A DNA stretch of 64,000 bases, taken from positions 434,001-498,000 of the forward strand of contig JARBJD010000004.1 in assembly GCA_033064195.1 (NCBI GenBank), given 5' to 3'. Position numbers and translations under genes: made by a program. Numbering within the stretch: the first letter of the stretch is position 1; each line of letters starts with the position of its first letter. The notes under the pieces are model-generated. The model was not told the origin of the DNA. It worked only from the letters and a program-made list of their open reading frames with translations, and did not search any database. Below are positions 1 to 64,000 of the stretch, one piece after another. This stretch comes from Blattamonas nauphoetae. Lineage: Eukaryota > Preaxostyla > Oxymonadida.

Positions 1-1773
1 ACTTGTGACTGTTGTAAGTTTGTGAAAACGATGTCCGATTCTTGCCTCACATCCTTCAAAACAGCATTCGAGCAAAGTGAACGAGCTCTTCAGCCCACCA
101 CCTCTTCCATTTGAAGGAATGTCTTTGAAAGTGCAGAGGAAGAAGGACAGCGATGTTTCTTCAGGCTCCTTCTGCTGAATGTGGTGTTGGTAGGAGTGTG
201 CTGGCTCTGTCCGCTTGGATCGAGTGAAGGACGTGTTTTGGCAGACGAGATTTCCTCCTCGGTTGATGTCCATTATTGCAGTGCCGGAAAGAGAATCGGC
301 ACATATGTCGAGTGACGACGACAAAAGGCGTTGGGAGAGACGCTGTGGCGACGATTGGGGTGATGTCTTTCATCCAAATATGGATGAATCGGAGAGTCTG
401 CGTAGCTTTGATCGGATGGCCGAGTGCAGCTGACAAGTGGAAGGAGAGTGGGGCTCGACGGCGATTGGTGCGAGCATTCCACGAACACCATCGAGTGGTC
501 TGCATCGCCCATTCCACCCGACACCCAGAATGGAGATGTGAGACCGTTTAAGAGGATGGTGCATGAGTGGACACGCACATACGACGAGACGAGAGAGGCT
601 AGCCCGATGACAGTTGAGTGATGCTCGACAGCTTGCTCCCTCCACTCCGTCGATTCTTTGTCTCCGTCACCGTCGTTTCCTCCTGGATGAGGTTCGCTTC
701 TGTGAACATCATCACGGCTGTGTCGGCGTCTCAATAGCTATCTCTGACTGTAAAATGATGCAGAGTGGTCGAGGAAGGAGGAGAATGCTTCATCGAGCGG
801 ATCAAAGAAAGGAGGTCGAGATTAGGATCTCTTCGTCCAAACAGGAGAGGATATCGGGAATATATCCGACTTGGTAGCCGCAATAAAGTTAGCTTGAAGT
901 GATTTTTGGGGCATTTGGTGAGGAAGACGGCGATTCTAGCGATCGACAGGAGAGTGTTGGAGGATGAGAAGAGGAAGTCCCAGGACGATCTTTCAACTTC
1001 AATACAATCAGTACCTTCGATAGCATTGGAAAAGAAGAACAAAGATGATCGTAAAGTTTGACAATTCTGCTGAAGTCGCGAATTGAGGTCGTTCGGATTT
1101 GGAGGAGCTAAATCTGCAATATTAGACGAGAGAATTATCTGATCATAAACAAATGTTGACAATGATACAAAGAAGCTGACAATTTCTTGTTTTTATGGAT
1201 GATTTCTTCCTTGATCAATGTCGAGGAACGATGAGAGGTTGGTGATGATTGAGGAGCCAATGCACATCTTGCGAGGTACACAATGATCTCGAATGGGATA
1301 AAATGGATATTCTTGTGATGAGACTCTTGTTGATAAGGATTGCTGTTGCATAGACGGCTGAGGATTCTTGTTCCAAAACAGGAGAACCGGAAATAGGTGA
1401 TAATTGAACGGTGATACAATTGTAAATAGAACAAGAAGAGAAAATGAAAAATGAAAGAGAGGAAAAGCAGACTATTGAAAGTGAGAACGACCTAAACGAG
1501 GCAATAAAGTGGCGAATCGCCACTACAGAGAGTGGATGGGTAGGAAGATGAATACGTGGAAGAAACAAGTAAATCCATCTCTTCACGCTCCCAGTTCATT
1601 TTACACGCGCCACAAAGAGATTCGAGAAAAATGAACTAATGAGTTGGATTTCTGATGGGTAACAGTCAGACTACTCGTTCTCGCTTTCGGCTGACCATTT
1701 AGTCTGCCTCTCCCAATGATGACCTGAACTTAATTAAACAATACATTTTTCAATTTTTGAACTCTATTTTCGA
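1..1773. other. No confident gene; possibly decayed coding DNA
   Basis: I see no frame here that I would call a gene. Both strands carry short open stretches. The longest are on the minus strand: 273-734, 731-1162 and 1215-1586. The 731-1162 frame has a helical, leucine-rich composition loosely like the armadillo-type proteins further along, so this may be a worn-out copy of such a gene. It has no conserved motif, no clear start and no consistent intron pattern. The last 150 bases before 1774 are AT-rich and could hold the 5' leader of the next gene. Confidence 0.35.
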
Positions 1774-4700
1774 ATGTCGCCCGCAAAATGGAACACCCTG
1801 ATCTCAACCGACACATTCCAGAATGTTGTGTTGGATGTGAATTCGTTCTCGACCATTCCCGAACCAGCCCGAATCACCACTTTGACACTGAGTGGATATG
1901 ATGAACTGGACAAGACTGCATTTTTCTCAGTGGAAGGACGAGTGTTCACCGCAAACGAGAAATACACAATCGAAGTCCTCACATCATCGTCAGCCGCATC
2001 CTCTTTCAGTTTCACAGCCAGCTCAACAACTCGTGGAGAAGGATCAGCGATTCTGTTCTCTGATGATCCATCGAAAGTGGAGCTGAAATACAACACCGCG
2101 TACACCATTTCGACTGTGGAAGACAAGAATGGGGATGAACTGATCCTCCACTCGACCTTCACTTTCTCGACGATTGAAGAACCTGGTCGAGTGATGAAAA
2201 TTGGTGATGTTGTTGCTGTGGACGATTCGAACACGACGACGGTTGCACTTGTTGGACATAACATGCAAATTGGGACATTTTCTCTGGAATTGGTGAATGT
2301 GGTGGACGAGACAGAGAAGCCAGTGATCACAGCGAGTTTCGAGTCAGACACCACTGGACAGGCCTCTGCCTCGCTGCATCCCACGGCGGAACTGAAATAT
2401 GGGGAGACATACAGATTGGTGAAGATGACGACGACGATGGAGAACGCTCGTCCAGTTCATGTTGAGCCATCTCTCTCGTTCATCGTGACGGATGAGCCGT
2501 CTCGGTTGACTGAAGTTGGGACAGTTGTTGCTGAAGACTCGGACAGACGAGCAAAGATTGCGCTGACAGGAATCAAAATGACAAATGGACCGTTCATACT
2601 GACGTTGAACAATTCGAAGACGTTGACAGCGACATTCGAAGCGGATGGAGAGAGTGGGACAGTGTCAGGGATTCTGTTCTCGCAAGACGACTCGAAAGTC
2701 GAGCTGGAATACGACACGGAATACACAGTGACTGGACTGACAGATAAAGACAACAAACCGACATTCTTCCACTCTTCTCTCTCGTTCCGCACTCCAATCG
2801 AACCGACACGGCTTGTGAAGTTGAACATGGCTAAATATGATGACGACGAGACGACAGTCTTTGTTGAGCTGATTGCCCAGAAGTTGGGAACAACTGGAAG
2901 CTATTCTGTGGAACTTGCGTTGGATGGTGATGTGAAACACACGATTGACTTCTCGTTCACATCAGACTTGAAATGGATTGGATCCGCGATTCTCTATCCT
3001 TCGTCATCGTGCGAACTGGAGTATGGAAAGACATACGATGTGAGTAACTTCACTCAGACTCTGAACTCGCTCACTTCCTCCCACTTCTTCGAACCCAACA
3101 CACTCGAAATCGAAGCTGAGCCATCTCGCATTGAATCGATTGTTTCAGCAACTCTTAACAAAGACAGATCGGTGATGACAACCAAGTTCGAAGGACGAGC
3201 TTTCAAATCAGAATTGGGTCCAGTTTTTCTTGTGAAGGATGCGAACACTTTTGAATCCATTGGAAATGTCCGATTCGTTGACTCAACTCATTGCGAAGCC
3301 GACTTCGTCGTTGGCAGCTCAGAACCAGGTCTTGTTTACGACCAACACTACACTCTGGCACGCAAAGATGGTGAAAGTTCGTTTTTCGTGAATTCGGACG
3401 TGTTTGTTCGTGTTCCTGCACCTCCAAGAATCACAGATCTGGAGTTCTCTTTCTCAAACTCTCTCCACACAGGATGTTTTGTGAAGCTGACTGGGATGGA
3501 TCTCATTGTTGGGAACTCGCTGAATGTCACTCTGACTAGCTCGCTCTTCTTCATCGCAACAATCACCTCTGAAACCTTAGCTCGATCATCAGAACTGCTC
3601 ATCGGATGGCCAACAACGCTCAGACACAACACAAACTATCAAATTACCTCGATTGAAGCGGTGAACGAGGATGATGGAGAGACTCTCTTCCATTATGCGA
3701 TCTCTGACTCGACTGCCTCTCTTCCTGACGATGTTGTGATTTTCGTGGATTGTGGGTCGACATCAGATTCGACGTTGTTTTGTGGAGATCGAACACGACC
3801 GTGCTCTACGATTGAGGATGGATGGAAGATTGTGGAAGGCCTTGGAATCTCGACGTTGTCGATCTTGATCATTGAAAACACGACGCAGAAAGAACAAGTG
3901 AAGATCATGTCTGATCATAACGTTTTGATTCAATCAGGACCTTCGACGAGACCCGAACTGTTTGTGTCTCCATCATCAGCATCATCGGAATTGGACGGAG
4001 AAGGAATGATTGATGTTTGGGGAGGTCGGCTTCGGGTTCATGATGTTGATGTCGATCTCTCTGACTCTCCTTCGCTGATCTTCATTCGAATGGTTGGAGG
4101 ACATCTGACCATTAAGTCAAGCTCGTTCTCAACCTCGTCGCAACTCTCGCATTCGGAGGATTCCCTCTGTTCGTGGAGAGGAGGAGCGATTGTTCTTGAT
4201 CGTTCCACAACAACCATCACATCTACCCTACTGAATGGTCTGTCACATGGAGCGATCGACATGGAAGGAGGGAGCTTGAAGATCGAGACCAGTTCTTTCC
4301 ACGACAATAATCCACACTCTTCTTCGTTTCCTTCTCTCCGCCGAAACATTCGCTGCTCGGAAGGAGGAGAGATTGAGATTGAGAGTCTGAGTGGAGGAGA
4401 TGGAATGGAAACCCCATCAGCGTGGATCTCAACGAGTGATTGTTCACTCAAAGCGAAAGAAACGATTTCTCGCTCGCCATTCTTCGTCCCAACACTCTCT
4501 TCGTCGTCGACGAGCAAGCTGAACGAGCCACAAAAAACACTCAGCCTGATCATCAAAGGAACCACACTGATACCTTGCTCGCTGTTTCTGGAGGTGTTTG
4601 AGAAACAGAAAGATGGAAAAGATGGACAGAACGTTCAGATTGCACTCTCACCTCCCGTCTGCACCATGTTCACCGAAACCGAACTCCGCCTGTATCTCAA

Positions 4701-5922
4701 CCTCTCGTCACTTTCAACGCTAAACACGTCTTTGGAATGGCGAGGTCGCCTCGTGTTCGGAGCTGGTCAGACGACCACCTCGTCCTTTGTTGTCAAAACA
4801 GCCGAATCAGAATCATCAAAAATTGTTGTGGACTGGAAGGGGAGCGACAATCGAGAAGAATGTGGAACAGACATCACACCGTGTCGAACGATTGCAGCTG
4901 GATGGGAAGGAGGGGTGATGAAGAGGGAAGACGTCCTCACCGAGATCTGCCTGACTGTGAGCACACAAGCGTCGTTTGGTGGGATTGTGTGGGTTGGGAA
5001 TGGAGCGATGAAGCTGACATCGAAAACAGACAGAACAAGCCGAATTGTCGTTGAGGGAACACTGCGAAGAGAAGAAGGGAAAGCTGGAAATGGAGTTGTG
5101 AATGTGGACTCTGGACGAGTGACATTCGCATCGCTCACACTCTCACTGCCGTCATCGTCCGAGCTGGATGGAGTCGGAAAGCTGAGTGTGGTTTGGGGGA
5201 GAGGAGAGATTGTAGTGGAGTCAGTGCAACTCGAACACAAAACAGGAATGGTTGGGATGGGTTTGATCTGCCTCGTGGAAGGATGGCTGTCTCTGTCTGC
5301 AGTGGAATCGAAGTGGATGGAGATGGGGGAAGGGACTGTGCTGTTGGAAGGGCAGAGCGGGAACAAAGAGATTGTGATGAAACTGTCCGAATGCACATTC
5401 GCCAACACTCTCCTCCACAGCACTCCCTTCCTGTCGTTCTCGTCGTCGTCTCCCTCGTCCTCGCTCTCCATCTCACACTCCTCCTTCATCAACATGAAGT
5501 CCACGCTGTCCCCCTCGTCCTCCCTCCATCCACTCCTCTCTGTCCGCACCGCTCAACCCGAAATGGCCTTCGAATCGTGCTCGTTCGAGAATTGTGGAGT
5601 GTTCTCGTCTGCTGGCGAATCTGCAGGCTCGACACTCCAGATTCTCCGCTCGTCTTCGTCTCTCTCGTCGTGCCTCTTCGTCGGCTGGTTCCCTGCCGAG
5701 ACGAGTGCTGACAGTGTGCGCATTGTCGTGTCTTCCGCTATGACTCGCGTGAAGCTGGATGGCACTCGTTTTGAGCACACGCAGCGTTCTTCCGCATTGT
5801 CGCCGAAGAGAGCAGGCGTGCTTGTGGAATACCCACACTCTCTTCCCGTCGTGACCAGGTCGAAGGCAGTCTTCTCATCTTGCTCGGTCTGTCTTCGCAA
5901 GATCTCTCCCAACAGAAATTGA
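1774..5922 (+). CDS. Ig-like repeat / pectin-lyase-fold surface protein, anchor-less
   Basis: A single 1,382-residue frame. Residues about 25 to 640 form roughly six repeats of about 100 residues. Each opens with a P-x-R motif (EPAR, EPGR, EPSR, EPTR, EPSR, PPR) followed by alternating beta-strand-like segments, which suggests Ig-like sandwiches. From about residue 650 the protein changes to the right-handed beta-helix (pectin-lyase-like) style: VDCGS, a cysteine pair CGDRTRPCSTI, then many short S/T-rich strands. A second CGTDITPCRTI cysteine motif lies near residue 1035. Related proteins end with a TM helix and kinase-like tail, as at 40460-49015. This one stops at NRN with neither, and no signal peptide precedes the first repeat. 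It may be truncated at both ends or lack an unseen upstream exon. It is convergent with the kinase gene. The family call is from style, not a search. Confidence 0.8.
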   Translation: MSPAKWNTLISTDTFQNVVLDVNSFSTIPEPARITTLTLSGYDELDKTAFFSVEGRVFTANEKYTIEVLTSSSAASSFSFTASSTTRGEGSAILFSDDPSKVELKYNTAYTISTVEDKNGDELILHSTFTFSTIEEPGRVMKIGDVVAVDDSNTTTVALVGHNMQIGTFSLELVNVVDETEKPVITASFESDTTGQASASLHPTAELKYGETYRLVKMTTTMENARPVHVEPSLSFIVTDEPSRLTEVGTVVAEDSDRRAKIALTGIKMTNGPFILTLNNSKTLTATFEADGESGTVSGILFSQDDSKVELEYDTEYTVTGLTDKDNKPTFFHSSLSFRTPIEPTRLVKLNMAKYDDDETTVFVELIAQKLGTTGSYSVELALDGDVKHTIDFSFTSDLKWIGSAILYPSSSCELEYGKTYDVSNFTQTLNSLTSSHFFEPNTLEIEAEPSRIESIVSATLNKDRSVMTTKFEGRAFKSELGPVFLVKDANTFESIGNVRFVDSTHCEADFVVGSSEPGLVYDQHYTLARKDGESSFFVNSDVFVRVPAPPRITDLEFSFSNSLHTGCFVKLTGMDLIVGNSLNVTLTSSLFFIATITSETLARSSELLIGWPTTLRHNTNYQITSIEAVNEDDGETLFHYAISDSTASLPDDVVIFVDCGSTSDSTLFCGDRTRPCSTIEDGWKIVEGLGISTLSILIIENTTQKEQVKIMSDHNVLIQSGPSTRPELFVSPSSASSELDGEGMIDVWGGRLRVHDVDVDLSDSPSLIFIRMVGGHLTIKSSSFSTSSQLSHSEDSLCSWRGGAIVLDRSTTTITSTLLNGLSHGAIDMEGGSLKIETSSFHDNNPHSSSFPSLRRNIRCSEGGEIEIESLSGGDGMETPSAWISTSDCSLKAKETISRSPFFVPTLSSSSTSKLNEPQKTLSLIIKGTTLIPCSLFLEVFEKQKDGKDGQNVQIALSPPVCTMFTETELRLYLNLSSLSTLNTSLEWRGRLVFGAGQTTTSSFVVKTAESESSKIVVDWKGSDNREECGTDITPCRTIAAGWEGGVMKREDVLTEICLTVSTQASFGGIVWVGNGAMKLTSKTDRTSRIVVEGTLRREEGKAGNGVVNVDSGRVTFASLTLSLPSSSELDGVGKLSVVWGRGEIVVESVQLEHKTGMVGMGLICLVEGWLSLSAVESKWMEMGEGTVLLEGQSGNKEIVMKLSECTFANTLLHSTPFLSFSSSSPSSSLSISHSSFINMKSTLSPSSSLHPLLSVRTAQPEMAFESCSFENCGVFSSAGESAGSTLQILRSSSSLSSCLFVGWFPAETSADSVRIVVSSAMTRVKLDGTRFEHTQRSSALSPKRAGVLVEYPHSLPVVTRSKAVFSSCSVCLRKISPNRN

Positions 5923-6132
5923 CATCACTGAAATCAGCTTTACACTATCCTCTTTTGATGCATCCCGACAGAAACATTGTCAACACATCCATTTCATGCG
6001 TTCATTCTTTTATCCTCTCGAGTCATGTTACCTTCCGAACATCTTCAGCAGCTCTGCATCCCAGTCTTTTTGTTTTTGTTTATTCTTCATCCTGAATGGA
6101 CCAATTCACAATTGAAGAAATGGTCACCATTG

Positions 6133-8513
6133 TTAAAAGCACATCGCCATCTCTTCATTCGCATCCACCACCGCCAACGATAGCGGGGAACACTGGTCCT
6201 TCTTCATCACACAAGTGAACGACATCCCCACAATCCCTTCCGATATCGGCTCCGCGAGCAGGAACGAGCTCCACGTGGGCGTCACTTCTCCATCCTTTTC
6301 CATCCGGGCCACACCAGTCCAAGCAATTCGATTCTCATCCACTCGGAAGTGCGACGCATCCGTGAAGAGCAGCGACGGCATCTCTGTCTGCACCGTCAGA
6401 ACACTGCTTCGCATCCCATTCATGTACATGTCCTCACTGTCCCCCAGGTCTTCCCCATTCCATTTCACCTCATTCACTCGTCGCAGTCGCGTCGCCCGCT
6501 TCAGACAGCACATCCCTTCATTCAGAAACGAAATTCCCTCCTTCTTCATCGAAAACTGAAAACAACAAAAATGACAACAACCAACAACACACCCCAAATC
6601 GGATCGACGGAGGCAGACCAGACATAAACGTGAGCGCCACGTTTCCATTGATCATGAACACAGCTGTGCGCGGCCTCGCGTCCATGTCCACCTCCAGCAC
6701 CACGCGGTCTCCTTCCCTCACTCGACCACAGTTCGGAATCTTCTCCCCATTTTGCTTCGTCGATGGAACTGCAATGCACAGTGTTCCCGTTCCTGCAGAG
6801 AGCGCAATCGAATCTGATCAGTCGAAGATGCGAGAATCAAAGCAGGAGGACATACTGGGAATCTCAACTCCAAGTCGATCATCACTTCGAGGCCTTCGCG
6901 AAAGAGCATCCACCAGTCCGAACATCAGCCCATCTTTCAACCCTGAACACATCTGAAAAAGTCACACAAACTGTCGCTTTTCGGGATCCCCAGAATTTTG
7001 ATCCCAAAACACGCCACTCCTTCCGAGATCGGCTCTTCGAAAAGCGTCGTCCTCCATTCTTGGTCTTTGTCAAACCCACCTGGAGTGTTGATGTCCCCAC
7101 CCACACTCAAAGCAGGCCTCTCCTTTTCATCAAACTGGAGAACAGCCATGTGCGGTTTCTTTGAGAGAACATTGTCTTCCGCCTTCATCGACAGTGCCGA
7201 CGCTTGAGACGCGAGGAGATCCTCACGCCGTTCAAGTTCCTGCTTCTTCTTCAATTCCTCATTTCGACAACGAGTTCGTGCAAGTGACATCTGAAGCGAT
7301 CGAAGACGCGATTCCAGTTCTTGAGTCTCCAACAACAGCTTCTCCCTTTCCATCGACAGTTCCATCGTTCGCTCGTCCATTTTCGCTTCATTCAACGATT
7401 CCTTCATCTCCCTCACTCCCGTCGCAAGCTGAATCGACTTCATTTGAGACAGATCCGTTCCGGCTCCAAGCATTCCCTCCAAAAGACCTCCGTCAAAGAG
7501 AGCTGTCGTCGTTGCTCGAAGCGACACATTCTGAACAATCCGTGCAATTCAAGAACAAACCAAAACGGGTGCGTGAAGAAAGACGAGAACAGACCGGTTC
7601 CAACATCTTCACAAGAACATTTCGGATCGACGAAGGAATCGTCAATGCGATTTTGCTTTCGTCGAACGTGTGCAGCGCCACACTCATCTGGAAGAGATGC
7701 ATTCCGTCGAACAGTGATTTCCCTGTCACCATCCGATACGCCAGAACTCCAAGCGACCACACATCACTCGCTGGCGTCGTCGTCCCCTTCCTGTCCATCA
7801 CTCGCTCCGGCGAGTTGTATTCGAATGTCCCCACTTCTCCAATCGTCGACGTCATCTGCTCATCCAGAGGTGCAGAACCACCAAGATCACCTGAACCAAC
7901 AAAAATCACACATTAGACCAATCAAATCAAGAAAATCAAAATGATCAAAATAAGCAAGAGAATCAAAATAATCAAACAAACACAGAAATGCCCGATTGTT
8001 CACCCGAAGAAGAACATTCTCCGGCTTCAGATCCCCATGAGCTGTCGATCCCGAAGCGTGAGTGTGCATCCACAAAAGGCCTTCGCAAATGTCCATCAGA
8101 ATCATCACCGTCACCTGAAAACACATCCACAACAGGAAAACACCACGAAAAACCACAATTCATCCAAACATCAAACAATCACAAAACAAGAAGAGGCAAA
8201 CAGGAAGAGGAATCAATTCATTTCGTTCCTCACTTTCCAATATCAGATCTTTCAGACTCCGATGACCGAGCTCCATCACAATCGCCTGGTGTCCTCCCAT
8301 GTCAATCGACTCATGAAGACGCACAATCCGACCATGAGCAAAACGCGTCAGCATCTCAACTTCGCGAGATACTCGTTCCTTGTCCCCCTCTTTCAGCATC
8401 GGCAGCACCTTCACCGCATATTCGACCCCACTCCGCTCATGCGTCACTTTCAGAACTTGCCCAAACGCTCCTTCACTGATCCTTTTCGCGTTTGTGTCTG
8501 ACATGAAGAGCAA
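6133..8513 (-). CDS. Protein kinase with coiled coil and SPRY-like C-terminal domain (7 exons)
   Basis: Six introns on the minus strand give one 669-residue frame: 8115-8201, 7891-7981, 7531-7594, 6943-6971 (29 bp), 6793-6855 and 6556-6592. All are GT-AG with TTCAG or TGCAG acceptors. The kinase domain is complete: glycine loop ISEGAFGQV (residues 12-20), lysine in YAVKV (K35), catalytic loop HGDLKPEN (130-137, with G replacing the usual R of HRD), DLGG in place of DFG (150-153), SPERV for APE, DVWSLGVLAYRM and a subdomain XI arginine in EPNVSLRAT. A coiled coil of E/L/R-rich heptads follows. Then comes a SPRY-like region with EEPISEGV, DRVVLEVDMDARPRT and FMINGNVALTF. Most likely an active Ser/Thr kinase with a protein-binding tail. 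The start could be the second methionine at 8504. It is divergent from the TmcB-like gene, 238 bp away. Confidence 0.85.
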
Positions 8514-8751
8514 TGCGATATCACAAGAAAAAATCAGAGATCATTACACAGAGGACACACATCCAGGAGGAGTGACATCGTCGAGTTTTGACGTCATTCT
8601 TGATGATCTAGTATTTTTTCCGCCCTTACGTTGTACAGATTGATCGAAGTCGCCCATTATTTGAACGATCTTCAACACAAATCTTTCATTGGGGCTTTGA
8701 TGGTCTGTTCATCCGAAACTCGATTCCATTCTGACTCACCCTTGTCGTAAA

Positions 8752-11700
8752 ATGAACAATCTCACTTCTTCATTGATCATCCCACACTTTTCTTCGAAGT
8801 CAACTCTCGTTCCTCACTTCATGTCCGATGATCTTGCGTCCCAAGCCAAGTCAATATCGGCTCTCTCGAGCATAACAATGATGGGAGCCAACACTTTTAG
8901 TGTTATCGACTCGACGTCTGCCATTCTTCTTTCGCACGTCTTTCTCAGCTTCTTTACTTCGTGGTCATTGGTTACGAAGGTGTGAAAGACACCAACTCTC
9001 ATTTTTCTCAGAATCTGCGGAATGTGAAGGCCCTACGTTTCTTTGGGTTCATTGTCCAAATCATCCATTTTATTGGAATCGCAACTCAGTTCGACAACTG
9101 GCCTCTCCCTCAACCATTCAACGGATATTTCCACAATTTCTTTCGGTCTGTTTTCAATGCGGTTTTTTTTATCTAACTTCTGTCTTTTTTCTTGACTTCA
9201 ACGTCTCACGTCATCCCCCATCTAAAATTTCAATTTCTACCCCACAGATACCTTAGCTTAGCCATCACATGGCGAGACGATATTGTTGCGTTGATTTTTA
9301 ACATCCTTTTTGGCATAATTATCCTCTCTTGTTTCGCTCTGAACGCAACATTCACCCTTCTCGTTAACAATGACTCAACAGTCCCACCGCAGCTTCTAGC
9401 AATGGCATCACCTCTATATGAGTTAGCCTTCAATATATTCTACTTTCCAATGATAAACACCTTTATTTCGTCGTGGCACTGTTTCACCGGCTCGACCTTC
9501 GCCTCATTCACCTCCAATTATCAATGCACAGGAGGCCTTTTCGTAGCCAATCTCGTACTCAACTGCCTCTTTTTGGTAGTCTTCTTATTTTTTGCGGTCC
9601 AGTTCCACATATTCATCTACAATCCCAGCATCCGATCTGATGACATCTTCTCGTCTGTATCGGGCATGCATCGAAGCGGAGTTTTGTTCATTCTCTCTGT
9701 CTATATGATCATGCAAACTCTTTTCATCAACTACCCTATCCCGTTACTTGGGGTTGGAGTTGCACTCTTCCTCGCTCTTTCAGCTTTATATGCATTCGGT
9801 CAACCTTACTACTCCGCCACAGGCAATGCTTTATATGCTGGGGTCTTTATTTTCGTTATGATGATGATGTGCCTCTCGCTCCTCTCACATTTCATCACAC
9901 CCACAATCGCTGACAAACCATGGCTCGGAATCCTCATAATTGTTGCTTTTGGGCTCGTCGGACTTGGTCTTGCTGTAGCAGTGTTCATCGGAACCAAAAA
10001 ACTTGCGAGAAAACGATGGTTTGTGGACAAAGCAACAGTTCTTGAGCCTGTCCAGGAAAAACCGAATGATGTCAGAATCATCAGCATGCATTCCACTCCA
10101 AACATGACCACACCCCGCCTGAACCCAGTTGATACAGATGCTGTTGCCCAAGTCGTTTCACCGCCAGAAAACACCTTTGGAAGGGATACTAATTTCGTCA
10201 CACCAAAAGTCACGTCATTGAGCACTATGATCGCCGGAATGAAGTTTTTCACAGATCCATCGCTTCGGGATAGCACACAGTATGTTGCATATGCTTCCCA
10301 GATCTTACACAACAATGCTCATCGGATGCGAGATAATCCATCTTTTTGGACCTTCTCAGCCCTGTTCAACTGGCATATCCTGAATAGTCCGTCACAAGCC
10401 TCAGAATCTTTCCGTATGGCCAAGCAAAACGTCCCATCTTTCTCCGAACGCTTCTTACATTATTCTTTCATAAAAGACATTGAAAACGCACAAGCAGGTG
10501 ATAGTGGTCAGTCAGCATCAGCTATGTTCCGTGCAGGAATGGAAAAAGCCAAAAAACAACACGAAATCGCCAATATGTACCTAAAACAGGTCTGGACGTC
10601 ACTTACCAAAGACCACGTCGACGGGGTCAGAATCATGAACCTTTTAGTGCTTGTTGCGAACCATTCAGCCGCAGCCAAGAAACAATTCAACGCTCTGCTG
10701 AAAAGATACCCGGATAATGCAACGCTTCTTCGGGCTGTGGGCGCCCTGTTCAGAGATATTGATCGCGACGACGAAACGGCCCAACTTTTATTTAATCGAG
10801 CTAATCTGATGGAAGACACTTCCACACTCAGCACAGAAGATTATCAATCAATGACGTCGAAGCCAAGCATGACTTCGGCAGGGAGCAGCCAAATCCGAGG
10901 CAAAATTCAACGGAAAAGAAAAAAGGGAGGAAAGAAAAAGAAAAAGCGGACACAGGGACTCGATTTGTCCGATTTCGCAGCCATTCGGGAAACATCTCAT
11001 TTCCGCTCGTTCTGGCCTGTCCTGTTCCTCGTCGCTATCCCTGCCCTGCTCATCATGATTGCAGACTTCGTCTACACCATCATCACGTTCTCAAACACGG
11101 TTGCATCTGTCGAATGTATCATTGCGGGAACATTGATGGGGGCAGATTACACACAAGCCCTGTTTTTTGCGCAGTATCTCATCCTCAGACAGCATCCTGA
11201 CACTCCAACATTCACAAACCTTCAGATGATCGCAAACGAAACAAAAATCATCTCAGAATTGACTCAAAATTCAGCAAATATCGTCGAGGGAGTTAAAACA
11301 ACTCTGATCAACTGTCCGAACGCGGCTGAATTGAACCTTTTCTCGAAAGATTTGTTCCCGATCTTGTTTGGACACTCGGTGAGTGGAGCGATCACAAGCC
11401 ACGTTGTGAAGGAGGCATCGATTCTCACATCAGCCTTCACAATCAGCTCAGCTTGTTCCGAAGTTGGGATGGTCCCTGACACAACCGATCTTGTCTCACA
11501 GAACGCTCTCTCACTCCTTTCGATGAACATTCCTGTTTTGATGTCGGAGTTGTTGAAACAGTCCTGCATCCTGATGTCCGTCTCCCTCGACAGCAACATC
11601 CAAGTCCTCACGATCGTCGTCATCGCGTCATGCGTTGGAAGTATTCTCGCGTTCTTCACAGCTGTTTCAATCGCCTTTGTGTATCACGCAAGATTGTTCC

Positions 11701-14700
11701 ACAAACGACGAGTCGTCGCAATGAGGTCGTTCATCGACTGTCCCAAGCAAGTTGCCCGGAATCTTCTGTCTCGTCTGCTGATAAACGAGAGCGATGAACT
11801 GGACAGACACGAAAAGCACGATTATTCACAACGCAACATGCAAGGAAATATGTTGGGAACAGCAAATGTCTCCAACCACATCACTCCGCGGATTCTTGGC
11901 GCCGATTCTTCAGCAACAGGATACCCGCAGCCATCTTATCTCGTTGAGCAAAGTCAGCAACAGGCCTCGTTATCGAACATTGTGGGAGCTCCTGTGAACG
12001 CGGGAGAAGTTCTTTTGAGTGTTGGGGGAGTGACCACGTCATCTCGAAGTTGGATGAGATCGTCGATGCGCGAACTGGGCGAGAATGGACTCTCGGCGAG
12101 AAGTGAGAAGGGGGACAGTGAAGCGGACAGTAACAACGAGACAATGGAGACGAAAGTGGACGAACTGGATCTTAATACGAAGGAGCAAGACTTCCATTCG
12201 CCACTCGCGAGGCAGATGGATGCAGACACACATCGAACAGAAACAGAGGACATCATGTCAGAAAGGACTGACGCTGGACAAGATGAGGAGCAGGGTGAGG
12301 AAGAGGGAGAGAAACGGGGCGAAGATGCGGATGAGAAGATCTCCAACGCTGAGGAAGACGTTGAGAAGGCTTCCAATGCTGAGGAAGACACCGAACAACC
12401 TGCCAAGGAGCCTGAGAATGAAGAGAAGGAAGCGAACAAAGAAGAGAACACTCCATCTCCCTCAAAAGACCCCAGCGCCGCATCCGATTCCGAGCCAGCT
12501 TCAGCCAGTTTCGGCGAGCCCGACCCATCCGAAGCAGAATCCAACACCCCCAACGACAAAACCAAGTCTTCATCACAAGACACTTTCTCATCCTCACACG
12601 CCAACCCAGTCACAATCAAACCAGTCCCAATCAGTCCAACAAAGCAAAGCAACACACCTCCATCCGAAATGGAGAAGCGATCGTTCAACCCTCCTGCTGT
12701 TGACCTTCGTCCTCGCGCTCTTTCGCATGTTGGGTCTCTCCCACATCTCTCCTCTTTCAACCCGAACGTTGCTGGATATCCAAACTTCGCGAGCCCACTT
12801 CCAATCACTGGAACGACGTCATCGTATCAACTTGGAGGCAGACCAGCACTGATCATGTCTCCACAAACAATGATTCACCCGATGGGACAGCTGGCACAGA
12901 CGCCTCAGAGTCAAGTGGTTCAGAGAAGAGGTCACAGGCAGACGATGAGCATGGTGGATTCGTCGTTCAATCCGTTGATGCTGACACCACTGGCGATGCC
13001 TGGAGATGAAGAAAAGAAAAGTGGAGAAAAGAAGAAAAAGAGGAAGAAGAAGGACAAAAAGAAAAAGAAGCACAGAAAACACAAGAAACATCGCAAACAC
13101 GAATCGTCAGAATCAGAGTCGTCCTCATCCTCGTCATCCAGTCAAAAACAAACCCCCTCTCCTCCCTCCCCCAAAGCCTTCATCGAACGCCAACCATCCT
13201 TCAGCATGCCGTTCAACCAGACCATCAACTCCCTTCCTGGCCATTCTCGACGCGCCTCGCTCAACCCCGCGAATTTCGGACACTACCCACCGACGTTCAC
13301 GCAAGCGTCGCTCCTTCAAATGGGAATGACGCCAACACACAGTTTCTCTCCTCAATTTGTGTCGAATGGGCAGTCTGTTTACATGCCATCGCCAGCTGTG
13401 TCCACTCCACACCCGCAACAAGTCAAACAAACCCCAAGTCTCAATGAAACCCAAGAAGTCCAGGAGAACAAAGAAGAACCACAAAACACAGTCCATGACG
13501 ATGAAGAAAATGAGCGCGAAGTGGCTGCTCAGGAAGCCATGGCTGCAAACGACGAAAAATTGGACGAAGCAGTCAGCGGAATCGGCATGTTCGGAGCAAC
13601 CATCACTGGCAAGTTCGTCTTCAATTACTGCATGGCACTGGTCGTGTTCATCGGAATGCACGGTCTCGCATACAGTGTGATGCTCGCAGCGACCAGTCAA
13701 GTTGTTCAGCAGAAGGACGGTGTTCTTCTCTCGAATTACGAAGGCGTGTTGACCAACCTCATCTGCTATCTGCAGCTCATGTTGGTCACTCGACCGAGAA
13801 CTCCTCCAACATCAAATTATGCTTTCGAGGGTTCGACTCGGCCAGGTTGGAACGACTTCACTCATCTCGGAAATGACGATTCTGCCATCCAAAAACAAAT
13901 TCTGACGATGACCCAATACTACGCTGCTATTCATCGAAAGTTGTTGGAAGGATCAAACTCAGACGACCCGCTCTACGAATCAGGAGACGACCTAATCGAC
14001 GCCCTTAAAGTTCTCCGCTCTGTCGATTCACCCGGAGTCTCGACTCTGGTGCATTCGGAGACGAAGTGCCTCATGGAAGACAAGTCCAGATGCACGGACG
14101 ACACAGGCGAACGATTATTTGGGGTGCGTGGGTCATTTATGGGCTTAGAAGCACTTATCCAGCTGTTTATTGATTCAGCACAGGCTGTTGGGACACACTC
14201 GACCCCTTCAGACATTCTGATGAACAATTCTTATGTCCAATACTGTAACACAGCGATCCAGAACGACATGCATTATGGGATTGAGACATTCAGTACAATG
14301 TTGAACGACAATCTGCACACGAACATCGATACGGCGAGAACAGCAATCATCATTGTCTGTCTTGTGTCCATCATCTGTATATACCTCTCATTCTCAACGT
14401 TCCTCCTCTTTGCGAGAGAGAACCTCGTTGATCAGGCAGTGACAACAGAACACATCGAACGGTATGATCCACACAACGATTCGAGAAAGAAGTCTGTTGA
14501 GTGGAAAGAGGCATTCATGGTCGATCTCCTCCGAATTGACGAATTCCATCGTAACGTGGCCGACAAATCCGTCATCATTCTCGACGTTGTGAACGACGAG
14601 ACCAAAACCAAGGTTGATCACAAAGCGGCGTTCAGAGCATTGCTGATTGCTTTCTTTGGAGCGCTGAACGATGAGGAGATCCTCATGAAGCGATACCGAG

Positions 14701-15126
14701 TGGATCGGGAGACAAGAAGAAGACACATGAATGAGCACACAAGGATTATTCGGAAGATGATCACTGCAATGCAAGTAGCGCTTGATTCGGATGTGAATCA
14801 GGCAGAACAGATTTTGAACACACTTAGTTATTGGTGGACAATTCATGTTCTTAAGAGCGATCGAGTGTGTTTTTCGTCTTTTTTCATCATTCTCTTCACA
14901 ATTTATCTCATCCCATCATTAATTCTCTCTCCCCTCTCACTCTCCCTTTCAGGACATCGCCCTCCGCCTTCACTCCAACATCTCGCCGTACGACTCCACA
15001 ACTCTCAACTTCCCAACCACTCTCGTCGTCCCAAGCTCGTACTCCCGCTTCCTCCACTCAGACCACGCCAGCCTCCAAGACCAGACAGCCTTCGATTCAC
15101 TCATCTCAGCTTTCGACGATGATTAG
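8752..15126 (+). CDS. TmcB/TmcC-like multi-pass membrane protein (4 exons)
   Basis: Introns at 8980-9011, 9146-9247 and 14865-14952 join four exons into about 2,050 residues. The last exon (14953-15126) ends FDDD and TAG. The N-terminal third holds many hydrophobic helices. A helical TPR-like block at about 10200-10830 includes WTFSALFNWHIL and LLKRYPDNATLLRAVGALF, the kind of segment typical of the tiny-macrocysts (TmcB/TmcC) family of amoebae and excavates. Further TM helices lie near 11020-11085, 11600-11690, 13610-13690 and 14335-14410. Between them is a long low-complexity cytosolic linker (12100-13520), acidic then S/P-rich, with a lysine block at 13005-13100. The role is probably that of a large membrane sensor or channel-like protein. 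The family name rests on recognition of the TPR block, and the molecular function is unknown. A related fragment is captured inside the MULE at 27287-30159. Confidence 0.8.
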
Positions 15127-15634
15127 AAACAGCTGCCGGAATCCTACCCACTTTTTCTTTTTTAACTTTTTTCTTATTTTGCTGAAGTGCTGTCCACAGC
15201 CTCGATAATCTTCTTTGGTCGAGTTTCTGTCAGATGTAATGAACACACACTCCAACGTGTCTTTCATCATCTCCCTTGTTCTGGAGGTTTCTTTCCAGCT
15301 CTTTGAACCAATAGTCTCATTCTGTCACTTCTTTCTTCTCTTTATTCACAATAATGCATTCTGTTCAAGTTTTTATTCTCTTTTTTTCGATTTGAATGTG
15401 ATTGGGATTGTGAAAGGGAGGAATTCGATCCTGCCCTTAGTGTGTCATCACTAGAGTTCTGACACCGAAAATGACGTACCTATTTCCTCAAATTTCGAAC
15501 TGTCGTATTCAGATAACTTCGGATACTTCCTCTCAATTATTCTACGCTTTTCTAAGATCTCAGGACGATGCAAGAGCTTTTTATGCTGACAAAATCATCC
15601 GCATTTTCCATAGTGTGTCCATCTTTTTTTAATT
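15127..15634. other. Intergenic, nothing recognised
   Basis: About 500 bp of AT-rich sequence between the TmcB-like stop and the next coding signal. I see no repeat, RNA gene or conserved frame. Confidence 0.5.
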
Positions 15635-17799
15635 TTGTCAGGAAGTCCCTCCGCAACCGACAACTTATTCGATCGAATTTATAGGTTTGAAATAGACACA
15701 ATGTGGTTCATACTCGCACATCTCGCCGAGAAGTTCACATTCAATTCCTACGATCGTACCAGATCCAACATCGAACGCACGGTCAAAGAAACACTGATTA
15801 CGGTCGACTCTACAAACTCAAAGCCTCAACAAACACCCTCCTTGATTTCATCATCGCCGAATTGAGACAGGTTCAGACTGTGTCCGTTGGTTTGTATCCC
15901 TTGAGCATGATCGAACCTCTTCTACCACATCTGCTGCTATTCATCAATTCAACCGAATGGTCGATCCAACGCAAGGCAGGCATCATCCTCAACCGTGTGA
16001 CCTCCATATCAAGAGACATCACTGTCCCAACCTTAAACCTTATTGGTACTGTCGGTCCAACAGCAGACATCAATTTAAACGATCGTACCTCGCTCGCTAA
16101 ACTGCCCATTAATTTCCCAGCTTCTTCGACTCTGATCAGACGCCTTTCCGATCTTTTTACAGACCCTGATTTCACGTCGCGTTGGGTTGAAAAAGTTCAG
16201 CTTCTCATTCGGATCGCCTCGTGTCTCATGACGTCATCAAAGACACTCGGAAACATGGCTAACTGCCTTCCTCTCACCCTCCTCGAATTGACCCTCATTG
16301 CAGCTCCACCGTCCAACCATCTCCACATTTTGACGATATACCACCAATTTGTCTTAGATTGTGGGAATTACGTTGTGATCAAAGCACCATTCATGAAGTC
16401 ACTTCTCCGTGCACTCACACCTGATGCACCCTCTAATGGCCAATTAATTGTCACACTGTCACAGTTTCTGACCAGTCTGGCATCGTTATCCACCGTCTGG
16501 GACGCACTCACTCCATGTCTATCAGACTCGACACCGTCGTCAAGACTAGCCCTGTCTCTCCTCGCCCGTATCGAAGCAGACAAACAGGAGACACCAGCAT
16601 TAAACGAAAACGAGGCTCAGCAGATTGTGGACAGGCTGTTGGAGATCGAACAGCAGTGTTCTCTCCACACGGACACTCAAAACACCAACAAGACAACCAC
16701 AGATGGAACGCCACTGTCACCACATGTCGACGGGAAAGGGCAACCAACATCGTCAGCCAGAACAGGGACGAGTGTGAGCCAGCTTGTGGATGTGTGGCGA
16801 GTGATGCGAATGGTCGTCTCCTCACTTGCCCGCTCGCCGTCGGGATTGGAAAGGATGCAACTGTTGTATCCGCTGATCTTCCTGCGATTGAAGGGGAGAG
16901 GCACCTCGCTCATCAGAAAAGATGAACAAGCTGAACCCAAGAAAGACGAACTGCTCACTGCTCTCTTACGTGTCTGCTCGGCGCTGACCCCACTGCTCCG
17001 AACAGTTGATTGCTTCCCACTCGTCCACCTCGTCTCGTCCTTCTCCAACTCGATATATCGCGACACGAATCATCGTCTTGTGTTGAGAACGCTCTCAAAG
17101 CCTTTTCTTGGAATGAAGGAGTTCTTCCTCCGGGTGGATGAAGCGACACAAGGCCTGTATGCATATGACATCACACGCCACGTCCTCTTCTTCACTCCTT
17201 CAGCGGAGGAAGTCTCAGCTGAAGCGGAGGATGTCCCAGCTGAAGCGGATTGTATCGTTTCTCGTCCACTTCCTCTTCTGAAATTGTTTGTGGACACTGA
17301 AGTGGAGTGTCTTGGAGTCAGAGAAGCCGCCCTTCTCTAACAGAACAACCGCACCACGCCTGATCAGACACGACGACAACTCCTTCTTCATCTGTTGTCG
17401 ACGATGGAGAGGACGAATGATTTCGATCTTTCCACTGTTTGTGGAGTCCTTCTGTCTTTCTCTCGTCTTCCTCCTGGCACAACTGAACTCATCCACTCGT
17501 TCAATGACACACTAATCGTCACACGCAATCCATCCCCACCTATGTGTCCCGAAGAAACGTGCCACTTGATGATTTCTCTTCTGAAGCTAGCTTCCCCAAA
17601 CGAGGCAGACAGCGAAGAGAGATGGCGAGTGGTGCTTCGCGAGGAAGGATCGGAAGACATGCTGAACATGATTCTGAAAGAGCCACTCGCAGAACTAGCA
17701 CGAAAGAACGGGATGAACTGCACTGTCCCGTCCTTCCTCTTCTCTTCTTCCATCATTTTTGGAGATAACATACCTGCTGGCACTCCTCCAGAGGTTTAG
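15635..17799 (+). pseudogene. Helical-repeat (armadillo-like) gene with in-frame TAA and probable N-terminal frameshift
   Basis: The main frame runs from 15703 and is rich in leucine helices of armadillo/HEAT style (LLPHLLLFIN, VEKVQLLIRIASCLM, LTALLRVCSALTPLL). It ends at TAA 17338-17340, but the same frame continues at once, with the same composition and no further stop, to TAG 17797-17799 (about 150 more residues). I therefore treat it as one gene with an internal stop. Upstream, 15635-15865 in another frame carries a protein-like stretch (FDRIYRFEIDTMWFILAHL). It seems to join the main frame near 15800, which would need a frameshift or an intron I cannot place. The best reading is a recently decayed host gene. 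Stop readthrough or a sequencing error are alternatives. No specific family is recognised. Confidence 0.6.
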
Positions 17800-18179
17800 T
17801 GAGCTGATCTGACCGATGGATCTCAAGATTCTCGCACCGATCAAGCCTTTTGCGTCATTTCCTTCCATCCTTCTCCATTCATTTTTTGTGACTTCTCTGG
17901 CTTTGTACTCTTCTGCGGATATTTGAAATATGTCGGGATTAGTCCTGACTCATTGTAAGATATCCCTCAAGCTCAGGCATTGCTGAAACTCACCCATTTC
18001 TGTATTTTCCGTTTCTTTTTTCAACCTGTGAAAGAAAATCATCGCACTTTTCGTGAGATGGGTGCCCTGTCAGACACTTTCTGTGAATGGGGTAGTGAAA
18101 GAATCGAGTCAAATCTGGGAACTATGGTAACTATTTGTTGTGGTTCCGATCAAAACTCAATCAAATCAGTCATTACTCA

Positions 18180-19238
18180 ATGAACACCAAATTAATGTCC
18201 GTCCAGAAACATTGCATGCGACCTTCCAATCGAGAGATACACGATGAGGAAACTTCCTCGCATCTGAACACCAATTCCAGACAAGACGAACCTGTCGAAC
18301 GCGCGTCCCAGTCGTTCCAGTCCCTTGTAAGCTTCGTCAAGGAAGGAAAGAATCTGACCAACCATGCAACAACCCAAGCATGCATACTGCTGGGCTCCCT
18401 TTCAGGTGAAATTAGTGACGATGTTAATCTCTACCGACTTGTGCCATCACCCGATGGTTCTTGTTCTGGCTTCACCGAATCAATGAGTCTGCTCCTTACA
18501 TCATCCAACGAGACGATTGTAAAAGCAGCATGGTGGCTTCTGACTTTCACAATCGCCTTCGCTTCAGAGCAAGGTCGGATGGACTTTCTTGCAGCTGGGT
18601 TCTTTAGTCTCTTCCCAACAGAATTCTATCAACAGAAAATCCATCTCTCAACCAAATACGGTTCGTATCTGATTGATGTCGTGAAAGACTGCATGAAAAT
18701 CTTGAATCCATCCAAGATGAGAGATCTTGACAAAAAACGACCCCAATCAAAGGACTCATTCGAAGAGATCTTCATGAACAAGTTCATCCATCCCATCAAA
18801 CCCTTTCTGGACAGTGTGTGCAAGAACAGACGACTCCTCCGACAAACACAGGATTCCTTCAAATTCACATGGCTTCTTGAAACGATGATGGAATTTACAC
18901 CGTTCCTGGAAGGGATGACCCAGTTCGTGTTGTCTTCTCCATTTGCCATCACATACACCGACTGCTTGCATTTCATCGAAGATGATTCCGCACTCAGCCA
19001 TCTTCTTCGAGGTGTGGTGAGAAACGCCCATATGTGGAAGAAGGAAGACCCAGCTGTTCGAAGGAGAAAACAACAGATTCTGGACAAAATGGTTGAAGAC
19101 GGACTTTTGGACGAGATCGAGCTGCACTTCCAATGCAGGAATCTGACTCACATCCAACGCATTAGTGTCTCCCTGATCATCACACAGATTCACTATCTGG
19201 GTCAGAATGCTCCATACCTCTTTGATTCCCTTCGATAA
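18180..19238 (+). CDS. Armadillo-like repeat protein, tandem paralogue 1
   Basis: The open frame begins at 18135; I prefer the methionine at 18180 (MNTKLMSVQKH), giving 352 residues. The body is helical: SFQSLVSFVKEG, SGFTESMSLLLTSSNE, GFFSLFPTEFY, FMNKFIHPIKPFLDSV, then KMVEDGLLDEIELHFQ and a terminal LGQNAPYLFDSLR. The pattern of short helices around an exposed TSSNE loop matches a lineage-specific armadillo-type family I associate with oxymonads. No enzyme motif is present, and the likely role is protein binding. It is followed directly by a diverged second copy in the same orientation, which shows tandem duplication. Confidence 0.6.
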   Translation: MNTKLMSVQKHCMRPSNREIHDEETSSHLNTNSRQDEPVERASQSFQSLVSFVKEGKNLTNHATTQACILLGSLSGEISDDVNLYRLVPSPDGSCSGFTESMSLLLTSSNETIVKAAWWLLTFTIAFASEQGRMDFLAAGFFSLFPTEFYQQKIHLSTKYGSYLIDVVKDCMKILNPSKMRDLDKKRPQSKDSFEEIFMNKFIHPIKPFLDSVCKNRRLLRQTQDSFKFTWLLETMMEFTPFLEGMTQFVLSSPFAITYTDCLHFIEDDSALSHLLRGVVRNAHMWKKEDPAVRRRKQQILDKMVEDGLLDEIELHFQCRNLTHIQRISVSLIITQIHYLGQNAPYLFDSLR

Positions 19239-19402
19239 ATGTCTGATCCTGGCCCTGTCTTTCTTTTGGTGAAGCCAGCACCACAACTTGCATTATTACT
19301 TCATAACAACTCTTTATTTGTGTAAAGTTGTTGGAAATGCTCTTGTTCAGGTTTCACCGACTCAGCACCTGTGAGGATGACTAAATGTCTGGATGAATCG
19401 TC

Positions 19403-20489
19403 ATGAGCAAAATGAAGAGGATCTGCCCAATCATTCAACTTTGTCATTGTTCAATGGAACCAAAATCAAACCCAGGCCAACACGATTCCCCTCAGCCCTT
19501 TCCCAGAGATATTCACTGTGATGCACCTCCCTTGTTTATGACAATCGAACTCAACACATTCACAACCTTCAAGGAAGCATCCCAGCTATTAATGTCACTC
19601 GTGGACTTCCTCTCAGAAGGAAATAATCTGGATTTCAATGCTACTGATCGTGCATGCGCTCTTCTGGAGTATATCGATGGTCAATTCTCCTCCGACAAGA
19701 GTATCTTCAAACTCGTCCAAAGACCGAATGATTCTTGTTCAGGTTTCACCGAGTCAATTGTGCTGCTCCTCACATCATCCAATGAAGATCTTTTCATGGC
19801 ATCATTGTCATTTCTGAGTCGAGTTGTTCACCAATCAATCGACTCGGTTTAGTATTTTGGAAACAGGATTCTTCAAAGTCCTCCCAAAAGCTTTCTTTCT
19901 CAAGGAACAGCACCTAGTGGCCCAACCTCTTATGTATCTGCTGGAAATCGTGAATTTGGTCATGCTCTGCTTGAATCCTGATTATTTGCGAAATATCTGC
20001 CGAGAAAGACGACGTTCCATGTATTCCTTGCAAGAAACCTTTGTCGACAAGTTTTTCCATCCCGTTGAACCATATCTGGAGTTCATATTCCAGAATCGAC
20101 ACCGAATCAAAGGCTCTCAAGACAGAAACAATTTTTTGGAACTGATTGGAACGATTGTCGAATTCTCGCCCTTGATAGAACAGATAACACAGTACGCCTT
20201 GTCATCTTCTCTGACTCTTGTCTTCACGGACTGCATTCATCACCTTGAATTGCAGCGCCAAACGAGACAGCTCATTCTGAATATTCTGAGAGGCATTAGT
20301 GCATGGCAGAAGGACAATAGATCTGTCCAGAAGCGAGGACATCAGATTCTTACCAAACTGCGTGAAGAAGGCATTTCCGACGAGATCGAGCTCCGATTCA
20401 GATGCAGAGACTATTACTTGTCTGATCACCGTGTTATCTTCATTGGAGTGAAATTTATTCACATATTGGGTGGGAATGCTCCGTTTTGA
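19403..20489 (+). pseudogene. Armadillo-like repeat protein, tandem paralogue 2, frameshifted
   Basis: It aligns end to end with the 18180-19238 protein: SGFTESIVLLLTSSNE, then GFFKVLPKAFF, FVDKFFHPVEPYLEFI, LREEGISDEIELRFR and LGGNAPF. The N-terminal half (19403-19852) ends at TAG just after VVHQSIDSV. The C-terminal half resumes in another frame from within the overlap near 19824-19850 (FSILETGFF). The break lies where the paralogue is continuous, so a small indel is the simplest explanation. The remaining sequence is free of stops, so either the loss is recent or there is an assembly error. Compared with copy 1 it also lacks the last few residues. Confidence 0.6.
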
Positions 20490-22648
20490 GCAGAATGAGA
20501 GAGTGAAGGCGTTCACAAAGTTGATTTGAAGGAGACTCATTCAACAATTCTTGAGACTTGATCCATGCAGAAAAGTAATCTTCTCTTCAGTAAAAACGTA
20601 CCTCAATCCGAATATCGTTTTTCTGAGACAACACTACAATTGTTTGAGACTTGAAGAAAAAAAAGCACTCTTGATCTTCAGGAAGTCTCGAGAATGGAGT
20701 CTTCTCACAGGGGATTCCATTGTATCTTTATTTTTGACGAACCTGAAGTAATTCGGAATCAGAATTCCAGCTGGCATGAGAAAAATCGAGTGATTGAATC
20801 ATCACCAACTCTTCCCATTTTTGCCTCGAATGACATCACTAAACCTCCATCATTCCCAACCAGACGAGAAGACTTTGGCCTTGTCGAAGTGTTGCCTGGC
20901 GAAACTTTCTTAAACTACAAACAAAGAGTCATTGACATTCTCAGAACGCAATCTCATTGCCGGCGGATGTGGCGCCATTTCAATGATACACCCATCCCAT
21001 CCGTATTCAAACAGTCTGATTTATTAGGGAATAACACATCAATTGACATACCAGCTTTGTGTCCAACTTCTCAAAGTTCCATTTCCAAGCAGACAACCCC
21101 AGTGAAAACTGACGGAGATAATCTCTCGTCATCGAAAGGTGTGGCTTCGCACATCGATCTTCTCCACGTTCGGGACTATTCTCGAAATTTTCCATTTAAC
21201 CCGCTTCGACTCTTCCATCTTCTCCCAAAACCTGATGAACCACCTCTAAGTGAATTCCGAAATGGACCCATTGTAACCAATCCGCCTCTTCCACTTCAAC
21301 GTGGCTTTGGAGACCCGATGGAACTTTTTTGTCCAACGCACACCCTTAAACTGGATGCACAATCATTTTCAACATTCACGTCTTCCTTCTATCCCCCACT
21401 TCCGTGTCTCCGCAATCCATTCACACCGCTGGAAGGATCTGATTTATATGACACTATCCACCCCAAAGATGGTCTGAAATACGTACAGCCAATCGGCCAT
21501 CCATCTTTTCCGTTTTATTCACCTTTCGCAACACACTCTGCCCTTCCCGTTCCTTACTCCAGCTCACTCACACCTCTCACTAACGATACTCCAGGCAATC
21601 ACTGCCTCGTCACCCATGCACAAGAAACGCTCCCAGAATTCGAAAAGAGAATCATGGGATCGGTCGAATCATGCGACAACCTCTCTCCCAACCATCTATG
21701 CTCGAAACTCCTCAGCCAACACCCAAAGGACAGCTACCCGCTTCTCCTCTTCCTCGTCCCTGCCCAGCTCCACCTCTACCCAGTCCACACCCAAGTCACC
21801 TCCGCCGACGAGATTGTTCTCAACGGAATGGTGCAACAAGACCCGACGTTCTCCCTCCCACGCTCGCAGACTGTTGATGGCGCTGAGCTCTTTAACAGCG
21901 TGGCGGGAGTGCTCACGCAGGGCAGGCGAATTGTGTCGCAGAGTGTGTTCTCCGCGACGGAAGACTGGCACTACGTGCTCGACAAGCTCAACTCGATCAT
22001 CCGCCCCACAATCGAGAAGGTTCAATTGGATTGGGATCGCCCCAATGACCCACACCGACCCATCGTCACGCTGGATCGGATGAACGGGTCAGGCGTCGAT
22101 GTCCGAGCGTTCGTGACAGGACATACTTTCGGTGAGTTAGCCTTGTTGAAACGGAGACCAACCATCGCTGACCTCCTAATTAGGTCATCGTCTCAAATGG
22201 TCAACCATATCAGGATCCATCCGGAAGTGGAGGCTCTGACACTCAACGCAGACATCAGAGGACAGCTCATCCTTCGTCTCCCTCCGCCCAGAGATCAGAA
22301 GCTGAAATACCTCCAACTTCTTCGAATCGCTGCGCATCTCAACCACGTGGCCCCAGAGAGTGAGCAGAAAAACGCTCGTCTCACCGCCGCTTCTCTCCTT
22401 CCGCAATTCTCGTCGCACTTCGACATTCCTCTTCATTCGCAGAACAAACCTCGCTTCGCAGATTTCATCGAACGATTCATCGACTTCATCATCCGCGTCC
22501 TTCTCGTCGAAGTCAAGACATTCGCTGAATTAGCCAACGCGGGCAAAACCAATGAAATCAGCCTCCAACTCTCAAAAGCCTCCCAATCAGTGAACGAGCC
22601 CACACTCCTCACCATCGCCCCCAAAAAGGGTGCCATCACTGATTTTTT

Positions 22649-24035
22649 GGGGTTGACTATAATCAATCCACCAAAGTATCTAAAAACAATCCATTTCGAT
22701 CAATCCCATCAATCCGACATTTTCATCTCTTTTAATGCATCACCCTTCGCCTTTTCATTTTAATACAGATCGAGTTTTCAAACTGAAGAGATGATGATTC
22801 TCATCTATTTAGTTCTCAAAGTTGATCCTAACCGAAAGAAAGTTACGAAATGACAAAATGAACGATCAAGTCACCGAAGTGGAAGACGGAACTAAATCAA
22901 AACAGAGTCACAATTTCCACAAAAACTCCATTTCTTTTGAGATGAAAAGAATCTCAGAAATAGCTCGATCTACTGAATTGCCCGTCAATCACCACAAACA
23001 CGTCCCACCACCGGGTTCCGCTCATTCGATGAGTGAAGTACGTGAATTCTATGTTCATGTCCAGTCTCACTGTGAGGATCGCACTCTAAAATGACCACTT
23101 CCTTCAATTTCGTCATGAACAGTGTCAGATACTCCACCATCCACGTGCGCTTCACCTGACTCACTCATTCAACCACTCTCTCCATCCTTTCTCATCTGAG
23201 CCGAGCGGCACTTGTATCTAATCCTTCCAAGCGACATGAGCGAGAGAGAGCGCAAGGAGAACGGCGGATACGATGTGTGGCAGGATGCCGGCAAGCTGGT
23301 CAATGATTTGCCTTAATTCTCATAAATAGGTTCGTCGTGCTGGCTGCGATGCACGACTCCATGTTGAGCATCAGAGAATCTGTGGGGCGAGGGTGGAAAG
23401 GAGAGAAATTGGAGAGGTGCCTTCCTTGCGGTGTGATTCTCGTAGAACGGTCACTGTGTCTGCTCCGTCTGCCGAAGAGGAAACCCAGCGAACGATGGCG
23501 ACGAAAAGAACAACGACGATGCGTGAGAGAACATAAACTGCTCATTTGACAGTTCGTTCGTTTCCCACCCGAATACACCTCACACGATACTCTGACTCCC
23601 GTCCACTTTTCTTCTTTCTTCTTTGCTTTGTTGATTCTGTCCCTTAACTTGTTGTTGCGTCCTCTGAGAGACACCAGAGTGCTGTTTCGTCATCGAATGA
23701 CATCTCTGATGGAGATCGTGCCGAAGTTGAGGGAGAGTCTTGGAAATGATGACTAGAGATTGATGTTTGATCATTCCACTGAAGATATGTTGAGTTTGGG
23801 AGGAAACTGTTCATGGAATTGCCGATTCCGCTTTTCAAATCACCAATGGGTCGATCAAGACTTGATGGGTTTCAGTCGAGTATTCTTGGGTCATTTCACG
23901 ATGTGGCATTCAAAAAGTTATGAAAGAGAAAGAGTGAAGCGCGAATGGGTTAAACTGATGAAAACATCGAATCGATGGGATTGATCGAAATGGAATGTTT
24001 TTAGATACTTTCGCGGATTGATTATAGTCAACCCC
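22649..24035 (+). mobile_element. Non-autonomous MULE-type transposon, about 1.39 kb
   Basis: Terminal inverted repeats of about 79 bp (22649-22727 and 23957-24035) begin GGGGTTGACTATAATC and match with few differences. They are flanked by a direct repeat GATTTTTT(G) at 22641-22649 and 24036-24044 (8 or 9 bp; the ninth base is ambiguous with the terminal G). Repeat length, terminal Gs and duplication size are Mutator-like, and the GACTATA motif is shared with the larger MULE at 24802-30353. There is no transposase frame inside. Small frames (22858-23094 plus, 23300-23674 minus) have no family I know. The element interrupts the phosphatase gene in frame. Confidence 0.85.
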
Positions 24036-24801
24036 GATTTTTTGAACACAACGGTCGTCACAAAGCCAACGTCTTTGGAAGGGTTGGTACAGTATGTTGA
24101 TCAGGTTCAAGTTCAATCGTCTGCGTGGGAAGGAGATGAGGCTCAAATGGAGGAGTCACCGCTCAGTTCTGTCGTTCTGACTCTTGTCGACCAAGACGCT
24201 GTGTCCAGAAAACAACAACTGGAAAAGGAGGAGGAAGAAATTGAGAAGAAACGAGAAGCAATGAAAGGCCAGATTGTTGAACATGGACCAGAACGCATGG
24301 ATGATGGACCAATAATGGAACCGCCAGCATTCCCGAATCCTTCCCCATCGATGACTGAGACGATGGTGGATCAAGCCCAGTCAAGTCAGCATGACGTCAT
24401 CACTTCGCTGGACTCGGCATCCATCACATCTGCCCTCCAACCTCAGCAAACACCAGCATCCAAGCCAGCCGTACGAAGAAAGAAGAGGCCACCAGTTGTT
24501 CCAACCAGCAAAGAACACTTAGCACAACTTGACAGTGAGTCCGGACTGTTTACAGAACCTTCCGTGCAGAGCGAGGAGAAGGAGAGTGAGGGCGTCCTGC
24601 TCCGACTTCTTCAAAACCCTTCCCTCGACGAGAATGATGAAGCCGTGGAATTGTTAGCTGGAAACATGTATGGAAGCGAACAGACAGATGAAAGTCCATA
24701 CGGCGAAGTGATGGACCAGCAAGACAATACCGATGCCCAACCAACCCGCAGGACGCCTTCAATCTTCCGGACAAACGTGATGTCAAACACAGCCACCAGC
24801 A

Positions 24802-24880
24802 GGGGCCGACTATATCTCATCAAGCATTCCATCTATATCTCATCAAGTTTTGATCAGACCTTAACCCTGTCCCTTAATAG
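24802..24880 (+). repeat. Left TIR of the 5.55-kb MULE
   Basis: 79 bp with an internal tandem motif (TATATCTCATCAAG occurs twice), ending CCCTTAATAG. Inverted copy at 30275-30353. Confidence 0.9.
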
Positions 24881-25050
24881 TCTTTTCTCAAATGCTGAAT
24901 TCAGTCTTTTTCACACTCACCACGTCAATCTTGTTTTCATCTCAGTCAATTTCTCTCTATTTCGGATATTTTTGGTGCAAACAACTCGAATATGTTGGTT
25001 CAAATAGAACACGCTGATCCAGCCCTTAATAGTTTTCTTTAGCCGTTCGG

Positions 25051-26697
25051 ATGACAGAGGGAGAGTTTCTCCCGGACCAGTATCAAGTATGCCGAGGAAC
25101 CACTTTTCAAGAAACAATAAAGAAACTGCGTCTCAAGTGCGTTGCCAATGGTTTTGGGATTTACATTGCTCAAAGTTACAAAACAGAGCACAGCCAAGTG
25201 TACATCCTTAGATGTGAATGTGCTGGACAATGGAAATCAAAACGGGACCAAACCAAGAAACAACGAAAGGAAAAATCATCAAAAAAATCAAATTGTTTAT
25301 TCAAGATCAAGCTCGAAGGATCGGACGCGAACCATTCAATCAAAATCCAAAATGAAACGCACAATCATAATCTCTCCTTCATGGAGAATGCATGGAACTC
25401 GAGTCGCAAGATAACAGAAGAGAAAAAGGAAATCCTGCGACCATTTGTAGAGACGTTCACAAAACCCATGAAAGTACAGCAGATCCTTGAAAATCGAGAA
25501 GAGCCCGTCAGAATACGTGCAAGGGACTACACAAATTTTGCTCAGAAACAGCGGAAAATCGAAAGATCTCAGAAAACCGAGCTGGAAATCATACGCAATT
25601 TGGCAAGCTGTAAAGGATGGGTTTGTTCCGAAAATACGGTTGGTTCGGTTCTCAGTGCTTTGTTTCTCGTACCACCGGAAGCAAAACCATATTTTCAATC
25701 CAACGCCCAGTTTCTAGCCATGGATACAACGTACAGGACAAATGCGAATGACTACCATTTACTACAAGTCGTTGGAGTTTCATCAACACTCCAATCGCTT
25801 CCGCTTGCATTTTGCTTCCTATCAGCGGAAACAGCCAGCCAATATAGATTCGCTCTTTCGGAATTGAAGAAAGTTGTTTTAACAGACCCTGCTGTCGTTA
25901 TTACGGACAAGGATGCCAGTATCCGATCGGCAATCCAATCAGTTTTTCCCTCAACTCAACGACTCCTCTGCTCTTGGCATGCGGCTGAGAGTATCTTCAC
26001 AAAGGCGCGATCCTACTATCCGCTGGAGCAGTCCACTCACGTTCAAAATCTGATGCGAACTGTTTTAAGATCACCAACAGAAACCGAAGCTATCTCAGCA
26101 TATTCGTCGCTCATTGAGGAGGTAGGAGTTGACAGTGAGATGGCGGAGTATCTGGACTCGAATTGGTGGTCTATTCGGGAATCGGTTTGCGAATTCTCGA
26201 CGAAACGCTTCCTTCGCTTCCGTTTCACGACGACAGGTCTCTGTGAGGGAGCTCACTCCACTCTCAAAACGTTCCTTGGAACATCCCGCTTCAGACTCGA
26301 CTCAACTTTTCAATTGCTGTCACAGCATACAACACTGAGGTGCAGACGAGTCCGAGACCAAGAAACACAAAATGCAGTGAGTCGACCATCATTTACTCGT
26401 TCGACTGACTTCTTTTCTCCAATCGTCGGAAAAGTCAGTACTGCTGCGTTGGAGTTGATTTTTGTTGAAATGCATCAAGAACAGACAAATCCTCCGCTAA
26501 CCTTTGAATGTACCCACGAGATTCGCTCGTCCCACGGTTTGCCCTGTCATTGTGAGCTTCAACATCTCACAACAGGAAAGCGCCAGTTGACTCTGGATTT
26601 ACTGAATCCTTGTTGGAGGCTCCCAGCGAAAATTACAGAAAAGTCGTACATCCACCGAGGCATGAACAAACCTCACAAAGAATCGAAGCTACTCTAG
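25051..26697 (+). CDS. MULE transposase (FAR1/FHY3-like)
   Basis: 548 residues. The N-terminal FAR1-like zinc-binding region has a C-x-C pattern (LRCECAG), HNHN-type histidines (ETHNHNLSF) and basic blocks. The MULE catalytic core follows, with AMDTTYRTN (first Asp), VITDKDASI (second Asp) and the CSWHAAESIF segment characteristic of the superfamily, then a late glutamate-containing helix. The C-terminus has a SWIM-like zinc finger, SSHGLPCHCELQH. This layout (FAR1, DDE, SWIM) is standard for Mutator-like transposases. The frame is intact from ATG 25051 to TAG 26697, so the element may be, or recently was, active. The C-terminal continuation seems to lie in another frame (26700-27185). Confidence 0.9.
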   Translation: MTEGEFLPDQYQVCRGTTFQETIKKLRLKCVANGFGIYIAQSYKTEHSQVYILRCECAGQWKSKRDQTKKQRKEKSSKKSNCLFKIKLEGSDANHSIKIQNETHNHNLSFMENAWNSSRKITEEKKEILRPFVETFTKPMKVQQILENREEPVRIRARDYTNFAQKQRKIERSQKTELEIIRNLASCKGWVCSENTVGSVLSALFLVPPEAKPYFQSNAQFLAMDTTYRTNANDYHLLQVVGVSSTLQSLPLAFCFLSAETASQYRFALSELKKVVLTDPAVVITDKDASIRSAIQSVFPSTQRLLCSWHAAESIFTKARSYYPLEQSTHVQNLMRTVLRSPTETEAISAYSSLIEEVGVDSEMAEYLDSNWWSIRESVCEFSTKRFLRFRFTTTGLCEGAHSTLKTFLGTSRFRLDSTFQLLSQHTTLRCRRVRDQETQNAVSRPSFTRSTDFFSPIVGKVSTAALELIFVEMHQEQTNPPLTFECTHEIRSSHGLPCHCELQHLTTGKRQLTLDLLNPCWRLPAKITEKSYIHRGMNKPHKESKLL

Positions 26698-26699
26698 AC

Positions 26700-27185
26700 A
26701 AAATAAGACATACAATTATGTCTCGACCTCAACGTGAACTGGATGATATGACTCATGCATTGGAGCAGTTTGCACAAAACCTTCCCCAAGCGGTGTCATT
26801 GAAGGCAGTTCAAAAGAGAAAAGACTCAGAAAACCACGAGATTCAAAACTACGGCCGAAAGAATGAGGTCGGTTCGTTTGCAGTCGAAACCAACACTTGC
26901 CAAGAACAATCTTCTTCTTCTGAATCCTACGAGAGCGAGAGGACACCAGATTCCGAAAAACAGAAATCGGGAGACGTAAAGTGGCAGCTTCTGCCAGGAA
27001 ACCATCAGTTCGTTCACAGTCATGAAGACAGAAAAGACATTTTATTTCTCCATTCGATTCCATCGTTTCCCACTTCACTAACACAGATGGTCATTTTGAT
27101 TGTCATCAGAGGTGTTTTTTACAATAACAATCGTTTCGGTAAAATTTTTGGTGTGTGTGAGAAGTTGTCGAAGCCACTTCAGTAA
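26700..27185 (+). CDS. Possible C-terminal part of the MULE transposase, or second MULE protein
   Basis: An open frame (start 26610, unique part from about 26700) reads KIRHTIMSRPQRELDDM and then a polar K/E/S-rich tail. It lies two bases out of phase with the transposase and overlaps its last 90 bases. Such a helical-then-polar tail is usual after the SWIM finger, so a short unseen intron or a frameshift may separate one protein into two. I recognise no independent domain. Confidence 0.45.
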   Translation, partial: KIRHTIMSRPQRELDDMTHALEQFAQNLPQAVSLKAVQKRKDSENHEIQNYGRKNEVGSFAVETNTCQEQSSSSESYESERTPDSEKQKSGDVKWQLLPGNHQFVHSHEDRKDILFLHSIPSFPTSLTQMVILIVIRGVFYNNNRFGKIFGVCEKLSKPLQ

Positions 27186-27286
27186 ACGACACGTCCCTTT
27201 GAAATGGATACATAAAGACTCTGGCTTATCCTGGAAATACTGAAGAAAGACGAAGGAGAGGTCAACACGAGAACAGCGTTCTCAGA

Positions 27287-30159
27287 ATGCGAGTGATCGT
27301 CGTCGAAGTACTCGTTTCGGGCTCAGCACAGCATGTCGTTCATGTTGCGTGTCTGTTCGGCGTCAGTTCCGCTGCTGGCAGAGTGATCAGCTGTTCTGTG
27401 TTCGACACCAGCCACGCCAGCACGTTGTCCAGCCCCACAAATGTACCCATCCATCCTGGAATCCGATCTGGCTCGCTCACCTCGTTTCGCAGGAAGCAGT
27501 CGCGTGTTGCTGTGCTGAACTCGTCGGCTGCTGGGAACATCCCGCGTGTGCGAGGAATCTTCAACTTCGACAGAACTGTGTCGGACACTCCAGCTGTCAA
27601 AGTCGCGTCCAGCGCTTCATTCCCAAACACTGCGATCTGGTTCAGCATCTCCAAATACTTCACTGCTTGCTTGATCGTCTCTCACAGCGCGTCGGTGTCT
27701 GTCGTCAGGTGTGACGTGTCCTTCCGAATGGGATTCGAGTAATGTGCGAAGGTTGGGTTGTTCTCATGTGTGAACGAGTTGTTGTCCACCAGCTGCTGCG
27801 TCAGGAACACAACCTGCAGAGCCACTGTATTTCGCACCACAACCGAGAAAGGATGACACGCTGTGTCCAGATACTCCGACTTGCCTGTCAGCATCGGAAC
27901 AAACGTCAGCGTCAGTGCTCCCAACACAAACACGGGCCCCACTCCCAGACACAGCATCGTCGGGCGGGAGAAGATCGAGTGGATGCTGTGTGCGTCGTTC
28001 GCCATGGTCAGGGTAAGCTCGTGCGACATCTCCACATCCTAAATCGACTCCTCCACTCGCTCTTCCACCAGCTCCAGCACCATCCTTCGTGGCTTTGTCT
28101 CCGATGGCGTGTCGCTCACCTTGATCAGCGGCTCCGAGTTCGTCTGTGTGACCATGTCTGGTGATTCCGAGTCGTTCGGCGGGCTCGTCTGGAACAGCGA
28201 CGTTGTCTGCTTCCCCGCTGCCTATCCGAGGAGGGGCGTGTATGGCTGCGGCGGAGGCATGCTTTTAGGGATCGACATTTGGTGTCTCGTCCAGCGAGTG
28301 TGGGGCTGACTCAACAACGTTAGTCGGGTTATTCTGCCCTGTGGGTGCTTTCAGAGGAGACATGGCGAGAGATTTGTGAGGAGTAAGAGTGGGTTCGTTG
28401 AGAGACGATGATGTCAGTGATTTTCGAGGATGAAGGGTGGGGTCCGGCGATAGGTGTCATTGTCAACGATTTGCGAGGAGTCATCGAATGCGGAATTTGA
28501 GGGTTCATGAAGCGAACGGCGAGGTTGTCGTTCATGTCCAGCTCGTTCGATTGAGCGTTCGTTATTCCCTCTTCCTCATCTTCGTCCATCTTCCCCTTCC
28601 GTCTCATTCTCTATCAGGATCAGGCCGAGAATGAGCATCGCCCCTTCTTCATTCGAGACAGCTTCTTCCAAATGAACCCGTACACAACCACAACCAACAC
28701 CTCCAACACAACCAGCACCACAATCATCGTCAGAAACGTCACTTCCACATTCCTCTCGTGCCCCGACGTAATCAGAAGTACAATCTCCCACAACAGCGAA
28801 TCGTGTTCGTCGGCGTCGTTGAAGACAGTCGGGTTCGCCAGCAGCGACGACGATGCGGGGATTGCGAATGTTAATTCTCCGATTGTGTCCAGCAGCCCGT
28901 GGAACTCGGTGACCACAGACTGAGCGGGTCCAGACTGCGAAACAGAGCTGTCTTCGTGTTCTACAGGATCGCATCCAAGTCTTAAATGTATTCCCACCCT
29001 CCCACCATCGTCGGGGCTGCCAGATGCTCAAACAAGTCGTGTGTAAGCACCAGTGCCGACATCTGTGACGTATGCTTCAATATTTGAAATTGTTTTGTCG
29101 TTGAGTGAACTGTCTTCGCCGACACTTCGAACTGAAACAGTCTTTCGTTCTCTTCTCCAACGAAAAGTGATTGATGTTCGTGTGCTTTCTTTGCTGTCGC
29201 TTTCTTTTCCAGGATCGTGATTATCGAGTCCAGTCCGTCTTTAGCCGTGTCATCATTGAGAAGATCAACAACCACTGTTCACATCATCTTCCAAAGCGCC
29301 ACTGAGTTTGGTGAAATCAGAAGCTGTTTTTTGATGTATTCGAACGTTTCCTTCGCTTTTCGAGCTGCCAACAGCGCAAGACGGTGCAGTTGGTCAACAG
29401 AATACGATGGTTGGTCCAACAAGTTCGGAACTGTAAGTAAAATCATCTTCGACGTCTCCAACTTCGCTTGCGCACCAGCTGTTCCTCCTCCTTTGTCACC
29501 ATCGTTCATCCCAAGTCCTTGCATGGGATCATCATTCATTTTCATCCGTTCTGCCTCAACCATGTCATCCAGCTCCTTTTCAATCGAAAAGATCGTCCAT
29601 TGATTGAAAAAAGTGCGGATATCCGATTGTTGCTTGTTGAATCACTTTTTGGGCATTTAGATAGTTTTTCTTGAAGGATGCTTCAAAAAGAGCGGATATC
29701 AGGATGAGTGAGGTGGACGATGGGAACTGTGCCGAACACACTGGTCAATGATAAAACGAAGCCGAACTTCCAAAAAATCATGACATCACAAACACGCAGG
29801 TGCGGGAGAGCTTGTCTTTCACTGACTACGAGCAGCCGATTGATTTGTGAGAAAAATTCAAAAAACGACGTGCGAGAAGAAAGACAGCACACACGTGGAT
29901 TGAATCCCATTCGAAATCGAAACAGAGTGTCCAGATGAAAAGTTTGAAGATTCTGGAGATTATGAAGGAGATGGAGAGGAAGAGATACATGAAGAGAAGG
30001 CTGAAGAGTGTTGATATCGATTTCACCAATGGTACTCAACTTTTTCTCGACAACGGTTCCAACAACACAGATATCACTTCGATGAGTCCAGCTGTTACCT
30101 GATCTTGATGAAGGAACGAAACAATCAATGGCTCGATCAACGTAGTTTGTTTGAAACAA
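27287..30159 (-). pseudogene. TmcB-like multi-TM gene fragment captured inside the MULE
   Basis: Minus-strand frames, in order from 30159 to 27287, give hydrophobic helices (WKFGFVLSLTSVFGTV), then a TPR-like block (LALLAARKAKETFEYIKKQL, then a piece resuming VVDLLNDD after one in-frame TGA near 29280). Next come a TM helix (MIVVLVVLEVLVVVV, about 28690), a polar linker (28329-28607), another TM helix (27900-27960, LGVGPVFVLGALTL) and an extracellular-like tail (27340-27663). The order and the TPR block match the gene at 8752-15126: compare LLVLVANHSAAAKKQFNALL there. It covers roughly the distal half to two thirds of such a gene and has several interruptions, so it is not expressible as a whole. 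It lies wholly between the MULE repeats. Confidence 0.7.
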
Positions 30160-30274
30160 CAGAAGGTTGTTTATTTCAACGAAATTGCTGAAAATAGCGA
30201 GAAGTACAGTGAGATGAAGATAAGAATGATGTGTTGGAGAAGGAAAATCATTTCTTCCTCACCTGAGAACAATA

Positions 30275-30353
30275 CTATTAAGGGACATGGTAAAGGTCTG
30301 ATCAAAACTTGATGAGATATAGACGGAATGCTTGATGAGATATAGTCGTTCCC
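30275..30353 (-). repeat. Right TIR of the 5.55-kb MULE
   Basis: Inverted copy of 24802-24880 with only a few substitutions. It contains an ATG (30335) in frame with the downstream host exon, so the downstream gene piece could in principle be translated from the repeat. Confidence 0.9.
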
Positions 30354-30913
30354 CCACCAGCATCCCGCCAGACTGGCTGACATCTCAAAGCCAACGCGGT
30401 GAGCAGACTCTACATCTCCCAAAAGTGTCGTATCTTCAACTCATCCAGCCTGTTCTGATGGACCTCATCAACAATCTGGAAGAAAAAGGCGCTACTCACT
30501 CCAACAAGAATCACTTGTTTCCAGTTTCACAAATCGACAAGGAGACACTCTCTCTCCTCGAAAGCCACAAGATTGTTGGTGGTTTTGTGTTTGATGAGCT
30601 GAAGCCGAGGAGCCGATTGTTCGCACCAGACATAACCGAAACACACTTCCACTCGCTCGACAGAATCATCAAGAAACTGATCAACACCTTTCCAGTTCTG
30701 AACGTCCTCACGCTGCACGAGCTTTATGTCCTCTGGCTCAGACACAACGACGAGATATCATCTCACACGAACAGTCAGGTGTGGGAGGAGAATCGGGAAC
30801 GAATCACCCAAAGTCTGCACACCTGGATTCGGCATTGTCTATTCAAGCTGGACAACGAGAACAAAGACAAGTACGACGTGTCCATCTCCCCCACTCTCCA
30901 ATCCAGCAGCGTA

Positions 30914-31135
30914 CAGCTCGACTAGTTCTGAATTGCATTGTAATTTTTCAGAAATATACTTTAATTATTCAGAAATGAACATAATTTTTCAGAAATGTAC
31001 TTTAATTTTTCAGAAATGAACATAATTGTTCAGAAATGAACAGAGATTGTTCAGAAATGAACAATGATTCTTCACAAATGAACAGTGATTTTTCTGAAAT
31101 GAACACTAATTTTTCAGAAATGAATGATCAAAATG
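30914..31135 (+). repeat. Left TIR and subterminal repeat array of the mariner element
   Basis: After the 28-bp terminal repeat come about nine imperfect copies of TTCAGAAATGAACA spaced 18 to 24 bp apart. The mirror array lies at about 32915-33081. Such arrays are expected to be transposase-binding sites. Confidence 0.85.
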
Positions 31136-31299
31136 AGTTGTCCAAATGCAATTTCGTAACCATATTCAGTCTTCTGAACAATGAAAAAAAGGTTGATCGG
31201 ACCCTTAAATTGTCTCAAAAAATTACGCGTAACCATTTTCGAATGTGACATCAGATGATAAACGGAGAAGATTTTTCTGGAAAACCATCGTGAAATTTC

Positions 31300-32815
31300 A
31301 TGGAACGCTCCTTTTCTCTCATCGATGATGAATCTGAGACTGACGAGTCTCAAAACTCACCGATCACCGAAAGACAAATACAATACCAATCTCTCAACGA
31401 ATCGGATGGATGGTTCTTTGGTGATGAAGTTGTTGATTGTGAATCTGGGATGGAAAGTCAGCAGGATGGGCTTCTCACAGGCGGATTCAGTCAGGATTTT
31501 ATTCGAACAAGTCTCAAACGATCGAAAGATGAACTTCGAAGACTCTTGCCAGAAAGAATTGAAGCAGTTGATAGTGCAAGCCCACCTGAACCTCTTATTC
31601 CACAAGATCCTCATGAGTTTGTTGAACTACCAGCTCCTCAGAAGATGAAACGTGGTCGTCCAACTTCTCGTCCTGCCCCAAAGCCCCGACGATCTTACAC
31701 CATTCTCACGCCTCGTGAACGCGACTTGGTCCTCGATGAAGTGAAGGAAGGGAAGAAGTACGATTTGATTGTCGAAAAGTGGAACATCTCGAAAGGAACA
31801 ATCAACAACATCGCATCTGGAAAACCTGCTCCCAAACCTCGTGGGGGAGCAGTCTATCGAAAAAATCACTCCAGAAATTTCACGATCAATGAATGATGCA
31901 ATTCTTCAAAACCCACTCTTGAAGGGAGAAGAACTCAAAACTCTCGTCGAGGATAATCATGGAACATCCGTTGCAGTGTCGACAATCAATGCTCACCTAA
32001 CTTCACCAAAAATGGTGGAACACGGGTGTACAAAGTTCACTGTGAAGAAAGTCGAGCTGCTCCAACACGAACGCAATTCGGAGGAAACAAAGGACGCGAG
32101 ACTCGACTATCTTCAGCGATACGCAACAACATTCTCTCAAGGTGGATTTGCTGTCTACATCGACGAAACTTCCTTCAACAAGACCTGCTTCCAAAATCAA
32201 GGTCGTGCTCCAATCGGTCAGCGTTGCCTTCAACGAGTTCGTCGATTGCAAACTGAAAATCTCACTGCAATCACAGCGATCTCTGAAGCGTGGGGTGTTG
32301 TTCATGTGACGTGGGTTCAAGGAACTGTGTCTGCCCTTGAATTCCAACATTTCCTCCTCTCACTTTTTGAGTCCCTTCAAAGAAGAACGAATGAAAGCTG
32401 CACACTGATTCTGGACACTGTTGGCTTGCATAAGACGGATGAGGTGAAAGAGCTCATCAGATCGAAAAATTACACAACTCTGTTCACTCCACCAAATTCC
32501 TGTGAGCTGAATCCGATCGAGTACGTCTTTGGCATGTGGAAAGGTGGGAGTTCGATTCCTTCTCATGTCAGAACAGAGGATCAACTGCGGATTCATCTTT
32601 CGGAATCTCTCAGTGCAATTCCTCATCGTAAGATATCCGCGGCCATCAGATTTGTGTCTCTCAGACTTCATCCAATTGTCGCTCGCCGAGGTGATTTGGC
32701 TCTCAATCCAACACAAGAACAGTTCAACCGCGATTCGAACGGCCCACAAGCTCCAAGTCCGCAAGCAATCATGCCACCAGACCAAGGACCACGAGTGGAA
32801 GAACCTGAAGAATAA
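31300..32815 (+). CDS. Tc1/mariner DD34E transposase with one frame break
   Basis: The N-terminal frame (31300-31896) holds a helix-turn-helix region with LTPRERDLVLDEVKEGK and WNISKGTINNIASG, and a basic GRPTSRPAPKPRR motif like an AT-hook. The catalytic domain lies in a second frame (about 31845-32815): VYIDETSFN (first Asp), LILDTVGLHK (second Asp) and NPIEYVFGMW (Glu). There are exactly 34 residues between the second Asp and the Glu, the classic DD34E spacing. The two frames meet at a run of five Gs (31843-31847), so a one-base slip in that homopolymer, real or a sequencing artefact, explains the break. The acidic C-terminal tail ends EEPEE. Confidence 0.88.
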
Positions 32816-32914
32816 ACTGCTTCATCAATAATTCACCACACAAGAGTGTTTCCCTTCGTTCTGTCAGTCTTTTCTAAAACGAGTGGTCTAAAATAAAGCC
32901 GAAAAAGAGCCGTT

Positions 32915-33081
32915 CATTTCTGAACAATCACTGTTCATTTCCGAATAATCATTGTTCATTTCAGAAAAATTAAAATTCATTTCTGAACAATCATGTTCAT
33001 TTCTGAACAATCAAAATACATTTCTGAACAATTATGTTCATTTCTGAATAATTAAAATGCAATTCAGAACTAGTCGAGCTG
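32915..33081 (-). repeat. Right TIR and subterminal repeat array of the mariner element
   Basis: Inverted counterpart of 30914-31135, with about seven copies of TGTTCATTTCTGAA. An ATG at 33057 is in frame with the host phosphatase sequence that follows. Confidence 0.85.
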
Positions 33082-35042
33082 TAGAAGTGGAGTTCATGGG
33101 GAACGAGGAGGTGTGGTCGGGCATCAGTGAACAGACTCTACGCGACTATTTTGTTGTTGACGTGGCTGCTCATCTGTACACCCTCCTTCCCTTCGACATC
33201 ACTCCAGAAGACATCGATGGCTTCGTCGAGGAAGAAGAGGAGCGAGCACTTGCCGAACCAGGATCGATCCTGCAGTTCAAAGAGAAGGGAGATAATTTCC
33301 GAATGAAGCTGGTGATATTGCAGATGCTCGCCGAATACGAAACTCGTCTTCCACTATTTGGCATGCACCTTCCGACCAAATTCCAAACAGAACACTATCC
33401 CGCCCAGAATCCTCCCGCTCTCTCTCCCATCACTGCCAACCACAATCCGTGCCTGCTTTGGGATCTCGGGAACGTCATGGCCTCAATGCGGAATCAGGAG
33501 GAAGTCCACGCTGCTCGCGAACAGCTGATCCGTCGCCTCAAGCGAACGATGAATGCCCTCCAGCTCTCCGACTTCCGACCCATCATCTCATCGTCAGACA
33601 ACCGCCCGGTCAAGCTGCCATCGTCTTCTGCGGTGACTACATCGACAGAGGATCGTTCTCCTTCGAAGTGCTGACTTTGCTGCTGCTTTATCGAATGCGT
33701 TTCCCACAACACATCTTCCTCATTCACGGCAACCACGAGTCGAGTTGTCTCGTTGGTGAGGTAGAAGTAGTGAGAGACAGCGAAGGCCACTACGTCAAAC
33801 GATACAAACTACCGAATTGGAATGACTTCTTCTTCCGCAAGTTTCCCCAACCAGCTGATGTGAAGCATCCTTTCACAAAGATCCTCTGCGACTTGTTCAA
33901 AGCGATGCCGTCAGCAGTTCTCTGCACACTCAAACACACAACACTTCAGAACGAGCATCAGGTCGTCGAGGAGCGGCGAGTGCTGTGTGTGCACGGCGGT
34001 CTCAGCAGCATATTCCCCACCCCCAACCTCCAACAGATAATTGATCATTATTTACCCATCATGGATGACTTTTACACTCCGTCAGGCTTCACCACACAAC
34101 AGCACGAACAGTGGTCGAGGCGCACCCAGCACTACTCCTTCAACTACGCAGCAAGTATGGGCGATCCGAGCGGGGCTGACGAGCCGTGGGAAGGCAGAAA
34201 CAGATTCTCGCCCATCACCACGCGTGCTTTCATGGCAGCGAATCGGATCGATCTGATCATGCGTGGACACGAGTATCCGATGAACTCGGAGGGAACGACG
34301 GAGTCACATGACGGTGCGATCGTCACAAGCTTCGGCGCGTTTGATTACTACCTCACGAAGGATCCGCCGATCAGCGGAGCGATTCCCGACGAACTCGGGC
34401 AGCGCCTCGACCATCAATCGTTCCTCCTCGACAACGAGGCCAGGTTTGAGAGCAGAAACGGAGCGATGCAGTGGCTGTGTCTTCAGTCGGTCACTTCGAA
34501 CACCGTCGATCCTGTCGTTTTGGTGAAGAACGCACGAAGACTGGCTCCTTCGCTTGTTCATTCGTTGAAGAATGAACAGAATGACACAAACACTTTGAAG
34601 AAACGAGCTCTGATTGAACATATCAACACTCCAACCGCAGGCTTCACAATCACTGCTGATCAGTCACTTGCTCGTGCTGCCACTCTCCCAATGGTCGTCG
34701 AGACATCAGACGAGATGCAGATCGAAACAGAAGCTACTCCCACGTCAGCTATTCTCTTCACGATGAAGACCATCCATCTGAACTCACTCGCTAAGATTCT
34801 TGATTCTGCTCCCAACTCGGCCTCCACTTCGTTTTGAAATGTAATTCTGTTCATGCTACGTTTTCCGAGTGTTTTGTTGAAGATGATGTGGCGAATTCGC
34901 GTGATCTGCTCTGTTGTACCGAATCACAGTGAATGACTCGCATTCACTGGGCAAACTGATTGACAAACCATGCTGAAGAAGAGAAGAATGTGAAGTGGGA
35001 CACTCTATCAACACAGTTTCAGTTAACTATTCGTCTCATTGG

Positions 35043-35963
35043 CTACGACGAGCTGTGTTCCCCAGAGGTTCCCCCAGGAGTAGTTTGTTCAGGATTCGTT
35101 GGTGCTGGCTGTTCATCCATTTCAGGGTGAAATGGAGGTTCCATATCGTTGAATTCAAATGGAAGATCATCTTCAGACTCCGTAAACTCAAGTTGATCGA
35201 CTGAATCATCCGTGAGGAGCGAGATGTCATCAGAATCGTCGATGGCGAGTCGATCATCAACGAATGGCTCATCGTCATATGGCGGAATACCATCACCAAA
35301 TCTGTTAAAGTCACGAAACCGAGGAAAATCGAGGTCACCAACCGTTGGCCTGTGATTGTCAAGAAGTCGCTCAATGCGATGACGATCGAATGGTGTGAGA
35401 TGAGGCAGCTGGGGTTGGGGAATGGGATGATTGAGAAGTTCACCAACCGTTGGCCTGTGATTGTCGAGAAGTGGCTCAATGCGATGACGATCGAATGGTG
35501 GGAAACGAGGAAACTGGGGTTGTGGAAGAGGAAAATCGAGAAGGTCACCAACCGTTGGCCTGTGATTGTCGAGAAGTGGCTCAATGCGATGACGATCGAA
35601 TGGTGTGAGATGAGGGAGCTGGGGTGGGGGAAGTGGATGATTGAGAAACCGGTAAAATGGGGCTGGACCTTGTGGACGATGAAGTCTTGCGAAGAAATGA
35701 TCGGCTCCAATCCGTTCGAAGATGGCACGGACGTTTGCTCCTTTCCATTTGTTCAGAAAGACGAATGAGAACGTGTCACGAGAGATGTCGCTTCTGTCCT
35801 CCATCCCTTCCTCAGACAGAGCATGCACAACTTGCTTTACGTTCGGGTTGGACCGATTCTCTTGAAGATCGAACATTTTGGTGATAGTAGTGTTAGAAAA
35901 CCGCCCGTGTTCAGAAACCCGCAACGGGTGTTGGAAAAGCCGCAACCGGACGATCTTCATCAT
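35043..35963 (-). CDS. Armadillo-family C-terminus fused to 35-residue tandem repeats (hypothetical)
   Basis: A 306-residue frame. The segment NVKQVVHALSEEGMEDRSD resembles the conserved end of the lineage's armadillo-like proteins (compare LDEIELHFQ of the tandem pair). About three tandem 35-residue units follow, each containing PFDRHRIEPLLDNHRPTVG, then an acidic tail. The annotated start at 35963 lies inside an inverted-repeat element, so the true N-terminus is uncertain; the next candidate is the methionine of MFDLQE. It is probably a gene whose front was displaced by that insertion. Confidence 0.5.
   Translation of the reverse strand: MMKIVRLRLFQHPLRVSEHGRFSNTTITKMFDLQENRSNPNVKQVVHALSEEGMEDRSDISRDTFSFVFLNKWKGANVRAIFERIGADHFFARLHRPQGPAPFYRFLNHPLPPPQLPHLTPFDRHRIEPLLDNHRPTVGDLLDFPLPQPQFPRFPPFDRHRIEPLLDNHRPTVGELLNHPIPQPQLPHLTPFDRHRIERLLDNHRPTVGDLDFPRFRDFNRFGDGIPPYDDEPFVDDRLAIDDSDDISLLTDDSVDQLEFTESEDDLPFEFNDMEPPFHPEMDEQPAPTNPEQTTPGGTSGEHSSS
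35335..35650 (-). repeat. In-frame 105-bp tandem repeat, about three units
   Basis: The block ACCAACCGTTGGCCTGTGAT recurs at about 35338, 35443 and 35548 with few differences. The 105-bp spacing keeps the reading frame. Confidence 0.85.
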
Positions 35964-36525
35964 AATAAAGCTCTTTATCCATTTCTACACACTAATCTCC
36001 AATTTTCTCACCTTTTTGAAAAAATCAATCACAAACAATCGTGAAGTGACTCAATTTAAACTGATCTTTCACGAGACTCTGAGTTGAAGTCAATATCTGT
36101 ATGAGTCCCGATATTATCTCCTCCTCCGAATGTTGCATCTATTAGATTATCTCAGGTATGATTTTAAGAAAGAGACATACTTCATTGTTGACACTTGGTA
36201 ATTCTCCCTTGAATCGCTGATCATCTCACTACCAATGGTCGGGTGGAGTTGAAAAACAGGTATATTTGAGAATCGAGACGAGCTTTGTGGTTGAATGACA
36301 TGAATTGAGTCATGGGCTTAGAAACACCAATTTTGGTTTGAATCATGACCCATTGATGTCAATGTCGCATTTCACAGATGTGTTTTACCTCTTCATTTTT
36401 TCCAGAAAACTTATTCATTCCTTCTGTAGAGACCATGAGAAAAACAGAATAATGCATGAATGAAGTGGCGGTTTTATCACGCTGGTTGCGGTTTTCTGAC
36501 GGTTTGCGGTTTTCTAACACCACTA
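35887..36525. mobile_element. Inverted-repeat element (MITE-like), about 640 bp
   Basis: The ends GTAGTGTTAGAAAACCGC and, inverted, GTGGTGTTAGAAAACCGC differ at one base and are flanked by TA on both sides. The similarity continues more weakly inward (CAGAAA-CCCGCAAC motifs). No transposase inside. It separates two minus-strand gene pieces. TA flanks suggest a Tc1/mariner-driven element, but two bases are weak evidence. Confidence 0.55.
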
Positions 36526-39500
36526 TGAAGTCAACGTGATATCCTGGAGATGATGAATGGGCGTCTATGCGAACAAAAGCGATGGAGAGGAGAGAGAGAA
36601 GAGAGGAGAGAGGAGGGGTGGAGAGAGAGGATGGAGTTGATGAGTGGATGAGAGACAGCAAGAGAGAGACGAACACATTCCCGAGTTGTGATGGTTCAGT
36701 TTGCTGTGGAAGAACACACATTTGATCAGTTGACGAAGGAACGACAATTCTGAGAATTCGAGTGAAAAAGGGAGCGAGAGGAAGGAATGTGGAAGTGGGG
36801 ATCGATTTTGTGTCGTCCGGAAGGAGTATTGTGTGGAGAGCAAATAATAGCTGTTGAGGTGTTGTGTTTTCATCCTTCTGATCAAGAGTTGGTTCAGATG
36901 AGTCATCATGTGTCCGAAGTCGTGAGAATCGAGCTCTTTTCCCCTCCAAAATGAGACAGACATTCTCCGCTGTTTCATTTGCGATGTCGGAAATCAGGTT
37001 CTTCTCAAGACTTTGAAGAACTTGTGATGGTGAAAGGGGTTCATCTGTTTGAGAACGGCCTCCAAATCCTGGATTCGGTGGGAAAGCGTGATGTCGTGGA
37101 GAGAGAGGTTGTGGTGAGTCGAGACTGGCAGAAAGAAGGATGGAGGAGACGATGGACGGGAGTGGTTGTTGGGTGACGGATGATTGGCAGTTGTTTCTGA
37201 AAGGAACAGTGATAGTGGAGATCGAGAAAGGTGTTGCCGTCGTTCGTGTTCTTTCTTCGATCTTCTGCAGAACGATCAGGATGGAGCCAAGAAGAGTGAG
37301 ATCTGATGTCACTGCGAGAGAGACGAGAGAGTCCACGAAAGGTGTTGGGTCGAACAACTCGAAGTTCATCAAAAATTGAAAGACTTTCAAGCACGACATG
37401 AAAATCTGCGATGTCATCTCATCCTTCCCCACAACACACCCTTCCTCCACTCCTTCCCGACGACGAGCAACCAGTGTGCAAAGAATATTCAAGACATTTG
37501 ATGGTAGTTCTTTTTTTGGTTCGACTTGAAACAACATGCCGACGACAGGGGGAAGTTTGAGTGTCGCCATTGCGTCACCAATGTGGCCCATGGCAGCTGC
37601 GACCAACGAAAGATTGTCAACACGACCAGCCAACTCGATGATCCGACTGAATGCGTCAGGATTCTCGTTGGGACTGAAGTGAACGCGGGGAGTGGAGCGG
37701 ATGGTGCGAACAGACAAGATGAGAAGGGCTTGCGCGTCGTTCTCTGCTTTCGTCAACTCTTCCGCAAAATCGGGAGTGCCCCTCGCAACAACAGCCAACT
37801 GCGTGAGAAGTTTCCATCTCTCCTCGCCCTCAGCTGTCTTCAGCTTGTACACAAGCAAGTTCTCGAATGATGATTTGTGTTTGGCATATAGTTCGATTGA
37901 CTTCTTCTCAGGATTGATGAACGAGAGCAGCTGGGCCACTGGTCTCAATCTTGTCAGGAGAGCGATGGGAGTGTTGTATGAATCCACTGTCGCCATCTCG
38001 ATCAAACATTCCACTGTTCTTTCGAAAGATTGGTGGAATTGGTTTTTCTTCGACCGGTTGAAAGTGAAGAACGGCAGGAGGAATGTCGCTTATGATTCTG
38101 GTCCAAGAAATGGGAAGAGATGGACACATGTGGTGTCTCTTTGCTCCTCGTCTGCGTGACTTATGTTATGTGCACTTGTGTGAAAGCGGAAGGCGAGGTG
38201 CATTTCGATCGCTGCTATTGTTGTCAGTGCAGGGAGTGCAGATGGTTGGCTGCTGTCGTTCCACACGCTTGGCTGGTGGGATAATTTGCACAATTCGTGA
38301 AAGAGGAGGTGGAAGTGGTGTGGGAGGGCTGTGGTCGAGTGAAGGGCGTTCACAAGACAACCAGCGAAATGAATCCCAATCCTTTTTGCGAATTCAATGT
38401 TTGTGTCTGCAACCGAATTGTCAGAACGAGACTGGATCTCAACGCAACGACCTGCTTCCCCACAAATCGATTGACATGGACCTTTCTGGTGATCCGAACT
38501 CTGCAATTCGTGAGGATGTTTAGGAGTGAACGCACTGCTGAGGTGGAAGGTCGTTGAGGTTGCGAAGAGGAGGGCCCTGGTGTGTGGGGTGGACAGGCCA
38601 AACTGTCTCAAGAAGACAGACACAGCAGCACTCGATAGGTCGTCGTCGGTGCTCGCAGCGGAGAGAACGAGGAGAGTGAGAAGATTCGACGGGATGGAGT
38701 TGCCTTTGTTGTCGTACAGTTTCAGATCCAACTTCACTTCTGCGATTGTTTTGAGCAGCACAACCCAATTCTGTGTCGCTCTCCCAAAGTCGAGACAGTG
38801 TGGTTCTGATGCCTCATCAGACACAACACGAACTGTTCGCAAAGCAGTCGAAAGGGCGAAGTCCAAAATGTGTTCAGCTTGGCTTTCGACAATGCGATGG
38901 AAGAAGGCAGGGTTTGTACTGGCTAAGCGGAAGAAGGAGCTGGCAGGGTCGGTGAACGAGCGAGTTGAGAGGAGATTGCGGAGAGAGAATGTTGTGTCGA
39001 GGATTGGAGCGGTGAGTTCGTTGAAGAGAGGAGAGGAAGACTGGCTGAGGGTGGAGATGAGGCTGAGATGTCGATCGTGACGGAAGAGAGTGTTGGAGGG
39101 AGAAGAGGAGAGAGCGATCGTTTTGAGGAACAAGTTGACGAGGTCGGGATGGGCTGGCGAAGTGACGAAAAGAGTGATGAATGATCAAAAATGACACACC
39201 ATTCAAGAATGTGGCAGTGTGTTGGAGACATTGAGACAGAAGATTCATGGAATGGTTTTCAGCATCATCCATTTCAGAACGAGTCCGATTTGTGAGAATG
39301 TTGATCAAACCAACAATTCTCTCCAATGGATCCTGAATAAAGTGATGAATTGGAAAAGGAGAATCCAAACCATGTGATTCTGTGAGATTTCAACAATGCT
39401 TTGAAAGAGGTTCAGATTGGAAGCGGTCAAGAAATGTCGAAAGTGTGGATCATTCCGGGATTCGGAAAATGATGGGAAAGAAGTGAGAATAGTCTCATAA

Positions 39501-40286
39501 ATGGTCTGACCACAACCAATGATGGCACATGCCATAAATTCATTGCACAGGACGTCCACAAATCGCCGCAATGAGGATCTGTAATTTTGCATGTCGTTTC
39601 CGAGGTATGGGAGGGGATTTCTGAGAAAGCTGCGGAAAAGAGATGAAAGGTCTTCTGAAAGCGTTGGGATCGAGACAATAGGACAGATTTCTGAAAGTTG
39701 GGCAAGTCGGACGAGTTGACGATGGTCAGTGTGATCGAGTCGGATATTTTTCAAAATCGAATCAGCGAGTCCCGAGTAGTGGAAAAGAGTGATGATGTCT
39801 TCGTCGGAGGACACTGAAACCATGAATGATGGAGAAACAAACGGATTTTGGTGAGTGTCTTGAAATTGATGTCCTGGACAAGAATAAAGCAATGAAGGTG
39901 ATGACAATGAATGAAAATATCAGACTTGATCATCTCGTGCAGACAGGGCGGCACCAAAACGATGAAGGAGATCAGTTCGCTCTTCATCAATCATGTGGCT
40001 CAAGTATCCTGATGAGAAGAAAAAATCGAAAAATACAAGAAAAAAGACTTTCAAGAAGACTAATGAGAGATTTTAGACACTGGTCACGGTGAATCTTGTT
40101 TGGATTCGAAAATGAGGCGAGAAGTTCGTTGACTCGTTCCACTGGATTTGTCTCTGCTGCTGTAACAGAAAAATGATCAATAGTTCCCATTCCAGAAGAC
40201 TGAGAGTGAGAGGTATCTGTTGTCATCTTCTCAGGATAAATAATGAGTTCAGGTTTTTTTGTTGAATAAATGGTTGTGGGCATCAC
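36359..40286 (-). pseudogene. Large helical-repeat protein gene (4 exons) with one in-frame TAA
   Basis: Introns 39814-40048, 39333-39370 (38 bp) and 39154-39199 (46 bp) connect exons in phase. The last exon then runs to 36359 with a single internal TAA at 38090-38092, after FLGPES. The same frame continues with equal quality for 560 residues. The total is about 1,200 codons. The composition is helical, with repeats such as NPVERVNELLASF, LFRSFLRNPLPYL and FHRIVESQAEHILDFAL. The final 50 codons come from the inverted-repeat element, so the natural C-terminus is lost. A cryptic intron that skips the TAA (about 38084-38160) is possible, but its GTCACG donor and non-pyrimidine acceptor are poor. 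It is divergent from the pectin-lyase gene, 173 bp away. Family unknown. Confidence 0.6.
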
Positions 40287-40459
40287 TGATCAGATCAACC
40301 CATGATTCCAATTAAATCACTTTCAAAACGGATGAAGTGATGTTAAATCACTCAGAACACTAATCTCTTCCGATATTTTTGAGTTGATGTGATTTATACT
40401 ATTGGACCAATGTGTCTCAACAGAGTATGGGAACATGATCACCATCTCATCTATTCGCA

Positions 40460-43400
40460 ATGCACTTTCTCGTGCTTCTCTTATTTTTCACCTCATTCAT
40501 TTCACACCAACTACACGCACGAACACTCGTGGAGTCGCAAGCAAACTCTTCATACTCAAATCAACATGACGATTTCACTTCCGTTCGCCCTGCTCAAAGT
40601 CTGGATGTCTTTTTGGCACAAGCAACAAACATCCAGAGATCAGCGCCTGTGTATTTGAACGAACAGATTTACACCTGTGGTTGCATTGACGTGCAATCAC
40701 CACTTCAACTTGTTGGAGCGAAGAACAGCCAGCTGATTTCCCCGATCGATGTCGTTCCTCAAGAAATGTTCCAAGTCTCCAACACAACCCTGATCATCGA
40801 ATCCGCAACCCTGATGCCAAACAAGGAAGTTGCACGAGCTGTGAATTCCATCATTCATCTCGACTTCGTAACAATTGCGAGCTACACCTCGGAATCCCTC
40901 GTCATCTCGCTCAACTCCCATGTCACTCTCTGCTCCATCGACTTTAAGCATCCGAAGTCCCATCCAGGAATGGTGAGTCTCGTGAGGAGCGAAGGCAACT
41001 CGGGGTCAATGATATTGGCCTCGTCGTCCCTCAACAACGGCATTTTAAGGTCTTCTGAGCCACTGGTCGCCTCTTCATGCACTCCATCGACTCAGATTGC
41101 TTGGAGCTCGTTTTCGAACATTTCAGTTCCAACCAACGTGAACACTCGGCCGCTCATCAACACCGTCGGAAAAACACGAATGGTTGGATGCAGAACAGAG
41201 TCAGTGCATTCCGTGCATGACGGAACAATCACCTCGCCCATCAACGGCCCTGGTTCGTTCCTCTTCACAAACAACTCCTTCGCCAACACCGATCGCTCCA
41301 ACGCCATTTACACATACCCCGAGGGAGCCCATACATCCCAAATCTTTCCTTCAGAAGACGATGTTCTTTTCCACAACTGCCACTTCAAAAACTGCGTTTC
41401 ATCAGAATGCTGGGGCGGCGCGATCTTCTCACAACAAGAAGGTCAAAAAGTCACCATCACACATTCATCTTTCACGTCGTGCAGTTGTACTATGGTGAAT
41501 GGTGCTGGTGGAGCAGTCTCGTTAAACAGCACAATTACTTCAGTCTCGAACTGCACTTTCACCGATTGCCATTGTTACGCCGCAGGAGCATGTGCCCTTC
41601 TTCCGTATCAGTTTTCCAATTCATTTTGTGACAATAAATGCTATTCTTGCACAGCTGACCGTGAACCAGTGTTTACAAGTGATTTCTCAACCACCACGCT
41701 AACCCTCAGCGGAAACTACTTCGAAAGCAATGAAGTGTCAGAAAGAGCGTGTGTAGCCGTTTGTATTCACGAAGCAGAGATCAGCCATAACTATTTCAAG
41801 GGCAACACTCATACCCATCCGGAAAAATGCCGCAGCACTCTGGAGGTGTTCACGGACACTCCAAAGTCTCTTTCGATGTATGCAAACAAGTTCGAGGAAA
41901 ACACTTTTACCGCCACGACCTGCAATGGCACAATTTCAAGTGATATTGGCTTTATATACTGGCGACAAACAGAACAGGTGCTCTTCCCCGCTGTCAACCC
42001 AGAACAAATCTTCTTTCCCTCATCTGCCCAGTCTGATACTCCTATTACTCCTCTTGAAACAGCAAATGTCATTGTTTATGGTTTAGTGAATGAGGATCAG
42101 TCGTTTAAAGAGACATACAAAGCAGATACCGACAGCCCTTCGCCGTACGTTCAGTTCAGCCGCCCAACCACGCTCTTCCTGTCGCAACGGAAGTACGACT
42201 TCTCAACCAAAGCGATCAGCTTCGGAGCATTCTCCGGAAACGCGAAAGTGATCATCGAGAACATTCAGATCACTCCGAACACGACTGCTCTGAGCACAGA
42301 CTTCGTCTCTCTCTCCACAGCATCGCTCATCGTCGACAAGATTACACTTGATTCACTTCCTGTTGGCTCCTACAGCTTCATCCGAATGACTGGCGAGTCG
42401 TCGCTCGTCGTGTCTCAATCAACCTTCTCGAATTTTGCTCAGACGAGTGGAGCTGGTGGATCGTTCCTCGTCATGGATGGGTCGGCCACTCAACACACAA
42501 CACTCTCCACAACAATGTTCACCTCTCTGAGCTCGACTGGAAATGGGGGAGTTGTTCTTGCGACACTGACAACCGAGTCAACACTGACAGTGGATACCTG
42601 TGAATTCTCTTCTTGCTCATCGGGTGGGAATGGAGGAGTGATGTCCGTGTCATGTGCTGCTGGTGTTCCTTCCTCATCGCTCGTGATCAAGTTACTATTC
42701 GCTGAGCCATGCACATGTGGATCTGGGCAGAAAGGAGATTGGGTGTTCGTGGAAGGATCGTCCTTCCTCACCCTCCTTGACAAAGAGAACTGGTTGATGA
42801 CATTGTCCTCACTGGCCACACCAACCGACGACAACTTGTTGTGGGGGACAGACATGTCAGAGCCAGAAACGTCAAAGTATCGCTCGATGACTCTTCTGTA
42901 CTATCTCCTTCCCTTCAGACATGTGACAATCCATTCGAGTTCGGAGGGGCGAGATGAGGATGGATGTGGACGATCGGAATGGGAATGCAAATCACTCGAG
43001 GTGGGAGCTTCTCATCTGTCAGGCGCAGGTTCGCACAAGCTGATTGTGGTCGCGTCAACCACACTCACAACACCTCTCTCGTTTTCGACAAATGCGATCG
43101 AAATCTGCCCGAAGGACACAACGGTATCGATCACAACTGGATCAGCCGGCAAACTCACTGTCTCAGTCTTGACTCTCACACTCACATCCATCTCGTTCGA
43201 CGGGCAATCCGTTGAGCGGTCATCTTCTCTTCTGGAGATCACTGGAAGTGGATGGATTGTTGTGAGTGGATGCTCGTTCTCCTCTTTTGTGAAAGTTGGG
43301 GATGGATCGATCTTCTCCTCCTCTCTGAATTCGGGGAACTCTCTCACCTTCGACAACACGAACTTCTCATCGTGTTCGTCGAGTGGGAGAGGAGGTGCAT

Positions 43401-46400
43401 TGGCAGTGTCATTGAATGGTGGATCATTCTCGATGGTCGCACCAATCAGATTCGAATTTTGTTCGAGCAATCTAAACGAAGGTCACTGGATCTCAATCAC
43501 TTCAGCTGATCTTGTGACATTCCTCTCCTCATCTCTCGCCCCTCTCAAACCAGCTGCACAGACGTCGCTGTATTCGACTGAAGAAAAGAAGAAATGGTTT
43601 GGAGTTGACAGGTTGACGTCATCAGAAGGATCGCTTCTGTTCTACTGGTATCCTCACACGTCGTCGTCTGGAGCTGTGCATGTTCGCAAGGATGGAGAGG
43701 ACCATGTGTTGTGTGGGGTGACTGAACTTCCGTGCTCTCTGCTGTCGTCGTCGTTCTCGAAAAGTCACTCGACAGCGACAGTGATCGACTCCGATCTCGA
43801 ATTCAACGAGGTGATCTCCACCATCACTTCGCCTCATTCACTCTCATCGACAATCTCAAATGAGATCACAGTGGACACAGCCGCATCCTTCGTCGTGTCG
43901 TCATCATCGCTCTCCGTGCAGACGTGTTCATTCGTGTCGAAAGGAACACAACGAACATTGTCGTTGCTCACGCTCTCGGGAAGTGGATCAGCGAGACTGA
44001 CGTCATGTAAGTTCTCATTGTTCAGCTCGACAGTGGGAGGGTCAGTTGTGTCAGGGACTATCAAGACAGGCAGCTCACTAGTTGTTGATGGATGCTCATT
44101 CACTTCTTGTGTGTCGAAATGGAAGGGAGGAGTGATTTCAGTGTCGCTGGATGGAACAGGAACAATTGAGACGAAGAATACGAACACGTTCGAAACATGT
44201 TCAAGTGAGACTGGGGAAGGGAACTGGATCTCAATCACTTCAGCTGATCTGGTGTCATTCCTGTCAACTGATGCTCTCACATCGATTCGACCAAACTCGA
44301 CGAACAATGCTCTGTTTGGAAATGAGGAAAAGAAGAAATATTTCGGAGTTGACACGTTGACGTCATCTGAAGGATCGCTTCTGTTCTACTGGTATCCTCA
44401 CACGTCGGCTGAGGAATCCACACACATTCACGCAGATGGAGAAGACCACGCTCTTTGTGGGCGAGAATCGCTTCCTTGCTCGTCGTTCAACAGGACCCTT
44501 TCTCAAGGAAACAAGAACAATACGTACCTGGTTGACTCTGCAATGACACTGAAGGAAGGATTGACCATTGCTTCTGACACGATTCTGACGTCTTCCACAT
44601 CTCAACAGACGATCACAACGACGTCAGCTGCTTACATAGCCATTGACCAAAAATCACTCACTCTCCTCGATCTCTCCTTGACTGGTTCATCTCGAGCCTC
44701 TCCTTTCCTCTCGCTTTCCTCGTCGGGAACGCTCATCCTGAAAAGCTGTTCGTTCTCGTCGTTCTCGAACACTCAGAGGGATGGATCTGTTCTCTCAGCA
44801 GTGCTCGGATCAGCAACGAAACTTGAGATCTCTGACTGTTCTTTTGAGAAGTGCAAGTCAGCTGGAAATGGAGGAGTGATTTCTGTTGACCTCTGCGATC
44901 TGACAAATCCGCCCAATTTGGTTCTGTCATCCCTGTCATTCGGGGAATCTGGGACTGACGAGGCCAATTTGTGTGGAGAAGGGAAACTGGGACAGAACAT
45001 TTATGTTGTGTCTCTTCCAACCCAAAGACCAACACTGAAAACCATCTTTGCTTCAGTCCTCCCATCAACACCAGCAAACGGCGCAACTTTCTTCAGCTCA
45101 TCAGAAATGAACAGAATGGAGTTTGGAGAGAAGTCGAGTGATGTTGTGTCTGGGATTGGGTCGCTGCTGTTTGTGGTGTTCAGCTACGATGGAGGGGACC
45201 TGACAGTTGATGAATCGTCGTCGATCACTCACTCGCTTTGTGGGCACTCGTTCCTCCCCTGCTCGTCACTGTCAGTTGGATACTCTTTTGTGAAGAAACT
45301 TGGCGAGACGGATGGAAGACTTCTTGTGCGAGGAGGAGTGTCTCTTGATGCGATCATCACCACAATTGACAAAGCAGCATCGATAACCTCTACAAGCAAA
45401 GTTGAGACAGTTTCTGTGGGATCAGGGAAGTATTTCTGGATTCGTGGAGGATCATTGACTGTGTCGTCGTTGGCGTTTGTGAACGCTTCAGAATCGTTCG
45501 ATCAATCGTTATTCGTTCTGAGTGGAACTGGTTCGCTTTCGCTTTCTGACTGTTCCTTCACTGGATTCTCATCAAGCGTGAAAGGATCAGTGATTTCTGG
45601 GGATGTTGGTGGTGGATTGGAAGTGTCCGAATGTTCGTTCGTTTCATGTTCGAGCAATCAAAACGAAGGTGCCTGGATCTCAATCACTTCTGTTGATCTT
45701 GTCACATTCCTCGCCTCATCTCTCGCCTCTCTCAAACCAGCTGCACAGACATCGCCGTATTCGAGTTTGGAAAAGAAGAAATGGTTTGGAGTTGACAGGT
45801 TGACGTCATCAGAAGGATCGCTTCTGTTCTACTGGTATCCTCACACATCGGCTGAGGAATCCACACACATTCACGCAGATGGAGACGATCACGCTCTTTG
45901 TGGACGAGAATCGCTTCCTTGCTCGTCGTTCAACAAGACACTTTCCCATCCAAACGCAAACAATACGTTCGTTGTTGACTCCGCAATGACACTGAAGGAA
46001 GGATTGACCATTGTTGCTGACACGATCCTGACGTCTTCCACGTCTCAACAATCGATCACAACAACATCAGCTTCTTCCATCGCCATTGACCAACAGTCAC
46101 TCACTCTCCTCGATCTCTCTTTGATTGGATCGTCTCGAACTTCTTCATTCATCTCCCTCTCATCTGCCAGCAGTGTCCTTGTCGTCAACGATTGCTTGTT
46201 CTCGTCTTTCTCTCTCCCAATGGCTCTCATCGACTTCACTGCTGGCTCTCTCTCGCTCACTTCGACCAAGTTCCATCAGATCGCTCGCACAGATGGAAAT
46301 GGGAGTGTGTTGGAGGTCGAGGTGGTGGAAGGGATGGAACTGAAGATTGATGATGTTGAACTGTGTGATGTGACAACCCAGAATGGAGTTGCGAATGGAT

Positions 46401-49015
46401 TCTTCATCTCATTCACCACAATCAGCGATAAATCGAAGATTCCCGCCTTCTCTCTCCGCAATCTGAAGTATTCCAGTTCTTCGTCGTCGAACTCGAATAG
46501 AGCTTTTGTTTGGGTTGAAGGAAACAATCTGGACGAATGGATTGCATATGGTGATCCTCGCTTCACTGGATCGTTCGAAAATGGTGTGTCGTTTGAGTGG
46601 CTGTGGAGTGTTGACCACGCAACCACCCTCAAAGCCTCTCTTCTGTTCTATCTGATTGCTGGGAGTGGAGCGATTGGAGTGGCGAGTGATGGACTTGACT
46701 TGGCGAAATGTGGGCACAACTCAGTTTGGTGTCGAACACTCGAACATTCTCTGACTCGAGCATTGACTGTGCTGACCAACCAACTTCACGTGATGAGGGA
46801 AGTGTCAGTTCAGAATTCAGTTGAGATGGGAGGAGTGACAGTGAAGGGATTGCCTGTGATGTCGTCGATTGTGCTGTCATCGTCGGGATGTCTGCGTGAA
46901 GAGACTGGCGACACAGTTCAGTTTGAAAGTGTGACAGTTGTGTTGAAGGAGGGTGGAAGGAGCTCAGCTGCACTGGTTGTGCTGTTTGGGCACATGAACC
47001 TTTCGATGGTGGAGATTTCGGTGTTGGCTGATCAGACCACACCGCTGTTCAAAAGTGTGGATTCGATTCTGACACTTCAGACGATCACAATCTCATCATC
47101 GCACAACGTCGGAACACTGATGGATTGTGAGAAAGGAACACTATCTGTGAACTCGCTGGTCATTGCCAACATCTCTTTCGCCTCCACTCCGATCTGCCTC
47201 TCTGACCTCCGCTCAGCCACACTTGTCCAACTCCAAGTTTCCAACACTTCTGACGTGGTCTTCATGGAATGTTCGAACATCTCCAAACTGAGTCTCCAAT
47301 CATCTTCTTTCGAAGGAGCCAAACAAGCCACCTTAAATGATGAAGAACAAGAGAGTCTTTGTGAATGGACAACTGGTCTGATCAGCATCTCTGACTCCAC
47401 TGTGTCTGTCGATCAGATTCGGTTCACTCATCTCTCGCAAGGTGCTCTCTTCCTGTCCAACGCAACCACCTCAATCTACTTGACCAGCTTCTCCAACAAC
47501 ATCGTTGGGAGTTCTGAGTTTCCATCGGCTCGGAAGAACATTCGGTGTGAAGGAGGGGAGCTTGTGGTGGACTCGCTGAATGGTGGAGATGGATCGAAGG
47601 ATCTGCCGTCAGCGTGGATCTCGCTTGATTCGGAATGTCTCTTCTCTTCGCCTGTGATCGAGCCATCCGCTGTCTTGTTCGTCCCAACTCTGACATCGAC
47701 TGAGTCTCCTGCCTCTTTCAGCAAAGCGAGCCAACTTTACACTCTGACACTGACTGGCTCGCTCCTGATGGACTGCAATCTTAGTCTGGAGGTGTTCTCG
47801 GTGGATGAGAAGAATGTTGAGAAGGGATCGATTCCGATTCCTCTTTCGACATCCAACACGATGAACTGGACGGAATCGTCGTTCTCCACCCAACTCGCCT
47901 CTTCTGCGCTGTCGTCTCTGAACTCGAAAATGGAATGGCGCTGTCGGATTGTTTTTGGAGATGGATTCGCCACAGACTCGACGCTTGTGAAGCGAAGTGC
48001 GAGCGACGAACGAAAAGCACAATTCGCGTCAGTTCGGAAGTGGCTGATTCCTGTGATCATTGCGAGCAGCGTCCTGCTTCTGCTCTTCTTCATCATTCTG
48101 ATCATCATTCTTGTTCGACGAAGGAACAAGCAGAAGAAAGGACAAGAGCAACAGAAAGCTCGTACGGAAATGGACGAACAACTTCCTGTGGAGAAGTTCG
48201 ATGGTGACGAATCGTTTGCTCCGACGCTTGTGAACACGACAGCAAATCTTCAGAAAGTGAACCAGAACGAGTTCGACGAGGGAGCAGGGCCGGCGCCAGA
48301 CACACAGCCGCATGGGATGGAGCGAGGGAAGCCAGTTGAGAACGAAGGAAAGTTCGAAGCAGTGAACCTTTCGGATGTGAGTGAGAAAGTTGTTGTGAAC
48401 TGGAAAGACACGCTGTATCGTCGACTTCACTCCGGCGAGAACAGAATGATTGGAGCAGAACGTGCGACGATTGCTCAACAGCTGGCACGAGGCCTTCTGA
48501 ACTTGGCGCAGAAAGATGCTTCGAGTCTTGGTCTTCGAAATGTGTCGCCTCATTGGATTGTGTTTGACTGGACGAATCAGATGTATCTTCAGACTGGAGA
48601 AGTGAAGAAAGGGGAGAGTGTGTTAGGATCTGTGACTCGAAACACGAAAGAGGACTCGGCAGGAGTGGAAGGTCAGCGATGGATTGCTCCAGAACTGATG
48701 GACTCAGAATCCAACAAGAAACACGACCACGGGGCAGTTTTTAGTCTTGGCCTGATCTTGTGGGAATTAGAGACTGGTGCTGTGCCCTTCGGGGAGCTGG
48801 ATGCAGCGAATGCTCATCGTCAGTTGGGATGTGGGGGTCAGCTGTCGATGACGAAGATCTCTTCTCCGAAGCTGGTTTCGCTGATTGAGAAGTGTCTTGA
48901 TTTGGATCCGACTGGCCGACCGACGCTGGCTGAAGTGTCGAAAGAACTGGGTGAGGATGGTCTGTTCGCGTCAGGAACAATCCTGCAGGACGACCCGCTC
49001 GGCTGCGACTTCTGA
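40460..49015 (+). CDS. Giant pectin-lyase-fold surface protein with TM helix and cytoplasmic pseudokinase
   Basis: One uninterrupted 2,851-residue frame. It opens with a signal peptide (MHFLVLLLFFTSFISH), followed by over 2,400 residues of short S/T-rich beta-strand repeats in right-handed beta-helix style. These are divided into modules that each carry a cysteine pair such as CGRESLPCSSF, CGVTELPCSLL or CGHNSVWCRTL. A TM helix (IIASSVLLLLFFIILIIILV, near residue 2535) and a basic stop-transfer follow. The cytoplasmic end is kinase-like: LARGLLNLAQKD, RWIAPELMDSE (APE), VFSLGLILWELETG and LDPTGRPTLAEV. The catalytic loop is VSPHWIVFD instead of HRD-N, DFG is replaced by YLQTGE, and a glycine loop is absent, so it should be inactive. 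Likely a surface receptor or adhesin with a scaffold tail. Confidence 0.88.
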   Translation: MHFLVLLLFFTSFISHQLHARTLVESQANSSYSNQHDDFTSVRPAQSLDVFLAQATNIQRSAPVYLNEQIYTCGCIDVQSPLQLVGAKNSQLISPIDVVPQEMFQVSNTTLIIESATLMPNKEVARAVNSIIHLDFVTIASYTSESLVISLNSHVTLCSIDFKHPKSHPGMVSLVRSEGNSGSMILASSSLNNGILRSSEPLVASSCTPSTQIAWSSFSNISVPTNVNTRPLINTVGKTRMVGCRTESVHSVHDGTITSPINGPGSFLFTNNSFANTDRSNAIYTYPEGAHTSQIFPSEDDVLFHNCHFKNCVSSECWGGAIFSQQEGQKVTITHSSFTSCSCTMVNGAGGAVSLNSTITSVSNCTFTDCHCYAAGACALLPYQFSNSFCDNKCYSCTADREPVFTSDFSTTTLTLSGNYFESNEVSERACVAVCIHEAEISHNYFKGNTHTHPEKCRSTLEVFTDTPKSLSMYANKFEENTFTATTCNGTISSDIGFIYWRQTEQVLFPAVNPEQIFFPSSAQSDTPITPLETANVIVYGLVNEDQSFKETYKADTDSPSPYVQFSRPTTLFLSQRKYDFSTKAISFGAFSGNAKVIIENIQITPNTTALSTDFVSLSTASLIVDKITLDSLPVGSYSFIRMTGESSLVVSQSTFSNFAQTSGAGGSFLVMDGSATQHTTLSTTMFTSLSSTGNGGVVLATLTTESTLTVDTCEFSSCSSGGNGGVMSVSCAAGVPSSSLVIKLLFAEPCTCGSGQKGDWVFVEGSSFLTLLDKENWLMTLSSLATPTDDNLLWGTDMSEPETSKYRSMTLLYYLLPFRHVTIHSSSEGRDEDGCGRSEWECKSLEVGASHLSGAGSHKLIVVASTTLTTPLSFSTNAIEICPKDTTVSITTGSAGKLTVSVLTLTLTSISFDGQSVERSSSLLEITGSGWIVVSGCSFSSFVKVGDGSIFSSSLNSGNSLTFDNTNFSSCSSSGRGGALAVSLNGGSFSMVAPIRFEFCSSNLNEGHWISITSADLVTFLSSSLAPLKPAAQTSLYSTEEKKKWFGVDRLTSSEGSLLFYWYPHTSSSGAVHVRKDGEDHVLCGVTELPCSLLSSSFSKSHSTATVIDSDLEFNEVISTITSPHSLSSTISNEITVDTAASFVVSSSSLSVQTCSFVSKGTQRTLSLLTLSGSGSARLTSCKFSLFSSTVGGSVVSGTIKTGSSLVVDGCSFTSCVSKWKGGVISVSLDGTGTIETKNTNTFETCSSETGEGNWISITSADLVSFLSTDALTSIRPNSTNNALFGNEEKKKYFGVDTLTSSEGSLLFYWYPHTSAEESTHIHADGEDHALCGRESLPCSSFNRTLSQGNKNNTYLVDSAMTLKEGLTIASDTILTSSTSQQTITTTSAAYIAIDQKSLTLLDLSLTGSSRASPFLSLSSSGTLILKSCSFSSFSNTQRDGSVLSAVLGSATKLEISDCSFEKCKSAGNGGVISVDLCDLTNPPNLVLSSLSFGESGTDEANLCGEGKLGQNIYVVSLPTQRPTLKTIFASVLPSTPANGATFFSSSEMNRMEFGEKSSDVVSGIGSLLFVVFSYDGGDLTVDESSSITHSLCGHSFLPCSSLSVGYSFVKKLGETDGRLLVRGGVSLDAIITTIDKAASITSTSKVETVSVGSGKYFWIRGGSLTVSSLAFVNASESFDQSLFVLSGTGSLSLSDCSFTGFSSSVKGSVISGDVGGGLEVSECSFVSCSSNQNEGAWISITSVDLVTFLASSLASLKPAAQTSPYSSLEKKKWFGVDRLTSSEGSLLFYWYPHTSAEESTHIHADGDDHALCGRESLPCSSFNKTLSHPNANNTFVVDSAMTLKEGLTIVADTILTSSTSQQSITTTSASSIAIDQQSLTLLDLSLIGSSRTSSFISLSSASSVLVVNDCLFSSFSLPMALIDFTAGSLSLTSTKFHQIARTDGNGSVLEVEVVEGMELKIDDVELCDVTTQNGVANGFFISFTTISDKSKIPAFSLRNLKYSSSSSSNSNRAFVWVEGNNLDEWIAYGDPRFTGSFENGVSFEWLWSVDHATTLKASLLFYLIAGSGAIGVASDGLDLAKCGHNSVWCRTLEHSLTRALTVLTNQLHVMREVSVQNSVEMGGVTVKGLPVMSSIVLSSSGCLREETGDTVQFESVTVVLKEGGRSSAALVVLFGHMNLSMVEISVLADQTTPLFKSVDSILTLQTITISSSHNVGTLMDCEKGTLSVNSLVIANISFASTPICLSDLRSATLVQLQVSNTSDVVFMECSNISKLSLQSSSFEGAKQATLNDEEQESLCEWTTGLISISDSTVSVDQIRFTHLSQGALFLSNATTSIYLTSFSNNIVGSSEFPSARKNIRCEGGELVVDSLNGGDGSKDLPSAWISLDSECLFSSPVIEPSAVLFVPTLTSTESPASFSKASQLYTLTLTGSLLMDCNLSLEVFSVDEKNVEKGSIPIPLSTSNTMNWTESSFSTQLASSALSSLNSKMEWRCRIVFGDGFATDSTLVKRSASDERKAQFASVRKWLIPVIIASSVLLLLFFIILIIILVRRRNKQKKGQEQQKARTEMDEQLPVEKFDGDESFAPTLVNTTANLQKVNQNEFDEGAGPAPDTQPHGMERGKPVENEGKFEAVNLSDVSEKVVVNWKDTLYRRLHSGENRMIGAERATIAQQLARGLLNLAQKDASSLGLRNVSPHWIVFDWTNQMYLQTGEVKKGESVLGSVTRNTKEDSAGVEGQRWIAPELMDSESNKKHDHGAVFSLGLILWELETGAVPFGELDAANAHRQLGCGGQLSMTKISSPKLVSLIEKCLDLDPTGRPTLAEVSKELGEDGLFASGTILQDDPLGCDF
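44336..44660 (+). repeat. Near-identical internal module of the giant surface protein, copy A
   Basis: It encodes GSLLFYWYPHTSAEE and CGRESLPCSSFN and is almost identical in DNA to copy B at about 45777-46100. A third, shorter match lies at 43600-43665. Confidence 0.75.
45777..46100 (+). repeat. Near-identical internal module of the giant surface protein, copy B
   Basis: The partner of copy A. The two copies differ at few positions, while neighbouring modules are much more diverged, as expected after recent duplication or gene conversion. Confidence 0.75.
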
Positions 49016-49645
49016 TGACACAATCGTCAGACAGTTGCGATCGACTCATCCTTCATACACCTTACTGCACGGCACCACTTCATTCAACAAACACAACACA
49101 CTATCACAAGCGATGTGGAACCACATTTCCACTCGCTTCTCAATGTGAGTGACACGTCATCTGCCATCTCCTTCGAGTTATCTTCGACAAAGATTTCTTG
49201 TTTTGGAGAAGCACTTCTCCCGTCACTTGTCTTCATTCATCCATGATTCTGGAATTGTGGATTGCATGTCCGAGCTGGACACGTTTTCTTTTCCCTCCCT
49301 CTTCTCAAATCACCATCATCTTCATTGTTCGATTGAGGACTCGCTATTGATTCTTCTGACATCATTTTTTCGTCTTCTTTTGTCACTCTTTCGAAAACAC
49401 GACGCATTTCACTTCTTTTTCCTGCCATTCTCTCGCCCCTTCTCACGAATGGGTTTGTCCAACTTTGAAACATCACGTTCACTTCGTCTGGTCTCTTCAG
49501 GACTGATTTAACCCAGCTGAAGATCAGAATCACATCACAATGGTTGATTTTGCATTTTCTTTGTTGAATGGACCCTTTAAACATTGGGTACCCCATTAAG
49601 TGACGTTCTGTAAGTAGCAGCATTCGCTCAGAATCACCCACTGAA

Positions 49646-50056
49646 ATCAGGGTACCAAGGATACAGGGAACTGTCCCCAAAAACACTATTAAGGGGTTTT
49701 TCTCCGATTCACTTTCTCAGACTTTTGTCAAATACATAACCGAGAGGATATGTTTGGATAGACACGAAGTTAGAGAGATGGTGTGACTAACAACTCAATT
49801 GGATCACTGCTCATACGAAATTGGATCACTGAAAAAAGACTCAACTTCGGCAATGGGTCCGATCAAAAATTGCTCATCGCAAAAAATAGTTACAAGCTGT
49901 TCAATTTAGTATTCTGTAACACCACGTATCCAGCTCTCTCAAAAGTCTTCCCCGGTCGTTTAGTTTTGAGAAAGGAGCATAATTTGTGAAGCTGTGAATA
50001 CTATCTCCCTTAATAGTGTATTTGGGGAAAGTTCCCTGGATCCTTGGATCCCTGAT
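49646..50056. mobile_element. MITE with about 50-bp inverted repeats
   Basis: The arms at 49646-49696 and 50006-50056 share ATCAGGGTACCAAGGAT-type sequence, then CAGGGAACT and ACACTATTAAGGGG. The centre holds no convincing frame. The CTATTAAGGG end motif also occurs at the inner edge of the MULE repeats. I could not fix a target duplication. Confidence 0.65.
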
Positions 50057-50153
50057 CATCTCGGTTGTTTCAAAATACGGGTCGGATCAACTTCTCTTTT
50101 CTCCCTTTTTCCGTTTTTGCGCATCGGCCTCACACATCATTTCTTGATGTTTC

Positions 50154-50634
50154 GGCAAGGGTAGACTTTCTGGGCCAAAAAACTCTAAGTAGTGGCAAAA
50201 AAGTTGTGCTCGGCGGGAGTCGAACCCCAAGCACAACAGTCGACAGAGTGGTTGACCTCCGCTAGGCCAAACGCGCCGCACGTTCACTTCCAAAAAATCG
50301 GTGTCTTGAAGGGAGAACTGTCATAGATTGTCACTTCACGATACATCATGATCAATCGGAATGTTTTGAAAAAATTCTTAAAATACCAGTCATAATGTTG
50401 AAATGATTCAAGAAAGCGTAAAGATGAAGTGATATAGTTCGCCGATCGACCTCATCAATCATGATCGAATGATCGTGACATTCTCTGAGACGATCTCGAC
50501 ACTATGCACACTATTTCAAAACGAATACGGATTTTCAACTTTATGTGCCACATTATTACGAGAGAATAGCCGAGTTGAACAACAAAGTCACAACACACCT
50601 CGATCACCTTTGGCCCAGAAAGTCCACTCGTGCC
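50154..50634 (-). mobile_element. hAT-type non-autonomous element, 481 bp
   Basis: Terminal inverted repeats of 24 bp contain GACTTTCTGGGCCA at both ends. The 8-bp flanks are GATGTTTC (50146-50153) and GATGTATC (50635-50642), one mismatch apart; 8 bp is the hAT size. The left 200 bp are nearly identical, in inverted orientation, to 56935-57132. It contains a tRNA-like stretch. Confidence 0.75.
50204..50281 (-). other. tRNA-like sequence with Pol III A and B boxes, copy 1
   Basis: On the minus strand it has an A-box-like TGGCCTAGCGG and a B-box GGTTCGACTCC, correctly ordered and spaced about 33 bp apart, followed by a run of Ts. The acceptor and anticodon stems do not pair fully, so it is a degenerate tRNA relic rather than a working tRNA. 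Confidence 0.5.
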
Positions 50635-51479
50635 GATGTATCTTCTGTTGTTTCACCTTCTTCCTACCAAATTTTAGCTCTCATCCTTCCAGACACCACT
50701 CTCATTCACAATGGGTAATCTACCAGAAGAATGATGAAAATGAATATGTAATCGTGTTATAGAATCTCGAAGCTTTCCTGATCACCATCTTCATTCTGAA
50801 TGACGATCTTCTCACAATGTTGTCTTCACACATCACATTAAAGTCGGTATGAGATTCATTCAATCACAATATTCCAGGCTGAAAATGATTTTAGCTTCGG
50901 AAAGGAAGATCGCTTCGAATGAATCTGAATGTAGGATTGAAAAAGCTTTCTTTCAGACGTTGGAATATTTGAAGATTCAAGTGCATGTGGTTAAAATGAA
51001 ACGAACGCAATCAGGACCTCCCTCACCGTTGACAGCTATCCTTGAGCTTGAACAGTTCGTCTACCACCGAAAGAAACGACCCGTCACATTCTTCTGACAT
51101 TTCTAACAACGAAATGAAATTGAATTGCGTCTGAATGAGTGTCGAAAGAGAAGAAGCAAAACGAACACGAATGAAAAGTCGAAACATGCACCATCGGGTT
51201 AATTTCGATCCGCGGGTAAATTTTGAACTTTAGAAGGATGCCTCAATGTCGACTGTCTTTCTCCGAAGAGAATCCGACTTGATTCCGATTGATTCATCCA
51301 TCCGCAGAAATCATTGACAATCGTTAAGATTTTGGGAGGAGATGTGTCAGCATTGGAGAGTTTGGAGGAGATTGAGGTGAGGCATCTTTTCCATCGCGAT
51401 CGAACTGATGGCCCGCACCCTTTTTCAAATTTTTGAAGATTTCTGATTCGAGCCTCAAGTGAAAGTGGTTAAATACCAG

Positions 51480-52140
51480 TGACTGAGAATGATGCACGGA
51501 TAATATCAGGTGTCGTAGCTTTCACAAACGCACCTGGAAATGAAGCGACCAAGGATGCTGTAGTGTTCAAATTGCCTGTTCGGATGTGTGTGACGAACAG
51601 CCATCCAGTTCCTTACAGAATGACTTTAAATCCAAGTATATCCAGATCAGTGAATTCATGTCTTGGAAGTGAAGGAGATAGTAACACAGGATTGTCAGTC
51701 GCGGTTACCATGTGTGTTTTTGAAACTTGACGAGCAATCACCGATGTTTCGTCACAATTCAGGATCAAGTCAGGATCGATGTTTAAGTCTGCTATTGTTT
51801 CTCCAAGCATTGAAATCCAAAATTTCATCGTTTGTTCGGTTGATGCTCCAATCCTTGCATTTTCGGAGAACTTTTGTTTTTTTGTACGGGGTTCTGGGTG
51901 TCATCCCATAAACCCGTTGTTCAACCAGTTCACAGGATTATAATTCTCCTGGACCATTCGAATTACGATGTTCTTCAATACTACCTCCCTGTCCACATTA
52001 AGCTTCTTATTTCTGACCAAGGCTGGATGAACAGAGATATTTTTGTCAGATCTTTTCATTAACCTCAAGCTACTAAGGTCTGGACATAGCACTGACAAGG
52101 TGGTTTCATCTCGTTTTCGGATTCGGATTCTCAATCTTAT
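51480..52140 (-). mobile_element. Relic of a DDE_1 (pogo/Tigger-like) transposase
   Basis: On the minus strand, a frame at 51613-51828 reads DLNIDPDLILNCDETSV, the hallmark second strand of DDE_1 transposases where the Asp of CDET is catalytic. It is preceded by WISMLGETI and followed by a threonine/valine-rich stretch. Frame 51901-52134 upstream may be more of the same protein. Only part of the catalytic domain is visible, no terminal repeats were found and the frame is broken. It is a DNA-transposon fossil with low functional potential. Confidence 0.6.
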
Positions 52141-52676
52141 TTATGAATTCAAAAATTCTCCCGCATCTATCATTCAACGACACTCAAAAACGAAAAAACT
52201 TTCCCAATCTTTTCTTGTCAAGGCGAAAAAGGAGGTTTTTTCACGTCTTCCCAGATTCCCACATTTTTTTGTTGAAGTTTTTGGCTAAATCTTCATTTCA
52301 TCAAAAAAACATTTCTACAAAAACATGTCTCAAAATTGGTCCACAGGTTGTGAAGATTTTACAAGAACACAAAAAAAACCAAAAGGATGAATTTAAAGGA
52401 TTTCTCGAAATCACGTCGATATAGTCATTAAAAAAAGTGTTTCTTCTTAGTTGGTCCATCTTTGTCCCACACCGAAAAGAGAGTGGATGATTGATTTTTG
52501 TGGACTATTGACACCACTATGAGACATGGTTGATTTTTTCTTTTTTTCTGCTTTTGATCTCAACTGTTGTCACATGGACAGACCTTTGATACATGAGATC
52601 AATCAAGCAGAAACTGAGATCGATCGATCTCAGCTCCAGTTTTTGGGACTGAGATCAATGACTTAATTAAGCGTAT

Positions 52677-54863
52677 CTATATTTTCCTCAATTTTCCTGT
52701 TTTCAATCGAAATGTGAATGTCTGAAAGATGAGTATGGATATCAATGGAAGAAACAGAATAAGAAACTCCACGAAGAGATAAGTGTGAAGAGGTAGATCA
52801 GTTTGGAGGTCGAACAATCCAGAATGACATTCCTCTCCTCTTCCTGACGTCACTGTGTTGATTGACACATAAATGCTCATTGGTGTGGAGTTGCTTTGTT
52901 CATCAAATGTTAGTGTGTGTGCGCCTGTCATCATTCGACTCCCTGACAACGTCAACAACACATTGTTCTTGTTCTAGGAGTTCAGAGCAGTATCCACTTT
53001 CTCCAAAATCGCTCCAAGTGGCGTCTTCAGGCTCGTCTGGTTCAACAGCACGTATTCTCCTCCTTTTGTCACACTCACAATCGAATATGTCGTGTTGAAC
53101 TAGATTTCGGAAAGGAGACAAGCTTTCACTGTTCCTGTTCCTGATGTTCCTGTGCTGAATGTGATCTCGAATGATCGAGACGACGAGAGACTCACCGTGT
53201 ACTTACCACCTGATGGAAAGTTCGATCCAACAACTGAAACCGAAAACGAATCTGATTCCAGAGTCAATCACAATCGGAACTGACTTGCACGACGCTGATT
53301 GCACAGAGTATGTCGTCCCAAACAACAGATGAGTCGTATTCTCTTCCCATCCAACTGGGAACACAATCGAACAAGTTGTCGAATCAGTGATCGAGAGGTC
53401 ACATTCCAACTCAGCGGCACTGTCCAAAGACTTGAAGTGAACTGTTCCTGTTCCAGTGGGGAGTAAGAATCCACCAAAGACGACAGACATCACTTCTTTC
53501 GGTCCATTCAGTGAGCGAGAGACGACAGACGCGATTCAAACTTGTTCAGAAGGAGTGGAGAAGGTGAGAATGTTAATTCGTCGAATGTCATTCTCGTTCC
53601 ATCCTTCTTGTGTTCAATTCGAATGATTTTTGATTCTGCCGACAAGTTCAGTCTACCTTCGGCATCAGATGGATAAAGAGGCGCATCTCCAACCAAAGTC
53701 TGAACGAGCATCGAATAGCTTCCTTCCAGAAGTGTCACTCCCTTCACTGTGATTGTTGTCGTGTTCGCATCTTTTCGAATCGCCGACGTAGAGAAGAGCT
53801 GAGACCCAACATCCCCAGGAAGGATGAAGGAGCGGAGAGTGTATTCGGCTGATGGAAGAACCCCATCTGCTCCCGACGACACGGTCGCTGTCCCAATCGA
53901 CGAGTTCTGTCCACTTGCGTCGAACACCACGAACACCAAACGAGGTACAAGGCAGCCTTCCAACAGAACACCCATCGCTCCTCCAATCACTTCCTTCGTC
54001 CTCACTTCCACTGATGCTACATTTCCATTGATCGTGACTGTACATGCTTCGACAGTCGGAGTGGATGTGATTTGTGGGATGAGTGTGCTATTCGCTGTCG
54101 TCGTCGGTTGACAATATACATTCGGAGCACCCGACGTCGAAGCTTCAACATTTTCAGCCGAACAGCCTCGAAAGAGAAGAGATGTCAGAAAATTGAAGGA
54201 TGCGATCATGGAAAGGCCGAGTTTTGCGCTCTCGATCACCTTGCAGTCGACAAACGAGCAATTAGTGACAGTTGCGGCGGAAATGTTGTAAATCGCGACA
54301 GAAGAGGCATATTGTGCCTCATTTTTCTCAAAAAAAGAGTCGCTGATCGACGCCAACGTACACTTTCCGTTGAACACACATCCGCCATTGTTCGTTCGTA
54401 GTTCCGTTGATATGCATTCTGTGAACGTCAACTGATCAATTTCGAGCTTATTTTGCGTATTTTCTGGGCAGATGATGTTTATCGCGCTTCTATTATCGTT
54501 CTCGGTGGTGACATGGCAGACGTGGAAGGAATACTGTCGGACGGTGAGGGAGGCCCCAGAAGACATAAATATCGCGCCTCCGCCATTGAATGAGCCGACT
54601 GCGGTGATCATCTCTCGGAGGGTACAGAGAGTGAAGGTTGCGGAAGTGATCGGAGATGAGGCGTCGAAAGTGAAGCGCTGGGATGATGTTGTGTAGTTCT
54701 TGTTGGGATATGAAGCTGGTGTATTCGATTCGCGGATGCAGGAAGTGAAGGTGTTGGTCAGGCAGGCCAGATTTCCTCCAAGATTCGCATCCAACATAGT
54801 CGTCCCACTGTCATGATTCGAGCTTCGTGACACGCAACACCCAATTATGTTTTGCTGTTGCAA
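52677..54863 (-). pseudogene. Pectin-lyase / Ig-like surface protein gene, decayed
   Basis: From 54863 downward, a 451-residue frame has beta-helix style strands (GGGAIFMSSGASLTV, NNGGCVFNGKC, SVAIYNISAATVTNCSF). The next piece (53203-53493) is an Ig-like repeat of the type in the 1774-5922 protein (VVFGGFLLPTGTGTVHF). Further repeat pieces follow (NTTYSIVSVTKGGEYVLL near 53070, then LTLSGSRMMTGAHTLTF near 52930) and a hydrophobic helix near 52745-52800. Stops and frame changes separate the pieces, and no signal peptide precedes them. The domain order matches the intact relative at 1774, so this is a broken paralogue. Confidence 0.7.
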
Positions 54864-55795
54864 ACTCCCAAACCTGTTCTGGTTTCCCCAAATTGGAGTT
54901 CGGTTGCTGGAAGTGGGCTCAGAAGTTGAGCAAGTTGGCTGGAGACACGGGCTGTGGTGAAGTTCGGAGTGGTTTCCAACAAGGGAAATTGCTGTAGAGA
55001 TCAGTGGGTGATTCCTTGTGTGCTATTGCTCATGATCGGCATGGATGGACCAGGAGAGAATCATGACACAAATTTTGTGAGTTTCCGGCAATTCATCACT
55101 TGTGGGCAGGGAGACTCTCCAAGCCTGCAACACATTTCTGAGGTGTGAGTTGAAATATCGTGATTAAATTGCATCATGAATTCGGTAGATCATGACTCTT
55201 CGCAATCTGGAGAGATGGAGCAATATATCCGAATTGTGGAGGAGAGATGGCACGAGATTCGGAAGGTGGATTAGAAAAGTGAGCAGTGGCATGAAAGAAT
55301 CAGAGAGTAACATCGAGGGAGGCCAGAGATCGAGTGTCGAGGATCTATCTGAAGGATGAATAGAAGAGAAGGCTATGATGAGAAGAATTATAAAAGGGAC
55401 AGATTAACCATGCCAAAATAGGACTGAAGAGTGTGATCAAGGGAAGAAATCTCGAAGATAAACAAAGAATTGAACAACGAATGGAAACCTGTAGAATCTA
55501 TCACTCAAACAGTTCAAATTTCGTCAAGAACAGGCCAATGAGATCCTTAGTGACAAAATTGATATAATTGGAGACAATTAAGCGTGATTTGACCTGATCT
55601 TCACGAGGATCTGAATGAAGATTTATTGTGGGATGACAGAACACAATGTAAGTATGAAACTGACTGAAAACTAAAATTTACACGGATATTTGGTCTTTCA
55701 CTTCGGAATTCTGAATTATATCCAAATTTGAACAGTAGAAATTTTCTGAGATCAAAAAAGCTGAGATCGATGAGATCAGTCTCAAAGGTCTGCAC
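54864..55795. other. Intergenic, nothing recognised
   Basis: About 930 bp of AT-rich DNA upstream of the decayed surface-protein gene. Only short unrelated frames. A small imperfect palindrome (CTGAGATCGATGAGATCAG, near 55763) resembles one near 52610, but no element can be delimited. Confidence 0.4.
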
Positions 55796-55799
55796 ATGG

Positions 55800-57132
55800 A
55801 TGATTCATTTCAGATAGCCCAAAAGAACGCTTTGAGTGTTTAATTGCCTCCACAGAATCAGCAATTGCCGTGGTACATGGGATGTTGATCGACACGAAGA
55901 ACCAGACACAACGCCACGACCTCACTTTGGCAGGGTTCGTTGAATCTCCAGCCTCAACCATCACCTCACTCAAATCAATGGTTCAAAAAAAGGACCAAGT
56001 ACATCGATACAGTCTTGAAGAACGTTGACACTCGCTTCCCATCCTTTCCCGTTCTTCTCTGCTTTTCGATTTTCAATCCAATCGAAATTGGACAACATGC
56101 ACGAGTTCAAAAATGGGGATTGGCCGACAATGAAACATTGTTCAAGAAATTCTCTTCCAGCCTGCCAAATCCAACTCTCGACTATTTTGAAAGTGATTGC
56201 TCTCTCATGAAACGCGAATTGAGCTATTCATTCAATTCCACCAATTCTGAGAACAGTCTCAATCTTTTTGAAACCCCAAAAAACACTATAGTTGGTTTCA
56301 TTTTTATCAAAGTCTTCCAATGAATGTTCAAATTTTAAGTTATGTCGAGAGTTCGAGTCGAATGATGAGGAGGTGTCTTCTGAGACAGTTTCTGTGAAGC
56401 GGTATTCAAGTTTCAAGCCTTGGAGCGAACCAATTGAGGACGGACGTGAAATATTGGGGATGATTTCAAATTTTGGAAATACCAACTATGACTGAGCAGC
56501 TTTGTGACATTGGGAAAGTCAGAAGAAGTCGTTTGACAAAACGCGCATTCGAAGCCATTATGAAAATCTGGGAGACTGATCCGTGCGACTGAAGCTTTCA
56601 CCTCATCACAAAGTCGTGCTGGTGTCCAGACGTTCTGAAAAGGATCAAGGAGGTCCAGAATGGTTTGCACCGATTGGTGAAATCACTGAAAAATCCTACA
56701 ACAATTTTGAGAAAGAGACAAAATGTGCAGAAGGATGTTCTGGACATCTGTAAAAAGCCGGAAATCCAAGCTATTGATGTCGAATGAGTTCGAGTTGTTC
56801 AATGAAGCCAAAAGACACCTTCAAAATCCGAGTTGTCGCCGAGTGAGTTCGAGTTGTTCATGTATTTCATCGTGGACAACTCCACGAAGAGCTGCACCTG
56901 TCAAACACAATCGATCTCTTCGGCGGATTCTTGATCATGATGTATCGTGAAGTGACAATCTATGACAGTTCTCCCTTCAAGACACCGATTTTTTGGAAGT
57001 GAACGTGCGGCGCGTTTGGCCTAGCGGAGGTCAACCACTCTGTCGACTGTTGTGCTTGGGGTTCGACTCCCGCCGAGCACAACTTTTTTGCCACTACTTA
57101 GAGTTTTTTGGCCCAGAAAGTCCACCCTTACC
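55800..57132 (+). mobile_element. hAT element remnant with transposase fragment
   Basis: Frame 55940-56323 reads KYIDTVLKNVDTRFPSFPVL and then FSIFNP, the segment typical of hAT transposases just before the C-terminal dimerisation region. Upstream, 55812-55985 in another frame (LIASTESAIAVVHGML) fits the same protein, so the gene is frameshifted. The right end (to 57132, GGCCCAGAAAGTCCACCCTT) matches the terminal repeat of the 481-bp element at 50154, inverted. The left terminal repeat was not found, so the 5' boundary is uncertain and the element is probably truncated. Confidence 0.6.
57005..57082 (+). other. tRNA-like sequence with Pol III A and B boxes, copy 2
   Basis: Near-identical to 50204-50281 in opposite orientation, with the same A and B boxes and a T run at 57084-57088 that could stop Pol III. 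Secondary structure is degenerate: only four acceptor pairs in a row, GTGC/GCAC. Confidence 0.5.
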
Positions 57133-57219
57133 AGCGGAAACATGAATAATGTGTATTAGCGATCCCGAAAGTGAGATCAAAGAAAGAAGTGCTGATCAGG
57201 CCCAAATACAGTCGAATTA

Positions 57220-57574
57220 CAGGGTGATTCAGAAGTAATGGTCTTTCATGGGGCCGATCACCTTCGGACGAAAATCCATATGAAGCACCAAGAATCTTTC
57301 TCATCTTCGTACGGCTTAGGCTTTTTGTTTTTAATCATTTCATGTCTACCAGGTTGATAATTATGTTCAGCTGACAGAGAAAAGGAGGTGGACCGAAAAG
57401 ATTTTTCTCTGTTTTACTGCTTCCACGGACTGATAATCAACCTGGTAGACATGAAATGATTAAAAACAAAAAGCCTAAGCCGTACGAAGATGCGAATGAT
57501 TATTGATGCTTCATATGGATTTTCGTCCGTAGTTGATCCGCCCCATGAAAGACCATTACTTCTGAATCACCCTG
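57220..57574. mobile_element. TA-flanked hairpin MITE, 355 bp
   Basis: Two arms of about 145 bp start CAGGGTGATTCAGAAGTAAT and are nearly perfect inverted repeats around a short loop (about 57375-57430). TA lies on both sides (57218-57219 and 57575-57576). This is the typical form of a Tc1/mariner-mobilised MITE. No frame inside. Confidence 0.88.
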
Positions 57575-57752
57575 TACACCGACCAAAAGCAGACACGCCA
57601 ATTTGCCAGGTCATTCATGGATAACCAATAATTCTTCTTCATCTCCAACGGCTCGTTTCCTCCCGGATCTGATCTTGTCGCTGGTCTTCTGGTGAGAGAC
57701 ATTCTCAAGTACGGGTAGGATCAACTTCTCTTCTCTCTCCCTTTTTCTGTTT

Positions 57753-59522
57753 TTGCGTATAGGCCTCACCCACCACTTCTTGATGTTTCTTCTGTTGTCT
57801 CACCATCTTTTTGAGATCATCTTCTCCAACCAACTGGAATCTGAGTCGAACAACAAATCGTCAGATACAGCAGCTACTGATTCTTCACTCCCCTTTTCGT
57901 TCCCTCCACAGTCTCTTTCCGAGTTGGACAGACTGGAATCACATATTCGATCAGGATATCTGTTCCCAGAGTGGTTTATCTCGCAAACACTCTCCAAATT
58001 CGAATCAGCATTCAACGACACGCCTCCAATCCTATCACTGCCAAGCGACCACTGGACTCAAGGCACACACATTTGTGATCATTCGACTCACATTATTGGA
58101 GATCTGGATGGAAATCTGACATCGCTTCTCACGATTCTTCGCGAAACTGGTTTGGATTCGTTATGATTGATCTTCTTTCTTTCTCCCTGTCATCTTCATC
58201 ACTCCTCTCCTTCATTCTTCTCTCTCTTTTCTTTGTCAGGATTGCCTTCAGATACGAACCGTTTCGTCTTTCTGGGAAACATGATTGGGAACTCGCCCAC
58301 GTCGCTGGAGACACTTCTGCTTCTGTTTTCACTCAAATTGGAGCACTCGTCGAGTATTGTGCTGATTCTTGGTCGGAACGAACACTCAGCCATCTCCGCA
58401 ACGAACTCCACTGCCAACCTCCACTTTTTCTCAAAATATGCAGGTAATTCAACAGCCGAAACTCAGCACTCGCCTTCTGCATTGTCTGACCAACTTTCCG
58501 CAGCCTTGACCACCCTCCCTCTCGGATTGGTCATCGAACGACTCACTCCAAACGAGCAGCTCAGAATGGACCTCGGAGGATTATACAAAAAAGATAAACC
58601 TTACCGTCGCTTTTTCAAGTGGAACCGCATCGATTCTATAGATCTCTCGCAGAACTTGCTGCTTGTGGACAGTGGATTCCCAATCACAGATTCAACGGAA
58701 TCCGACTTTAAGAAATTGCAGCTGAAAGACCTGAACACGACCGAAATGAAGAAGACGCTTTTGGGGATGCGCAGGAATGGAACGGGGATGGAAGGGAAGG
58801 AGGAGCAGGACCGCCTCTCGTTCATCTCCCAAATCCTCCACAACAAACCTTCCAACTCCTCACAGCTCTTCCATCGCGAGAGAGAAATCGACTATTCACG
58901 TTCATCTGACGATTACGACATCATTCCGAGCCAGCCTGCTTCACACAATGACAGAAGCAAACCGCACCAAAAACACCGTCTTCGTATCCTTAATTTGTTC
59001 AGGGGCGGCGAGTCAACCCATTCTGAGAGACCAAAGCCCAAACGACGGATATTTCCACTGCGGAGTTCTGAAGAGGATATTCCGACTTGTTTTAGTTGGT
59101 TTAATCCCATTATCGAACATCCTCTTCCCAATCCGGATTTATTGGAATTCATGGAGAGTCTCAAGCGAATGCTCGATATATACAATCTCAGACGACCAGA
59201 CATCAATACACCAGCATTTTTCATCAAAGAAGAGCAGACGACGGGTTTTTTGGAGACTAACAACGTTTCGATGCTCATCCGTGCCGACGAGAGCCTCCCG
59301 AGTGGGTATTCACTCGCCCATTCGAAGTCCATCATCTCGATTGGCGCCGCTTCGACAGCAGACGGAAGTCCTCGTCTCTGTTTCCTGTCTCTCACATTCC
59401 GCAAACACTTCTTGTTTCGGAATAAATCATATTCTGAGTATCGTCCAGTCCTGATTGCTCGACGAATTCTTGTTGATGAAAGTGTGAAGATGGATTTGCC
59501 TTTGACACACCAAGAATTTTGA
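57753..59522 (+). CDS. PPP-like pseudophosphatase with N-terminal signal/anchor (2 exons)
   Basis: An intron at 58150-58239 (GTTTGG...GTCAG) joins two exons into 559 residues. The N-terminus is hydrophobic (HHFLMFLLLSHHLFEIIF), a signal peptide or anchor. The order of motifs follows PPP phosphatases but every catalytic one is altered: GDLDGN for GDxHGN, GNMIGNS for GDxVDRG, GRNEHS for GNHE, VDSGFPI for the HGG segment and IRADES for RGHE. The metal ligands are therefore gone and catalysis is not expected. A 180-residue polar insert (58700-59080) carries basic and serine-rich stretches. It is probably a secreted or membrane regulatory decoy; divergence rather than decay is favoured because the frame is intact. 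A broken duplicate of its start lies at 50073. Confidence 0.75.
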
Positions 59523-59645
59523 CTTTTTGCGTTGTCGTTTGTCGGAACCGGTGATGGGTTTGTGTGTTCGATTTGTTGCGTAGAGACGCAGTCGTTTTCG
59601 GATAACTTGTCGAAAGGGACTGATCGTTACGAATCTTTGAATAAG

Positions 59646-60323
59646 ATGGAACCAGTTGTTGAATTCCTTGTGAAGGTATTTTTTTGTGTGTTTGTGTTCA
59701 TCCTGCATCTATTCTCATTCATCACTCAGATTTTGGTGTTTGGAGGTGAAAACTCTCGAACGACGGATATCATCCGAAAGTACACGAATCACTCGTCGCG
59801 AAGCCGAACAGAAGAACACGACGGCGTGACATACTATTTCCAGGCTCTACATGGACCAAACAAGAACACGATTCTCCAAATTGTTGATCTGCCTGTGAAT
59901 GTGTCTGAAGAACAAATCAAAGTGTGCTGATCCGATTTTGAGACATTGTGTGTAGGTTCATGCAGCTGGTGTGAAAGGAGCGATTTTTGTTCAGGGTTGG
60001 GGTGACGATCGACTTGCGACCTTTGTTGAGCAAAAAGCCCTACTGAACACGATTGCAGCTACAGAGGGAACCCCAACGCCGATTCCTGCAGTTTTTGTTC
60101 GATTCATTGTTTGTGTTATGTTATGATATTCTATTCAGCCGGACAACATTCGAGTTTCACTAAACCCCACTCACCTCGACAAGATGTGTGAAGAAAATGG
60201 GTTCCTGGGATGGTTTGAGGGATTTTTGATGATTCTTTTCGATTTAGGAATCACGTTAGTTTGAGTTCGAATGTGAACATCGACAAGCCGTTCTCAATGA
60301 TTGGAAAAGCGATTCTGCAATAA
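59646..60323 (+). CDS. Rab32-like small GTPase relative lacking nucleotide-binding motifs (5 exons)
   Basis: Introns 59676-59729, 59922-59955, 60109-60138 (30 bp) and 60213-60247 give 174 residues, the size of a Rab G domain. The fold order is Rab-like: KILVFGGENSRTTDIIRKYTN (strand 1, P-loop, helix 1), ILQIVDLPVN (WDTAGQ position), VHAAGVKGAIFV, PIPAVFV (just before NKxD), then LDKMCEENGFLGW and VNIDKPFSM, as in the Rab32/38 group. The P-loop GKS is replaced by SRT, DxxG by DLPV and NKxD by unrelated sequence, and there is no C-terminal prenylation cysteine. It should neither bind GTP normally nor be lipidated. It is 124 bp downstream of the pseudophosphatase on the same strand. All introns keep frame, so it is likely expressed. 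Confidence 0.7.
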
Positions 60324-61060
60324 TATCAGCACCAATCCCTCCACATACGGGTCTATCTTTGATGTAGTATCGACAGAATGAGATTCACCATTCTTTTTTC
60401 TCGCCACCATGCATTTAGTCTTAATTGTTCATTGTTCCATTTGAGCGAATATTTTTGTAATGACACACTGGTGGTCATTTATTTTTTTCACATTTCAGCT
60501 TTGTACTAATTGTTTTGACTCCTTTTTTTGAACAAGGACGGATCATCGAAGGTTTTTTCAGGATCGAACCAGAGAAAACTTTTTTCGTCTTTCATCTCGA
60601 TTGATTCGTTTTTATTGATTCTCTCTCATAGAATCGGTTTTTTTAGATGGATTTCATCATTGAGAAGCTTTTTGAGATGTTTTGAAACAAAATAGGGTAA
60701 TAAAATGGCTAGGTCAAAAAACAGTGAAATCTGTTGTGATCAAAACAAAAACGAAAGATTTCACCCCTCACATGTTTAGTGAACATCTAAACGGCAATTA
60801 GACGAAAAAAAGTTTTTTGTCACCAACTATAGTGTGGTGTGTCTTTTCAAAATAATTCGCTCATTTTACATCGTTAATTGCATGTTCAGATGATGTCTGT
60901 CTCGCCAAAAATCCCCCAAAACCTGCACGAATCCAACCACATGTGTGAAATCGATAAAGAACAAAAAGAAGACCATCTGATACTTCTGAAATGAAGAACT
61001 AGTCCCGTCTTGAGAAAGGGGGGGAAATAAGGACAAGAACACAAAATAAATGAAGAAAAA
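60324..61060. other. Intergenic between convergent genes, nothing recognised
   Basis: About 740 bp, AT-rich with T and A runs on both strands. It would include the 3' ends of two convergent transcripts. No repeat or RNA gene seen. Confidence 0.5.
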
Positions 61061-64000
61061 CTAAGCAGGAGTATATCGAGGCTGAGCCTGTGAATGTGGA
61101 GATGCAATCACGGGTCTTGCCTTCTCTTTACTCGAGCGAGGTGTGCTTACGAGCGGAGGAAGCGAATTAGGCGACTTCGATCTTCGCTCCCATCCTGAAG
61201 AGTCGGGTCGAGGACGAGTCGATGTTGGAGTGGTCATCTGCGACGAGTGTGGGGTTGTCAGAAGCTGACTGTGCAGGCTCTCGTTCTCGACTCGCATGTG
61301 CTCCAATTGAGAGATCAGCTTTCGGTTGGTGTCTCGTTCTTGTGCCTCTCTTGCCAGAGCTGCTTCCTCGCTTCTGCGGATTTCCATCAACTTCGTCGCC
61401 AACTCGTTCTCATCGCCTCTCATCAATGCAATCATCGCCAGATTCTGATTTTGGGCAGAAATGAGTGAGGTTCGAGTGGATCGAAGTGTCACAACAAGAC
61501 GAGCGTTTTCTGCTTCCAGACTGTCCGTTCGCGATTTCCCTTCTCGTCGCTCGTTTTCCAATGCGCCTCGCAGCATCCGCTCCTTCTCTTTCTGTTTGTC
61601 CATCTCCATCGCCAGCTGTCGCAGACGAGCCTGGAATTCCAATCCTTCTTCCTCTCTCTTCCTCGCCGCTTCTTCTCTGATTGCGATTTCTCGTCGAGCG
61701 AACTCTTCTTCTCTCTGTTTCGCATCATTCGCCAGGAACTGTTCCTGCTCCAACTCCATCATCCGCAGTTGCACGCGATTCCTTTCGTCCTTCTGCTCCT
61801 TCGCCTTCCTTCGGTCTCTCCACTCCGCCTCGTCCTTTTCTTGATTCCGACGAAGCTGAGAGATTCTGTCCTCTTCGTCCAAAAGTTGTTTCTTCTTCTC
61901 GCTCAGCATGACTTCGTCGATGGTTCGAGCTTCTTCCTGTTTCCGCTGCAGTTCTGCCAACTCACTCCTCGCTTCCTCGTTCTTCCTTCGATCAACCAAC
62001 ACCACAATCCGTTCCTGCTCCAAATCCTGTTTCTGTCTTGTCTGTTCCGCAAGACTCTCCTCTTCCATCTCTTTCACTTTCTCCCTCTCCTCCTCCACAC
62101 GAACCATCCTTCCCAAAATATCTTCCATCATCATCACTCGTTGCATGTCTTCCCACTCCCTTCGCGCTTCCGTCTCAGAGTCCAGTTGTGTCATCGCTAC
62201 AGACGAAATCGCTTTCTGTCCATCCAAATCAGCTTCAGCCATTCCTCTCCATTCAGCGAACTTTTCGAGTTGTTGCTCTTCCAATCGTTGGAGACGAGAG
62301 AGACCATCTTCAAGCTCGAAAGCTGCCCGTTCGTCTTGTTTCTTTTCGGCCCACGCTTTGCTGTCTTCTCGCTCCATTCTCATTCGTTCCACTTCCTCCA
62401 CGCGAGCCTGCTCTCTCCTCTTCCGCTCCTCTTCTTCTCTCAACCTCTCTTCTTGCACGATCAGCATTTGAGCGTTGATCTGTGACGACTGCTCTCTCAT
62501 CGCTGACTCCTCTTTCTCCATCTCCTCTGCTTTCATTCCCTGGCGAGCGTACAAGTCTTCCTGCCCCATTTTCAACATTTCTGCTTCTTCCGCCAGACCC
62601 TGCTCCAGCTCTTCCTGTTCTCGAAGAACAATTCGTTCCCGCTCTGAGAGATCTTCAGCCATCATCAACGACACTTCTCGAATCCTGTCTCGCTCTCTCC
62701 GCAGGTCCTCTTTCTCTCGTTCAATCATCGCTTCCTTCTCTTTCAGTTGGAGTTCTAGTTCGCGAAGTGAAAATTGGAGAAGAACTGTGGAGTGCCTGTC
62801 TTGTTCCAACATGTCTCCACGTTCTTTCTTCTCAACTTCCGACATTTTCGCGATCATCGCAAGTCTTTCTTCTTCCTGTCTCTTCTTCTCCTTCTCTTCC
62901 TCCTCCTTCCTCGCCTTCTCATCTTCAATCGCTTGGAGATCAGCCTCACTCAACACAAACGGGTTGACTCCACCCTGATGAGCCCCCCAATTCAAATGCT
63001 GTTCAACGCCCATCACAACTGGCCCTTTCTCTGCCTTCTCTCCATCAAACATTGACACTTCATCCATTTCAGTCTCGTTCAGCTGTTCGTCAACCACAGC
63101 GTATTTCCATCCTCTCCTTTCAATATATCCTCCTTTCATTTCCTCCGCTTCCGACACTGCCATGTCCACCAGCTCCTCCACTTCGCACGCAAACACCACT
63201 TTCGACAGTGTTGGATCTCCTTCCACCTTTCCGTTCTTTTGAAGGGAGAGGAGGGTCACTGGAGCGGATTGGGCGTGGGAGAGAAGAAGTGGCTTGGCAT
63301 ATACGTCGAAGACCAGTTCTCCATCTCCTTTATTCTGTTCTTCCATCTTCTTCTTCTCTTTTGCTGTTTTCTCGGCGAGTTCTTCGTCGGTGTGGTGTTT
63401 GACGAGAACAGAAGGACAGACTGCGAATGCTCGCATTCCTAACACATCGTTCAGTCTCTTTTCCTTCTTCCATCGTTCTTCAACAATTTTCGTTTGGGCC
63501 GTTGCTGCTTGATCTCCTCGAACCACAAAATGTGTCGAAAAGTCGAACAATTCCACAGCAACAGTCATTTCCTGTGCTGCTTTCTTCAACGCTTCTTCAA
63601 CTTTCTTGTATTTCGCTTCTTCCTTTTTGAAATCCGCCATTTTAGGGTTTGGTTTGTCCGGCAGAATCGGCTTCCCGGGACACGAAATTTGGGTCGAAAA
63701 TGTGGTCACTCCGTCGAACGTGGTGTTGAAATGGAGACCGAGCAAGCCCGCAATGGGTTCAGGAAGCTTCAAAACTGAAGTTTGTGGGATCAACTTCGCT
63801 GATGAGAAGACTTCGTCAGGTTTGTCAGCAGAGGCTTTAACAAAGGAATCCTGTTCGATCTGAAGTTCTTCGCTTGTTTTGGAGATCGGATTAGAAGCGT
63901 CTGGAAGTGACTGGTACGACACTGTTGAGAAGACGATTGGTTGGCTTGTTTCAGGTTTCTGTAACGCCTGAGTGGCACTAGCTTCAAATTTGCCTGTTTT
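61061..64000 (-). CDS. Long coiled-coil protein, N-terminus outside the window
   Basis: The frame is open to the window edge: sequence upstream of the first internal start codon at 63922 stays in frame to 64000. At least 979 residues are present. The first 330 are mixed alpha/beta, with segments such as LGLHFNTTFDGVTTFSTQ, ELFDFSTHFVVRGD and GELVFDVYAKPLLLSHA that suggest two beta-sandwich domains I cannot name. From about 63000 down to 61250 it is an almost continuous E/K/R/Q-rich coiled coil (EEEKEKKRQEEERLAMIAKM style). It ends in a short P/S/T-rich tail with HSQAQPRYTPA. A cytoskeletal or flagellar structural role is plausible from form alone. No stop within dozens of glutamine codons. 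Confidence 0.8.
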   Translation of the reverse strand, partial: KTGKFEASATQALQKPETSQPIVFSTVSYQSLPDASNPISKTSEELQIEQDSFVKASADKPDEVFSSAKLIPQTSVLKLPEPIAGLLGLHFNTTFDGVTTFSTQISCPGKPILPDKPNPKMADFKKEEAKYKKVEEALKKAAQEMTVAVELFDFSTHFVVRGDQAATAQTKIVEERWKKEKRLNDVLGMRAFAVCPSVLVKHHTDEELAEKTAKEKKKMEEQNKGDGELVFDVYAKPLLLSHAQSAPVTLLSLQKNGKVEGDPTLSKVVFACEVEELVDMAVSEAEEMKGGYIERRGWKYAVVDEQLNETEMDEVSMFDGEKAEKGPVVMGVEQHLNWGAHQGGVNPFVLSEADLQAIEDEKARKEEEEKEKKRQEEERLAMIAKMSEVEKKERGDMLEQDRHSTVLLQFSLRELELQLKEKEAMIEREKEDLRRERDRIREVSLMMAEDLSERERIVLREQEELEQGLAEEAEMLKMGQEDLYARQGMKAEEMEKEESAMREQSSQINAQMLIVQEERLREEEERKRREQARVEEVERMRMEREDSKAWAEKKQDERAAFELEDGLSRLQRLEEQQLEKFAEWRGMAEADLDGQKAISSVAMTQLDSETEARREWEDMQRVMMMEDILGRMVRVEEEREKVKEMEEESLAEQTRQKQDLEQERIVVLVDRRKNEEARSELAELQRKQEEARTIDEVMLSEKKKQLLDEEDRISQLRRNQEKDEAEWRDRRKAKEQKDERNRVQLRMMELEQEQFLANDAKQREEEFARREIAIREEAARKREEEGLEFQARLRQLAMEMDKQKEKERMLRGALENERREGKSRTDSLEAENARLVVTLRSTRTSLISAQNQNLAMIALMRGDENELATKLMEIRRSEEAALAREAQERDTNRKLISQLEHMRVENESLHSQLLTTPHSSQMTTPTSTRPRPDSSGWERRSKSPNSLPPLVSTPRSSKEKARPVIASPHSQAQPRYTPA

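Follow-up and report, generated by a model that had tools for sequence, protein, structure and literature searches.

Does a gene that is interrupted by three transposons, each of which could be taken out with exact restoration of the reading frame, remain in use, or is it a dead gene that merely looks repairable? The question is raised by a locus in the oxymonad Blattamonas nauphoetae, found in the window analyzed here, a stretch of 64,000 nucleotides (C334:434001-498000; positions given below without a contig are those within the window). The genome that we searched comprises 88.3 Mb in 837 contigs, and the published assembly is described as having 88.5 Mb in 879 contigs (PMC10703272). In the window, three DNA transposons of different families and with clear ends interrupt one gene of a PPP-type phosphatase. 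We consider it very probable that this paralogue, one of several copies of a PPP-type (PP5-like) phosphatase gene, was inactivated recently and is an ordinary young pseudogene.

Anatomy of the interrupted gene

All pieces of the host gene lie on the forward strand. Piece 1 (20694..22648) corresponds to the 5' part of the phosphatase paralogue, forms an open frame with 83% DNA identity to the copy on contig C73, and ends in the target duplication GATTTTTT. It is followed by element e1 (22649..24035; 1,387 bp) and by piece 2 (24036..24801; 766 bp, open, 77% identity to C73), which opens with the second GATTTTTT and closes with the first CCACCAGCA. Element e2 (24802..30353, forward strand; 5,552 bp) separates it from piece 3 (30354..30913; 560 bp, open, 83% identity), which is bounded by the second CCACCAGCA and the first TA, both included. 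Element e3 (30914..33081, forward strand; 2,168 bp) comes next, and then piece 4 (33082..33594; 92% identity to C73), which reaches approximately to the junction of a deletion (33589..33599). Piece 5 (33595..34837), in a frame different from that of piece 4, contains the remaining phosphatase domain, which matches positions 35-188 only of the PF00149 profile. Given the high identity of piece 4, we considered a gene-conversion tract with e3 and the deletion as its two limits, yet the sliding identity to C73 exhibits no edge at e3, and this candidate was dropped.

The duplications flanking e1 (8 bp), e2 (9 bp) and e3 (TA) are present in one copy on each side, and removal of each element with one duplicate generates the joins TDFL/NTTV, NTATS/IPPDW and QSSSV/EVEF. 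The original prediction, that elements of 1.39, 5.55 and 2.17 kb cut the gene and that the frame is exact at each of the three joins, was thus reproduced; its stop-free host pieces of 757 and 551 bp are the pieces 2 and 3 described above minus one 9-bp duplicate, and both are open in the expected frame. Its claim that a gene spanning 20694-34837 can be restored holds for the three joins, but not for the gene as a whole, as the rejoined frame stops at 33674. Moreover, the rejoining of frames is uninformative with respect to removal, because any insertion with an unmutated target duplication rejoins in the same way; we therefore rejected frame restoration as evidence of removal, as the duplication alone yields it and it does not exceed chance.

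Comparison with the paralogues and a deletion of 979 bp

A genome search with a probe of 741 bp taken from piece 1 retrieved, besides the window copy, three paralogues that have diverged (85, 80 and 72% identity), so that four copies of the phosphatase gene were found in B. nauphoetae (window, C73, C49 and C556). The C73 copy is a single frame of 2,023 codons and is free of elements at all three sites; its protein product matches PPP-type phosphatases in the PDB, with PP5 as the best match, and covers positions 5-188 of PF00149. The C49 copy, a single frame of 1,565 codons with a large in-frame loss of its own, is continuous across the first two insertion sites, while the third site is deleted. 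The C556 copy comprises two frames (932 and 1,094 codons) and is continuous at the first site at the protein level and at the third site at the DNA level. Near the site of e2, its two frames are separated by an unrelated stretch of 439 bp, in which the longest inverted repeat measures 17 nt. As judged by eye and by a hand-checked phase, this stretch fits a GT-AG intron; the deposited annotation counts against an intron there, since it lists two separate proteins (865 aa and 1,122 aa), and the C556 gene may be split in two.

Comparison with C73 reveals a lesion of the window copy that is separate from the transposons. A segment of 979 bp is missing at approximately 33594, between what in C73 are two copies of the 9-bp microhomology TCGTCAGAC. 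In C73 the missing segment encodes, among much else, the sequence GDIHGN, whose GDIHG stretch is a motif that binds metal in the PPP family. As 979 mod 3 equals 1, the frame is shifted: with all elements removed it still ends at 33674, and the phosphatase part (ORF 33449-34837) lies in a different frame from the rejoined 5' part. Because of the frame shift and the loss of GDIHG, removal of all three elements would therefore still yield no phosphatase; short of an assembly error at the deletion, the gene is thus dead whether or not the transposons are present.

Identity and age of the elements

Among the three elements, e2 is the most readily classified: its transposase ORF (25051-26697) contains the MULE domain (PF10551, E=1.6e-21 in a profile search), its terminal inverted repeats (TIRs) of 83 nt are 93% identical, and its 9-bp duplication lies within the MULE norm of 8-11 bp. 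A block within it (approximately 27346-29730) has a relative on C557, a frame of gene length. In the stretches compared, the sister copies are nearly identical to it: 5 mismatches and 5 gaps in 2,903 columns at one place on C823 (L043); 6 mismatches and 11 gaps in 2,368 columns at a second place on C823 (L044), with an extra piece of 142 columns at 94%; 5 mismatches in 1,190 columns on C358; 4 in 456 on C606; and 24 mismatches and 6 gaps in 3,923 columns on C58.

Element e1 has TIRs of 117 nt (80% identity), an 8-bp duplication and a longest internal ORF of 124 codons. Duplications of the e1 type are mostly 8-9 bp long and its ends (GGGG-NN-GACTATA) resemble those of e2; blastn detected no significant match between e1 and e2. 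On the basis of these ends and duplications e1 may be termed MULE-like, a label that does not demonstrate homology to MULEs. Full-length copies of e1 were identified on C268 and C34, among the matches scored. The three copies vary at 10 positions in 1,387 bp; at 3 of these the change is private to the window copy, which differs from its two sisters at 6 and 7 positions.

The transposase of e3 is encoded in two overlapping frames (31300-31896 and 31769-32815) and contains the DDE_3 domain (PF13358, E=4.6e-20), with a spacing of 83 between the two aspartates and of 34 between the second aspartate and the glutamate (DD34E). Its TIRs extend up to 169 nt and are composed of subrepeats of approximately 21 bp. 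The genome contains at least 39 other matches to e3 of at least 1,900 bp. The copy on C214 aligns with it over 1,401 columns that contain 3 mismatches and 1 gap, so that the 98% given by the genome search would mostly reflect a difference in length. In these searches we scored 40 of the 107, 179 and 134 candidate copies, and copy numbers are lower bounds. Altogether, the elements differ by approximately 0.2-0.8% from their sister copies over the stretches compared.

Absence of stops and traces of selection

Upstream of the deletion, the host gene has accumulated neither stops nor frameshifts in 1,257 codons. With such young elements, stop-free flanks are expected: neutral change of 0.2-0.5% predicts 0.27-0.67 nonsense mutations in 1,257 codons, and the probability of finding none is 0.77-0.51. 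Thus, we rejected the absence of stops as a sign of function. The corresponding probability falls to 0.26 at 1% change and to 0.07 at 2%; a change in the host above approximately 2% would make the absence of stops surprising and would count against recent death.

The dN/dS ratio between the window copy and C73 is 0.31 (1,257 codons), so the gene appears to have been constrained through most of its history, a short neutral period not being visible in such a value. With C49 as the outgroup, nonsynonymous and synonymous changes number 70:67 on the window branch and 47.5:62.5 on the C73 branch (Fisher P = 0.20, with rounded counts), i.e. relaxation on the window branch is not significant, which is a further point against recent death. 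With both C49 and C556 as outgroups, the counts are 16.5:23.5 and 8:21, respectively.

A dN/dS well below 1 could also mean that a useful shortened protein is still made despite the insertions, either from the interrupted 5' frame or from the C-terminal ORF (33449-34837), and C49 reveals that a large in-frame loss is tolerated in this family. We regard a shortened product in use as very unlikely, since the 5' frame terminates within e1 after 689 codons, the phosphatase part lacks GDIHG, and selection before death accounts for the low dN/dS.

Could the elements be removed from RNA or DNA?

If transcripts were cleared of the elements, the gene could be interrupted and still expressed. In animals, SOS splicing allows transposons to fold out through their inverted repeats. 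It acts on transposons in mRNA and involves ligation by RTCB, according to a review (PMC13247085). Applied to the window, such a process would fold out the elements and rejoin the mRNA by an RtcB-type ligase. Long inverted repeats are indeed present in all three elements (117, 83 and up to 169 nt), precise joins would preserve the frame, an RtcB gene was found in the genome, and one other MULE-like insertion, at C40:50068-51712, lies inside a 996-codon frame that is open on both sides. RtcB would be expected regardless, for tRNA ligation, and a search for CAAP1 found no match in any of the control genomes and is hence uninformative. We judge removal at the RNA level to be highly improbable here, as the frameshifting deletion of 979 bp would persist after perfect removal. 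The deposited gene model BLNAU_1051 (849 aa) likewise gives no hint of joining: it starts in an ORF farther upstream, continues across piece 1 and enters e1, and piece 2 is absent from it. RNA-seq intron hints were fed into the gene models of the published assembly (PMC10703272).

If elements were commonly removed, other insertions might be found in open frames, and no excess of this kind was observed among other MULE-type insertions, which also speaks against RNA-level removal. From 47 merged stretches with relatives of e1 or e2 we retained 21 insertions with both ends and a duplication (11 e1-like and 10 e2-like), and dropped the rest, which lacked paired ends flanked by a duplication; the survey took in MULE-type insertions only. 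Nine of the 21 could be joined with at least 1 kb of flank on both sides, and 1/9 lay in a frame of 300 codons or more and 3/9 in one of 200 or more, vs 63.5% and 69% of 1,500 positions chosen at random (binomial P 0.002 and 0.03), a control drawn from gene-rich stretches (the window and the three paralogue regions) that overstates the deficit. With the insertions' own flanks as the control (14 of the 21, with 500 bp), 200 codons were reached in 4/14 vs 45%, a difference that is not significant (binomial P 0.16), and 1/14 insertions vs 12% of the control were fully open across 333 codons. MULE-type insertions are thus not overrepresented in open frames and may even be underrepresented there. 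The broader proposition that B. nauphoetae strips inverted-repeat DNA transposons from its transcripts with RtcB-type ligation, and thereby keeps interrupted genes expressed (the window gene before its deletion, the frame on C40), strikes us as just as improbable as removal in the window itself.

Ordinary splicing through GT..AG pairs near the ends of the elements, as expected of an introner-like element, was tentatively set aside. In-frame, stop-free pairs no farther than 40 nt from the ends number 4, 5 and 7 for the three elements, and in-frame pairs occur equally commonly in shuffled sequences (279, 287 and 291 of 300), a weak comparison in that no stop filter was applied to the shuffles.

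Removal at the DNA level, either by programmed elimination as in ciliate IESs or by precise somatic excision that leaves a mixture of full and empty alleles, would agree with the unmutated target duplications and the flanks in frame. Against this, Blattamonas nauphoetae probably possesses one kind of nucleus. The piece-1 probe detected no near-identical second allele lacking the elements, only the paralogues listed above; the same gene holds a deletion that no excision can repair; and the differing superfamilies and duplications (8-9 bp vs TA) would require at least two excision systems. We consider DNA elimination scarcely credible: the excision-allele and IES-like readings of the original prediction found no positive evidence, with the rejoined frame ending prematurely and the catalytic motif missing. 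An insertion hotspot, also named there, is a candidate in favor of which nothing observed here speaks.

A probable recently dead paralogue

The conservative reading in the original prediction, a recently dead gene collecting insertions, is the one that the comparison bears out, with three empty sites in C73 and the additional frameshifting deletion. It had been anticipated that empty sites in related strains, together with other disabling mutations and with no reads joining the flanks, would mark plain fixed insertions in a pseudogene; what we found comes close to this, with paralogues standing in for strains. We propose that the copy would have been under purifying selection until recently, that its function would then have been lost via the deletion or the first insertion, and that later insertions would no longer have been selected against. 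The flanks would still read in frame because too little time has passed since death for stops, or for mutations in the duplications, to arise.

In favor of recent death we count the C73 frame without elements, the 979-bp gap, the truncated PF00149 match, the young elements and the dN/dS of 0.31. Besides the points against it named above, the coding pieces show no decay other than four large lesions, a shortened protein could in principle be made from sequence still in use, and an assembly error at the deletion is possible. The locus is a clean case of a young pseudogene that appears repairable, in which a separate lesion becomes visible only by comparison with a paralogue, and it shows that DNA transposons belonging to two or three families have been active recently in an oxymonad. 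Our literature search found no paper on transposable elements in Blattamonas nauphoetae. Removal at the RNA or DNA level would, if true, be striking for oxymonads; nothing here points to it.

Comparison with known systems

The elements resemble known groups, each with its own peculiarities. MULEs include the gene-capturing Pack-MULEs, and e2 shares with them the transposase domain, the long TIRs, the 9-bp duplication and a block related to a cellular frame; unlike Pack-MULEs, e2 retains a transposase ORF, and e1 has only a short terminal motif in common with it. DD34E is the signature of Tc1-type elements, while mariner elements have DD34D. The label "mariner" originally given to e3 fits at the level of the Tc1/mariner superfamily (TA duplication, DDE_3 transposase), but the D-34-E spacing is Tc1-like, and the TIR subrepeats and the transposase split over two frames also set e3 apart. 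SOS splicing resembles the process imagined above in that both would act on transposons in mRNA with ligation by RTCB, whereas the window gene would stay broken after removal. The closest parallel is an unprocessed duplicated pseudogene with insertions, with which the window gene shares an intact paralogue with empty sites, an extra frameshifting deletion and young elements; it differs in combining three insertions with the absence of any nonsense mutation, and hence it looks repairable.

Paralogues of the phosphatase gene

Comparison of the phosphatase gene at window 20694-34837 with its paralogue on contig C73 revealed that identity is mosaic along the gene: the first 300 bp match at 85-100% per 60 bp and the segment at ~33300-33540 at 97-100%, while for the rest identity is mostly 60-93%. 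This pattern in the aligned sequences suggests gene conversion between the paralogues. In the paralogue on contig C556 (locus L007), two frames are separated by 439 bp (L007:3281-3719) that fit a phase-1 GT-AG intron. This candidate intron has no counterpart in the C73 copy and, contrary to the intron fit, the deposited annotation of the region keeps two proteins.

Mobile elements

A second clean in-gene case is the MULE-like insertion of 1,645 bp at C40:50068-51712 (loci L026 and L036), with the duplication TTTCGAAGG; the frame that holds it has 996 codons and is open as far as either end of the stretch.

The transposase of the mariner e3 (window 31300-32815) is split between two overlapping frames, and in the copy of e3 on contig C214 it is divided over two frames in just the same way. 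A family-wide frameshift, an intron and programmed frameshifting are all possible. On another contig, at C15:17359-26899, two long copies of the mariner are clustered with numerous matches to its subrepeat TIRs; the arrangement resembles a satellite that grows from the TIR.

Window 50154-57132, which is probably another large mobile element, carries inverted repeats of 202 nt each (99% complementary, 6.6 kb between them), adjoined by a hairpin (93%) at 57211-57583. The nearby ORFs, 53511-54863 (-) and 58167-59519 (+), gave no Pfam match.

Within the MULE e2, ~2.4 kb (window 27346-29730) are related to a 1,569-codon frame on contig C557. The longest blocks are ~900 bp at 95% and ~690 bp at 92% identity, accompanied by one block of 216 bp (89%) and two more that are gapped (76-79%). 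Judged by these alignments, this part of e2 looks like a gene fragment captured by the MULE, in the manner of Pack-MULEs.
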